The translations under genes and the position numbers were made by a program. Shown here piece after piece: positions 1 to 64,000 of a DNA stretch of 64,000 bases (position 1 is the stretch's first letter; each line of letters starts with the position of its first letter). Source of the DNA: Cyrtodaria siliqua (lineage: Eukaryota > Mollusca > Bivalvia > Adapedonta > Hiatellidae); the NCBI GenBank assembly GCA_037043455.1, contig JAWPHD010010245.1, positions 1 through 64,000 of the forward strand, written 5' to 3'. The notes under the pieces are model-generated. The model saw only the letters and a list, made by a program, of their open reading frames with translations. It searched no databases and was not told where the DNA came from.

Positions 1-46
1 TAGGACAGTATTAAAAATCGCTTATCAAGAAAATATTCCATAGAAT

Positions 47-1557
47 GCTTCACATACCACAATGTTTCACATACCACAATGTTTCAAACAACACAATGTT
101 TCATATATCACAATGTTTCGCATACCACAATGTTTCACACACCACAATGTTTCATATATCACAATGTTTCATCTACAAAAATGTTTCATATATCACAATG
201 TTTCACGCACCACAATGCTTCACACACCACAATGTTTCATATATAACTATGTTTCACATACCATAATGTATCTCATATCACAATGTTTCACATATCACAA
301 TGTTTCACATACCACAATGTTCACATACCACAGTGATTCACACATCACAATGTTTCACATATCACAATGTTTCATAGATCACAATGCTTTATATATCTCA
401 ATGCTTCACACACCACAATGTTTATATACCACAACGTTTAACATACCACAATGTTTCACACACCACGATGCTTCACATACCACAATGTTTCATATATCAC
501 AATGCTCACACACCACAATGTTCCATATATCACAATGTTTCACATACCACAATGTTTCATATATCACAATGTTCCACACACCATAATGTTTCATATATCA
601 CAATATTTCACACACCATAATGTTTCATATATCAAAATGTTTCACATATCACAATGTTTCATATATCAAAATGTTTCATGTATCACAATGCTTCACACAT
701 CACAATGTTTCATATATCACACTGTTTCACACACCACAATGTTTCACATATCACACTGTTTCACATATCACAATTATTCATATATCACAATATTTCATAT
801 ATCACAATGTTTCACATACCACAATGTTTCACATATCACAATGTTTCATGTATCACAATGCTTTATATATTTCAATGCTTCACACACCACAATGTTTATA
901 TATCACAAATTTTCACATACCACAATGTTTCACACACCATGATGCTTCACATACCACAATGTTTCATATATCACAATGCTCACACACCACAATGTTCCAC
1001 ACACCACAATGTTTCATATATCACAATGTTTCACATACCACAATGTTTCGTATACCACAATTTTTCATATATCAAAATGTTTCACATATCACAATGTTTC
1101 ATATATCAAAATGTTTCATGTATCACAATGCTTCACACATCACAATGTTTCATATATCACAATGTTTCACATACCACAATGTTTCGTATACCACAATTTT
1201 TCATATATCACTATGTTTTACATATCACAATGTTTCATATATCAAAATGTTTCATGTATCACAATACTTCACACACCACAATGTTCCGTATATCACAATG
1301 TTTCATATACCACAATGTTTCATATATTACAATCCTTTCACACACCACAATGTTTCATATATCACAATGTTTTATGTACCACAATGTTCCACACACCACA
1401 ATATTTCATATATCACAATGTTGTTTCACATATCTCACCTGTTCTTATATCACAATGTTTCATATATCACAATGCTTCACATACCACAATGTTTCATATA
1501 TCACAATGTTTCACATACCACAATGTTTCATTCACAATGCTTCACACACCACAATGA
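47..1557. repeat. 17-bp minisatellite, about 89 copies
   Basis: Tandem array of a 17-bp unit of the form CACATACCACAATGTTT, with common variants CATATATCACAATGTTT and CACACACCACAATGCTT. Because 17 is not a multiple of 3 and the unit has no stop codon in any plus-strand frame, all three plus frames stay open for hundreds of codons and encode 17-residue repeats. A higher-order structure is visible: a variant block at about 381-530 recurs at about 848-1000. The array lies downstream of CLIP-like exon 2265-2520, so it is probably intronic. Confidence 0.95.
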
Positions 1558-2264
1558 GCATGTCGCATGCAACATGCCTTCCTGGAAAAGAAAGGAAAAA
1601 CAACATGCCTTCATCAGAGCAACATGCCTTAAGATTTTCTTAATTTTCATGAATAACAGATTTAAAAGAAGAAAAATAGAATTTCTATGGTGATTCTTGT
1701 TCCTTTTGCACCAAAATCATAGAAGTATGTTATTTTGCCATTTTGCCATTAATAGGCACTATTTTTTTCAAGCCCAGTTTGGTAAATGTAATGTCAGAGC
1801 AACATGCCTTCACAATTTTCTGGGGGAAACGCTGTATTACACTGTATCCACTAAACACTGCACTAAGTATAAAACATGATTTATTTAAAGCACAGGAATT
1901 GTGTATTTTAAACATTACGTGGTCTGAGTGTTGACTTTCGTACCCCATCCAACCCCTTCTCAAAGAAGCGAAAAAAATGTGCATATTGTAAAATTAAAAC
2001 ATTTAATATCTGTTAGAAAATTCTGCTAATATAAGCTTTTCCAACTCCTAATGGAATTAAGGCGGGAACATATAATGAAAGGTAGCAAAACTTGTTATTG
2101 AAGACTAAGTTGCAAATGATATGTTTAAATTCACCTGGGTTAACATTGGGTGATTTAATGCAAATTTGATTGTAATATTATACATACACGTATATACTGA
2201 TACTTGACTTGGCCTGAATCATTTTCGTTAAGGTGGAACACAAATATATTGTGGCTTTAATTAC
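1558..2264. other. Probable intron sequence, no gene recognised
   Basis: AT-rich stretch between the minisatellite and the CLIP-like exon. The phrase TCAGAGCAACATGCCTT occurs at about 1613 and 1795. I found no further ankyrin or CAP-Gly exon here on the minus strand, so the next exon should lie left of the window. Confidence 0.5.
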
Positions 2265-2520
2265 CTAGTGCTTTGGTCGCCTTTAATAATATTTTGATTA
2301 CAGGCACCACATCAAAATATGCTGCATAGTGTAACGCTGTCATGTTGGTCCATCGACATCGGATGTTTGGATCTGCCCCACGCGCCAGGAGCATGCTCAC
2401 CACCTCCGCCGCCATATCCGGGTCACCGATACCAGCGGCTCCCGACTTGCCGGCATAATGAAGTAACGTCATGTCCGTCAGTCCATCTCTGTCGTTGATA
2501 TGTCCTCCTCGCTTTAATAT
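2265..2520 (-). CDS. CLIP4: CLIP3/CLIP4-like protein, ankyrin-repeat exon
   Basis: Internal coding exon of a CAP-Gly linker protein related to vertebrate CLIP3 and CLIP4, which combine ankyrin repeats with CAP-Gly domains and act on microtubules and membrane traffic. The 85 complete codons read NDRDGLTDMTLLHYAGKSGA near the start and RWTNMTALHYAAYFDV later; both are family signatures and the second is an ankyrin helix pair. Splice signals on the minus strand are acceptor TTTAG at 2521-2525 and donor GTAATT from 2264. The exon starts in phase 0, continuing exon 4487-4772 across the conserved NE/ILKRG junction, and ends in phase 1. Later ankyrin and CAP-Gly exons are outside the window. CLIP4 rather than CLIP3 is suggested by the ILKRG wording, but an invertebrate co-orthologue of both is likely. 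Confidence 0.9.
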
Positions 2521-2817
2521 CTAAATGTATATGAATATATCATGTATTAATGCATCTACGAAAATAAAGATTATGAATTTATAACCATGACGTACATACA
2601 ATACAATTTTGATCACAAATAATGCTAGGTGTTTTAAAAACAAATAAGCCGTATGTTCCTTTTCCATATGTATGTGATCTGAGGATGTTAAGAACTAATG
2701 AGGACTCAATGCGAAATCTCTATTTTTATATATTTACAACAGTAAATTTAGACTAGAAATCTCATTCGGAATCTCATAATTATAAATAGGCAGTATCTTC
2801 CATTTTCCATACATGGT

Positions 2818-3334
2818 CAGGGTTCAGGAAATACGGTTGCCCGACACCCCGGGCAAGTGGATTTTGGGTGCGGGCAAGTGACCTTCGCAAATCTGGTTGC
2901 CCGACACTTGCCCGACGGACATTTCCATTCGAGAACAAATCAAGTGGCAAACTAGCCGTATCAGAATTTCATTTTGATAACTGAATAAAACTGGCCGCTG
3001 TTTTTCGCCGCTAGCAATTTATGATTTAAGTAACACAAAGATGTAATAGACACAAAAGAAGAAAATGCAACCATTTGATTTTTTTATATGAATAAATACA
3101 ATGTATTAACTAATTCATAAAATACATTCTCCCTTCCTTTTCTAAGTATACTCGTAACGGTCCAAATTATGCGGCGGTCCATCCCGTTTAACACGAATAA
3201 TGGTACAGTGCCAATTTTTGGGGCAATTAAGTGTTCTTAAATGTGGGGCAAGTGACAATATGGGCAGGGCAAGTGACTTTTGAAAATCCACTTGCCCTGG
3301 GCAAGTGGATTTTCAAAATATTTCCAGAACCCTG
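2818..3334. mobile_element. Non-autonomous hAT-like element, 5-bp TSD ATGGT
   Basis: Terminal inverted repeats CAGGGTTCAGGAAATA (left) and, read inward from the right, CAGGGTTCTGGAAATA. The flanks are a 5-bp direct repeat ATGGT at 2813-2817 and 3335-3339. The interior repeats the phrases CGGGCAAGTG and GGTTGCCCGACA. No transposase ORF is visible. CAGGG termini are typical of hAT elements; the 5-bp rather than 8-bp duplication suggests a hAT5-type group. A diverged, interrupted copy is at 38100. The element sits in an intron of the CLIP-like gene. Confidence 0.85.
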
Positions 3335-3562
3335 ATGGTAAAAGGATACTACAAACTCATAGCTCCACCATTTTGAATAGTCAGTCTGTTGCTTAATGAA
3401 ACTTCTTTCTAATCTGTCTGTATATTTTTTAAGGAAGCAAATGTGTCAGAAATCTGTGTAAAGCATTGATCCAAGGAAATGAAACCAAACCTCTCAAAAT
3501 ATATCAATCTACCTCTGAGGGTCTCCAAGGTATGTTGGCGAACAGGGTCCTTTTTGGTGGGT

Positions 3563-3616
<54 letters not shown>
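3563..3616. repeat. Poly-G tract, 54 G
   Basis: Uninterrupted run of 54 G on the plus strand, preceded by GGTGGGT. It can form intramolecular G-quadruplexes. Open frames crossing it are glycine or proline artefacts. The exact length is probably unreliable in any sequencing assembly. Confidence 0.95.
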
Positions 3617-3618
<2 letters not shown>

Positions 3619-3725
3619 AGGGAATATTGGACAAATATTTTTGGGGAACAAAGCAAAATATGTTGGTGAAACAAGAGAACATTGGGTTATATTTTCAAGA
3701 AACAAGGGAACATGGACCCCGCTGG
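3617..3725 (+). repeat. Dispersed 'gggaacaagggaacatt' repeat, copy 1
   Basis: Repeated phrases of the form GGAACAAGGGAACAT separated by about 35 bp. The same phrase series recurs at 23430-23535, so this is a low-copy dispersed or microsatellite-like block immediately beside the poly-G tract. Confidence 0.5.
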
Positions 3726-3863
3726 GAGAGCCTCACCACTGAAACACAGAAAAAAAAACTCTCTCTTAGTATTACATTATATACTAAAATCTCCCTGTTA
3801 TGAGGGACTAAACTGAGGTATCAACACGAAACTATTGTATCTGGTTCTTTATTTATATATATA

Positions 3864-4337
3864 CTGAAAGGAAAAAGAAACGCAGGGTGCGTATTTCCGC
3901 TATATATTGTATGTTTAATATGCTACTGCTAATCGAATGGTACAGGGCGACATTAGGCCTGTCCCTTTAGAAAGAAGGTTTAAACAGCACTGAACACACC
4001 AATGGTTACCCCTTTAAAGTTTCATTATCGTCAGAATGTGCATTTGGCTCAAGCAGGTGAGCAAACTTAGGCTTTAAATGTTGCAATCACTTAACATTAA
4101 ATACAGTACTGAACTGGCTCAATTTTTCAAAGAGGAACTTCATCATTTATGAATTTCTTGTTACGTGTACTGTGATTAAAACGTCTACAACATCACAGTT
4201 GTGTCCTTTTTCTAACTAACTGCACGTTTTTTTTTACAAAACATCTTTGGATTTCCTTGGAATATATATGGAATTAAGTGTGCAGTATATGCAATATATA
4301 GCGGAAATACGCACCCTGCGTTTCTTTTTCCTTTCAG
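3864..4337. mobile_element. TIR element with 46-bp perfect inverted ends, TA target
   Basis: 474-bp element whose first and last 46 bases are perfect inverted repeats beginning CTGAAAGGAAAAAG. The flanking dinucleotide is TA on both sides (3862-3863 and 4338-4339), as expected for Tc1/mariner-type insertion. There is no ORF of note inside, so it is a non-autonomous (MITE-like) copy. Perfect arms imply recent insertion. It is intronic, between CLIP-like exons 2 and 3. Confidence 0.9.
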
Positions 4338-4486
4338 TATAGTTTTAAAGGTTTGCGTTCAGCCCTCCAAATGTTGGGCAGATTATCCATGATGTCACGA
4401 ATGTCGCGATTAGGAGTCCCCTAGCCAGCGGGCTCATCTTGGACTGACACAATACAGTCCAACATTAGTTGATACTACACACTTAC

Positions 4487-4772
4487 TTCGTTGACTAACA
4501 CATCTAAATTCTGCTGCGTCTGTGGGGTCCATTGTCTCAAAATGGCAAATATCTCGGGCACTTTGGTGTTGGGGTTCACCAGAATCTCGTGACATCCTGG
4601 ACAGCCGGGGTCAAAGAAGGACAACTCGAGCTTCTGGCAGTCCTCGCAGACTGGGGGGTCCACACAGGGGTGTATCATTGGCTTGGCTCGGGTGCTTATC
4701 ACTGCATCACCATTGGCCTGGACTAGGGGTCGCAGTGGGGATCTAGTCTCACCTTCCTCTTCTAGTGTCATA
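4487..4772 (-). CDS. CLIP4: CLIP3/CLIP4-like protein, exon upstream of ankyrin repeats
   Basis: Coding exon of the same minus-strand gene. It encodes FFDPGCPGCHEILVNP and PEIFAILRQWTPQTQQ, matching the conserved segment just before the ankyrin repeats of CLIP3/CLIP4 (FFDPNDxxCQEILFDP and ELFAIxRQWxPQVQ). The donor is a perfect GTAAGT starting at 4486; joining to exon 2265-2520 gives the conserved junction NE-ILKRGG in phase 0. The acceptor is CCATTTCAG ending at 4773. With that acceptor the exon begins with a single T that completes the CG left over from exon 11136-11248, then ATG ACA CTA. Alternatively translation could start at ATG 4795 or ATG 4771 within this block. The N-terminal third is acidic and poorly conserved, as is usual in the family. 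Confidence 0.88.
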
Positions 4773-4859
4773 CTGAAATGGTAGATTTCAGACATAGCCA
4801 AAAATTACATTAAGCAAGCAAATTCAACGATTAGGAGTCCCCTAGTGCCTTAACTACAC

Positions 4860-6813
4860 CTATCTAAACAACAGGCCATTTTTGGCCCTGAATCGCTCAC
4901 CTGATTACCTTTGTCCATTGTAGACACTAATGCAACGGTTATACAAGTAACTCAGAGGAAAAAGGTCTGGTAAGTTCAGATTTTTTTTTATATAGATTTC
5001 TCATTATAATTTAAACAAGAGGCCAATGACCTTGAAGCTCTACTGATAGATTTTGATAGCTAGGTCAGTATTCCTGTGAAGTTTCATAAAAAATGTCAAG
5101 CAGTTTCAGAGGAGTAGTCGCTACAAGTTGAAGTTTTTACTATAGGTAAACAAAGATGGCCACTGGCAGCCATGTTTAATGTCGAATCAAAATAATTTTC
5201 GACAAGGATCAACATCTTGTCATGCTGATCATTTCCGAAAAAGTCCCATATCAATATCACTTACAGTTTTCAAGAAGTAGTCGCTACAAACTTGTTTTTA
5301 AAAATCTATGTTTAGCCGTGGTGGCCATCCTGAATTTCCGGCCGACCTGAAATTGTGCTAGGATCAACTAGACATCAAGAGCAACATTCCTGTGAAGTTT
5401 CATGAAAATCCGTCTAGTAGTTCAGAGGAGTAGTCACTACAAATGTTTACTATACAAACTCTATGTAAACAAAGATGGCCACTGGTGCCCAGGTTTAATT
5501 TTGATTCAAAATAATTTTCGACAAGGATCAACATCATGTCATGCTGATCATTTTAGAAAAAGTCCCATATCAATATCACTTACAGTTTTCAAGAAGTAGT
5601 CGCTACAAACTTTTTTTTAAAAATCTGTTTTTAGCCATGGCGGCCATCTTGAATTTCCGGCTGACCTAAAAAAAATATTCTGGGATCAATTAGACATCAA
5701 GAGCAACATTCCTGTGAAGTTTCATAAAAATGTGTCAAGTAGTTTCAGAGGAGTAGTCGCTACAAGTTTTTACTATATAAATTTATGTAAACAAAGATGG
5801 CCGCTAGTGGCCATGTTTAAAGTTGCATCAAAATAAATTTCGACAAGGATCAACAACATGTCTTGCTGATCGTTTTAGAAAATGTCCCATATCAATATCA
5901 CTTACAGTTTTCAAAAAGTAGTCGCTACAAATTTATTTATTTTAAATCTATTTTTAGCCGTGGCGGCCATTTTGAATTTCCGGCCAGCCTGAAATTTTTC
6001 TAGGATCAACTAGACATCAAGAGCAACATTCCTGTGAAGTTTCATGAACATCCGTCAAGTAGTTTCAGAGGAGTAGTCGCTACAAGTTTTTACTATATAA
6101 CTCTATGTAAACAAAGATGGCCACTAGCAGCCATGTTTAACGTCGAATCAAAATAATGTTCGACTCAGATCAACATCATGTCATGCTGATCATTTTAGAA
6201 AAAGTCCCATATCAATATCACTTATAGTTTTCAAGAAGTAGTCGCAACAAACTTATTTTTTAAAAATCTATTTTTAGCTGTGGCGGCCATTTTGAATTTC
6301 TGGCCGATCTGAAATTTTGCTAGGATCAATTACACATCCAGAGCAACATTCCTGTAAAGTTTCATGAAAATCTGCCACGTAGTTTCAGAGGAGTAGTCGT
6401 TACAAGTTTTTACTATATAACTCTATGCAAACAAATATGGCCGCTGGCAGCCATGTTTAACGTCGAATCAAAACAATTTTTGACACGACCAACATCATGT
6501 CATGCTGATCATTTTAGAAAAGGTCCCATATCAATATCACTGATAGTTTTCAAGAAGTAGTCGCTACAAACTTGTATTTTAAAAATCTATTTTTAGCTCT
6601 GGCGGCCATCTTGGACTTCACATCAACATGAATTTTTGCTAGGATCAACTAGACTTCATGGGCAACATTTCTTCAAAGTTTCATGAATATCCATCTAGTA
6701 GTTTCAGAGGAGTAGTCGCTACAAATAAAACTTTACGGACAGACAGACGGACGGACGACGGACGCCGCACCACGGCATAAGCTCTGCTGATCTCTGATCA
6801 GGCGAGCTAAAAA
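4860..6813 (+). mobile_element. Dispersed bivalve element with a 320-bp internal tandem repeat
   Basis: About 5.5 tandem copies of a 318-322-bp unit (phase marker GCAACATTCCTGTGAAG at about 5381, 5703, 6023 and 6343, with a variant at 6661). Each unit contains AAACAAAGATGGCC and AGGAGTAGTCGCTACAA. The array is followed by a GGACGGACGACGG run, a small hairpin CTGAT-ctctg-ATCAG and the end GCGAGCTAAAAA. The 3' hairpin followed by CTAA is reminiscent of Helitron-type termini, but the 5' end is unclear. It is intronic in the CLIP-like gene and I see no protein coding. Confidence 0.7.
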
Positions 6814-6887
6814 CTGGTACCCTCTTGCATGTTAAAATGTACCCCCAGGATCAAAATTTAAACAAACTTGGTAGTGGATCATTATAA

Positions 6888-7030
6888 CAATCTTTCATGG
6901 GTATCCGGTGAAGATAGGGAATTCCAACCCGAGGTATAAGTGTTTTTATCTCTGCCGAGGTTCTGATTAAAACACTTATACTGAGGGTCGGAATTCCCTA
7001 TCTGAACCTGAATACCCATGATAGATTCTT
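6888..7030. repeat. Imperfect inverted repeat (foldback), about 143 bp
   Basis: Left arm contains CATGGGTATCCGG, TAGGGAATTCC and ATAAGTGTTTT; the right arm carries their reverse complements in order, ending ATACCCATG. The loop is around 6948-6968. Probably a foldback or MITE remnant. Confidence 0.8.
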
Positions 7031-7205
7031 TTTCTTGCATATCAGAGACATGCTGTGCATGATGTCGCCAGCTACCAACGTTTTCCTGCATACCGTATGT
7101 TGGTGCGCGCATGAATTTTATCTCGACCCTAGGGTGAGATGGAAATATCTAGCCCCGGTAAAATGATGGATATTATCTTGTCCAGTATGCAAGAAAAGTA
7201 TACAG

Positions 7206-7358
7206 AGGATCTTAAACGAGTTCCCATCTCATATAAGATTTATGAAACGAGTTATGAATTGTTTTAATTTTAACGAGCCTTTTGGCGAGTTAAAATTAAA
7301 AATAATTCATAACGAGTTTCATAAATCTTATATGGCATAGGAACGAGTTTAAGATCCT
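7206..7358. repeat. Long inverted repeat (foldback), arms about 72 bp
   Basis: Near-perfect hairpin: the left arm starts AGGATCTTAAACGAG and the right arm ends CTCGTTTAAGATCCT read inward, with a 4-6-base loop around 7280-7283. Both arms contain AACGAGTT motifs and AATTATGAATT-like sequence. Just outside, TTATCACATAAC at 7360-7371 has its inverse GTTATGTGATAA at 7744-7755, so the hairpin may be one end of a larger element. Confidence 0.85.
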
Positions 7359-7760
7359 TTTTATCACATAACATTGCAATCAAATTAGTAAAAATTAATT
7401 CAGATGGACATAGAACCGCCACGACGTCAGACTCACTTTAGCGCCAAAACGTCATAAAATATGTGACGTCGTAACGTTGCATATAAAAGAGTTTGTGTGT
7501 TACCTCTTTACAAAATAGCAGTTTACGCCAACAATGTTTTTTATAATGTGCATTATTTTTATAAGCTGTCACAAATAATAAGTTTATGACTCAGATCTGG
7601 GTGAATTTGTAATAAATAAAATAGTTTCAGTTAATAAACTTGCGTAGTGTTACAGGTATAACTCAACCAATCAAAATCGTTTGGTACATGTGTGACATAC
7701 AATAGAGTATTAAATGGGTGTTCGACACTGCTAACAATAGACGTTATGTGATAAATGCAA
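7359..7760. mobile_element. Possible TIR element body next to the foldback
   Basis: Bounded by inverted TTATCACATAAC and GTTATGTGATAA. It contains several ACGT/GACGTC motifs (7419-7482) and no ORF. The 12-bp ends are short and no target duplication is visible, so the element call is tentative. Confidence 0.35.
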
Positions 7761-7769
7761 TATATGAGA

Positions 7770-8595
7770 GCTCTATACCATGTGGTTTCAGAGAAGAATA
7801 TCACTATATATAATTAAGTCTATGTAAAACAAGTGACCCTTGCGGCAGTGCCAAATTTGACCCCTGGGACTACATTTGAATAAGCTTGGTAGAGGACTAT
7901 TAGCTTATGGTACATGCAAAATATTAGACCTCTAACTCGTATAGTTTCGAAGAACAACAGTAGATTTCCCTATATAAGTCAATATAAAACAAGTGACCCC
8001 TGGGACGGGGACAAATTGTCAAAGCGCCTTACGAAGTTGTTTAAGAAAAAGGTTAGCGGACGGCGACAGACTACAAGAGCTGTCAGAGGACAGCGCAGCT
8101 CGACTATTCGAATTTTCAGAGAACAAGAAATGATACACCCGGCATACCATCAGAAAAAAAAAGGTGAAAACAAAGGGGCTGTATGTGTCAATAAGGAAAG
8201 CATTGGAATTTTCATTAAATCAAGGGCAATTTTTTTGTGATGACACGGAAGTAATTTGATAATAACCCTTTCAAAGGATAAATAATGCAAATTTTATAAG
8301 TTGAACATTTTAAGAAAATATGTTAAAAGTATATGTAAATGCAATTGACCTTTGACCCCTTTGTGACCTTGACCTTTCATCCAATGATCTTGAACTCAAT
8401 AGATACGATCATCGTCCAATTTATAATAAGTCTGATGATGATTGGATAAAAAATCTAAGTTATTTACATATTAAGAAATGCGAACGTAAACATTAACCCG
8501 ATGCTATTAGACAATCAACCCATAAATGCAGTTTGTGACCATGAACTTTGACCTATAGACCCCATAAGATCCTTCGAACAGACGAGCTAAAAATA
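7770..8595 (+). mobile_element. Decayed dispersed repeat ending GACGAGCTAAAAA
   Basis: Contains repeated phrases such as ACAAGTGACCCCTGGGAC, TGACCTTGACCTTTCATCC and finally CAGACGAGCTAAAAAT. The terminus matches those at 6813 and 10029. A 108-codon open frame at 7914-8240 is inside this repeat and has no recognisable domain, so I do not call it a gene. Confidence 0.55.
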
Positions 8596-8609
8596 TCAAA
8601 TTATTTGTA

Positions 8610-9425
8610 AAGTTTGACCCAGGAGCTAGGTCCACAAAGGTGGGGAAGAAGCCTAGGGTCTAAGTTGGTTGGATGGTTGTATCCGTCTGTTAATGCCCAG
8701 TAAGTGTAAATATGGTTATAGGGTAGGGATGTTAACGGCAAATTATGACCCAGAGGCTATGCCCCCAGGGTTGGGGAAGGAGATCAGGGTCTATAATGCT
8801 GGTTGAGTGGTTGTATCCATCTGTTCATGCCCAGTAAGTGTATATATGGATATAGGGTGGGGATCTCAATGGCTTCCAAGTTATGACTGAGGGGCTATGT
8901 CCCCAGGTGTGGGGAAGGAGCCCGGGGTCTATGCTGGTTGGGTGGTTATATCCATCTGTTCATGTCCAGTAAGTGTATATATGGTTATAGGTTGGGGATC
9001 TCAACGGTTTACAAGTTATGACCCAGGGCTATGTCACCAGGGGTGAGAAAGGAGTACAGGGTCTATGCTGGTTGGACGGTTGTATCCGTCTGTTCATGCC
9101 CAGGCAGTAAGTGTATATATGGTTATAGGGTAGGGATCTTAACGGCAAATTATGACCCAGAGGCTATGTCCCCAGGGTTGGGGAAGGAGATCAGGGTCTA
9201 TATTGGTTGAGTGGTTGTATCCGTCTGTTCATGCCCAGTAAGTGTATATAGTTATAAGGTGGGGATGTCAATGTCTTCCAAGTTATGACCCAGGGGCTAT
9301 AATAGGGTGAGGAAGGAGTCCGGGGTCTATGCTGGTTGGGTGGTTGTATCCATCTGTTCATGCCCAGTAAGTGTATATATGGTTATAGGGTGGGGATCTC
9401 GACGGTTGCTATAAAGTTATGACTC
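8610..9425. repeat. 133-bp tandem repeat, about six copies
   Basis: Units of about 133 bp, marked by GGTCTATGCTGGTTGG near 8657, 8789, 8926, 9059, 9193 and 9325, and by TCATGCCCAGTAAGTG. A single diverged unit in the opposite orientation is at 45830-46010. Confidence 0.85.
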
Positions 9426-10029
9426 AGTGGGGCCCACCCACACCCTCATGTTTCACCTCTAGTGATGGGTCCAATTCTGACCCATGGGTCACCATTTGAG
9501 AAAACTTGGTAGAGGTCTACTAGACGATGCTACATACAAAATATCTAACCTGCAGCCCATATGTTTTTTTGTTTCGGAGAAGAAGATTTTGAAGTGTTTT
9601 TCCTATATACTTCCATTTAAAACCGAATTTTTTTATCAGTTCAGGGGCCATAATGTTGTCAAAATGAATGAAAGAGTTACGGGGATTGTTGGATAAGGTA
9701 CAGCATTTGATGTAAAACATTAGTTTAAAATTTTAATGCAATAACACTTTAGTAGTTTTGAAGTTATAAATCTATAGCACAAAAACTTTAAGGTAAAGAC
9801 ATGACAATCAAAGGGCCATAACTTTGTCAAAATGCAAGGAAGAGTTATGGGAATTGTTGGATAAGGTGCAGAATTTGATGGGAAACATTTGTATAAAGTG
9901 TTAATGCAATAGCTTCAGTAGTATTGAAGTTATAAATCTATTGGACAAAAACTTTAAGGTGAAGCTGGGGACGCCGACGCCGTGGTGAGTAGGATAGCTC
10001 TCACTATTCTTCTAATAGTCGAGCTAAAA
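9426..10029 (+). mobile_element. Dispersed repeat with internal duplication, hairpin and CGAGCTAAAAA end
   Basis: Two diverged copies of a roughly 175-bp block (AAGAGTTATGGGAATTGTTG at about 9840; a related block at about 9670). The 3' end carries ACTATT-cttct-AATAGT, a perfect 6-bp-arm hairpin, followed directly by CGAGCTAAAAA. It is the same terminal architecture as 4860-6813 and probably continues from the 133-bp array. Confidence 0.6.
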
Positions 10030-10423
10030 AGCGGTCACAATAGCTCACTTGGGCTCAGCTAATAAAATAGAAAAAAGAAAATGGCAACCAGGCAGACACA
10101 TTTGGTCCAAGCAAAAACAAATGATTGTGCATGCATAATCCCTCATTTCCCTAAATATATGTAACATAAGTCCAATAACTATACATTACCACATGCATCA
10201 ACAGTGTGATTCATACCTACTTTCAGAAGCTGCTACTATGTCGGTCCCCAAACCAATGGCACAAACAGTTTTCAAATTTAAACAAAAAATTTTATCTTCA
10301 TTTAACAAAGTGATCATAATAACTATGCATCTTATTTATAAATTATGCCAGTGATTTTTCATGCAGTTTGCAATGTGTTACAGCCAAAAAGACAAATTAC
10401 AAGAACCATTTGATTATCAAACA

Positions 10424-11055
10424 GTTAGTTTGTAAGATCAAATGCATTTAGTTTGCATGATCAAATGCATTTAGTTTTGTATGTTCAAATTCATTTAGTT
10501 TGTATAATCAAATTCATTTAATTTGTAAGATCAAATGCATTTAGTTTGTATGATCAAATGCATTTAGTTTGTAAGATCAAATGCATTTAGTTTCAGGGCC
10601 TCCTCTGGCAATTTTTTCCCTTTCGCAACGAATTCCGCCAAATGAACAAAGTTGGAGCCAAATTGGAGACAATGGAGCCAAAATTGACTCAAAGATAGCA
10701 TATAATATTTTCGAAATTATTTTTATGTCTTTTTAAATGAAGCATGGTCCATGAATAAAGCAATTAGTAATAATTATAATCATAAAATTATATTTTAAAA
10801 AATATTTTACTCCATTTCTCCCGCCAAAGTTATTTTTTTATCGCCACTTTTATTATTTTGTCTCATTTGGCTCCATTTGCGAATCCCAGAGGAGGCCCTG
10901 AGTTTGTAAGATCAAATTCATTTAGTTTGTATGATCAAATGCATTTAGTTTGTATGATCAAATGCATTTAGTTTTGATCAAATGCATTTAGTTTGTAAGA
11001 TCAAATTCATTTAGTTTGTAAGATCAAATTCATTTAGTTTGTATGATCAAATTCT
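10424..11055. repeat. 23-bp minisatellite split by a TIR element
   Basis: Tandem unit of the form ATCAAATGCATTTAGTTTGTAAG, alternating GCATTT/TCATTT and GTAAG/GTATG. The array is interrupted at 10594-10900 by a TIR element; removing the insertion and one 5-bp duplication restores a continuous repeat. Confidence 0.9.
10594..10900. mobile_element. 307-bp hAT-like MITE, 5-bp TSD AGTTT, nested in a minisatellite
   Basis: Perfect 15-bp termini CAGGGCCTCCTCTGG inverted at the two ends, with looser inverted similarity further inward (TTCGCAA, GGAGCCAAAT). The flanks AGTTT (10589-10593 and 10901-10905) collapse to the undisturbed 23-bp repeat unit, so the empty site can be read directly. No coding capacity. 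Confidence 0.88.
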
Positions 11056-11135
11056 AATTGCAATATTCTAGGACACTCGTTTATATACAGTTATTAATAA
11101 CAATACCAAATTTCTCTGACACATAATTTACGTAC

Positions 11136-11248
11136 CGACATTTCCAGCAGATGTGTTTGTTGCACACAGGGGACGGTGACTTGTTCATGCCAGTATTCTC
11201 CTGGCCCCCACAGTGCGACAACCCCTCCCTCCCACTGTTCTCCTTCAT
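11136..11248 (-). CDS. CLIP4: CLIP3/CLIP4-like protein, probable N-terminal exon
   Basis: Inferred first coding exon of the CLIP-like gene. ATG at 11248 (context AAAAATGA) opens MKENSGREGLSHCGGQE and runs to CNKHICWKC, then a GTACGT donor starting at 11135. It leaves two bases (CG) which, with the first T of exon 4487-4772, make an Arg codon and keep the long frame open; the phase match is the main support. The open frame extends upstream of the ATG without a stop for several codons, so an internal exon with an upstream acceptor near 11301 cannot be excluded. This N-terminal segment has no conserved domain and could belong to a different transcript. It is Cys-rich at its end (C-x5-C-x2-C). 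Intron 1 would be 6.4 kb. Confidence 0.5.
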
Positions 11249-11299
11249 TTTTAATATCTTGAAATGACAACCCTCAGAACTCAACGTGTAATAAACTAA

Positions 11300-12413
11300 A
11301 AGTTCATATATATATTGCAGTGCCGTTCATAACTGTTCCAATCCATAACAATCTCTCCGGCATTTATGAGTGAAGGGAACGTAAACCTTCGGCAAACACA
11401 ATTGCTCAGTCAAAATCAACATAAGTCACAAGTCATTCACATTTTACGTCCTAGTACCAACCAAATTATCCAATCATAATTTTTAAATGCTGTGGATTTT
11501 TGATAAATATTATTATTTTATTTTGTTCATGTTTCACAGGTCCTCTATGGAATCGAAATAAGGATAGCTTAAGTAAAATTCTGAATCACACATTTTTGTT
11601 TACACTTTGAACATTGTACTGATGTTTTCTTGCAATTATGGCACTGTATGACCATTTATATTATCATAACACTTAACACGTACATACTCTCGACTCTGTT
11701 TGCCTTAAAGCACAAGAGATCTAGAAGAGAGCTATTACTGAATTTTTACTTTATGTATTCCACTATGTACTCAATTCAATATAAAATTATATAACAGGCT
11801 CAGCACTGTGTGACTCTGAGAGTTATTGTTATATGCCAAAAGTAGCTTAAAGCAAATCCATAAACGTGCATGCACACATATCTTGATATAGAGAATGAAG
11901 GAATTCAAACAGATTAAGGGTTAATCTGACCTTTAAGACCGACAAAAAAAAAGGTAAAAAATATCTTAATCCACTTCCACAATAAAAACAAATATTCAGC
12001 TTATTCCTAATTAAACAAGGCAGTAACCTTTTGGCAGAATAAAACACTTGTTAGGACACTGCACATAATTGTGTTTTTAAAAATATTTTTTATTGATAAG
12101 ATGTAAAAAGAGTACAGTTACAACAAGAAAAGGTAATACCAGGTAGCTTTGTACTAGAAATGAATACATAAAGTTTAACAATAAAATATGATTTTTTTCA
12201 AATTCCTAAACTCAAAGAATGGGCTGTACTCTGTAATAAAAGTGCAAAACTACACAGATATCATAAGAAAGTAGACAAGAAGTTTACTTTAATTTCAGCA
12301 AAAATATTCAAGAAATAAACATAGTTTTAAAATTTAGATATAAAATTAAATATGACAGGGACACAATTTGAGTTTAAAGATGGGTGAAGGAAGGGTGTGA
12401 ACCAAAGCTTTTC
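11300..12413. other. AT-rich sequence, no feature recognised
   Basis: Upstream of the CLIP-like N-terminal exon. I see no open frame with recognisable similarity and no clear repeat. The promoter and 5' UTR of the CLIP-like gene may lie here, but I cannot define them. Confidence 0.3.
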
Positions 12414-12426
12414 CTAATATGTTTGA

Positions 12427-12709
12427 TTGATTGATTGAATTGTATTTTATAGTCGCACCAACAGCTAAGGTCATATGGCGACTTTCCAGCTTCCATTGGT
12501 GGAGGAAGACCCCAGGTGCCCCTCCGGGCAATTTTCGTGCACGGGGGGGGGGGGGGGGGGTACCTGGGTAGAACCACTGACGTTCCGCAAGCCAGCTGGA
12601 TAGCTTCCTCACATAAATATTCCTAGGCCCCTGAGGGATCGAACCTACAGCGGTGAGGGGCAAGTGATTTCAAGTCAGAGACGTTAACCACTCGGCCACA
12701 GATGCCCCT
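12427..12709 (-). mobile_element. Full-length tRNA-derived SINE, 13-bp TSD
   Basis: Read on the minus strand it starts GGGGCATCTGTGGCCGAG and has Pol III box A (TGGCCGAGTGG) and box B (GGTTCGATCC) in a tRNA-like head. A body with GTGAGGAAGCTATCCAGC follows, then an 18-G/C tract (12543-12560), GTGGAGGAAGACCCC, and a tail of ATTCAATCAATC repeats. Target duplication CTAATATGTTTGA lies at 12414-12426 and 12710-12722. The head looks Ser/Leu-tRNA-like. The family name is not assigned; a 5'-truncated copy of the same family is at 38261-38452. Confidence 0.92.
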
Positions 12710-12722
12710 CTAATATGTTTGA

Positions 12723-13607
12723 AAGGACTGCAGAAAACTATACATCACTACACCAGAAGGCATGATCCATTGTCAACTTAGCGGAGCCCATCCGTGGCCG
12801 GGATAACAGCCAGTCATGGCTCGACTTGTCAAGTAATAAAGAAAAAGCAAAATTTTGGACTGGCAAATTTTGGCCAGCGACAATTTTTATTACTTGAAAA
12901 ACAAAACAGTTAATACTTGCAAAATGTCTACATTTTTTATACTGTACGGAAAGCACACAGACCTATACCTTAAATGTCCAGTGATACAGCATATGCACAC
13001 ATGCTAGATTCCTGATAAGTTACAAATACGAAGAAATATGAAGAAAATGTTAGCTTAGAAATAGTGAAACATCATTGATAACAGTCTATTAAATCATTTT
13101 AGAATTATTTTATTTTTAAAATGTTGTGATTCTTGGTTTCAATAAACTCATTACTGAATGAGTGATACAAACAGTCTTAATCTGTTTCTCACAGCAATTA
13201 AAAGGCTCATTCAGTTCTGAGAACACACTGAGTTGAATCATAATAGCATGAAGTGACATCATAAAAGCACGATGTGATGTCATAATACCAGGGTGTGAAG
13301 TCATGATAGAAGCAACCAAATGAAAATATGAATGAAGCATTCTGATTGGTTCAGTGATAAAAATTGGACCAATGAAACCAGTTAATTTGAAGCTCATTAC
13401 ATTCTCAGAACACACTGAGGTTTTACTGGACATTGTGTAATGAGGTTCTTGAAACGCAGAAACACAAAATTCTATAATAAAATAATTTCAAAATCATTTA
13501 ATAGAGTGTTGGATATGAAAGCACATATCTTAAATTAGCAAGTGCTATGAGGGACGTGATATTCTAAATCAAACAAGGCATTTTGATGCACTTGCAAAAA
13601 ATATATA
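12723..13607. other. No gene recognised
   Basis: AT-rich. A phrase TCAGAACACACTGAG occurs inverted and direct near 13215 and 13403, and an A/T-rich block has CATCA/TGATGTCAT variants at 13250-13310. The 105-codon minus-strand open frame here has no domain signature. Confidence 0.3.
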
Positions 13608-13699
13608 CAATTACTTAATGAAAGGTTTATTTGCATTTTGAAATTTTTACTTGCATTTTGAAATTTCAAAATGCAAATAAACCTTTCATTAAGTAATTG
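13608..13699. repeat. Perfect 39-bp inverted repeat with 14-bp spacer
   Basis: Left arm 13608-13646 begins CAATTACTTAATGAAAGG; right arm 13661-13699 is its exact reverse complement. The 14-base spacer repeats part of the arm (TTGCATTTTG). A transcript would fold into a long perfect hairpin. It may be a foldback element, a template-switch product, or a small-RNA hairpin. Confidence 0.95.
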
Positions 13700-15002
13700 A
13701 ATAATTTTTAATAGTTATGCAGGCTTAAATTTGAGCCCTGTGATCCTTATTTTAAAGTTATGATGTCAGGCAGATGACTAATCAACTCCATTCAAGTGCA
13801 GTGACCTGACAGTATTTGACAATTGTTTTGAACCATTATTTGAAGAATTATCCTATCTGATCAATACACACACTCAATATTATTGATATATACATGTAGT
13901 TTTAAACATATCGAATTTCCATGTGCCTCATTATACTTATTCTAATCAGACGGATTTATCATCGGTTCAGGATCATGTTTAAATAGTCCCAATTTAAAAA
14001 GGACCAATTACAAGCTGAAGAAAACCATTCATTATCAGGCGGGTATGCTGCGAAAGATAACACAACGGTTAAAAATAATTGCTACATTTGTTGAAAATAA
14101 TTTAAAAAAATTAAATATGCCTTTCTAAATTTTAGACATTCTACAATGCTTTTATTAAAACAGGGTGAATGGAACCTGACACTGTCATGTGACAATTTTG
14201 GAATGTTTTGATATATGATTTTTTTTTATGTTAACAGTTTGCTAACCACAACAAACAAAGCACATAGCCTGTATATGTATACAATTATAATGATCTGATT
14301 TTTAGGATTCTAGATGAAAAATTCAAAATGAGTTTTGAGAAACCTTAACATAAATTTAATTTCAAACAATAAATGTTTTTGTTTTTTATTATTGGCAAAT
14401 AAATTTTGGACAGTGTAGGCCTTGATAAAGTGTTACATGTAGTTATATCAAATTGGACTTTTATTATATATACAAACTGGTAGTCTGAGGGGCATAGCTG
14501 ACCAATCCAATTTTTAGCTGTAGGCCCAATCAACTGAGCAGCCCAATCAACTGAGCAAAGTTGCTATGGTGGTTTATGCATGCTCTCCCCAGATTCTGTC
14601 AAGTTTGGGGAGGTATTTTTGGGGAATAAACAGAACTCCAGTCCAAAATCATAATATTTTGGATGGATTTCAAGAGGTTATTGGCGAAACCATTATAATA
14701 ATTATTTAATTCTGAACGTAAACAAAACTTGCAATATTTCAGAATATTTTACAATAAAACCCTCCACCACACTTACCCACTCCCCATTCTTTTTCTAATG
14801 CATTTATAGTGTTTTTAGAATGTTCGTAATGTTGGAAATTGTAGGCCTGGATCTGCAGTGCCTAGTCTATGCCACTGAGAGTGACAATTGAAACGAGAAG
14901 TCCGCAGAATCAAATCTCTCACCATATATCACACAGTTGCTTTGAAACGCACAAAAGATGTAGAATAATGCCCAAATTACAAGTTATTAGGTTGGTGACA
15001 TC
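13700..15002. other. No gene recognised
   Basis: AT-rich intergenic sequence without a recognisable open frame or clear repeat. Confidence 0.3.
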
Positions 15003-15007
15003 TCTAT

Positions 15008-15837
15008 CACTAGCGGATCCAGGGGGGGGCGCACCCGGCGCGCGCCCCCCCTAAAAGTTCCGGATCATACATGTATGTCCATGTTACTGTAGATAAAATA
15101 TCAAACAATTTCGTTGCACGCCCGCAGTATTTTTTTTTTCTCGCTCGCTTCGCTCGCTCGCATCATAATGGCTAATGAGTGGTTTAATTAACACATTCTT
15201 AAATCCTTTTATTTGAAAACGGACTTTTTTATTCATACATGTATGTCCATGTTACTGTAGATAATATATCAAACAATTTCGATGCACGCCCTCAGTATAA
15301 AAATTGTTCTCGCTCGCTCGCTCGACGCATAATGGCTAATGAGTGGTTTAATTAACACATTGTTAAATCCTTTTATTTGAAAACGGAATTTTTTTTATTC
15401 ATACATGTATGTCCATGTTATTGTAGATAAAATATCAAACAATTTCGTTGCACGCCCTCAGTATAAAAAAAATTCTCGCTCGCTAGATGCATAATGGCTA
15501 ATGAGTGGTTTAATTAACACATTGTTAACACCTTTTATTTAAAAACTCACTTTTTTTTATTCATACGTGTATATCCATGTTACTGTAGATAAAATATCAA
15601 ACAATCAATTTAGATGCACGCCTTCAGTATAGTTTTTTTTCTCGCTCGCTTCGCTCGCTCGACGCATAATGGCTAATGAGTGGTTTAATTAACACATTGT
15701 TAAATCTTTTTATTTGAAAACGGACTTTTTTACCTTATCAATGCACTACCGCAAACGTTTTATGAGGCTATAGACGGACCCGAAAATTGACCAAAATATT
15801 ACGCCCCCACTAAGCTGAAATCCTGGATCCGCCCCTG
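15008..15837. mobile_element. 830-bp TIR element with internal 165-bp tandem repeats, 5-bp TSD TCTAT
   Basis: Ends carry GCGGATCCAGG (left) and its inverse CCTGGATCCGC (right), the right terminus being GCCCCTG; the left terminus is degenerate. Flanks TCTAT at 15003-15007 and 15838-15842 match. The interior has about four copies of a roughly 165-bp unit with CTCGCTCGCTTCGCTCGC, GCATAATGGCTAATGAGTGG and TACATGTATGTCCATG. Next to the left end a GC-rich palindrome contains GGCGCGCGCC. Likely a non-autonomous hAT-like element. Confidence 0.75.
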
Positions 15838-16079
15838 TCTATGACACTGTTGAATGCGTCATGACTTCTATTGATAATAAATCCTGACCAGCGATGTTGC
15901 AAATGAAACAATGGGTCTCCTAGAAACAAACCTTTGAATCAAGTTTGGGAGAAATCCGAAACAGTGTAACGAAATTAAAAAAATCACAAGCTTAAATTGT
16001 CTTCTTACTACATAATTTAATTTGTTTTGTATGGTGTTTTTATATAATTTTCAACACATGTAAGGTTATATATGACGGT

Positions 16080-16257
16080 CGATTTTTTTGTGGTGGGGGC
16101 AGACCACCCACTATTCTGAGTAGAACCAGTACTGTACACCTCCTGCCATCTCTAAGAATCGACACTTCCTCCCTTACAAGTGGAGCGCCCAGTCAGTGGG
16201 ATTCGAACCCGCAGCAGTGAGAGGCAACGTCGTTAACCATTCGGCCACGGAGATGCT
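16080..16257 (-). mobile_element. tRNA-derived SINE, second family
   Basis: On the minus strand the head has box A TGGCCGAATGG and box B GGTTCGAATCC, starting GCATCTCCG at 16255. The body (GGAGGAAGTGTCG, GGTGGTCTGCCCCC) differs from the SINE at 12427. It ends near a poly-A tract (poly-T on plus at 16084-16090). No target duplication identified. Confidence 0.75.
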
Positions 16258-16261
16258 TATT

Positions 16262-18227
16262 TAGACCAATCTATTTGCACTGCATGCTTTGATTTTTCTC
16301 TCTGTTGTACTTGTCCGAGATCTTATCGAAACTAACATCAAATTAAAATTTGGTGGAAAACAAAAACTGTTAACCAACGGTATCGCATACTTGAGCTGAA
16401 ATATTCCTTTTCTTCAATAATCAAGGGTAACAACTCCGTAACACATGACTTCATGATTGGATATTCAAGGTCAAATTCATGCGACAAACGACTAAAATAA
16501 AACTTCAAATCAAATTTGGTGGAAACCTGAAACCGTTTACTAAAGTTAACACGTACAAGCTGAATCTCTCTGTTTCAACTTAATCGGGGCAATAAATCTG
16601 TAATGCATACATGTACATGTGTATGTAGATTTTGCTCATCTAGTCAAACTTGTCCGAGATATTACGGCACTAAATGAACTTTCCAATTAAATTCTGATAG
16701 TTATTATGTACATGTACATATACACATGCTGAAATTCGCATAAAGTCGAGTTAATGGCTGAGCAGAGTTAATGGCGTGTCAGAGTTACTGTTATTCGTAA
16801 AATGTTTATGTTTTATTGAGCTAAACAACCAGTATACAACTAAGATCCAAGTATGGATGATCTAATGTATGCAGTTGCACGGAAACAGAGAATGCAATTT
16901 CAGAGAAACACAAAATGCTGTCGCAGTTGCAGAGAAAAGTTACATATGTCTCCTTTTTCAAAAAGCAAAAACTCCATACCAACAAACGTGAAAAAGAACA
17001 TCAAACCTGACCTTTAATATTTTCTTATTCAGCACAATCTGTGAAAGTTTGACAATAAAAGATGAACGGAAACTGGAGTTATTGAATGGAATAGGAACAG
17101 GAAAGGGTAATAACTCCAGACCAACGACAACAGCCAACACTATAACGGACCTTGGTTTTGTTATTTGTAAAACGTCTGTAATGTTAACAGAGGAAAGAAA
17201 ACATCAAGTTCTTGAATGAAAAAAGGAATAATTGTCAATTTACATCATGAACAGCAATAACTCCAGACCAACAAAAGAGAAAATGGCCAAGATCCAACTT
17301 GACTTAAATTGGTTTTTCTAGCTGGAACAAACTGAAAGTGTGAAAGCTTGACAAAACTAGTTGAAAGGAAACTGAAGTCTTTGAACGAAAACAAAAATGT
17401 GACACCCGATGAAATCGACGCATGATGATGGAAAAAGTGTTCCCTAAGGGTCTGCTGTGCTTCAAATACAAATAAGGCTTAAATACATAATATAAATCAG
17501 TGTTAAGTATTTCCAAATCTCCACCAATCACCTTTAAGCATCATCCAAGTATGTCAAGAAATGCACATTTGTAAACCTTGTAGATATTACATTAAATAAG
17601 ACTTACCAACTATCATTACATCATAAATTTCCTTAGCAAGTCACTGTAACAATAATGAACAAAATATGTATCTCAGTTAACGTTTGTATTATAAATGAAA
17701 TGTTTACACTTTGTTTACATGCCTGTATATAAATGACATGCATACTACTACTGTACTAGAGTTAGTTTAGAAACTTTTAGTCATGACTGAGTATAACAAT
17801 TTCATCACGTATAAGGTTTATTTACAAGAATAACGCGCGCTCAATGCAACACTGTCATATCGTCTTCTTTATGTACATGTAATTACAACAATATATTGCT
17901 CTCTATAAGTGGTATTTATGAAGTCAGGAAGCAGGAAATAAAGTCGAGGGGTGACATGCACTTCACTCAAAATCAAGTGGCCAGCCGATAATACATTTAC
18001 CATATTTCTGCTAATTATTAGCGCCTCCCCAAACAGTAGTGATCCCCAACACACCTCTTTTTTCAGAAATATATCTTGCCTTCATAAAAAAATCCCAAAA
18101 TTCTTTAAAATTCAATAAATCTTTGACCTTTAATAAAATAAAAAGAAAGATTTTGATTTTCTATTTAATGTGAATGACATTTTGACATTTGAGGCTCAGT
18201 TTGGGTTATACAATCTGGCAAGACATG
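16262..18227. other. Decayed dispersed repeats, no gene recognised
   Basis: Contains diverged phrases such as AATAACTCCAGACCAAC (about 17109 and 17266; a related form at 16430), i.e. a roughly 160-bp decayed tandem series between 16380 and 17400. The remainder (17540-18227) is AT-rich without visible structure. No convincing open frame. Confidence 0.4.
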
Positions 18228-18559
18228 CCTCTAAAGGTACACATGGCAATTCTGAGTTTGATTCAAACATTAAAATTTGAGAATTTTTTTATTTATCGTG
18301 CCTCATTTTGACTTTAAAACTGCTTTCATATAATTAAATAACAATTTGAGATTTAATTTTCTTCGATATTCTACCAAATTTTAATCTTATAGGTCCACCA
18401 CTATTATCAAGAAACAGTAATATGTAAAAACAATTACGCTTTGAGCTATTCTAGTATTGAATATTAATGATTGCAAATATACAAGTTACGGTATTTTGAA
18501 AAACTAACGGGACGCCGCAAATTTTAAACAAACCAAGATTGCTATGTGTCCCTTTAAAG
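18228..18559. mobile_element. MITE with GGGACACATRGCAATCTT-type ends, copy 1
   Basis: Left end CTAAAGGTACACATGGCAA and, read inward from the right, CTTTAAAGGGACACATAGC, followed in both by a TTTG and A/T-rich stretch. About 332 bp, degenerate, non-coding. Confidence 0.6.
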
Positions 18560-18919
18560 AAAACTCTAATAAAAAAACATTTTTGCATAGCGTCCTGGTG
18601 CTACTATTACGGGAACTAAGGTACAATCATTTACAATCATCAAACATGACATCTCCAATTCAATATCATATGGACCCTGATCTTCATGGCTAGATAACAC
18701 TTCAACTACATCCTGAATAAGCATTTGGATAGCTGTATTCTTAAAGGTCTTTTCCTAATATTTATTTATTCAACAATGCTACACTGATTCAATTACTTAA
18801 CTGGAACATAATTTAAAGGGACAGACAGCATTAAGATGCTTTAAGTCTAGGGTTTTGGTTTTGTATAACTAAAAAAACATCATGAAGACAAAACAAACAT
18901 TTACGAAAGTTAGTGTGTT

Positions 18920-19604
18920 CTTAAAGGGACACACGACAATCTTGATTTTTTTAAGCTTGCGGTGTCCCAAAAGTTTTTCTACATACATTGCATTTGTTCA
19001 ATTAATAATATTAAAGTCTTGCATTTGTTCAATCATTAATATTACATATAAGAATAGTATATGGTATAATGCAAATTGATTTTGCATATTATTAACTGTT
19101 GATTATTTTGCACCAATGATACCTATGGTAGAATAAGACGAAAAAATGGAAACTCAAAATTGTATTTAAAGTCGGAATACGCTTATTGTTAACCATAACG
19201 GAGATGATAGAGACTTTGTGCCAAGTAGCTGACATTTTAACTCTTGTGTTTATATAAACATTACATGTGCTAGAAATAAACCATTTGGATCTGCACACTT
19301 CCTGTGTTGTGCTTAGCGCCGGTGCAGCGTGTAGGGGATACAGCATAATTAGTAGATTTAGCACACAAATATTTATTTGGCATAGTGTGTATAGTTTAAT
19401 TCTATTCAGTTTGTTTGTAATTATCTAAGCTGTAAAGCTTCCGAGTGCTTCGTCAACTGTTTCAGTTTATGTGTTAATAAGCATATTCTGCCTTTAATTA
19501 TATTGCAAGCAACCTTTAAAGTTAAAATGATATTGGATTAATAAATCGAGGTGCTACTTTTAATGCGCGATATGACCTGAAGATTGCCATGTGTCCCATT
19601 AAAT
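18920..19604. mobile_element. MITE of the same end type, copy 2
   Basis: Left end CTTAAAGGGACACACGAC; right end read inward ATTTAATGGGACACATGGC then AATCTT. About 685 bp, no coding. A solitary similar end, TTTAAAGGGACAGACAGC, is at 18814. Confidence 0.5.
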
Positions 19605-19724
19605 GATAAAGTTTTATCTGAAATCATTCACATCAATTTTTGTTTTTGTTTTTAGTATTTATTAACATATTTTGGAAAATGTTGTAAAAGAAGAACTTTG
19701 TTTACTATAATTTCCTTTTAAACT

Positions 19725-20020
19725 AGACGGGTGTTCCGCGGAACACGTGTGTCGCCTGTCACCACTTTGTCAGTATAACAAGTTTTTTTGGACCCAGATA
19801 AATGACCTTGACAAATTGGCCTGACTAAGTTTTCGTGAATAAAAAAACGAGTATTTAACCCAAATGATGACCTTTAGTGTGACCTTGACCTTTATATTTT
19901 AGTATGATTATGTTGATGTTGTGATGATGAGTATATATTGAAAGTTTGGTGAAGAAATATCAAGAAATGAGAAAGTTATAGCCAACGTTAAGTTTTCGTC
20001 GGCTAAAATATATTTGTTTT
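19725..20020 (+). mobile_element. Dispersed repeat beginning GGGTGTTCCGCGGAACA
   Basis: Starts with the palindromic phrase TGTTCCGCGGAACA and carries phrases TGACCTTGACC, AGTATTTAACCC and GTTAAGTTTTCG. The family recurs inverted at 44030-44215 and 45230-45575, where the same palindrome marks the other end. Confidence 0.65.
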
Positions 20021-20025
20021 CACAG

Positions 20026-20330
20026 ATTACATTCATTTATACCATACTTAACTATAAAATTAAAAAATGAAGTATTTGCCCAAAAAAATAATTAAATAGG
20101 GCGTTTTTGGGCAAACATAGGCTATATTTGGGTAAATCGTGTCCGATTTGATAAAAATGAAAATGGCTGCAAAGTTCATATCTGCTGCTAAAATATTTAT
20201 TTTTTCACAATTACATTCATTTATACCATACTTAACTATAAAAATGAAGTATTTGCCAAAAAAAAACCAATTAAATAGGGTGTATTTGGGTAATTCCGAT
20301 GTATTTGGGTATATTTGGGTAAATCGTGCT
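20026..20330. repeat. Tandem duplication, 180-bp period
   Basis: Two copies starting TTACATTCATTTATACC (about 20026 and 20206), each containing TGAAGTATTTGCC and ending TTTGGGTAAATCGTG. Non-coding. Confidence 0.75.
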
Positions 20331-20349
20331 GCCCCCAAGAACAGTAAAA

Positions 20350-20460
20350 TGAGTCGGGGCTCGACGTTAAAGACTGTCCGACTGCCCGGGTAGGTGAAAC
20401 TTGGCCCCGGACAGGTAAATCTCAAAGGCTCAATCCCGTCGGGCAACTTCAAAACTGAGG
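20350..20460. mobile_element. Fragment of a hAT-like element end
   Basis: GGGCTCGACGTTAAAGACTG followed by GTCCGAC/CGGACAGG phrases resembles the left end of the element at 44223-44896 (GGGCTCGACATTAGG). Only this end is recognisable. Confidence 0.4.
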
Positions 20461-20777
20461 GATAAGGACTATAGAATATGACAAAATATAAAAGAAACCC
20501 ATCGCTCTTTGCAGGTTTCTGATATAATTATTGTTGTTGTAGTAGACCAGCTTTTAGAATTCTCAAAAAAGTGCTATGAGAGTTATATCTGTAAGTGGTA
20601 TAATACTCTTGAAGACTCAAAGTCAAACAGTATATCCTTATAAAAGAAAAACTTCAAGTCTAAATAATTGTGCAACCAGCAAACAGGCATGGGCAAGTAA
20701 ATTGAGCCTAATCGAGCCTTCTCTGACCTTACCAGCCCTTTTTACGATTTTTGGTATTTCATCTGGCTGTGTACGGT

Positions 20778-21920
20778 CAGAGGAACTCCTATAGTAAAAA
20801 CACGGGGATCTCCTCTCCCGCGAGGAACTACCCGCTTGGTTTTAAATCCATATATCTATGTAAGTATTCATTGGATTAACATTTCAAGCATATAAACCGA
20901 TTATCAATATATTTATTTACCTATCGGAACAGAAATATTTGTTTTATTAAGCTTAATAAAGTTGTAATGGTCAACCGTTTCAGACGAAGTTAAAAAATAT
21001 TAAATTTCCAATATTTGTTATTATTCAGGTCAAATGTCACGTGATCGTGACGGTGCGCCGATAAAAATTTCCCGCAAAATTCAAACAATTTCAAAATTGC
21101 GACCAACTTTTCCCTTTGGCACTAGCAAGTCTCTGAACAACATCCAATTGTTTATCTTTAAAATGTTAGACCCTAATTATGCTCAAAAAAGAGTTTGCTC
21201 CACTCCAAAAATCCCTCGATGCTGTCAATTGATAGTGGACTTATTTGATGAGGGGAATATGAATGCCTTCACCTCTCGCGAGAATATCACGGGAATTTAA
21301 TTAATATGCAAAATGACAATATGGCGGATATAGTAAATAAAAGTGTACTTCAAAACATAAATGTTTTATTATGTCACTACCATCGATAAAGGTGCAGTTT
21401 TATCATTGTAACTTGGTATAATAAACATTAATTCATAATTTTGCATTACAGAGATGTTGAGGTTTTATTTTATTTTCAGTAGGTGATAAAATTTGTATTA
21501 CTCGGTTTTTATCCTTAGGTTTTATAGTAAAACAAAAATCTTTGGCAGAGTAAAAAGATGATAATTTTCAAGATTTTGATTTTAAAATATACATATATAG
21601 AATCGTTTTGCATGAATGTGCATTAAATAGGCAGGGTTTTAAAAGAATCACACTGTAGATACCTTAATTTTAACAGTGAACTTGGTTGAACATCAAGGAT
21701 AAAGACCGAGTTTATCACCTACCAGAATGTATTAGTTATGTCTTATATTTAGTCACTGATTGGTCAGGTTTTTTTGATGATGCTCTATCAAGATTATGAA
21801 TTGATCGATCTGTTGAGCTAAATTAACGTAAAACATTGACCCGACACCGCAAACATTGTTGAAAGTGCATGTCTGTGTGTTTTTAGTAATCACCCGGTTT
21901 TCGCTATAGGAGTTCCTCTG
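20778..21920. mobile_element. 1.14-kb TIR element candidate
   Basis: A perfect 17-bp inverted terminal pair, CAGAGGAACTCCTATAG, at 20778-20794 and 21904-21920, with continued similarity inward. No matching target duplication at the flanks. The 88-codon open frame at 21034-21300 inside it shows no transposase motif. Confidence 0.55.
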
Positions 21921-22630
21921 ATCCTATAAAGCCGCAAGAAAAAGGATAAAAAGTTTTGGCTAGGGCCCTTTTTCGTGGGTAGGTAGGGAAACATCAAACC
22001 AACAATATTTTGCCTTCATGCCAGCAAAACGTGTACAAATTGCTTCTTAAATTGCAAAAAATCAAATAATCTATATGGTTAACTTATGTCACTTTTCCAG
22101 TATAAGTGTAAAACTATTAACTAACAAAGCGGTATGAGGAGTAATTGGCAGATCAATGCAACCATATGCAACCATGCAAAGAAGCACATTTTATTTTATG
22201 ATTTCAGGATATGCGAATAAGCAGTCCAGACATACCTTGGGAGGGATGTAATTAGATCCAGGGTTTGCATTAGGTGGCAGACATTCAAGGGAAATAGACA
22301 ATGATTCTCACATTCATGCAAGGGCCATGCATTGTTAGTCTTTTGAACGTACAACAAAGAATCTTCAAAATTCCTCCATATTTACACGGAAGTGACTTAA
22401 TCGGAAGTCACAAAGAACGGCAAGGCCATGAGAATTACACATTCATAAATATTACTCCCACTACTTTTTTTGTTTGTTTGTTTTCTTTTTGTAACGACTG
22501 TATAATTTCTGACATATTTTTCTTGAATCAATACATGAACCAAGGTAAAACCTTGAGGCGAGCACAGAAAATGCGGAAGTAAAATTTTAAACAGATAAAA
22601 ATCAATGAAAGAACAATACAAATAGCCATG
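21921..22630. other. No gene recognised
   Basis: AT-rich; the overlapping plus and minus open frames at 22301-22621 show no domain. Confidence 0.3.
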
Positions 22631-23394
22631 CAGGGAGTAAGTATACAGGGAGGAGAAACGGGTTCACAAACGATTTATGTTGTCGCGCTAGAACGCCGCT
22701 ATTTACTATTTAATCGATACATGTAAATCGATCGTAATTGCGTTACATTTGAAAAGTTAAAATTTCAGCCAACATCTCAAATTAGGCAGTTTTTACAGCC
22801 TCTTTTTTTACGGCTTTCTGTTATAATAAACATCACGAAATTACCTTCTTGACAAAGATACATCGTATCTCGTTTGCAATAGCTCCACACCATTTTTTAA
22901 TTTGAAAAATTATTTAAAAATTTCAGATGATATCTCAAAAGGCACATTTTCATCACCTCTTTTTAGGCTTTGTCTTATAATCACCTCCATGAAATTACCT
23001 TCTTGACAAAGATAAATATGTCTACTATTCACTTTTTGTTATTATAAATGCCTAAATAACCCGTAGTCTCGTATGTCGTTTGCAATAGCTATACATTGTC
23101 ACGATTTTTTATTTGGCGCAGAGTGGCGCCATCTTTGTAACACGGAACCGTCTGGTAAAATGTGCTTTTATACATGCAAACAAATACACGCTCTGTATCA
23201 GAGGACATAATGTGAATAAATAATACTTATGTTTGCATTTCGCACCTTTATTGAGTTTATAAGTGTAATAATTTATAGGAATTTGCTGTTTTTCACACAC
23301 GCGCGAAACAACCGGAAGTAGACATTTTCACGCAGTAGTGAAACACACGCGCGACAAAACGATCCGTTTCTCCTCCCTGTATATTTACTCCCTG
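22631..23394. mobile_element. 764-bp TIR element, 32-bp ends CAGGGAGTAARTATACAG
   Basis: Left end CAGGGAGTAAGTATACAG then GGAGGAGAAACGG; the right end read inward is the same with one substitution (AAGT to AAAT). The interior holds internal repeats ATTACCTTCTTGACAAAG (about 22840 and 22998) and CACACGCGCGA. hAT-like CAGGG termini; no clear target duplication and no transposase. Confidence 0.8.
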
Positions 23395-23429
23395 AAATAA
23401 CCAACTGAATGATGAGGTCTTCTCAGGTT

Positions 23430-23535
23430 TTTTTGGGAACATGGCATTTATATTTGGTGAACAAGGGAACAATGGCTGTTATTTTCAGGGAACAAGAGAA
23501 CATTGCCACATATCTTTAGGGAACAAGGGAACATG
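23430..23535 (+). repeat. Dispersed 'gggaacaagggaacatt' repeat, copy 2
   Basis: Three to four spaced repeats of GGGAACAAGGGAACA, matching the block at 3617-3725. Confidence 0.5.
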
Positions 23536-23589
23536 ACTTTACAGGAAATGAAATTATAACATCTAGTGCTAATATCTAGTAGTAACAGT

Positions 23590-23884
23590 AGACTCCGGCG
23601 TCCCTAAGGGTACAGTCATGGGGCCTCTACTCTTTCTGTGTTACATTAACGATCTCCCTGAATCCGTTAAGTCATAGGCGCGTTTATTCGCGGATGACTG
23701 CCTCCTCTACAGGGTCATAGAAACCAGAAAGGACCATCTTATACTCCAAGACTTGAAGGCGTTAGAAGATTGGGCTCACAACTGGGGCATGCAGTTTAAT
23801 GCCAAGAAGTGTTATATCATGAGCATTAACTCGAAATCTTCGAACTTCTACTCCCTAAATAATCAGATCCTGACAAGTTAAAGA
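23590..23884 (+). pseudogene. LINE reverse transcriptase fragment
   Basis: Conceptual reading gives the RT motifs [19 protein letters not shown] and RLFADDCLLY (the FADD catalytic signature) with an in-frame TAG between them near 23671. Then follow EDWAHNWGMQFNAKKC and related residues, typical of Jockey/CR1-type non-LTR retrotransposons. Only about 97 codons remain, with no endonuclease and no 3' end. It is cut at its 3' side by the LTR element starting at 23895. A closely related sequence is at 26379-27673. Confidence 0.85.
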
Positions 23885-23894
23885 AAGCCCCTAC

Positions 23895-24072
23895 TGTAGT
23901 ATCCATTGACTGTAACATATAATTAGCATAGCACCTCCCACTACTGATACTCCTGCCAGTATGCATGTGTGTATGATTGTAATAGGATAGAATGCCTATG
24001 ACCGTTAGAGAGTAAAGATAGAAAACAAACACTGTGTCATGTGATTATTATACGGCCCCTCACGACATTACA
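23895..24072 (+). repeat. Ty3/Gypsy 5' LTR, about 178 bp
   Basis: Starts TGTAGTATCC and ends ATTACA. It is followed after one base by a primer-binding-like site TGGCGACGAGGATG (24074-24087), as in many animal Ty3/Gypsy elements. No 3' LTR copy is present in the window. The length is close to the 177-bp LTRs reported for the clam element Steamer; identity with Steamer is not established. Confidence 0.7.
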
Positions 24073-24206
24073 ATGGCGACGAGGATGAAATATGTTTTCA
24101 GATTGTGAATTGGGATTATATACGAAGATTGGATTTTAATCGTTTTCTTGTAAGGAAAAACAACCGTGTCGGACACTTGTTGTTTATTTAATGGGGACTG
24201 GTTAAA

Positions 24207-24874
24207 ATGGCATCTTCTTTGCCAGCATTTCCACAATTCGACATCCATAGTGACGAAAGCTCCGTTGGAATAAGATGGACAAAATACGTTACAAAATTAG
24301 AAAATCTATTTGTGGCATTAAACGTAGATGGAAAAAATGAGAAAAAAAGCTCTCTTATTGCATTACTCTGGAGATGAAGTGTTTGATATATACGCAACGT
24401 TGTCAAATACAGGAGACGAAAGCGCGTATGAACTAACAAAACAGGCATTAGAAGAATATTTCAAGGGTAAATCGTGAATATGCAGTATACGAATTCAGGA
24501 AAAACCAGAAACGACGGATCAGTTTGCGACACGGTTACGTCAGAAATCGGAATACTGCCAGTTTAAGAAATAAAGACACAGATCATACAGGGATGTTTGT
24601 TTGCAAAGCTTAGACGAAAAGCACTGGGAGAAGATTTAACTCTTTGTACACAAGCAAGGAATATGGAACAAAAGCATCTGACCAGAAAATCAGAAATCGA
24701 AGTGGACGCCATTAAACATAATGGATACAAAAGCAATCCCAAATTTGGGTCCAGAAAATCGTCACCAGGTCAGTTGAAGCAGAAATCGCAGTCAAGTCAA
24801 AAGCGCGAAACAAAATGTAATAATTGTGGAGGTCACTTCCCACATACATCAAGATGCCCAGCTTTTAATAGGTA
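24207..24874 (+). pseudogene. Ty3/Gypsy gag remnant with zinc knuckle
   Basis: ATG at 24207 opens MASSLPAFPQFDIHSDES, a typical gag start. The frame breaks near 24375 (stop/frameshift) and again around 24475 and 24570, then continues as an open stretch from 24597. That stretch ends with a nucleocapsid zinc knuckle, CNNCGGHFPHTSRCPAF (C-x2-C-x4-H-x4-C type), and a stop at 24873. The gag would form the particle and bind RNA; this copy cannot make an intact protein. It follows the LTR and primer site directly. Confidence 0.8.
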
Positions 24875-24879
24875 AAAGC

Positions 24880-25718
24880 TGCAACTATTGCCATAAACAG
24901 AATAATTTTCTTTCTGTTTGCAGAAACGCTTCAATGCAAACAGCAAAGTAAAACAAGTGCAAGAAAATGGCGACAGTGATGACACCGAACATTACATGCA
25001 TATGGACAACACAAACAGCTACCAATCAAAGGGAAATTTATAGCAACAGTAGAGCAAAAGACCGAATAACAACAGATACGTTTTACGTCATGCCAGGAAG
25101 GTATGTCTCACTGTTAAGTTATGACACGTCGGTTGATTTAAACATTATCCCAGAGATAAAATCTGTTCAAAATGATAATATTATAGTCAACACATTGGAG
25201 ATCAGTACTCATATTTGTTCAAAGGTATCGGGAAATTGAAAAATCGATGTATCAAACTACACATTGATGAAAATGTGTCTCCAGTAGCACAATCACATAG
25301 AAGAATTCCTTTCCACGTCAGAAATCAGGTAGAACGGGAATTAGAACGGTTAGAAAAACTGGATATTATTGAACGTGTGGAAGACAAAGGTTCCACACCT
25401 TGGGTATCACCTGTTGTTGTTGCCCCGAAACACAATACAGACGAGATTAGATTATGTGTAGATATGAGAAAAGCCAATCGGATACGTGTTCCCAGCAGAG
25501 GGAATGTCATCCGATCCGAAAAAAGTGACTTCAATTAAAAATGCAACTCCACCGACATGTTCATCGGAAGTAAAATGTTTCCTTGGTATGACGTAATTTG
25601 TAAGCAGATTTATTCCAAATTACTCTACCTTGACTGAACCATAACGAAAACTTACTCGGGAAAAGGTTGAATGGATATGGTCACCCGTTGAACAAAATGC
25701 ATTTCAGTCATTGAAAGA
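24880..25718 (+). pseudogene. Ty3/Gypsy pol remnant, internally deleted
   Basis: After gag, 24990-25200 contains degraded protease-linker sequence (FYVMPGRYVSLLSYDTS in one frame) without a recognisable protease active site. From 25215 the frame reads KGIGKLKNRCIKLHID, RRIPFHVRNQVERELERLE and TPWVSPVVVAPK: the start of Ty3/Gypsy reverse transcriptase. At about 25490 the frame shifts and jumps to the RT C-terminal end (PKKVTSIKNATPPTCSSEVK, CFLGMT, RFIPNYSTLTEP, EKVEWIWSPVEQNAFQSLKD). The catalytic YxDD region, RNase H and integrase are missing. Two stops occur in the distal part. Non-functional. Confidence 0.85.
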
Positions 25719-25989
25719 TGCAAAAGCTCAAAAACATTATGAAATAAAAACTTTGGCAGAGTCTAATTTGAATAGCATAACAAATTTGATATCAAAAGCA
25801 TTAAGTGATGCACAGATATCTGAACAAGAGTTTCAGTTAATTTTGGATGAGTTGGATAAATATTATAGTTTAAAACAGGACACCAAACAAAAAAAAGCTG
25901 AAATAAGTGAAGTTCAAAAAAAAGAACTAGTGGAAAAGGGAAGAAATGAAGCAATGGCAACCTTACAAAAAAGCCTAAAAAGTGTGTGA
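25719..25989 (+). CDS. Orphan coiled-coil ORF fragment
   Basis: Open, Lys/Glu/Gln-rich frame fused without a stop to the end of the Gypsy pol fragment (HYEIKTLAESNLNSITNLI ... ISEQEFQLILDELDKYYSL ... KKELVEKGRN), ending with TGA at 25987-25989. It is predicted helical or coiled coil. I do not recognise a named domain. The pattern resembles C-terminal pieces of uncharacterised invertebrate proteins that often sit in mobile elements, but that is an impression from memory. Its codon use and sharp junction with pol suggest a separate insertion. A 15-bp-arm hairpin follows at 26047-26092. Confidence 0.4.
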
Positions 25990-26046
25990 TAAATTGTTTT
26001 AGTAATATGTATGAGTATGATCCACCACCTTTGTATTCAAGGTCGG

Positions 26047-26092
26047 AAAATTGTTGATTTGACTAAAGTTCTGATAACAAATCAACAATTTT
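26047..26092. repeat. Perfect 15-bp inverted repeat
   Basis: AAAATTGTTGATTTG (26047-26061) and its exact reverse complement (26078-26092), 16-bp spacer, downstream of the orphan ORF. Confidence 0.85.
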
Positions 26093-26253
26093 GTTTTGTA
26101 TTAAAAAAACATTTTATCATTATATTACAAAAAGTGCAGAATCACTTTGATTTCGAGTTTATTCGTTGATTTAGGTGTAAATTTAGTAACTATTAAAAAA
26201 TCTCAGAATATAACTCTAACCCAGCTTATTTCAGCACCTTGTGGTAGGAGTTT

Positions 26254-26377
26254 TATATATATGTATTTTGGGGGTTCTGGATCAAATCTCGAGTAAAAAC
26301 GAGAGATTTGGTCCAGAACCCCCATAATACATATATTAACGAGAGATTTGGTCCAGAACCCCAAAATACATATATAT
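26254..26377. repeat. Inverted plus direct repeat cluster
   Basis: ATGTATTTTGGGGGTTCTGG on the left is inverted twice to the right, each time as CGAGAGATTTGGTCCAG followed by AACCCC and (A/T)ACATATAT. The second inverted arm abuts the LINE fragment at 26379. Confidence 0.8.
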
Positions 26378-26378
26378 C

Positions 26379-27673
26379 CCCAAGGCACGGTAATGGGTCC
26401 TTTGCTGTTCCTAATTTACATCAATGACCTCCCATCCAGAGTCAATGCATCGGTAAGATTGTTTGCAGACGATTGTCTGCTCGACCGCAACATCAACTCA
26501 GCAGCTGACACATTGACCCTCCAAGCTGATCTGGGCAGCCTACAGCAGTGGGAGAAGGAATGGCACACGGACTTCAATCCTGACCCTCCAAGCTGATCTG
26601 GGCAGCCTACAGCAGTGGGAGAAGGAATGGCACACGGACTTCAATCCTGACAAATGCCCTCCAAGCTGATCTGGGCAGCCTACAGCAGTGGGAGAAGGAA
26701 TGGCACACGGACTTCAATCCTGACAAATGCCCTCCAAGCTGATCTGGGCAGCCTACAGCAGTGGGAGAAGGAATGGCACACGGACTTCAATCCTGACAAA
26801 TGTGAGCACATACATGCAACATCAACTCAGCAGCTGACACGTTGTCCCTCCAAGCTGATCTGGGCAGCCTACAGCAGTGGGAGAAGGAATGGCACACGGA
26901 CTTCAATCCTGACACATTGACCCTCCAAGCTGATCTGGGCAGCCTACAGCAGTGGGAGAAGGAATGGCACACGGACTTCAATCCTGACAAATGTGAGCAC
27001 ATACATGCATCACCAACAACAGGAATGTCATAAACTCACACTACACCATCCATGACCAAATGCTTAAACAGAATAACAAATCAAAATATCTAGGAGTCAC
27101 CATAGACAGTTCCCTGACTTGGAATAGCCATACTGACACCCTTACCAAGAAAGCAAACAACACTACTGCCTTCCTAATTACGAACCTCTCATCATGCCCA
27201 CCAGATGTTAAAGCAACTTGCTACAAGTGCATGGTCAGGCCGCAATTGGAATATGCTTCCAGCATTTGGGATCCTCATACACAATCCAACACTGACAAGA
27301 TAGAAGCAGTGCAACGCAGAGCTGTTCGTTTCACAACAGGTGACTACAGGCGTGACAGCAGTGTCACCAGCATGTTGACAAAACTTGGTTGGGAGTCCCT
27401 ACATAGCCGAAGAAAACAGGCCAAAGCTGTAATGATGTACAGAATTATACATCAACTGGTAGAGATACCAACCAGCCCATTCCTCCAACCTATAGGAGCA
27501 AGTACAAGAGGTCATGACAGTCGCTACTTGGTACCACACAGCAGGGTGTGAACGCTCATAAGTTCTCCTTCTTTCCAGCAGGGATCAGATTGTGGAACTG
27601 CTTGCCGACCAGCACGACCGATGCCCAATCCATTGACATATTCAGGTCAAGGATTGTGGTAGTCCTCGGATAG
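26379..27673 (+). pseudogene. LINE (Jockey/CR1-type) ORF2 3' half with sixfold duplication
   Basis: Begins inside RT with [19 protein letters not shown] and RLFADDCLL. At 26517-26990 a block encoding LQADLGSLQQWEKEWHTDFN is repeated six times, so reading frames are broken there. From 27060 the frame continues with SKYLGVTIDSSLTWNSH, RPQLEYASSIWDPHTQ, RAVRFTTGDY and LGWESLHSRRKQAK: the thumb and C-terminal region of Jockey/CR1-type LINEs. A frameshift at about 27548-27551 separates it from the natural end (FSFFPAGIRLWNCLP), which stops at TAG 27671-27673. Not functional. Confidence 0.88.
26517..26992 (+). repeat. Six tandem copies of a 67-116-bp piece of the LINE ORF
   Basis: CCCTCCAAGCTGATCTGGGC starts copies at 26517, 26584, 26657, 26730, 26846 and 26920. 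Junctions differ (GACCCTCC, AAATGCCCTCC, GTTGTCCCTCC, TTGACCCTCC), so spacings are 67, 73, 73, 116 and 74 bp. One copy includes an extra segment with GAGCACATACATGCAACATC. Confidence 0.95.
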
Positions 27674-27800
27674 ACCAAAGCTAATATTTTTATCCTGCTT
27701 TTAATTGTACATACACGCTTTGATCCTCCTTCACGTGTACATAGTCACTTCACTGTGCGAGTATGCTGCACATTATCGGAAGAAGAAGAAGAAGAAGATA
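27674..27800 (+). mobile_element. LINE 3' UTR with (GAA)n tail
   Basis: Sequence after the LINE stop codon, ending in an AGAAGAAGAAGAAG tract at about 27780-27798, a plausible 3' terminus for this LINE copy. Confidence 0.6.
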
Positions 27801-28395
27801 TTAATTATTAATGACAAAATATACATATTATATTCAGTGTCCACCAGTTCTCTTCATATCTGATATGAGGTGTACGTGATAAGTGTTTTAGCACCTTTTA
27901 AACTTACACGCTCTTGCTCTGTATTATAAAATTCAGTTTTTAATGAAAAATAAAAAAATCTTAACTAGTTTTTAACAGAGTGCAGCATGTGGCATGTGCA
28001 CAATTTGCCAAGGCTGTCCTCTGTAGGACTGACACTCAGGCTGTATGAATCTTAATTTTAAATTGTACATAATTAAAATTAATTTTTGCATAATTAATTA
28101 TCCATGTAATATTCAATTCCGTCGACTGCTCACCCCTCTTAGGTTTGTATTGTGTTATGCTTATATGTGCTTCGATAATACTTAAAATGCATCTATGTTT
28201 TATTAGACTGTAAATCAGTTTGTAAATGTGCTTGTATTAGACTACTGCCATATATCGTATTGCTATTTTATTACTATGTTGACTATATTCTTCATGTTAA
28301 TAGTCGGTTCAAAAGCCCCTGTGGGCTTATATGTTATTTTGTTGTACGTGTCTTGCCGACTTTAAATACAATTTATCTTATCTTATCTTATTAAA
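27801..28395 (+). mobile_element. Probable LINE 3' UTR with (TTATC)n tail
   Basis: Non-coding; contains AAAGCCCCTGTGGGCTTATA and ends TTTAAATACAATTTATC followed by TTATC repeats (28374-28392). The layout resembles the 3' end of a second non-LTR element, but no coding part is attached. Confidence 0.4.
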
Positions 28396-28599
28396 TTAAA
28401 TCACACTTAACTGTCATACTGGTTTCGCGTCACACACTTCTTATGTGAAAGTTAGTGGAATATTACTGCTAATGTTGTGATGATCACACGCTATAGTATT
28501 TATTCCGTATCTATATTTTACATTACACTCTTGCCGAATCTGAAAGATCATAGTGGAATATTACTGCTAATGTTGTAATTTACGATTTATCTCACGATT

Positions 28600-29020
28600 T
28601 TATAGTCCTCCGCCTTTTATTGTCCACCGCCAAAGGTTGAGGACTATTGAATTTACATTTCCGTCGTTGTGTCCGTCCTTCATTCCATCGCAAATTTCAT
28701 TTCCGACCAATAACTTTAATATTTATCAACCGATCTTTATGAAACTTTCGGATAATGTGTATCGCCATAATATCTAGGTCAAGTTCGATAACCAGCCAGA
28801 TCGCACTTAAAATGCCATAGTTATGGTCCTTGGATTTTTCAAAATAGACTTCCGTTTCCGACCTTTAATATTAAATGCTTTAAAATTATAATCCGATATA
28901 AATTGATGAAACTCTAGGACAATGTTTATGGCCATGATATGTAGGTCCAGTTCCATAACCAGCCAGATCGCACATATAACGCCGGAGTTATGGCCCTTAG
29001 ATTTTTGCCACCTGCTATAT
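28600..29020 (-). mobile_element. Dispersed repeat with hairpin end and internal 190-bp duplication
   Basis: Begins with an imperfect hairpin (AGTCCTCCGCC ... AGGTTGAGGACT, 28603-28650). Two diverged copies of a roughly 190-bp unit follow, each with ATAACCAGCCAGATCGCAC and GTTATGGYCCTT. A related unit with AACCAGCCAG is at 37790-38020. Confidence 0.6.
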
Positions 29021-29037
29021 ATCTTCTCCCACAGATA

Positions 29038-29557
29038 TATTAATAAACAGATACGAAACTTACTTAATCTTAACCAATGAAGTAACCAAAATATCACATG
29101 GCACCTTATTTTTTCCTTCTATCTCCTCTCTCAATTATTCACTGATTTTGATGAGAATACATCAGTGAAGTAACTGGAATACATGCAAAAGATGCATAGT
29201 GAATAGCAAAATGGAATTATAATAATGTATGTTTATTTTGAAAATAAGAAATTGTATAAAAAGATGTTTAAAGTTAAAAATGTCATCATTTTTCGGTTTT
29301 CTCTTAAAATCAAGGTTTTGACATAGTCAAAGTTTATGTCAAACTCCTTTTTTGCGCTAAATGCAAGAGAAAGAAAAATACTATCATTGGAAAGAAAATT
29401 AAATTTGTGATGGGATTTGATATAAATGAAACTTGTATCTATCAAACTTTTCATTATATGTCTGGTTAAAATTGGGAAATAATTTGTGAAATTTTTGCAC
29501 TGTGCCACGTGAAATTTAGATAATTTTCGTAGTGTCGAATCTATTTGTTATTAGGTC
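29038..29557. repeat. 0.5-kb duplicated block, copy 1
   Basis: Starts CTTAACCAATGAAGTAACC (near 29070) and ends GGTCTGTG. The same block with about 85-90% identity (by eye) is at 31437-31945 in the same orientation. Confidence 0.8.
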
Positions 29558-29569
29558 TGTGCTTCACCG

Positions 29570-30140
29570 CGTGCACGTCACTGAGTGGGCACTGATGACA
29601 TTTAGTCTGCTGAAAATTTTGAGCCTGAGCTGAGGTCGAAATGTGGCATACCGTTACCATGAGTATCGAAGCCGAGGCCGAGAGCGATTAGCAGACTGAC
29701 TGTCAATAGACCGAGAGTGAAAATGTCTCCTGCGACCCCTCACAACACACATCATCTGATGTCTACAAAACCTGGAAGTCAGAAGTCCGCAGGCCGGAGC
29801 CGAAGCTGAGATAACACGGGAGTCAACCAAATTCCCGGTTATCGATGCGAAAGCCGAGGCCTACATTCGACAGAATACCGAAGGGGGACAGGACGTCAGG
29901 CGGTGGGTGCGGCGCAGGGGTCATACTGCGATGGGTGTGGCCCCAAAACCAGGATCCCGTCAATATACCAGTAGCAGTTGTAGGACAGCACCACCAGCCA
30001 AACAACACTTCACCGCCACAGCGACAACTACACAGAGCGAAAGCGACACACAATCTACATACAGACAACAGAATCGACATCACAGTAGCAGCACCAGCTC
30101 AGCCAACACACTCATCTAGAGAAGTCCAGACTCTATTGTG
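29570..30140 (+). other. GC-richer block with a 118-codon open frame, unrecognised
   Basis: Composition changes abruptly from the AT-rich surroundings. One plus-strand frame is open from about 29766 to the TAG at 30117-30119 and reads EAYIRQNTEGGQDVRRWVRR, then Ser/Thr/Gln-rich sequence; another frame runs 29845-30141. I recognise no domain and see no start codon with upstream support. It could be part of a mobile element or an exon of an unknown gene. Confidence 0.3.
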
Positions 30141-30218
30141 ACCATTACGTTCAAGATACGTGTCTCCGGATTGCGCTTGTTCTGTATTTGTTGTCGGAGG
30201 GACTTTATACCGTAGAAC

Positions 30219-30251
<33 letters not shown>
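30219..30251. repeat. (CA)n microsatellite
   Basis: About 16 CA dinucleotides followed by GTATATATA. Confidence 0.95.
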
Positions 30252-30253
<2 letters not shown>

Positions 30254-30529
30254 ATATATAATATAAAAAGCAAAAAGCCAAGAAAGCCACACAAAGTAAG
30301 TTCTCACTGACTTGGCAGAAGCCAGAGCAACAAGAGAACAAACTATTAAGAGTACGACAAGACAAGATGATTAAAGACAAACAAACGCTACCGTCCTATA
30401 AGGATTTAAATAGACGTCATCATCTGTTTCTTTCACTCACTTCAACATGACTCTCGGTATTTGTAGTACTTTGATTGTAGCTGAGTTGCACTAGGTTACT
30501 AAATATAGACACAGACCCGAGCAGGTCTC

Positions 30530-30705
30530 ACCAGTGCAATCGGAACTGCCTCGTCGGATTCCGTCACTCGGGAATTCCGATTGTCGGGTAACCGAGTACG
30601 GAAATTGGCGAAGAGTTCCGATTGTCACCAGTGGGCTTCAATCGGAACTGCCTCGTCGGACTATTACGGAGTACGGAAATTGGCGAAGAGTTCCGATTGC
30701 AGTGA
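30530..30705. repeat. Tandemly duplicated inverted repeats (CAATCGGAACT type)
   Basis: CAATCGGAACTGCCTCGTCGG occurs at 30537 and 30648. Each copy is followed by its partial inverse AGAGTTCCGATTG (near 30616 and 30687) and by GAGTACGGAAATTGGCG. The two hairpin-capable units are about 110 bp apart. Confidence 0.85.
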
Positions 30706-31436
30706 GCTTGATTTGTGCGTGCTCGATCATTTTGCGCTAAAATTGACCAATTCGAGCGATCCCTAATTTAAGACGTCCATCTATTGGTTAAGAATGTCAC
30801 ATGGCACTTTCAGCCGGAAGCCCGCTCATTTTGCGCTTTGATTTCAACCAGTTTAGACGGATGAATACAATACGTAAGTGCAAATTATTTTATACCAGTC
30901 TTGTAAAGGTGAATTAGTTAAAATGGCAGCTAAGTTAGGCCGGTATCCATCCCAATGTTAGTGTATCGATCTAATAACAAATTGGACACTGTGAAATTTA
31001 CCGGAATTTCATCAGAAACGTTTAACTTTAACCACAGAAGTAATAACAAATTATTAATATGTCTGTGCTTTAACTTAAGGATATTCAACATTTTGAATTG
31101 GGCGTAGTCCTTCCTGTGAAACAAAAAAATCATTTTGGCTGATTTTATGCAAATGAAAAAAAGTGTTCTAAAAATGTCATTTATGTACAATATGACATTA
31201 AAATATACCATTTTTGTGCATCCTCCTAGAAATATCCACAACCTTAAACTAAAAACAAATAGCATCCATATATTATCAAGGGCAGTTGAGATCCAAAATT
31301 GTGAAATTGACCAAACACAGAGAATTGTCTCCAAGCAATATTACACATGTACATGGTTGCTTAGCATGATGCTCAGATCATGCTTGCAAAATGAGGTGCC
31401 AGGTTACCTTAAACAGATGTGTGTATTCAATCACAG

Positions 31437-31945
31437 ACGTATTAATAGACAGATAGGAAACTTCCTATCTTAACCAATGAAGTAACCAAAATATCACGTG
31501 GCACCTTAACTTTTCCTTCTATCTTCTCTCTCAATTATTCACCGATTTTGAAGAGAATACATCCAAAAGATTCATAGTGAATAGCAAAATGGTATTATAA
31601 TAATTTATGTTTATTTTCAAAATAAGAAATTGTATAAAAAAAATGTTTAAAGTTTAAAATGTCATCATTTTTCCCTTTTCTCTTAAAACTCAATGTTTTG
31701 ACATAGTCAACGTTTCCACCAAACTCCTTTTTTGCTCTCAATGTAAGAGAAAACAAAATACTATCATTGGAAAGAAAATTAAATTTGTGATGGTATTTGG
31801 CTTGAATGTAACTTGTATCTATAAAACTTTCATGATATGTGTGTTGAAAATTGGGAAATATTTTGTGAAATTGTCGAACTATGCCACTTGAACTTTACAC
31901 CATTTTCATAGCGTCCAATCTATTTATTAGGTCTGTGATTCAATC
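31437..31945. repeat. 0.5-kb duplicated block, copy 2
   Basis: Direct repeat of 29038-29557, with small deletions. Neither copy shows TG...CA ends or a primer site at the junctions, so I do not call them LTRs. Confidence 0.8.
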
Positions 31946-32990
31946 AATAGTAATGTGCTTGACCATGCATACATTGCAATTAACATGTCCAGGGGTTCCG
32001 TTAATGGCCGTACGGCCGTATATTACGTCCGGAAATTTGAGTTGTACGCCGAAAATTGAGATCAAAGACGTACACTGAACTTCCAAAAACATCAATGTAC
32101 GCCGACTTTCTATACCGCGGGCGTACAGCTGTCAGTGTCAAATTGCTTAAATCACCGATATAGCTCCGCCCATCGGGTCCAATTACATCCAAACGCTGCA
32201 CAGCCAAGTTGTAAAGCGATTAAATTAACACCCACTGTGTTACTGTGACAGCGTTCGACAGGTGAAACCGGTTGGATCCAGTTTTATTATGGGGTTAGCC
32301 ACGTGTGTAAATTGAATTGTGTATTGTGTCAAGTATTATGTAAACAAACATCGCTTCTGGGTTCAAAGAAGTGTGGCAATTAATTAATGGGATTAAAGTG
32401 GATTACGTTTAATTGATGACTGATTGAATAATTATGATTGGCAGGTTTGTTTTATGCACCTAATTATTTTAAATAAAATATTACGGAATACGCTGCCGAT
32501 TTATAATGAATGTTTGCGATTGTTTGCATTCAGCGCGAATTTTTACATTGACGTTAGTGACCGATTGACTAATTATGAAAGGCAGGTTCGTTTTATGCAC
32601 CCGTTTGTTTATTACAGATACCTTATCCGAACGTGTAATTGTTTTAAATAAAATATTACGCTGCCGATTTATAATGATTGTTTGCGATTGTTTGCATTCA
32701 GCGCGATTTTTTACTTTGACGTTGTGACTGATTGACTAATTATGAAAGGTAGAAATGGCAAACGGATTACGAGACATTAGCTGATTATGAAGATGCAACA
32801 GTTTGACGATCGAGTAATTGTTTTGAATAAAATCTTAGCTGCCGATTTATATGATTGTTTGTATACGGCGAGAAGCAATTTTAAAGCATAATAGAACATC
32901 TTTTATTTATGAAAATGAGTAAAAATATGAGTAAATTTAAGAAAGGGTTAAATATTGTCTGCTTTAGTTTAGACCGTCATAAGCGTCAAA

Positions 32991-33245
32991 ATGTCGCAAC
33001 GTTCTCTATTGCATTTCGGTGTCACTCAAAAACGTAAAAATGATGCTGCGCCCGCGCACACTGTAAGTTCCTGTGAAATACAGCTGCCAGCTAAAAAACC
33101 TAAGGTGGATAATAGTAGTAGACCAAAAGTGTTCCAAGAAGCCATGCTCCGTCAGTTTGATTGGCTCGACTTCAATTCTGACTCTAAGCGTATGTTCTGC
33201 AAAGTGTGTCAAGCTGCAAGTTGCCAACATTTCAAAGGGCCATGA
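32991..33245 (+). pseudogene. hAT transposase N-terminal remnant (zinc-finger part)
   Basis: 84-codon frame starting MSQRSLLHFGVTQKRKND and containing FDWLDFNSDSKRMFCKVC followed by QAASCQHFK. This is a BED/TTF-type zinc-finger start such as is found in hAT transposases of the ZNF862/KIAA1586-like group. It stops at TGA 33243-33245, where a GAT-rich microsatellite begins, so the catalytic DDE and dimerisation regions are absent. The frame lies between the element's inverted ends, supporting the hAT assignment. It is a remnant, although it could still encode a short DNA-binding protein. Confidence 0.75.
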
Positions 33246-33300
33246 TTTTTGTTGTTGATGATGATGATGATGATTGATGAATCATGATGATGATAAATTC
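33246..33300. repeat. (GAT)n microsatellite
   Basis: Interrupted GAT/ATG repeats directly after the transposase remnant. Confidence 0.85.
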
Positions 33301-33700
33301 AATAAACTTAAAGTAAACTTAATACAAACATTAAGCTATTTAATATATTTTAATTTAATGAATAATTTAATAAATAATTTAATAAATTTAAAAAATATCC
33401 ATAAATTATGTACTTTAAATGTTTTAAAAACACATTTAAAGAACATGAACTATGCATAGTTATTTATATTTTATTAACACAAACACTAATTCGAACGGTG
33501 ATGTCGCGTTAAGTGTGAACTTCCTTAAATTTTCCCTTGAACTTCCAAAATTGACATGAAGGAAGTTTGAACTTCCTTGATTTGAAAATTAGTGGAACCC
33601 CTGACATGTCGCCAGTTGTCAATCATTTATCCATTTCAACAGATCAAACCAATACTATATACCTCTGACAAACAATAGCAACAGTATAATAAAACTTGTG

Positions 33701-33864
33701 CAACTGTATTATAATATAACCTATTGGTAGTATATATACTCCGACATCAACAACAGGGCAGAGATATCTAAGTACTGGCGACATGTTAATTGACTTATAG
33801 ATATCTCCGCCCTATTGTTGATGTAGGAGTATATTGACAATAGTTTATATAACATAGTTGCACA
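33701..33864. repeat. Imperfect palindrome, about 164 bp
   Basis: GCAACTGTATTATAATATAA on the left has its inverse near 33840-33864. The inner part, ACTCCGACATCAACAACAGG / CCTATTGTTGATGTAGGAGT, forms a strong stem with GAGATATCT arms. Probably a foldback MITE. Confidence 0.8.
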
Positions 33865-36260
33865 TGTCTGATCAAAACAGGAAGTGTTACATATGTTATT
33901 AATAAACCAGAGATGCTCTGTTTAAGGGCCATCGGTCTTGCGATCTTTAGTAAGTCCGGAAAGCCCACTAATTAAGTAGCATATCCGCGAGTGTAAACTG
34001 GGTGCTCGATTCATAAAGAGAGCAGCGAGCGCAGTACAGAAAAGTCCCAGAAATGACACAATGATGTCTATGAAAAGACTGACAATTGTTGAAATAAAAA
34101 TACATTATCATTGCGTGTTTATTTTTTAAAAAACAAAAAATGCATGAAAAAAAAAATGCAATTGACAGTATTTCGACCAAATATCGACAATATTTCTCGG
34201 ACGCTAAACATCGGTGTCATAATAGTTCGGATAGTACATATTTTCGGACGGGAGAAAACACTTATTTTACTGAGTGTGTTTTGAAGCACTAAGGCCAGAG
34301 ATTTTTATTTTTAGTTTTACGGGAGAGCCTACCCTAAATTTTGCAAAACTGAAATAAAAATAAGTCGAAATTGTGAATTTTATTTTATTTTTCCCTCCTG
34401 TTCGATCAATGCTACATCTTTTTTAAAAAAAAAGTTGTGCCTATCCTGAAACTTATTTTCACAATAACGTAAAATCGCAAACTTTTGTTTTTGAAAAATT
34501 TGATTATGGCAGCCATAATAAATGTTAAATTGCTCTACTATAAGCTGTCAAAACTTGCTAATCGTTTCCTGTTTATTCCGATGACGCTTGCTATACTGTG
34601 TATCGATTTTTCACTCACTGTTAGTTTCCCCAATACTAAAAGGCCTATACCAGTCTTTATCTAGGCCAATAACGGCTGAGCCATTGAAAAAAAGGGAAAA
34701 TATGATTTAGATTTTTTTTTGCGCAATTCATTTTCGCAATTATTTTTTTTCTTGGGCCATATTTTATTTTCTTGCTCATTTGGCGCTGTTTGCGCATCAC
34801 AGTGCGAGTCCTGTCAGACTTAGTATATTAATTTATTCTCTTTAATATACATGTTTACAAACACAATTTAATGCATACCATTGAATACCACAATACCTAT
34901 TTCACTCTACTAGGCATTGAGTTCATGAACCTGTCTTGAGAATAATCTTAGTCTTGACCCACATCAGGGGAAAATATGTCTATTATTCTTGCAACTATGA
35001 AAGATAAACATTCAATAATTTCAAGTTTATATGTTACATTTTGTTTCGATTTGAAGTGTGTTTAATAGCAAATTTGTGATAATTTCTGTAAAATACATAC
35101 TCAAAAATATATTAATTTGACAGTCAACAAACCAATTCTCAAGAGTGGAAGGTGAATTTGAGATAACATGTAGGCAGTTTTAACATAAAGTGGATGTTGG
35201 TTACATTTATATATATATGCAAAACACCTTAAAAAATTCGGCATAAAAAATCTGAAATTTTCTAAAAAAAATTATCGACTCATCATTTTACCCATTTTTA
35301 TTTATTTTTTATTTCCTCCTCTACTACATTTTTTCCCAAAATTTGCCGTAAAACTATCTATAAAAAAACCTCCTAAAGCACAATGCAGCATATGTATGAT
35401 ATTGATACCCTATAGGTTAATAAAGAATACTCTAAATTCTTTTTAAGTTACTCAAACGCAAGGTTTTAGCGCCTTCAGTTAAGGTTCCAAAATAGCTCGG
35501 CAAAATCTGGCTAAAGTCATTTTTAGGGCTAACGGGTTTAAAATCCTAGCACTAGCCTAGACATTGTTTTTATTATTTCATCATCAAATTTCCCAATTTG
35601 GAGCGTTTTACATGTTTTTTTCCCAATTCAGATGGCCACTGACCCCAGTTTCAAAAATGTAGAAAAATCCCTGTGTTTACACGCATTAAAGATAAATATA
35701 TCAAGTATCCTAGGGGTGGATATATACACTTACAACATAGTCATACTACTGCTAGGTTTAACTTTGAATCAGTATATTAAACCTATCTTTATGCTCTATA
35801 TCCACCCCATGGATTAGCAGATATAAGATTAAATAATCTTATCATATTTGAAAACAAGTGTCACAAGCCATTGGACCCTATAGCAATTATAATTTAAATA
35901 CCTATAATGATGTTCCGCTACTTAACGAAAGCAAAATTGATCATTTATTCAATATTTAAAAAAGAACCCCTAAAATCTGAAGCAGGACCCCCAAAAAGTT
36001 CATGGACCCTCATACTGAAAAACATAATGGAAACCCTGAGAGAGGAGATTGAAGGAAATGCTGTTAATATATCTGTATTATAGTCAAATCTATGGTGGTG
36101 ACATAGACTAGGATCCACATCCGATATATATGTCCATGATCTACATTATAATACCAGACTATTTTGACCAAACAGATGCATGACCAGGGTAGAACGATGA
36201 TAACATGCTGAGTTAGAGTAGTAGTGTACACTGTGATACTGCAGGTTACATGACTAAGGC
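33865..36260. other. AT-rich sequence with decayed repeats, no gene recognised
   Basis: 34680-34815 (GGCCAATAACGGCTGAGCC, TCATTTGGCGCTGTTTGCG) weakly resembles the element at 10594-10900. 35580-35625 has the phrase TTTCCCAATTT seen again at 44930-45180. No convincing open frame: the 61-codon frame at 35632-35817 has no support. Confidence 0.35.
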
Positions 36261-36275
36261 AGATTGGATGTCACC

Positions 36276-36337
36276 ATGGCATTGACAGACTTGAAGATCA
36301 GTTACTATTGGACATCAAAAACTGTTAGCAAAAGCTG
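36276..36337 (+). CDS. Candidate first coding exon of an unrecognised small gene
   Basis: ATG at 36276 in a strong Kozak context (CACCATGG) opens MALTDLKISYYWTSKTVSKS and runs 62 nt to a perfect donor GTAAGTGT at 36338. It leaves TG, which with the first G of the next exon-like block makes Trp and selects exactly the longest open frame of that block. I do not recognise the protein. The support is sequence signals and phase only; a short ATG with a donor can occur by chance. The alternative is an untranslated exon or no gene. Confidence 0.3.
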
Positions 36338-36685
36338 GTAAGTGTGCATCTTTTACAAAGCCGAGGCTTCCAGTGATTCTCCGCAGGTGAAAATAACTCA
36401 TTGGAATGTTTTAACTGAACCCCAGGATTTAAACCCATAATGCAATTCTTATGTTCGAAACCTCAAATAATTCGTTATTCTCCAGTCCAGTTATGCTGAC
36501 TGCTAACGTCCTTATGCTTTTAAAAGTATTCTACAGTATATAGTAATATCCTGTCTCACTGTGGTGTTCACATGAACATGTTAGTATTGTGTATTTAAAT
36601 TATATATTTATAGAACTTTGTGCTAAATTTTACATGTTAATTATATTTCGTTCATCCTATAAATAAAAATAATATTTCTTTTCAG

Positions 36686-36835
36686 GATCATGCAGCCCAT
36701 AATTAACACAACATACAGTAAAAGATATGTCTTGGATCGATGTGGTCAAATCAAGGTTTGCAATGACTGCATGGTTTACAACATGGAAATATTGCCATGG
36801 TTATGAGAGGCAGGGTACTGCTAGCAGATGAACTT
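36686..36835 (+). CDS. Candidate second exon of the same small gene
   Basis: Bounded by an acceptor with a pyrimidine tract (TTTCTTTTCAG ending at 36685) and a perfect donor GTAAGT at 36836. In the phase set by 36276-36337 it reads YSKRYVLDRCGQIKVCNDC and VYNMEILPWL, and stops at TGA 36804-36806, giving a 60-residue product with three Cys. A stop upstream of a donor is acceptable if only UTR follows. A second frame in this block (MVMRGRVLLADEL) stays open through the donor and can join phase 0 to an exon-like block at 41056. No domain recognised. Confidence 0.3.
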
Positions 36836-36840
36836 GTAAG

Positions 36841-37149
36841 TAAACAATGTTATTCTTCAATGTTGTTGTTTTTATCTAGCTGTTGTTTCAATGATACTCT
36901 GCCATATTCTTATACTTCGGCTGATATACAACTTTATATACCGACAGCAGGTGTTATTTGGGTTTCACATGCACACACTCGCCTAACAGGTATCCCACTT
37001 CTGTTTTTCATTCACTTTCTGAAGAAAAAAGCCTCTATTTTCGAATAAACATTTTCAAAAAGGCAAGATTTACTGCGGTGTCGCACATTCAATGAGTCTC
37101 TTTTAGAAAATGGCTTAAATTTGAACTGCAAGTACAGTGGCGGCAGAAT
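36841..37149. other. Putative intron sequence
   Basis: Directly downstream of the GTAAGT donor; contains an unsupported open frame tail (to 37048) and no clear repeat. Confidence 0.3.
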
Positions 37150-37560
37150 CACTCATGGTTTCCACTCAATAACTTGTGAGTGCGGTATTGCAAAACAACT
37201 TGCTGGGAAGGTGTATGGAAAGGAAGGTTGTGATTGCATTTGGGGCCACTAGAGTGAGGTCACTGTTACTTAAAATAGACAAATGCTTTGCCACTGTTAC
37301 TTAAAATAGAAAAATGGTTTCCGCTCAGTAACTTTTGTGAGGTGGGAGGTATTGTGACGATAACATGCTGTGTAGGTAGCTTATATGGAATTAAATCTTG
37401 GGATTGCAGAGTCACTGGGATCAAGATCATTACTAAAAATAGAAAAATTGCTTCCGCTTAATAACTTCTGTTAGGAATGAGGTATTGCGACAAAACTTAC
37501 TAGGTAAGGTAGCTTATATGGAGACGAGGCTTGGGATTGTATTTTAGTGTTTCCCTCAGA
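37150..37560 (+). repeat. Decayed tandem repeat, about 150-bp period, three copies
   Basis: Phrases GGTTTCCGCTCAGTAACTT, GGTATTGYGACRA and TAGCTTATATGGA recur near 37157, 37316 and 37447. Non-coding dispersed repeat. Confidence 0.65.
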
Positions 37561-37784
37561 AATTAATATAAACAGCATGCTCCCTGAAAAAATTACATTT
37601 TTCTGTGTGTAAAAATTGCATTTTCAAGCGTGCGAAAATTTTGGAGTGAAACAACAAGAAAAAGCATGTCATTGTCAATTTTAATGTTGAAAAGGAACTA
37701 AAATATAAAGTTGTTATAAATAACAGGAACAGATAATGCTGTTCTTTCTCATTTAATTCATTGTTTTAGTTGCTTTTCTAGATT

Positions 37785-38040
37785 CGTTTTTAGCTCTACC
37801 TGAGCTGGGCTTTTTGGATGGCGAGTTGTCCATTGTCTGTTAACTTTTGCGATAGGGCATTCATATTTCATCCAATCTTTTTCAAACATTACCAGATTGT
37901 TGATATCAGTGAAAGCTCAGAGGAGTTTGAAAACCAGCCAGTTTGGACCAGTAATTAACACCGAAGTTCTGGCCCTTGATTTAGTTAAAATAGATACATT
38001 TTGCTGCGTTAACACAATGTGGACTCATTTTTCATCTGAT
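37785..38040 (-). mobile_element. Dispersed repeat with TTTTTAGCTC terminus
   Basis: On the minus strand it ends AGCTCAGGTAGAGCTAAAAA, the same kind of terminus as at 6813, 8595 and 10029, here in opposite orientation. It contains AACCAGCCAG as in 28600-29020. Confidence 0.5.
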
Positions 38041-38042
38041 TT

Positions 38043-38099
38043 TTTCGGAGGCCCCGGGTTCAATCCTTCGTGGTGCCACTGAGTTTCGTTGGTGTGTTC
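38043..38099 (+). mobile_element. SINE fragment (family of the array SINE)
   Basis: GGGTTCAATCC (box-B-like) followed by TTCGTGGTGCCACTGAGTT, matching the start of the SINE copies in the 2.14-kb array. Cut off at the hAT-like end at 38100. Confidence 0.6.
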
Positions 38100-38530
38100 T
38101 TGGGGTTCTGGAAATATGGCTGCCCGCATCCCCGGGCAAGTAGATTTTGAGTGCGGGCAAGTGACCTTCGCAAATCTGGTTGCCCGCCGCTTGCTCGACA
38201 AACTAGTGTAATAAGAATTTGTTAATTGAACAAAACTGACCGCTGTATTTCACCGTGAGCAACCTAGGAATCTTTATGTGAGGAAGCTATCCAGCTGGCT
38301 TGCGGAACGTCGGTGGTTCTACCTAGGTGCCCGCCCGTGCACGAAAATTGCCCGGAGGGGCACCTGGGGTCTTCCTCCACCAGTGGAAGCTGGAAAGTCG
38401 CCATATTATGACCTTAGCTGTTGGTGCGACTATAAAATCCAATTCAATTCAATTCACCGTGAGCGATTGTTAATAAGATCAAACATATTAAGTCACATTG
38501 ATAATCGAGAGCTTCGAGTAAAAAAATTCC
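38100..38530. mobile_element. Second, decayed copy of the 2818-3334 element, interrupted by a SINE
   Basis: GGGTTCTGGAAATATGGCTG, CCCCGGGCAAGTAG and GTGACCTTCGCAAATCTGG match the element at 2818. At 38261-38452 it is split by a SINE with a 12-bp duplication. The right end is not recognisable. Confidence 0.65.
38261..38452 (+). mobile_element. 5'-truncated SINE, 12-bp TSD
   Basis: Same family as 12427-12709 but lacking the tRNA head: starts CTAGGAATCTTTATGTGAGG and ends CCAATTCAATTCAA. Target duplication TTCACCGTGAGC at 38249-38260 and 38453-38464. The internal C/G tract of the other copy is absent here (CCCGCCCGTGCACG). Confidence 0.88.
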
Positions 38531-38754
38531 ATTTCTGCAATTTTACATTGGCGTTTTTAGATCCCTGAGCCGAATTATCTATTGGGATCAATCTTCGTCC
38601 GTCGTTTGCTTCTAACGACCTCCTCAGAAACCAATTTTGACCAAACTTCACATTGATGATCCTTAGATGAATGGTTTTTAGATTTGTTAAAATAAGGTCA
38701 GCGTGACATGCAAGATGGCCGCCATTACCATAGTTTGTATATTGAGATTTTGCA

Positions 38755-38845
38755 GGTTTTACATTGGCTTATATAGGGGAAAAAATCTTCCTCTCAAACC
38801 ACAAGGCACAGAGCTCTGATATGTTACATGTAGTATCAGCTTATG

Positions 38846-38878
<33 letters not shown>

Positions 38879-39290
38879 CACAAATCTGGTTTAATATTTT
38901 GCATTTACTTATGGTCCTTTACCAAGTTTGTTTAAATGGTGATCCTGGGACACATTTTTTCACTGTTTTACATAGAAAATGTATAGGGAAAAGCTTTTAA
39001 AAAATCTTCTTCTCTGAAACTGCAAGAGCCAGAGGTTCACAATTTCACATTTGCTATAAGCTCATGGTCCTCTACCAAGTTTGTTCAAATGGTGAACATG
39101 GGGTCGAATGGGGTCGAATTTGGGCCCATCCCAGTTTTACATAGATTTATATAGTAAAAAACATACAAGAGCCAGAGCTTTAATATTTTGCATTTACTAT
39201 GAGGTTATGGTCCTTTACCAAGTTTATTCAAGTGGTGATCCTGGGGTCACATTTGGCCCTGCAATAGGGGTTACTCTAGCACCTTCATTT
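38755..39290 (+). repeat. Decayed tandem dispersed repeat, about 150-bp units
   Basis: GGTCCTTTACCAAGTTTG and AAATGGTGAWCCTGGG recur near 38914, 39068 and 39208, with AGAGCCAGAG and TAATATTTTGCATTTAC. A C tract of 30 interrupts the first unit. Confidence 0.75.
38848..38877. repeat. Poly-C tract, 30 C
   Basis: Uninterrupted run of 30 C following TTATGGT. Confidence 0.95.
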
Positions 39291-40020
39291 TGTATTTGAT
39301 CTTTACCAAACTTTGTCAGTGTCTTTATATCAATGTTATTAAAGATACAACAGAGGCCACATTTCTTGAACAATCTTAACCAAACTTGCACAGATTGTAT
39401 ATAACCGTAAGATTTCGAAAAAGTTTGATAATTGGCCAGTACTCAGTTGATCAATTTAGGGCCATCTTGGCCCTTTTGTTTATTAAGTCAATTACTCACA
39501 TACCAAAAGCCTTACAGTATTCAAACTTCATACACGCATCTATATGGCACCATTATGTTCCTACCCAAATCAGGTCCATGATGATTTGCCTTTTAATATT
39601 ACACCTAACATTTGTTACCCAATTTTGTAAGCAACCGATAACCCTTTAGCGGTGCATTCGGGTCCCTTGGACACATTTTCTAGTTATGTTTTAATAATGC
39701 TGAATAAACATATTTTCATAATGTCTTCACAAAACGTTGGCATGTCACTGACCGACCACAGTACACACATTTGAGTTCACCTCTGCTCAAACTATAAATC
39801 CTAAGTCCGAAACCCACCATGTATACAATGTTTGAAATTATCACCTGCTTGATCTAAGAATGTCAATACATGTTAGGCGTGACAAATGATAGGCAAACGT
39901 GCGGTTATATAACAGCAACATGACTCGTTTTTAGGGCAGCAGGTTTCGTCCAAAAGAAAAGGGCAGCCCGAAAGAAAAGGGCTTGGCCATTTCATAGTAA
40001 AGGGATTGGCCATTTCGTAT
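39291..40020. other. Decayed repeats, no gene recognised
   Basis: Phrases such as TTACCAAACTTTGTCAGTG and AACCAAACTTGCACAGA indicate old dispersed-repeat material. GGGCAGCCCGAAAGAAAAGG-type phrases occur near 39960. Confidence 0.35.
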
Positions 40021-40029
40021 TAGGGGAAA

Positions 40030-40560
40030 CACTAGATTGCTTGTTAGTAAGCTTGTATCTCCGAAAATACTTCTTGTAATGGATTGAAATTTCATACATG
40101 TTTTCAGCATTATTGACAACATCCTGGAGCCAGGTTCTGTAACTCGTGCTTTTATTTCAACAAAATTATGCTCGCTTTTAAATTTGAAAATTTGGTTATT
40201 TTGTTTTGCATGTAAGCTTGTAATTCAAAAACTACTTTACCTTATGGATTTAAACCGGACATATTTTTTTAATTCGACATCATTGAACAACATCATAGAG
40301 CCAGGTTCTACAACTTATGCTTTTAACAAAATTATTGCCTTTTATACAAAGAAAAAATTGGTTACAGTTTTGTATGTAAACTTGGTATTTTTGTCGAGCC
40401 CAATCTTGACAGTGATCACAATGTCGTCTGTGTGTATGTGTGTCAGTTTATCCGTTCATGGTCTAATGATCATCTATCCAATGGTGACAATGGAGTTAAA
40501 TTTCACGTTTTACATAGATGTATGCAGGGGAAACTTTAATGACTAGTTTTCAATATTTTA
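40030..40560 (+). repeat. Decayed dispersed repeat, about 170-bp units
   Basis: GTAAGCTTGTATCTC / GTAAGCTTGTAATTC and GAGCCAGGTTCTGTAACTCG / GAGCCAGGTTCTACAACTTA recur; a third related unit is at 43830-43990. Confidence 0.6.
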
Positions 40561-41055
40561 CATATGGCATAAGCCAATGGTCATCTATCAGATGGTGACA
40601 ATTGAGTTAAATTTCACATTTATGGAGGGGAAAGCTTGAAAAAGCATCCTGAAACCACGAAAGCTAGGACTTTTATACAGAGTATGTTGCATGTAGTGAC
40701 TCTGCCCAAATAGACTTGCCCCAAGGGTAACAGTTTTACAGAGTTTCTAGGAAAATCTTTTAAACATTCTCCGGACTTACCAAAATTACCAGAATGTAAA
40801 TGTAACTTGTAAACCGAATGTGATGTTACAATGCATGGCACATAAAAGGGTCTGTATAATATTCAAACTCACTTGGCAAAAGACTGCTATTCAGTTGTTT
40901 GACCTTAAAAAAGAATCATGTGACATTAAAACCATCAAAATGTGATGTCACAAATGCAAACTATTAACATTTAACCCTATATTCTACTTATTTAACAGCA
41001 TTGCACTGTTTAACTTTTTTTAAAGTTTTATTTGTGAATGTCTTCACCCAAACAG
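40561..41055. other. No gene recognised
   Basis: Continuation of decayed repeat (CAATGGTCATCTATCAGATGG near 40572) and unremarkable AT-rich sequence; ends at a possible acceptor CCCAAACAG (41055). Confidence 0.3.
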
Positions 41056-41180
41056 GTCTTTCAAAGGAGAATATCTGCGGGAAATGGACTTATAAAGAGA
41101 TGGCAGCAATTCGACATTGGTGTATGGAAAAGGTTCTGGAATGCATGAAGATGTTCATAAAGCAGACAATTAAAAGATAA
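41056..41180 (+). other. Exon-like block, two open frames
   Basis: Preceded by TCTTCACCCAAACAG. One frame reads GKWTYKEMAAIRHWCMEKV and ends at TAA 41178-41180; another reads AGNGLIKRWQQFDIGVWKRF. The latter joins phase 0 to the block at 36686-36835. No domain recognised; a weak hint of a terminal exon. Confidence 0.2.
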
Positions 41181-41806
41181 GTAAAACATATTGCAACAAC
41201 AGAGGTGTAAAATTTTCCAAAAAGCAACTTGCCCTAATTTTCAGTATTGTTTTTTTTAATGCTGGAAAACAAAATTGTATTAAAAAATCTAGAAAATCTC
41301 TCTCAACCTGCACTCAAAATTGTTGTGTTGGGCAAGTTGGTGAGCGGAATTTTATACCCCTGAACAAAATACCATTATTGGTACTGGAATGTTTTTTCAC
41401 AATCAGAAACCGTGTATTTATTGTATTTGGAGTTGTGTCCCTTTGATTATTACTGCTTGGATTTTGACATCAGTCGTTAAAACTCTTGAAATAACAATGA
41501 TGTAAAACCTTTGATGAAAAACATTTTTTCATACAAACACTCGGTTAGATAGTTCTGTGAAAAAGTGTTTGAATTAAAGATGTATGCTTTAAAGAGATGT
41601 TTCGATGCAACATTTTATTACAAGCTTTGTGTACATCGAACTATTTCCCTCAGGATATTGCTAAAAATTATTCTACATTCTAAGAATATAAGAATCTTAA
41701 CCCTAATGCGCCATTCCATGTAGGATTCTCCACTTAGTACACTGGCAGAGGGACTATAATCCTTAGAATACACACACACACACAAATCTATCTTTCGACC
41801 TGCCTT
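41181..41806. other. No gene recognised
   Basis: AT-rich, with a short (CA)n at 41771-41783. Confidence 0.3.
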
Positions 41807-42098
41807 AAATATAAATATGTTGTACAAGGGGTTGTAATACGTTCTGATTTAACTTCCTGTTTTTTGTTTATAAATTTCATACACTTAATTGAATAGTTTT
41901 TAACAACTAAATGTGCATGTCAGAACTATTTACAGTGTCTTGTAAAGGGGCGAAATATAAATATGTTGAACAAGGGGTTTTAATACGTTCTGATTTAACT
42001 TCCTGTTTTTTGTTTATAAATTTCATACACTTAACTGAATAGTTTTCAACAACTAAATATGCATGTCAGAACTATTTACAATGTCTTGTAAAGGTGGC
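41807..42098. repeat. Tandem duplication, 146-bp period
   Basis: Copy 1 from 41807 and copy 2 from 41953, each beginning AAATATAAATATGTTG and containing ACTTCCTGTTTTTTG and GCATGTCAGAACTATTTAC. About 95% identical by eye. Confidence 0.9.
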
Positions 42099-43829
42099 GT
42101 GGTCTATTATAAATGCCCAAACTTATCCCGCATTCATACATCGTTCCGATGATTGCTAACAAATATTTTTCTACATTTGTATATAGGAATTCAGTTTGTG
42201 AATTTATTGGGGGTGGGAATTCTTTTGATCTACCTAATTAAAATCACATTTAAACATAACCAGATTGTAATTCAAGTCGGAACTATGTATCCAGTCCATT
42301 TACACAGAATGTACAATGTAGAACATTGATTCAAGCAAGATGTGCTGTAAGTCTTAAATTTGAGGTTTATTGATTGCTCAAAGTTTCAATCACTGAGTTT
42401 TAAACGGAACAAGAAGTAAACATATCGGTATTGAAAAAGCATGATTTTCCAAGGAACACAACTCAATTTGACAGTTATTTATGCCCATGTACTATAATTT
42501 TGACCAAATATTGATTTCTTTGTGGATTATGAATACTTTCAAGAAAATGTGGAAACAATTTAGTTTTTAACCTCTTGAACTAGAGTAATGATTTCCTAAG
42601 TGCAATTACGCTATTATAAAATCCACACAAAAATACTCTATGTGAGCTATTAAATTGCTTGCATATAAATTTGTTATTTTATCATGCAGATATGCACTTT
42701 TCTGCCTAATAAAGGGGTGGCAATATAAATATAAATTTTGCTTTATTAGGCACTAACAAATAGAGCAAATCAATGCGGAATCCCTCAGTGTTTATTGTAC
42801 GTCACGTTATCGGACGTCATGCACGTAACGTTGTCTGACGTCATAAAACAAACAAAAAACAACAACATGGCATCGGGGCCTCGCCATTCTTTATTTTCTA
42901 AGCCTCGCCTAATAAACTTGATAGTTAGTAAAAGGCACTGACATAATATTCTCTATTTACGTGACAAAATTATACATTCAAAGCTCATCTATTCGAAGGA
43001 TAAAAGAGCTTATGTAATCATGTCGGCATCCCAGTCCACATCAAGCTCTGCATGGAGACTGTGTTTAGAGGTATATGTCTCATTTCTTGTCCTGGCTCAA
43101 CCAAATTCCTTGTAGTATTATCTTAAGTATTATCATAAGTAATTTTAGTTATTAAATCCCATGGACTCGCATTGAACCCTAATTCTGATAGCCTTTAAAA
43201 TGTGAAGTGTCGTATTAAATTCATCCTTTGGGACCAACGAGCCCAATATAGGTGGCTTTGAAGTAGAAGACCGCTTAAGCCTGTGCTAGGGGGCGTTAGA
43301 GGTGTTGCTTATTTCATTACTTCTCATGAACATACTCAATAAAACCGAGTCTGCTGCTTTATTCTATTAATTGTGTTTGTAGCTCCCGAAGGATCACCTT
43401 TATCAGTATTTATTGTAATCTGTGTTTACAGGCCGGTTTAATAGCTCTTGCATTGCATTACTTGTCTTTGCTCAAATTTGACCTGAGTTTTCTTAGAGTA
43501 GTTCTTAAAGGGTGGTATAAGTAATATAAGTAATTTTGTCTTTTTAATAATCTGGGCGTCCGTGAAACCAACATATTGATGGCTCATAAAATATGCAATA
43601 AAAGGTTTGCGTGTAAGCTATTGTATATACTGGTTGTGTACCAGATATCGTCATTTACCAGATATTGTCATTCGCAATAAAACGCTCAATGTTGTGCTGA
43701 TGTTTCAACCCCACTTTACAAATCAGTACACACTATAAACGATTGGAAATGATTGGACATGATTTTTTTTTTTAAATGTTAAAATTTACTCTCAAACCAA
43801 CCCATTTACATACAATTAGCTCTATTAGA
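42099..43829. other. No gene recognised
   Basis: Includes GCCTAATAAAG / CTTTATTAGGC inverted at 42694-42752 and a cluster of GACGTCA-type (CRE-like) motifs at 42800-42845. No open frame with recognisable similarity. Confidence 0.35.
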
Positions 43830-44215
43830 TACAGTAAGCTTGTATCTCAAAAAACTGCTTTACATGGATTGAAACTTCACATATATTCAGCATCATTTGA
43901 CAACTTCATAGAGCTAGGTTCTGTAACTCGTGCTTTTATTTTAACAAAAATATGGCTGTTTTGTACTAAGAAAATTTGGTTAAGTTTTGTTAAAGATTGT
44001 ATGTCATAAACTACTTTACGTAATTGTACTTCAGTATATACTCATGACAACATCGACGTCACCATACTAAAATATAAAGGTCAAGGTCGCACTGAAGGTC
44101 ATTATATGGGTTAAATACTCATATTTTTCTTCACGAAAACTTAACGTTGGCTATTTAACTTTCTCATTTCTTGATATTTCTTCACAATATATACTCACCA
44201 CAGGGCTTTTTTTTT
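43830..44215. mobile_element. Dispersed repeat fragments
   Basis: 43830-43990 matches the 40030 repeat; 44030-44215 matches the inverse of the 19725 repeat (AAATATAAAGGTCAAGGTC, CACGAAAACTTAACGTTGGC). Confidence 0.6.
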
Positions 44216-44222
44216 GGCTGTT

Positions 44223-44896
44223 CAGGGCTCGACATTAGGCATTGTCCGATAGGTTTTGGCAACCCAGACTTGGGTCCGGACAAGTTGATTCTGAATCCTG
44301 ATGTCCGATCGGGCAAGTAGAAAAAAAAAATGAAAACCCACGCCAAAATACGCTGAAAACCCACGCCAAATGACAAAATTCAAACGTCCCCGTAGCGAGT
44401 GTTGTCTAATAGGAAGTGATTGTAAACTAGACAGTTTTGCGCATGCGCGGCAGGATTTTTTTCCCCTGCCGATATATATAGATAGTGTATATATAGACAG
44501 TTGCTTGTCGCAACATGTTGCATGGGATCCCTGTATTTGACGTTTTATTCTCCCGATTTTGAATGACAAAAAGCATTCCTTATGTTGTGAAAATATTGTT
44601 AATAAAATACAACAAAAGCAAGTTGTTTAATTATACGCTAATCATAAATTTAACGAAATAAAAATCGCTTGAACATTTTGTGACAATCACAAACGATCGC
44701 TTCATCGGATCGCAATCTCTGAATAGAAATGTTGAAATGTTTCAATAAAAGGTCATTCTTTTCTGGTTCCAAACTGCTTTATTTTACATGTTTTAATGCC
44801 TTTACAGTAAAAAATTGAGATTTCATATTCGGACAAGTTCATTATAGGTCAGGACGAGTGGATTTCTGAAGATCCAAAAGTTAATGTAGAGGCCTG
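44223..44896. mobile_element. hAT-like non-autonomous element, 5-bp TSD CTGTT
   Basis: Ends CAGGGCTCGACATTAGG (left) and, read inward from the right, CAGGCCTCTACATTAAC. Direct 5-bp flanks CTGTT lie at 44218-44222 and 44897-44901. The left part has TTGTCCGAT, CCGGACAAGTTG and GGGCAAGT phrases shared with 20350-20460. The 115-codon minus-strand frame is not a recognisable transposase. Confidence 0.85.
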
Positions 44897-44901
44897 CTGT
44901 T

Positions 44902-45210
44902 TTATAGCCGTTATTGGGTCATATTCCCAATGACAAAAGGTCGTATTCCCAATGACAAAACAAATCTTTTTTTCCCAATTTTGAGAAGGAAATTCCCAAT
45001 TGAAAGAAGAAAAAGAACACTTAAAAGTAGCAAAAATGTGACAAGTATGGAATATGAAATGCTTTTAAATGCCTCTGTTGATCTTGTTGTTTACGTAAGC
45101 AAGATACAATTATGAAATGTTTGACTGTTTTGTTGCCCAATTTTATGAAAAATCTTGCTAAAATTCCCAATTTTGAGGGTATGAGTTATGTACCCAAAAT
45201 GTAGAAAAAA
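44902..45210 (+). mobile_element. Fragment with repeated TTCCCAAT motifs
   Basis: CATATTCCCAATGACAAAA is duplicated at 44921 and 44941, followed by TTTTCCCAATTTTGAGAAGG and AATTCCCAATT. The same wording occurs at 35580-35625. Looks like part of a DNA transposon body, but no ends were found. Confidence 0.4.
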
Positions 45211-45229
45211 AGCATTGCACCATGACAAC

Positions 45230-45575
45230 GTTGACATGACCATACTAAAATATAAAGGTCAAGGTCACACTGACGGTCTATGAGTTAAATACTCATTATT
45301 TTTCTACACAAAAACAATGTTGGCTATAACTTTTCATTTCTGCATCAAACTTTCAATGTATACTTATGATGACAACATTGAGTCATACATGGCATACTAA
45401 AATATAAAGGTCAAGGTCACATTGAAGGTCATTATGTGGGTTAAAATACTCATTGTTTCTTCACGAAAACTTTGTCAAGCCAGTTTGTCAAGGTCATTCA
45501 TCTGGGTCCAGAAAACTTATTATACTGACAAAGCCCTGACGGACAACACACATGTTCCGCGGAACACCCATCTAG
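45230..45575 (-). mobile_element. Dispersed repeat ending TGTTCCGCGGAACA
   Basis: Inverted relative of 19725-20020, with the palindrome at about 45551-45566. An internal duplication of AAATATAAAGGTCAAGGTC occurs at about 45249 and 45401. Confidence 0.65.
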
Positions 45576-45769
45576 TATTTTAACACAATTATGGCCCCTT
45601 TAATGCTTATAACAAGTATTTAAAAAAAAATTAAGAGGAACCTAAAGCACCTATAACACTGAAAACCCGATTTTCTTTTCGTACATATTTCTCTGTTTTG
45701 TTTATTTTTGTCTATAAAAATCTTATCTAAAATAAAAAGGGCTGCAGCTTACGATATTTTGTATGTAGC

Positions 45770-46015
45770 ATTGTCTGTAGTCTTCTACCAAATTTGTTCA
45801 AATGGTGACCCTGGGGTCAGAATTGGACCCAACCTGGGGGTCACAAGAGGGTTTGGGTGGGGCCCCTGATTCATAACTTAGTAATGGTTGAGATCCCCAC
45901 CCAATAGCCATATATATACACTAACTGGGCATGAACATAAAACCATCCAACTAGCATAGACACCAGGTTCCTTCCCCACCCCTGGTGACATAGCCCCTTG
46001 GTCATAACTTGGAAA
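45770..46015 (-). mobile_element. Single inverted copy of the 133-bp repeat family
   Basis: On the minus strand it reads as the 8610-9425 unit (GGGATCTCAACCATTACT; TGCCCAGTTAGTG). Confidence 0.65.
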
Positions 46016-46019
46016 CTAT

Positions 46020-46523
46020 TGTATCTTGGGTAGTACATCACAACATCTCTAAAAGCATATGTGGATTGACCTTCACCTTCCACTAGTCCAAAGTGGTGCT
46101 GCATTTATTCACTATATTATCCACTAGTCGGATGGTTCTGCATTTATTTACTATATTATCCACTAGTCAGGCATTCCATTTACTACATTTACTATACAAA
46201 TGTGCATGTGACCTTGACCTTTTAGGTTGTGATATCCTAAATATAGCTTGGGCTTTGCCACGCCCCTTTCCAGGAGTGACCTGAGTCAGAAGTGAAAGGT
46301 CCCAAAAATTAAATCACGTCTGATAAATGTTTCAAAATACATTTTCAGATTTGTTAATTAATAAATATTATAACCTCTACTAAATTGAGGGCATTTAATT
46401 TTACCAAAATTATTTTTTTAAACATGAAATTGTGAGCTTAACCCCCACTCAAAAACAGGTAAATCTTTACTGCGGTTTTGCATGTAAACAAATATGGCGG
46501 CCCCCACGGAAAGTTCTGTAGGG
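46020..46523. repeat. Diverged partial copy of the array unit
   Basis: TCTTGGGTAGTACATCACAAC, CCACTAGTC...GCATTTATT and the 46195-46520 segment (TTTCCAGGAGTGACCTGAG, GTAAACAAATATGGCGG) match parts of the 2.14-kb units at about 90% by eye. It lacks the segment corresponding to about 47755-48590, so it shows a shorter version of the unit. Confidence 0.8.
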
Positions 46524-46982
46524 GGTCATATACCACTATTGCATTTTACATAGGGTTACATTATAGCCTTTTGGCCCTAAAACACATTTTACATACCCAA
46601 GGGAACCTTTTAGGCTACTTTATTTTCAAGAACTATCCTAGACACACTTAAAAAAGTGAAAATAATTGGGGGTTTTGTAATGCTTTCACCTACTTTCGGT
46701 TTGATGAAGGTGCTGACCGTCGGGCTCGCAGCAAATAAATGTGAATTTCTGACAATTTACTATACCTGCAATTTTCTCAATAAAATAGCCCAGATGCAAG
46801 AACAAATACAGTGTTTTTTTTTTATCACCTACACATATTATTTTGACATTTTATGTACACCAGTTATGATTAAGGCAATTCTACCCAATCAGAAAATAGC
46901 TCTTTCGAAAAAGATATACCCTAATACACCCTATACTTTTTTCAGCCAATCAGCAGCCCCAAAACAATAGTGGTATGTGACC
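46524..46982. mobile_element. 459-bp TIR element in the diverged unit, 5-bp TSD TAGGG
   Basis: Ends GGTCATATACCACTATTG and, inverted, GGTCACATACCACTATTG (one mismatch). TAGGG at 46519-46523 and 46983-46987. Array units show the empty site TGTAGGGGAAACCTG. A 104-codon plus frame inside is not recognisable. Confidence 0.85.
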
Positions 46983-46987
46983 TAGGG

Positions 46988-47641
46988 GAAACCTGGGGGG
47001 GCACTCCTCAGTTTCGCATGAATGTCCATGGTGTAAATCAGAAAGAAATCAACTAAGCATCTTTTAGGTTCATGGATGGTCTTTATAATAATTATGAAGC
47101 ACATGTTTGATGTTTTTTTCAGTTTTGATTACTTCTAAGTTTATTTTGGTGTATTGGAATATGCATTCTTTGGGTTTTTTGGAGGCTATAAATAGAAAAA
47201 TGTGAACCAATCAAAAACTTCCTAAAAGTAGTTAAAATGGCTGATTTTCACTGACGAGGAGATCAACGTGGAATAACTTTTTAAAATGGCGGACTAGGTA
47301 TGTAAAATTTAGCATTTCCTGAGTGCAGACATGACCGTGATATGTGTAGGAATTTTTTTAATTTTTATTTATTGACATTTGAAATATTGGTAAAATTGCA
47401 TTTTTAGCATGTTTTAAGGGGTGGGGTAATCTTAAAGAAATGTGACTAAAGTTGTACAGAAAATGCTTTTTGATACTTTTATTTGGTATGGAAACATGGG
47501 TAATTTTATTGTCTTCTAAGAAATGTATGACGCAATGATGATGTGATTTATTTTTGCTCAAGGATTCAGGCTAAGAGCTTGTCATGGGTTTGATGATTGA
47601 GAAATGTACATTAAACTGTGGAGTATTTTGACGTATTTAGG
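46988..47641. other. Unique-looking AT-rich sequence between diverged copy and array
   Basis: After AAACCTG the sequence departs from the array unit. No gene recognised. It joins the array at GTATTTAGGTCAGTCTCAG. Confidence 0.4.
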
Positions 47642-48065
47642 TCAGTCTCAGTGTATGCACTAGACCTTTCAAACATTGCTTATAGTTCTATCTTGGGTAG
47701 TACATCGCAACATCTTAAAAAAGCAAACGTGAATGTGATCTTCACCTTCCAAGCAAAGAGCAGGTAAGGAAACATTCTATTTTGACGTAGTTGTCTTGTG
47801 TAGAGCGTCTTTTTAGATGTATGGATTTTATCTATGAACTTGACCTACTTATTTGGGAGTGATTTTGTTTTTGTTTTAAAGAATGTCATTTTGTTTTTAA
47901 AAGAATGCACATCAGCAAAATGTAAACGCGATTATTTTTAGTTATTAATGTTTACAAACTTCATTTAACAACATTTACCTTTAATTTCTGTGTCTCGTCC
48001 CAAGACACCTGTGTGGTTGCCGGGGTAGAATACAACCACTGCAAACACACCGTCACATGCAGAGG

Positions 48066-48083
48066 CCCCCCCCCCCCCCCCCC
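48066..48083. repeat. C tract, unit 1 (18 C)
   Basis: Follows CACATGCAGAGG. Equivalent tracts: 50205-50225 (21), 52347-52363 (17), 54482-54494 (13), 56612-56629 (18), 58765-58794 (30), 60911-60924 (14), 63034-63067 (34). Confidence 0.95.
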
Positions 48084-48201
48084 ACCCAATTCATATTGAT
48101 TTTGTCATAATTTTTTATCATGATCATTCAAGGTCTTTATCATGACACCGTGTATGCAAGCATGGAAACATGGCTCCATCGTAAATGGAGTGTGTACTGT
48201 A

Positions 48202-48455
48202 GAATTTGCAGCAACTCTGCAGTTCTGTAAGTAACAAGGTTCTAGGCCCATTCTACGTATTTTTTCTTGATGTAAACGGAGGAATGGAGGAATGAGTCTG
48301 GCATATTCATTCCTGTTAGGCGCCATATAACCTTTTATGTGTTGATGCGCGCGCCTTTAAACCCAATTCAATTCGTCCCGAGATGTGAATTCACTGATTA
48401 CCTACTAGTCTGGTCATGTGCTGCGTTTATTCACTATATAATCCAATAGTCCGGC
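48202..48455. repeat. Internal 250-bp segment, first copy in unit 1
   Basis: AATTTGCAGCAACTCTGCAG through TCCATTTACTAC. It recurs at 48772-49020 at about 90% identity, with the differences GCGCGCGCC versus GCGGGCGCC and a 20-bp deletion (TAAACGGAGGAATGGAGG-like sequence missing in the second copy). Both copies exist in each array unit. Confidence 0.85.
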
Positions 48456-48750
48456 ATCCATTTACTACATTATCCACTAGTCAGGCATTCATTTACTATA
48501 GTATCCACCAGTCAGGCATTCATTGACTATATTATCCACTAGTATTGTCCACTAGTCCTTTAGTGGAGCTGCATTTATTTACTATACTATCCACTAGTCC
48601 TTTAGTGGAGCTGCATTTATTCTCTATATTACCCACTAGTCCTTTAGTGGGTGCTGCATTTATTTACTATACTGCCCACTAGTCCTTTAGTGGTGCTGCA
48701 TTTATTCACTATATTATCCACTAGTCCGGCATTCCATTTACTACACAAAT
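48456..48750. repeat. 40-50-bp hairpin-capable repeats (CCACTAGTCCTTTAGTGG)
   Basis: Repeats of CCACTAGTCCTTTAGTGG followed by (A/T)GCTGCATTTATT. Each CCACTA...TAGTGG can form a 6-bp stem. Four such hairpins per unit in units 1-4. Units 5-8 show partial homogenisation (GTGGTGCTG replacing GTGGAGCTG or GTGGGTGCTG), and unit 7 lacks one TCCTTTAG. Confidence 0.9.
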
Positions 48751-49448
48751 GTGCATGTGACCTTGACCTTGAATTTGCAGCAACTCTGCAGTTCTGTAGG
48801 TAACAAGGTTCTAAGCCCATTCTACATATTTTTTCTTGATGAGTCTGTCATATTCATTCCTGTTAGGCGCCATATAACCTTTCATGTGTTGGTGCGGGCG
48901 CCTTTAAACCCAATTCAATTCTATTCATCCCGAGATGTGAATTCACTGATTATCTACTAGTCGGGTCATTTGCTGCGTTTATTCACTATATAATCCAATA
49001 GTCAGGCATCCATTTACTACAATAACTATATAAATGTGCCTGCGACCTTGACCTTGTTGGTTGTGGTATCCTAAATATAGCATGGACTTGGCCACCCCCC
49101 TTTCCAGGAGTGACCTGAGCCAGAAGTGAAAGGTCCCAAAAATTAAATCACGTCTGATAAATGTTTCAAAATACATTTTCAGATTTGTTAATTAATAAAT
49201 AACCTCTACTAAATTGAGGGCATTTAATTTTACCAAAAGTATTTTTTAAACATGAAATTGTGAGCTAAACCCCCACTCAAAAACAGGTAAATCTTTACTG
49301 CGGTTTTGCATGTAAACAAATATGGCGGCCCCCATGGAAAGTTCTGTAGGGGAAACCTGCTGAATTTTAAATTTTAGCACATTGGACTTGGACTCATCTT
49401 GAAAATAAGACGCATCTTTCTGAATTTGCAAATGTGCATGTGACCTTG

Positions 49449-49729
49449 ACCCTTCAATCCTCCGTGGTGCCACTGAGTTCCGTCGGTGTGTTCTTGGGCA
49501 AGACATTTTACCTTAGCCTCGTCCGTCGGATGGGGACGTAAACCGGGCGGTCCCGTGTATCGGTCTATCTTCCGAGCACGTTAAAGAACCATAGGAATCT
49601 ATTCGATAATAAGAGTAGGGCAGGTTCCCGGATTCCTATGTATCCTTCCCCTCTCTCTGGGGCGGCTCTAAATAACCTATACTGTGTTGATGAGCCGTTA
49701 AACAACATTCAATTCAATTCAATTCAATC
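49449..49729 (+). mobile_element. 5'-truncated SINE inside each array unit
   Basis: Starts with TTCAATCCTCCGTGGTGCC (remains of a box-B region). It continues GTCCGTCGGATGGGGACG, GAGCACGTTAAAGAACC and AGAGTAGGGCAGGTTCCCGG, and ends GAGCCGTTAAACAAC plus (ATTCA)n. The GACGT...GCACGTTAAAGAACC core resembles a conserved central domain shared by many marine-invertebrate SINEs (possibly MetaSINE-like; from memory). Further copies: 51591-51871, 53729-54009, 55856-56136, 57997-58277, 60155-60435, 62278-62558. The copies are part of the unit, so one insertion was amplified with the array. Confidence 0.85.
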
Positions 49730-52700
49730 AAAGGGCAGATAACTTAATATTTTTTTTTGCATTAAATTTGTGTATTTAGGTCAGTCTCAGTGTATGCACT
49801 AGACCTTTCAAACATTGCTTATAGTTCTATCTTGGGTAGTACATCGCAACATCTCAAAAAAGCAAACGTGAATGTGATCTTCACCTTCCAAGCAAAGAGC
49901 AGGTAAGGAAACATTCTATTTTGACGTAGTTGTCTTGTGTAGAGCGTCTTTTTAGATGTATGGATTTTATCTATGAACTTGACCTACTTATTTGGGAGTG
50001 ATTTTGTTTTTGTTTTAAAGAATGTCATTTTGTTTTTAAAAGAATGCACATCAGCAAAATGTAAACGCGATTATTTTTAGTTATTAATGTTTACAAACTT
50101 CATTTAACAACATTTACCTTTAATTTCTGTGTCTCGTCCCAAGACACCTGTGTGGTTGCCGGGGTAGAATACAACCACTGCAAACACACCGTCACATGCA
50201 GAGGCCCCCCCCCCCCCCCCCCCCCACCCAATTCATATTGATTTTGTCATAATTTTTTATCATGATCATTCAAGGTCTTTATCATGACACCGTGTATGCA
50301 AGCATGGAAACATGGCTCCATCGTAAATGGAGTGTGTACTGTAGAATTTGCAGCAACTCTGCAGTTCTGTAAGTAACAAGGTTCTAGGCCCATTCTACGT
50401 ATTTTTTCTTGATGTAAATGGAGGAATGGAGGAATGAGTCTGGCATATTCATTCCTGTTAGGCGCCATATAACCTTTTATGTGTTGATGCGCGCGCCTTT
50501 AAACCCAATTCAATTCGTCCCGAGATGTGAATTCACTGATTACCTACTAGTCTGGTCATGTGCTGCGTTTATTCACTATATAATCCAATAGTCCGGCATC
50601 CATTTACTACATTATCCACTAGTCAGGCATTCATTTACTATAGTATCCACCAGTCAGGCATTCATTGACTATATTATCCACTAGTATTGTCCACTAGTCC
50701 TTTAGTGGAGCTGCATTTATTTACTATACTATCCACTAGTCCTTTAGTGGAGCTGCATTTATTCTCTATATTACCCACTAGTCCTTTAGTGGGTGCTGCA
50801 TTTATTTACTATACTGCCCACTAGTCCTTTAGTGGTGCTGCATTTATTCACTATATTATCCACTAGTCCGGCATTCCATTTACTACACAAATGTGCATGT
50901 GACCTTGACCTTGAATTTGCAGCAACTCTGCAGTTCTGTAGGTAACAAGGTTCTAAGCCCATTCTACATATTTTTTCTTGATGAGTCTGTCATATTCATT
51001 CCTGTTAGGCGCCATATAACCTTTCATGTGTTGGTGCGGGCGCCTTTAAACCCAATTCAATTCTATTCATCCCGAGATGTGAATTCACTGATTATCTACT
51101 AGTCGGGTCATTTGCTGCGTTTATTCACTATATAATCCAATAGTCAGGCATCCATTTACTACAATAACTATATAAATGTGCCTGCGACCTTGACCTTGTT
51201 GGTTGTGGTATCCTAAATATAGCATGGACTTGGCCACCCCCCTTTCCAGGAGTGACCTGAGCCAGAAGTGAAAGGTCCCAAAAATTAAATCACGTCTGAT
51301 AAATGTTTCAAAATACATTTTCAGATTTGTTAATTAATAAATAACCTCTACTAAATTGAGGGCATTTAATTTTACCAAAAGTATTTTTTAAACATGAAAT
51401 TGTGAGCTAAACCCCCACTCAAAAACAGGTAAATCTTTACTGCGGTTTTGCATGTAAACAAATATGGCGGCCCCCATGGAAAGTTCTGTAGGGGAAACCT
51501 GCTGAATTTTAAATTTTAGCACATTGGACTTGGACTCATCTTGAAAATAAGACGCATCTTTCTGAATTTGCAAATGTGCATGTGACCTTGACCCTTCAAT
51601 CCTCCGTGGTGCCACTGAGTTCCGTCGGTGTGTTCTTGGGCAAGACATTTTACCTTAGCCTCGTCCGTCGGATGGGGACGTAAACCGGGCGGTCCCGTGT
51701 ATCGGTCTATCTTCCGAGCACGTTAAAGAACCATAGGAATCTATTCGATAATAAGAGTAGGGCAGGTTCCCGGATTCCTATGTATCCTTCCCCTCTCTCT
51801 GGGGCGGCTCTAAATAACCTATACTGTGTTGATGAGCCGTTAAACAACATTCAATTCAATTCAATTCAATCAAAGGGCAGATAACTTAATTTTTTTTTTT
51901 GCATTAAATTTGTGTATTTAGGTCAGTCTCAGTGTATGCACTAGACCTTTCAAACATTGCTTATAGTTCTATCTTGGGTAGTACATCGCAACATCTCAAA
52001 AAAGCAAACGTGAATGTGATCTTCACCTTCCAAGCAAAGAGCAGGTAAGGAAACATTCTATTTTGACGTAGTTGTCTTGTGTAGAGCGTCTTTTTAGATG
52101 TATGGATTTTATCTATGAACTTGACCTACTTATTTGGGAGTGATTTTGTTTTTGTTTTAAAGAATGTCATTTTGTTTTTAAAAGAATGCACATCAGCAAA
52201 ATGTAAACGCGATTATTTTTAGTTATTAATGTTTACAAACTTCATTTAACAACATTTACCTTTAATTTCTGTGTCTCGTCCCAAGACACCTGTGTGGTTG
52301 CCGGGGTAGAATACAACCACTGCAAACACACCGTCACATGCAGAGGCCCCCCCCCCCCCCCCCACCCAATTCATATTGATTTTGTCATAATTTTTTATCA
52401 TGATCATTCAAGGTCTTTATCATGACACCGTGTATGCAAGCATGGAAACATGGCTCCATCGTAAATGGAGTGTGTACTGTAGAATTTGCAGCAACTCTGC
52501 AGTTCTGTAAGTAACAAGGTTCTAGGCCCATTCTACGTATTTTTTCTTGATGTAAACGGAGGAATGGAGGAATGAGTCTGGCATATTCATTCCTGTTAGG
52601 CGCCATATAACCTTTTATGTGTTGATGCGCGCGCCTTTAAACCCAATTCAATTCGTCCCGAGATGTGAATTCACTGATTACCTACTAGTCTGGTCATGTG

Positions 52701-55700
52701 CTGCGTTTATTCACTATATAATCCAATAGTCCGGCATCCATTTACTACATTATCCACTAGTCAGGCATTCATTTACTATAGTATCCACCAGTCAGGCATT
52801 CATTGACTATATTATCCACTAGTATTGTCCACTAGTCCTTTAGTGGAGCTGCATTTATTTACTATACTATCCACTAGTCCTTTAGTGGAGCTGCATTTAT
52901 TCTCTATATTACCCACTAGTCCTTTAGTGGGTGCTGCATTTATTTACTATACTGCCCACTAGTCCTTTAGTGGTGCTGCATTTATTCACTATATTATCCA
53001 CTAGTCCGGCATTCCATTTACTACACAAATGTGCATGTGACCTTGACCTTGAATTTGCAGCAACTCTGCAGTTCTGTAGGTAACAAGGTTCTAAGCCCAT
53101 TCTACATATTTTTTCTTGATGAGTCTGTCATATTCATTCCTGTTAGGCGCCATATAACCTTTCATGTGTTGGTGCGGGCGCCTTTAAACCCAATTCAATT
53201 CTATTCATCCCGAGATGTGAATTCACTGATTATCTACTAGTCGGGTCATTTGCTGCGTTTATTCACTATATAATCCAATAGTCAGGCATCCATTTACTAC
53301 AATAACTATATAAATGTGCCTGCGACCTTGACCTTGTTGGTTGTGGTATCCTAAATATAGCATGGACTTGGCCACCCCCCTTTCCAGGAGTGACCTGAGC
53401 CAGAAGTGAAAGGTCCCAAAAATTAAATCACGTCTGATAAATGTTTCAAAATACATTTTCAGATTTGTTAATTAATAAATAACCTCTACTAAATTGAGGG
53501 CATTTAATTTTACCAAAAGTATTTTTTAAACATGAAATTGTGAGCTAAACCCCCACTCAAAAACAGGTAAATCTTTACTGCGGTTTTGCATGTAAACAAA
53601 TATGGCGGCCCCCATGGAAAGTTCTGTAGGGGAAACCTGCTGAATTTTAAATTTTAGCACATTGGACTTGGACTCATCTTGAAAATAAGACGCATCTTTC
53701 TGAATTTGCAAATGTGCATGTGACCTTGACCCTTCAATCCTCCGTGGTGCCACTGAGTTCCGTCGGTGTGTTCTTGGGCAAGACATTTTACCTTAGCCTC
53801 GTCCGTCGGATGGGGACGTAAACCGGGCGGTCCCGTGTATCGGTCTATCTTCCGAGCACGTTAAAGAACCATAGGAATCTATTCGATAATAAGAGTAGGG
53901 CAGGTTCCCGGATTCCTATGTATCCTTCCCCTCTCTCTGGGGCGGCTCTAAATAACCTATACTGTGTTGATGAGCCGTTAAACAACATTCAATTCAATTC
54001 AATTCAATCAAAGGGCAGATAACTTAATATTTTTTTTTGCATTAAATTTGTGTATTTAGGTCAGTCTCAGTGTATGCACTAGACCTTTCAAACATTGCTT
54101 ATAGTTCTATCTTGGGTAGTACATCGCAACATCTCAAAAAAGCAAACGTGAATGTGATCTTCACCTTCCAAGCAAAGAGCAGGTAAGGAAACATTCTATT
54201 TTGACGTAGTCTTGTGTAGAGCGTCTTTTTAGATGTATGGATTTTATCTATGAACTTGACCTACTTATTTGGGAGTGATTTTGTTTTTGTTTTAAAGAAT
54301 GTCATTTTGTTTTTAAAAGAATGCACATCAGCAAAATGTAAACGCGATTATTTTTAGTTATTAATGTTTACAAACTTCATTTAACAACATTTACCTTTAA
54401 TTTCTGTGTCTCGTCCCAAGACACCTGTGTGGTTGCCGGGGTAGAATACAACCACTGCAAACACACCGTCACATGCAGAGGCCCCCCCCCCCCCAATTCA
54501 TATTGATTTTGTCATAATTTTTTATCATGATCATTCAAGGTCTTTATCATGACACCGTGTATGCAAGCATGGAAACATGGCTCCATCGTAAATGGAGTGT
54601 GTACTGTAGAATTTGCAGCAACTCTGCAGTTCTGTAAGTAACAAGGTTCTAGGCCCATTCTACGTATTTTTTCTTGATGTAAATGGAGGAATGGAGGAAT
54701 GAGTCTGGCATATTCATTCCTGTTAGGCGCCATATAACCTTTTATGTGTTGATGCGCGCGCCTTTAAACCCAATTCAATTCGTCCCGAAATGTGAATTCA
54801 CTGATTACCTACTAGTCTGGTCATGTGCTGCGTTTATTCACTATATAATCCAATAGTCCGGCATCCATTTACTACATTATCCACTAGTCAGGCATTCATT
54901 TACTATAGTATCCACCAGTCAGGCATTCATTGACTATATTATCCACTAGTATTGTCCACTAGTCCTTTAGTGGAGCTGCATTTATTTACTATACTATCCA
55001 CTAGTCCTTTAGTGGAGCTGCATTTATTCTCTATATTACCCACTAGTCCTTTAGTGGGTGCTGCATTTATTTACTATACTGCCCACTAGTCCTTTAGTGG
55101 TGCTGCATTTATTCACTATATTATCCACTAGTCCGGCATTCCATTTACTACACAAATGTGCATGTGACCTTGACCTTGAATTTGCAGCAACTCTGCAGTT
55201 CTGTAGGTAACAAGGTTCTAAGCCCATTCTACATATTTTTTCTTGATGAGTCTGTCATATTCATTCCTGTTAGGCGCCATATAACCTTTCATGTGTTGGT
55301 GCGGGCGCCTTTAAACCCAATTCAATTCTATTCATCCCGAGATGTGAATTCACTGATTATCTACTAGTCGGGTCATTTGCTGCGTTTATTCACTATATAA
55401 TCCAATAGTCAGGCATCCATTTACTACAATAACTATATAAATGTGCCTGCGACCTTGACCTTGTTGGTTGTGGTATCCTAAATATAGCATGGACTTGGCC
55501 ACCCCCCTTTCCAGGAGTGACCTGAGCCAGAAGTGAAAGGTCCCAAAAATTAAATCACGTCTGATAAATGTTTCAAAATACATTTTCAGATTTGTTAATT
55601 AATAAATAACCTCTACTAAATTGAGGGCATTTAATTTTACCAAAAGTATTTTTTAAACATGAAATTGTGAGCTAAACCCCCACTCAAAAACAGGTAAATC

Positions 55701-58700
55701 TTTACTGCGGTTTTGCATGTAAACAAATATGGCGGCCCCCATGGAAAGTTCTGTAGGGGAAACCTGCTGAATTTTAAATTTTAGCACATTGGACTTGGAC
55801 TCATCTTGAAAATAAGACGCATCTTTCTGAATTTGCAAATGTGCATGTGACCTTGACCCTTCAATCCTCCGTGGTGCCACTGAGTTCCGTCGGTGTGTTC
55901 TTGGGCAAGACATTTTACCTTAGCCTCGTCCGTCGGATGGGGACGTAAACCGGGCGGTCCCGTGTATCGGTCTATCTTCCGAGCACGTTAAAGAACCATA
56001 GGAATCTATTCGATAATAAGAGTAGGGCAGGTTCCCGGATTCCTATGTATCCTTCCCCTCTCTCTGGGGCGGCTCTAAATAACCTATACTGTGTTGATGA
56101 GCCGTTAAACAACATTCAATTCAATTCAATTCAATCAAAGGGCAGATAACTTAATATTTTTTTTTGCATTAAATTTGTGTATTTAGGTCAGTCTCAGTGT
56201 ATGCACTAGACCTTTCAAACATTGCTTATAGTTCTATCTTGGGTAGTACATCGCAACATCTCAAAAAAGCAAACGTGAATGTGATCTTCACCTTCCAAGC
56301 AAAGAGCAGGTAAGGAAACATTCTATTTTGACGTAGTTGTCTTGTGTAGAGCGTCTTTTTAGATGTATGGATTTTATCTATGAACTTGACCTACTTATTT
56401 GGGAGTGATTTTGTTTTTGTTTTAAAGAATGTCATTTTGTTTTTAAAAGAATGCACATCAGCAAAATGTAAACGCGATTATTTTTAGTTATTAATGTTTA
56501 CAAACTTCATTTAACAACATTTACCTTTAATTTCTGTGTCTCGTCCCAAGACACCTGTGTGGTTGCCGGGGTAGAATACAACCACTGCAAACACACCGTC
56601 ACATGCAGAGGCCCCCCCCCCCCCCCCCCAAACCCAATTCATATTGATTTTGTCATAATTTTTTATCATGATCATTCAAGGTCTTTATCATGACACCGTG
56701 TATGCAAGCATGGAAACATGGCTCCATCGTAAATGGAGTGTGTACTGTAGAATTTGCAGCAACTCTGCAGTTCTGTAAGTAACAAGGTTCTAGGCCCATT
56801 CTACGTATTTTTTCTTGATGTAAATGGAGGAATGGAGGAATGAGTCTGGCATATTCATTCCTGTTAGGCGCCATATAACCTTTTATGTGTTGATGCGCGC
56901 GCCTTTAAACCCAATTCAATTCGTCCCGAGATGTGAATTCACTGATTACCTACTAGTCTGGTCATGTGCTGCGTTTATTCACTATATAATCCAATAGTCC
57001 GGCATCCATTTACTACATTATCCACTAGTCAGGCATTCATTTACTATAGTATCCACCAGTCAGGCATTCATTGACTATATTATCCACTAGTATTGTCCAC
57101 TAGTCCTTTAGTGGAGCTGCATTTATTTACTATACTATCCACTAGTCCTTTAGTGGAGCTGCATTTATTCTCTATATTACCCACTAGTCCCTTTAGTGGT
57201 GCTGCATTTATTTACTATACTGCCCACTAGTCCTTTAGTGGTGCTGCATTTATTCACTATATTATCCACTAGTCCGGCATTCCATTTACTACACAAATGT
57301 GCATGTGACCTTGACCTTGAATTTGCAGCAACTCTGCAGTTCTGTAGGTAACAAGGTTCTAAGCCCATTCTACATATTTTTTCTTGATGAGTCTGTCATA
57401 TTCATTCCTGTTAGGCGCCATATAACCTTTCATGTGTTGGTGCGGGCGCCTTTAAACCCAATTCAATTCTATTCATCCCGAGATGTGAATTCACTGATTA
57501 TCTACTAGTCGGGTCATTTGCTGCGTTTATTCACTATATAATCCAATAGTCAGGCATCCATTTACTACAATAACTATATAAATGTGCCTGCGACCTTGAC
57601 CTTGTTGGTTGTGGTATCCTAAATATAGCATGGACTTGGCCACACCCCTTTCCAGGAGTGACCTGAGCCAGAAGTGAAAGGTCCCAAAAATTAAATCACG
57701 TCTGATAAATGTTTCAAAATACATTTTCAGATTTGTTAATTAATAAATAACCTCTACTAAATTGAGGGCATTTAATTTTACCAAAAGTATTTTTTAAACA
57801 TGAAATTGTGAGCTAAACCCCCACTCAAAAACAGGTAAATCTTTACTGCGGTTTTGCATGTAAACAAATATGGCGGCCCCCATGGAAAGTTCTGTAGGGG
57901 AAACCTGCTGAATTTTAAATTTTAGCACATTGGACTTGGACTCATCTTGAAAATAAGACGCATCTTTCTGAATTTGCAAATGTGCATGTGACCTTGACCC
58001 TTCAATCCTCCGTGGTGCCACTGAGTTCCGTCGGTGTGTTCTTGGGCAAGACATTTTACCTTAGCCTCGTCCGTCGGATGGGGACGTAAACCGGGCGGTC
58101 CCGTGTATCGGTCTATTTTCCGAGCACGTTAAAGAACCATAGGAATCTATTCGATAATAAGAGTAGGGCAGGTTCCCGGATTCCTATGTATCCTTCCCCT
58201 CTCTCTGGGGCGGCTCTAAATAACCTATACTGTGTTGATGAGCCGTTAAACAACATTCAATTCAATTCAATTCAATCAAAGGGCAGATAACTTAATATTT
58301 TTTTTTGCATTAAATTTGTGTATTTAGGTCAGTCTCAGTGTATGCACTAGACCTTTCAAACATTGCTTATAGTTCTATCTTGGGTAGTACATCGCAACAT
58401 CTCAAAAAAGCAAACGTGAATGTGATCTTCACCTTCCAAGCAAAGAGCAGGTAAGGAAACATTCTATTTTGACGTAGTTGTCTTGTGTAGAGCGTCTTTT
58501 TAGATGTATGGATTTTATCTATGAACTTGACCTACTTATTTGGGAGTGATTTTGTTTTTGTTTTAAAGAATGTCATTTTGTTTTTAAAAGAATGCACATC
58601 AGCAAAATGTAAACGCGATTATTTTTATTTATTAATGTTTACAAACTTCATTTAACAACATTTACCTTTAATTTCTGTGTCTCGTCCCAAGACACCTGTG

Positions 58701-58762
58701 TGGTTGCCGGGGTAGAATACAACCACTGCAAACACACCGTCACATGCAGAGGCACATGCAGA

Positions 58763-58797
<35 letters not shown>

Positions 58798-61700
58798 TCA
58801 TATTGATTTTGTCATAATTTTTTATCATGATCATTCAAGGTCTTTATCATGACACCGTGTATGCAAGCATGGAAACATGGCTCCATCGTAAATGAAGTGT
58901 GTACTGTAGAATTTGCAGCAACTCTGCAGTTCTGTAAGTAACAAGGTTCTAGGCCCATTCTACGTATTTTTTCTTGATGTAAATGGAGGAATGGAGGAAT
59001 GAGTCTGGCATATTCATTCCTGTTAGGCGCCATATAACCTTTTATGTGTTGATGCGCGCGCCTTTAAACCCAATTCAATTCGTCCCGAGATGTGAATTCA
59101 CTGATTACCTACTAGTCTGGTCATGTGCTGCGTTTATTCACTATATAATCCAATAGTCCGGCATCCATTTACTACATTATCCACTAGTCAGGCATTCATT
59201 TACTATAGTATCCACCAGTCAGGCATTCATTGACTATATTATCCACTAGTATTGTCCACTAGTCCTTTAGTGGAGCTGCATTTATTTACTATACTAGCCA
59301 CTAGTCCTTTAGTGGTGCTGCATTTATTCTCTATATTACCCACTAGTCCTTTAGTGGTGCTGCATTTATTTACTATACTGCCCACTAGTCCTTTAGTGGT
59401 GCTGCATTTATTCACTATATTATCCACTAGTCCGGCATTCCATTTACTACACAAATGTGCATGTGACCTTGACCTTGAATTTGCAGCAACTCTGCAGTTC
59501 TGTAGGTAACAAGGTTCTAAGCCCATTCTACATATTTTTTCTTGATGAGTCTGTCATATTCATTCCTGTTAGGCGCCATATAACCTTTCATGTGTTGGTG
59601 CGGGCGCCTTTAAACCCAATTCAATTCTATTCATCCCGAGATGTGAATTCACTGATTATCTACTAGTCGGGTCATTTGCTGCGTTTATTCACTATATAAT
59701 CCAATAGTCAGGCATCCATTTACTACAATAACTATATAAATGTGCCTGCGACCTTGACCTTGTTGGTTGTGGTATCCTAAATATAGCATGGACTTGGCCA
59801 CGCCCCTTTCCAGGAGTGACCTGAGCCAGAAGTGAAAGGTCCCAAAAATTAAATCACGTCTGATAAATGTTTCAAAATACATTTTCAGATTTGTTAATTA
59901 ATAAATAACCTCTACTAAATTGAGGGCATTTAATTTTACCAAAAGTATTTTTTAAACATGAAATTGTGAGCGAAACCCCCACTCAAAAACAGGTAAATCT
60001 TAACTGCGGTTTTGCATGTAAACAAATATGGCGGCCCCCATGGAAAGTTCTGTAGGGGAAACCTGCTGAATTTTAAATTTTAGCACATTGGACTTGGACT
60101 CATCTTGAAAATAAGACGCATCTTTCTGAATTTGCAAATGTGCATGTGACCTTGACCCTTCAATCCTCCGTGGTGCCACTGAGTTCCGTCGGTGTGTTCT
60201 TGGGCAAGACATTTTACCTTAGCCTCGTCCGTCGGATGGGGACGTAAACCGGGCGGTCCCGTGTATCGGTCTATCTTCCGAGCACGTTAAAGAACCATAG
60301 GAATCTATTCGATAATAAGAGTAGGGCAGGTTCCCGGATTCCTATGTATCCTTCCCCTCTCTCTGGGGCGGCTCTAAATAACCTATACTGTGTTGATGAG
60401 CCGTTAAACAACATTCAATTCAATTCAATTCAATCAAAGGGCAGATAACTTAATAATTTTTTTTGCATTAAATTTGTGTATTTAGGTCAGTCTCAGTGTA
60501 TGCACTAGACCTTTCAAACATTGCTTATAGTTCTATCTTGGGTAGTACATCGCAACATCTCAAAAAAGCAAACGTGAATGTGATCTTCACCTTCCAAGCA
60601 AAGAGCAGGTAAGGAAACATTCTATTTTGACGTAGTTGTCTTGTGTAGAGCGTCTTTTTAGATGTATGGATTTTATCTATGAACTTGACCTACTTATTTG
60701 GGAGTGATTTTGTTTTTGTTTTAAAGAATGTCATTTTGTTTTTAAAAGAATGCACATCAGCAAAATGTAAACGCGATTATTTTTATTTATTAATGTTTAC
60801 AAACTTCATTTAACAACATTTACCTTTAATTTCTGTGTCTCGTCCCAAGACACCTGTGTGGTTGCCGGGGTAGAATACAACCACTGCAAACACACCGTCA
60901 CATGCAGAGGCCCCCCCCCCCCCCAAATTCATATTGATTTTGTCATAATTTTTTATCATGATCATTCAAGGTCTTTATCATGACACCGTGTATGCAAGCA
61001 TGGAAACATGGCTCCATCGTAAATGAAGTGTGTACTGTAGAATTTGCAGCAACTCTGCAGTTCTGTAAGTAACAAGGTTCTAGGCCCATTCTACGTATTT
61101 TTTCTTGATGTAAATGGAGGAATGGAGGAATGAGTCTGGCATATTCATTCCTGTTAGGCGCCATATAACCTTTTATGTGTTGATGCGCGCGCCTTTAAAC
61201 CCAATTCAATTCGTCCCGAGATGTGAATTCACTGATTACCTACTAGTCTGGTCATGTGCTGCGTTTATTCACTATATAATCCAATAGTCCGGCATCCATT
61301 TACTACATTATCCACTAGTCAGGCATTCATTTACTATAGTATCCACCAGTCAGGCATTCATTGACTATATTATCCACTAGTATTGTCCACTAGTGGAGCT
61401 GCATTTATTTACTATACTAGCCACTAGTCCTTTAGTGGTGCTGCATTTATTCTCTATATTACCCACTAGTCCTTTAGTGGTGCTGCATTTATTTACTATA
61501 CTGCCCACTAGTCCTTTAGTGGTGCTGCATTTATTCACTATATTATCCACTAGTCCGGCATTCCATTTACTACACAAATGTGCATGTGACCTTGACCTTG
61601 AATTTGCAGCAACTCTGCAGTTCTGTAGGTAACAAGGTTCTAAGCCCATTCTACATATTTTTTCTTGATGAGTCTGTCATATTCATTCCTGTTAGGCGCC

Positions 61701-63031
61701 ATATAACCTTTCATGTGTTGGTGCGGGCGCCTTTAAACCCAATTCAATTCTATTCATCCCGAGATGTGAATTCACTGATTATCTACTAGTCGGGTCATTT
61801 GCTGCGTTTATTCACTATATAATCCAATAGTCAGGCATCCATTTACTACAATAACTATATAAATGTGCCTGCGACCTTGACCTTGTTGGTTGTGGTATCC
61901 TAAATATAGCATGGACTTGGCCACGCCCCTTTCCAGGAGTGACCTGAGCCAGAAGTGAAAGGTCCCAAAAATTAAATCACGTCTGATAAATGTTTCAAAA
62001 TACATTTTCAGATTTGTTAATTAATAAATAACCTCTACTAAATTGAGGGCATTTAATTTTACCAAAAGTATTTTTTAAACATGAAATTGTGAGCTAAACC
62101 CCCACTCAAAAACAGGTAAATCTTTACTGCGGTTTTGCATGTAAACAAATATGGCGGCCCCCATGGAAAGTTCTGTAGGGGAAACCTGCTGAATTTTAAA
62201 TTTTAGTACATTGGACTTGGACTCATCTTGAAAATAAGACGCATCTTTCTGAATTTGCAAATGTGCATGTGACCTTGACCCTTCAATCCTCCGTGGTGCC
62301 ACTGAGTTCCGTCGGTGTGTTCTTGGGCAAGACATTTTACCTTAGCCTCGTCCGTCGGATGGGGACGTAAACCGGGCGGTCCCGTGTATCGGTCTATCTT
62401 CCGAGCACGTTAAAGAACCATAGGAATCTATTCGATAATAAGAGTAGGGCAGGTTCCCGGATTCCTATGTATCCTTCCCCTCTCTCTGGGGCGGCTCTAA
62501 ATAACCTATACTGTGTTGATGAGCCGTTAAACAACATTCAATTCAATTCAATTCAATCAAAGGGCAGATAACTTAATATTTTTTTTTGCATTAAATTTGT
62601 GTATTTAGGTCAGTCTCAGTGTATGCACTAGACCTTTCAAACATTGCTTATAGTTCTATCTTGGGTAGTACATCGCAACATCTCAAAAAAGCAAACGTGA
62701 ATGTGATCTTCACCTTCCAAGCAAAGAGCAGGTAAGGAAAAATTCTATTTTGACGTAGTTGTCTTGTGTAGAGCGTCTTTTTAGATGTATGGATTTTATC
62801 TATGAACTTGACCTACTTATTTGGGAGTGATTTTGTTTTTGTTTTAAAGAATGTCATTTTGTTTTTAAAAGAATGCACATCAGCAAAATGTAAACGCGAT
62901 TATTTTTATTTATTAATGTTTACAAACTTCATTTAACAACATTTACCTTTAATTTCTGTGTCTCGTCCCAAGACACCTGTGTGGTTGCCGGGGTAGAATA
63001 CAACCACTGCAAACACACCGTCACATGCAGA

Positions 63032-63070
<39 letters not shown>

Positions 63071-64000
63071 TCATATTGATTTTGTCATAATTTTTTATCA
63101 TGATCATTCAAGGTCTTTATCATGACACCGTGTATGCAAGCATGGAAACATGGCTCCATCGTAAATGAAGTGTGTACTGTAGAATTTGCAGCAACTCTGC
63201 AGTTCTGTAAGTAACAAGGTTCTAGGCCCATTCTACGTATTTTTTCTTGATGTAAATGGAGGAATGGAGGAATGAGTCTGGCATATTCATTCCTGTTAGG
63301 CGCCATATAACCTTTTATGTGTTGATGCGCGCGCCTTTAAACCCAATTCAATTCGTCCCGAGATGTGAATTCACTGATTACCTACTAGTCTGGTCATGTG
63401 CTGCGTTTATTCACTATATAATATAATCCAATAGTCCGGCATCCATTTACTACATTATCCACTAGTCAGGCATTCATTTACTATAGTATCCACCAGTCAG
63501 GCATTCATTGACTATATTATCCACTAGTATTGTCCACTAGTCCTTTAGTGGAGCTGCATTTATTTACTATACTAGCCACTAGTCCTTTAGTGGTGCTGCA
63601 TTTATTCTCTATATTACCCACTAGTCCTTTAGTGGTGCTGCATTTATTTACTATACTGCCCACTAGTCCTTTAGTGGTGCTGCATTTATTCACTATATTA
63701 TCCACTAGTCCGGCATTCCATTTACTACACAAATGTGCATGTGACCTTGACCTTGAATTTGCAGCAACTCTGCAGTTCTGTAGGTAACAAGGTTCTAAGC
63801 CCATTCTACATATTTTTTCTTGATGAGTCTTGTCATATTCATTCCTGTTAGGCGCCATATAACCTTTCATGTGTTGGTGCGGGCGCCTTTAAACCCAATT
63901 CAATTCTATTCATCCCGAGATGTGAATTCACTGATTATCTACTAGTCGGGTCATTTGCTGCGTTTATTCACTATATAATCCAATAGTCAGGCATCCATTT

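What the first reader, a model, noticed from the sequence alone, without database searches (positions are those of the whole stretch)
47642..64000. Recently amplified 2.14-kb tandem array with a hypervariable C tract
Seven complete units and an eighth partial one are nearly identical (I see only scattered substitutions), yet the poly-C tract in each differs: 18, 21, 17, 13, 18, 30, 14 and 34. Near-identity implies recent amplification or ongoing homogenisation. The unit is itself a mosaic: a SINE, an internal duplication, hairpin repeats and a segment with a diverged copy just outside the array. Shared variants group units 1-5 against 6-8 (for example GGAGTGTGTACTG versus GAAGTGTGTACTG), which suggests block-wise duplication.
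Basis: seen in the sequence. Interest (0 to 1): 0.75.

Follow-up and report, generated by a model that had tools for sequence, protein, structure and literature searches.

The report
Mosaic satellite array carrying a SINE
The window catches the edge of a long array of a 2.1-kb satellite repeat, built from transposon scraps, that has expanded in blocks and occurs in many places in this large genome; it is a handsome but ordinary kind of repetitive DNA.

Summary
In detail: unit starts at 47634, 49773, 51915, 54053, 56180, 58321, 60479 and 62602, with C tracts of 18, 21, 17, 13, 18, 30, 14, 34. Outside the tract there are 19 substitution columns and 6 indels. The scale was underestimated. The array runs to the contig end (47634-95699, 22 unit starts), arrays were read in five contigs, and the unit matches 18 contigs in all. 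The '1-5 versus 6-8' split continues as 1-5 versus the 15 later full units examined, each block with derived changes of its own: two side-by-side local expansions. Six of 73 full units lack the SINE and keep the empty site, flanked in filled units by a 7-bp duplication, so one insertion was later spread by amplification. Four units identical elsewhere carry four different tracts, but the assembly has noisy units and the longest tracts sit in imperfect units, so part of the tract variation may be consensus error. New member of a known kind: long-unit satellite DNA built from dispersed repeats. Organism and copy number were not established.

The parts
47634..64000 (+). satellite array as seen in the window (continues to contig base 95699)
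47634..49772 (+). unit 1 (2139 bp)
49773..51914 (+). unit 2 (2142 bp), reference unit for the anatomy below
51915..54052 (+). unit 3 (2138 bp)
54053..56179 (+). unit 4 (2127 bp)
56180..58320 (+). unit 5 (2141 bp), last unit of the edge block
58321..60478 (+). unit 6 (2158 bp), first unit of the second block; 12-bp CACATGCAGAGG duplicated next to its tract
60479..62601 (+). unit 7 (2123 bp), 8-bp loss in the minisatellite
62602..64000 (+). unit 8, cut by the window; on the contig it runs to about 64496 and is fused to a ninth unit lacking its first 282 bp
49773..49903 (+). segment A of unit 2: its positions 53-118 have a dispersed copy at 46019-46082; also holds the 123-nt exon-like stretch
50205..50225 (+). 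C tract of unit 2 (21); the others start at 48066, 52347, 54482, 56612, 58765, 60911, 63034
50344..50614 (+). internal duplication, first copy
50571..50869 (+). 31-/42-bp hairpin minisatellite (CCACTAGTCCTTTAGTGG); single-strand DNA fold z -3.56 for 50674-50820
50913..51166 (+). internal duplication, second copy (85.5%)
51083..51494 (+). segment D, 92% copy just outside the array
51595..51601 (+). 5' copy of the target-site duplication TTCAATC
51602..51864 (+). SINE-like insert with (ATTCA)n tail; absent from 6 of 73 full units of the family
51865..51871 (+). 3' copy of the target-site duplication
46019..46524 (+). diverged relative outside the array (part of A, minisatellite, D)

Best explanation
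This is satellite DNA. A 1.87-kb mosaic of dispersed-repeat fragments (a dispersed repeat piece, a poly-C bearing piece, a duplicated piece with a hairpin minisatellite, and segment D) became tandem. A 5'-truncated SINE then inserted once into one unit, making the 2.14-kb form, and that form was multiplied. Arrays grow by copying runs of neighbouring units (unequal exchange or replication-based copying), seen here as two adjacent blocks (units 1-5; units 6 onward), and the family occupies many loci. The C tract is a passenger homopolymer, probably grown from a C-rich stretch interrupted by A, which slips after duplication and so differs even between units otherwise identical. Shown: array extent to the contig end, matches in 18 contigs, block structure with polarity, SINE empty site, tract differences in the assembly. 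Inferred: unequal exchange as the copying step, slippage as the cause of tract change, how the family reached other contigs, the 5' truncation of the SINE, and absence of function.
For: Array to the contig end; full units in four other contigs, mostly 97-99% and in a few cases 94-97% like unit 2; 18 contigs in all with matches. In C10245 the states T317 and A547 are in 15 of 15 later full units, 0 of 5 first units and 0 of 53 full units elsewhere; A978 is in 5 of 5 first units and C1496 in 4 of 5 (A in the fifth), neither in the 15 later units nor elsewhere (two units elsewhere have a gap at 978). Divergence within units 1-5 0.12%, within the later block 0.44% for all 15 units and 0.15% for 12 after dropping three noisy ones, between blocks 0.51%. 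Two-site conflicts within C10245: 7 of 36 pairs, all involving two columns beside a T run; 0 of 21 without them. SINE-less units read GACCC-TTCAATC-AAAGGG, filled units carry TTCAATC on both sides. Diverged matches beside the C12586 and C13325 arrays that reach the SINE site (three, 93-95%) lack it. No Rfam match at gathering scores and no tRNA in the window.
Against: The C10245 left edge is not diverged, unlike C12586 and C13325, so histories differ between arrays. Pooled over contigs two-site conflicts occur in 20 of 276 pairs (73 units) or 21 of 406 (67 SINE-bearing units), so exchange between arrays or repeated mutation occurred. In C6218 similarity does not fall with distance (medians 0.12-0.19% at lags 1-8). 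In C20751 only 2 of 11 units have their nearest relative in the same contig. SINE-less units differ from most SINE-bearing ones at one substitution and one 3-bp indel, so the two forms are not freely mixed. Noisy units (18 private substitutions and 18 private indels at 68470) show residual assembly error.
Confidence: 0.85

Rival explanations
1. The C-tract variation is mostly sequencing or polishing error in long homopolymers; the array is real but its tract lengths are not.
For: Some units are plainly noisy. All four runs of 26 or more among the 20 full C10245 units lie in the 9 units with a private indel or more than one private substitution, 0 in the 11 cleaner ones (126/4845 = 0.026, worked by hand). 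Differences among four otherwise identical units are small (19, 17, 15, 17), the size of homopolymer miscalls.
Against: The correlation of private indels with run length in C10245 is weak (Spearman 0.23, p 0.33). A interruptions are array-specific: 57 of 58 tracts in the four other contigs are interrupted, 16 of 22 in C10245 are pure, which error would hardly produce. The one pair of identical units in C12586 has the same tract.
Confidence: 0.35
2. Rolling-circle amplification (Helitron/Helentron-type, or extrachromosomal circles) made and scattered the arrays.
For: Hairpin-forming minisatellite in the unit; satellites of 2056-2091 bp with Helitron similarity are listed for the oyster Crassostrea gigas (PMC8268682); the left flank of the window's array shares only repeats with the stretches read of the four other contigs.
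Against: No Helitron ends or Rep/helicase gene was seen, but none was specifically searched for. Block-wise relations of neighbours are what plain unequal exchange gives. C12586 and C13325 share repeat stretches of up to 98% beside their arrays, so those two may not be independent loci.
Confidence: 0.2
3. The array multiplies an exon: a 123-nt open stretch at the start of each unit with a good splice donor, so a gene would encode repeated 41-residue blocks.
For: Near-perfect donor (score 12.4); at the unit's own score cut-offs such open pairs are rare in the flank (1 on the + strand, 0 on the - strand of 45.9 kb) against 2 in the unit. The 41-residue reading is identical in 8 of 8 units although one base in it varies. 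Weak PTB-domain match, E 0.083, 13.4 bits against a cut-off of 27.
Against: Weak acceptor (3.2); no match among solved structures; the dispersed relative at 46019 has a stop and frame breaks; at relaxed cut-offs open exon-like pairs are common in the flank (29 and 30 on the two strands). Splice weights were typed from recall.
Confidence: 0.03
4. Assembly artefact: the tandem copies are false.
For: Four of the five contigs read end inside the array; noisy units occur.
Against: Array-specific derived variants, different tract architectures, and SINE-bearing beside SINE-less units in the five contigs read; further probe matches in 13 other contigs.
Confidence: 0.03

Closest known systems
Long-monomer satellites of Crassostrea gigas (CgiSat04 2077 bp, CgiSat07 2091 bp, CgiSat48 2056 bp, CgiSat13 2414 bp; PMC8268682)
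   Same: about 2-kb tandem units with mobile-element similarity
   Different: those are matched to Helitron or Kolobok elements in the paper's Table 1; here no element family was identified, and the unit carries a SINE insertion with empty units still present. Sequences were not compared.
PcH-Sat of the limpet Patella caerulea, derived in part from a Nin-SINE (PMC11121367, abstract)
   Same: mollusc satellite that incorporates a SINE piece
   Different: 179-bp monomer in which the SINE piece (118 bp) is most of the unit; here the SINE is a late insertion into a long unit. That the present host is a mollusc was not tested.
Composite 'shuffled' satellite/Helitron loci (review PMC12628747, passages)
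   Same: tandem units assembled from truncated transposons
   Different: no Helitron component shown here
Homopolymeric G tracts of Caenorhabditis elegans (PMC9071541, passages)
   Same: long G tracts scattered in the genome, prone to change
   Different: there the described change is deletion of the tract with 50-300 bp beside it, above all without DOG-1/FANCJ; here, in the units compared, the change seen is of length with the tract flanks kept (one 12-bp duplication beside a tract)

Membership tests
Satellite DNA (long-unit, from dispersed repeats) | head-to-tail array of many near-identical units | tested here: met
   22 unit starts in C10245 and 29 in C6218 over 60.7 kb, both running off the contig end
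Satellite DNA (long-unit, from dispersed repeats) | several loci in the genome | tested here: met
   arrays read in 5 contigs, matches in 18; 40 of 40 scored places match but only 40 of 3233 first-look candidates were scored; copy number unknown, and some contigs could belong to one chromosomal array
Satellite DNA (long-unit, from dispersed repeats) | non-coding | tested here: inconclusive
   no Rfam match or tRNA, no Pfam match above cut-off for the one open stretch tested, no homologue for two unit ORFs; no transcripts at hand
Satellite DNA (long-unit, from dispersed repeats) | unit built from dispersed repeats | tested here: met
   pieces of the unit recur outside the array at 46019-46524 and 38059-38104
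Satellite DNA (long-unit, from dispersed repeats) | heterochromatic or centromeric location | not testable with these tools
   no chromosome map; no run of three or more TTAGGG in the stretches read
SINE (insert of the unit) | target-site duplication flanking the insert and an empty site elsewhere | tested here: met
   TTCAATC on both sides; six empty units; the repeat resembles the ATTCA tail, so its exact length is uncertain
SINE (insert of the unit) | RNA polymerase III promoter head | tested here: inconclusive
   no tRNA found by ARAGORN, which does not score SINE heads; the insert appears 5'-truncated. The name SINE rests on the tail, the target duplication and recall
Helitron/Helentron | Rep/helicase gene or defined 5' and 3' ends with 3' hairpin | not tested
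   no reference ends at hand; only an internal hairpin minisatellite was seen

The most novel reading that the evidence does not exclude
The pure poly-C tract is not a passenger but the driver: where the A interruptions are lost, replication stalls at the G-rich strand and restarts by copying neighbouring units, so pure-tract arrays such as this one expand in fresh blocks. Against it: the interrupted-tract array C6218 is longer and more uniform than this one.
Probability: 0.04. Interest if true: 0.65.

Novelty: new member of a known kind. Interest (0 to 1): 0.35.

Why it matters
The family offers one marked event (a single SINE insertion), block-specific variants and contigs that hold both the old and the new unit form, so the order of satellite growth can be read directly. 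The same unit with short interrupted tracts in one array and long pure tracts in another is a natural setting to measure homopolymer instability, once accurate reads are available.

Tried and rejected
Exon array: a 123-nt open stretch with a strong donor was tested and set aside. Interrupted tracts being steadier than pure ones: the eight window tracts suggested it (variance ratio 39, p 0.0067), but with all 80 tracts it does not hold at the 5% level (Levene p 0.088; 0.081 without C6218; 0.14 after also dropping runs of 26 or more), so it is not claimed. In one search unit 6 counts as interrupted only because its 12-bp duplication falls in the parsed stretch. Tract length following the unit tree: r 0.32, p 0.097 in the window, not claimed. 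Three unit stretches were folded as DNA; only the minisatellite stood out clearly (z -3.56; the others -1.48 and -2.47). Exact short patterns in viral contigs (three patterns) and prokaryote genome contigs (one pattern), and unit 2 against plasmids: no match. Homologues of two unit ORFs: none. Literature searches: no paper on such a C tract in satellite units was recognised in the listings; this is not proof of absence. In one search the SINE label is a 23-base probe and is wrong for the noisy unit at 68470, which does hold the insert; the count of SINE-less units is that, by length.

A genome-wide copy count with a 30-base pattern was asked for 16 times and never answered, so no copy number is given.
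Full report
The observation. Eight head-to-tail copies begin at 47634, 49773, 51915, 54053, 56180, 58321, 60479 and 62602; seven are complete (2123-2158 bp) and the eighth is cut by the window end. With the tract removed there are 19 substitution columns and 6 indels. Four of the 19 columns (1005-1010) are private to unit 5 and are probably an alignment effect of two 1-bp indels, since in the larger alignment unit 5 lacks the extra base at column 1042. The eight units show seven tract lengths, so at least six changes, against 19 substitution columns in about 2115 sites: a per-locus to per-site ratio of at least about 670 if the assembled lengths are right.

Anatomy of the unit (positions of unit 2). 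Positions 53-118 recur at 46019-46082 (86%), 1311-1722 at 46107-46524 (92%), and 1823-1868 at 38059-38104 (93%). Two internal copies (572-842 and 1141-1394) are 85.5% alike. From the end of the first towards the second lies a 31-/42-bp minisatellite whose CCACTAGTCCTTTAGTGG units fold into hairpins (z -3.56 against shuffles; two other stretches of the unit gave -1.48 and -2.47). The outside relative is itself broken by a MITE-like insert with inverted ends. No Rfam match at gathering scores and no tRNA was found in the window.

Beyond the window. The genome search, busy at first, answered: the window is bases 1-64000 of contig C10245 (95,699 bp) in an assembly of 2.88 Gb and 26,948 contigs. 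The array fills the contig to its last base: 22 unit starts plus one unit without a start, fused to unit 8 at about 64496. The same unit, in opposite orientation, forms arrays in C12586, C20751, C13325 and C6218; four of these five contigs end inside the array. A 436-bp probe gave 40 scored places, all matches, in 17 contigs; with C13325 that makes 18. Only 40 of 3233 first-look candidates were scored, so this is a lower bound. The 13 contigs beyond the five were not read.

How it grew. I aligned 73 full units of five contigs (of 80 unit starts; 7 open, fused or interrupted ones left out) without the tract. Mean divergence within arrays: C10245 0.45%, C12586 0.62%, C20751 0.94%, C13325 0.23% (two units), C6218 0.15%; between arrays 0.40-0.84%. 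Arrays are thus hardly more alike inside than between, except C6218. The nearest relative is in the same contig for 62 of 73 units (28 of 28 in C6218, 20 of 20 in C10245, 10 of 12 in C12586, 2 of 2 in C13325, but only 2 of 11 in C20751). In C10245 the first five units and the 15 later full units each carry states absent from the other group and from the 53 full units elsewhere. Window neighbours are more alike than distant units (Mantel r 0.45, p 0.024), but in C6218 there is no such decline.

The SINE as a time mark. Six units (four in C12586, two in C20751) are about 1.8-1.87 kb and read GACCC-TTCAATC-AAAGGG where the others hold about 270 further bases with TTCAATC at both ends. The insert therefore most simply came by one retrotransposition into one unit. 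SINE-bearing units occur in all five contigs read. The SINE is as diverse among its copies (0.57%) as the rest of the unit (0.48%). SINE-less units are 0.84% diverse and 0.66-0.83% from SINE-bearing ones, with one near-fixed substitution and one near-fixed 3-bp indel between the forms. Beside the arrays of C12586 and C13325 lie diverged matches (86-97% by BLAST, tract and gaps counted). Three of them reach the SINE site (93-95%) and lack the SINE; the others stop short of it and do not tell. This fits an older layer.

The C tract. C10245 has pure tracts in 16 of 22 units (17 if unit 6, whose 12-bp duplication was parsed as an interruption, is counted as pure); the other contigs have interrupted tracts in 57 of 58. 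In C6218 the form C8-A-C7-A is in 15 of 28 full units. In C10245 four units identical everywhere else have tracts C19, C17, C15A and C17A; 0 of 19 pairs with at most one other difference share a tract, and 1 of 23 with at most two. In C6218 10 of 29 otherwise identical pairs share it, 15 of 68 and 40 of 129 at the two looser limits. Against a purely biological reading: one unit (68470) shows 18 private substitutions and 18 private indels, and runs of 26 or more occur only in imperfect units, 4 of 9 against 0 of 11. The early idea that interruptions steady the tract did not hold at the 5% level in the larger set. Outside the array (1701-47633) runs of six or more reach eleven or more in 3 of 7 cases for C/G and 1 of 134 for A/T (Fisher p 0.0003), so long C/G tracts may be a wider habit of this genome, on small numbers.

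What it is. The defining features of satellite DNA that could be tested are met, save that absence of coding is only weakly tested. Long satellites of transposon origin are known: Crassostrea gigas has 52 satellites with units of 21-3287 bp, several near 2.1 kb and matched to Helitron (PMC8268682, passages and part of its tables); a limpet satellite contains a Nin-SINE piece (PMC11121367, abstract and outline); mechanisms are reviewed in PMC12628747 (passages). G-tract instability in C. elegans is described in PMC9071541 (passages). PMC9385698, a long toad satellite, was seen as abstract and outline only. I therefore file it as a new member of a known kind.

Noticed in passing
window 46517-46990: MITE-like insert with inverted ends (GGTCATATACCACTATTG and its near complement) inside the diverged copy of segment D.
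   Followed up: partly
window 3563, 12543, 38848: Long G/C homopolymers (G54, G18, C30) outside the array, against a single A/T run of 11 or more there.
   Followed up: partly
C20751 12958-17138 (in L014, L015): A 4,179-bp insert splits a satellite unit, with a 4-bp repeat TATT at the break and inverted ends (TTGTTACC...ACAAATTCT): probably a DNA transposon.
   Followed up: partly
window 5070-6814: A repeat of about 320 bp in tandem, with an 89% relative beside the satellite array in C13325 at 60119-61989.
   Followed up: no
window 44-1693: Short-period tandem repeat, read as long open frames of CFIYHNVSHTTMF type in several frames.
   Followed up: no
window 2257-2517, minus strand: Ankyrin-repeat exon (Pfam Ank, E 8.5e-10), perhaps of a CLIP-type gene (recalled, not tested).
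   Followed up: no
window 26297-26593: Reverse transcriptase fragment (RVT_1, E 3.1e-7).
   Followed up: no
window 41807-42099: Two tandem copies of a 146-bp sequence, 95% alike.
   Followed up: no
C12586 36001-50000 and C13325 44001-60080: Beside their arrays the two contigs share repeat stretches of 86-98% in different order: an older, shuffled layer, or loci that are not independent.
   Followed up: partly
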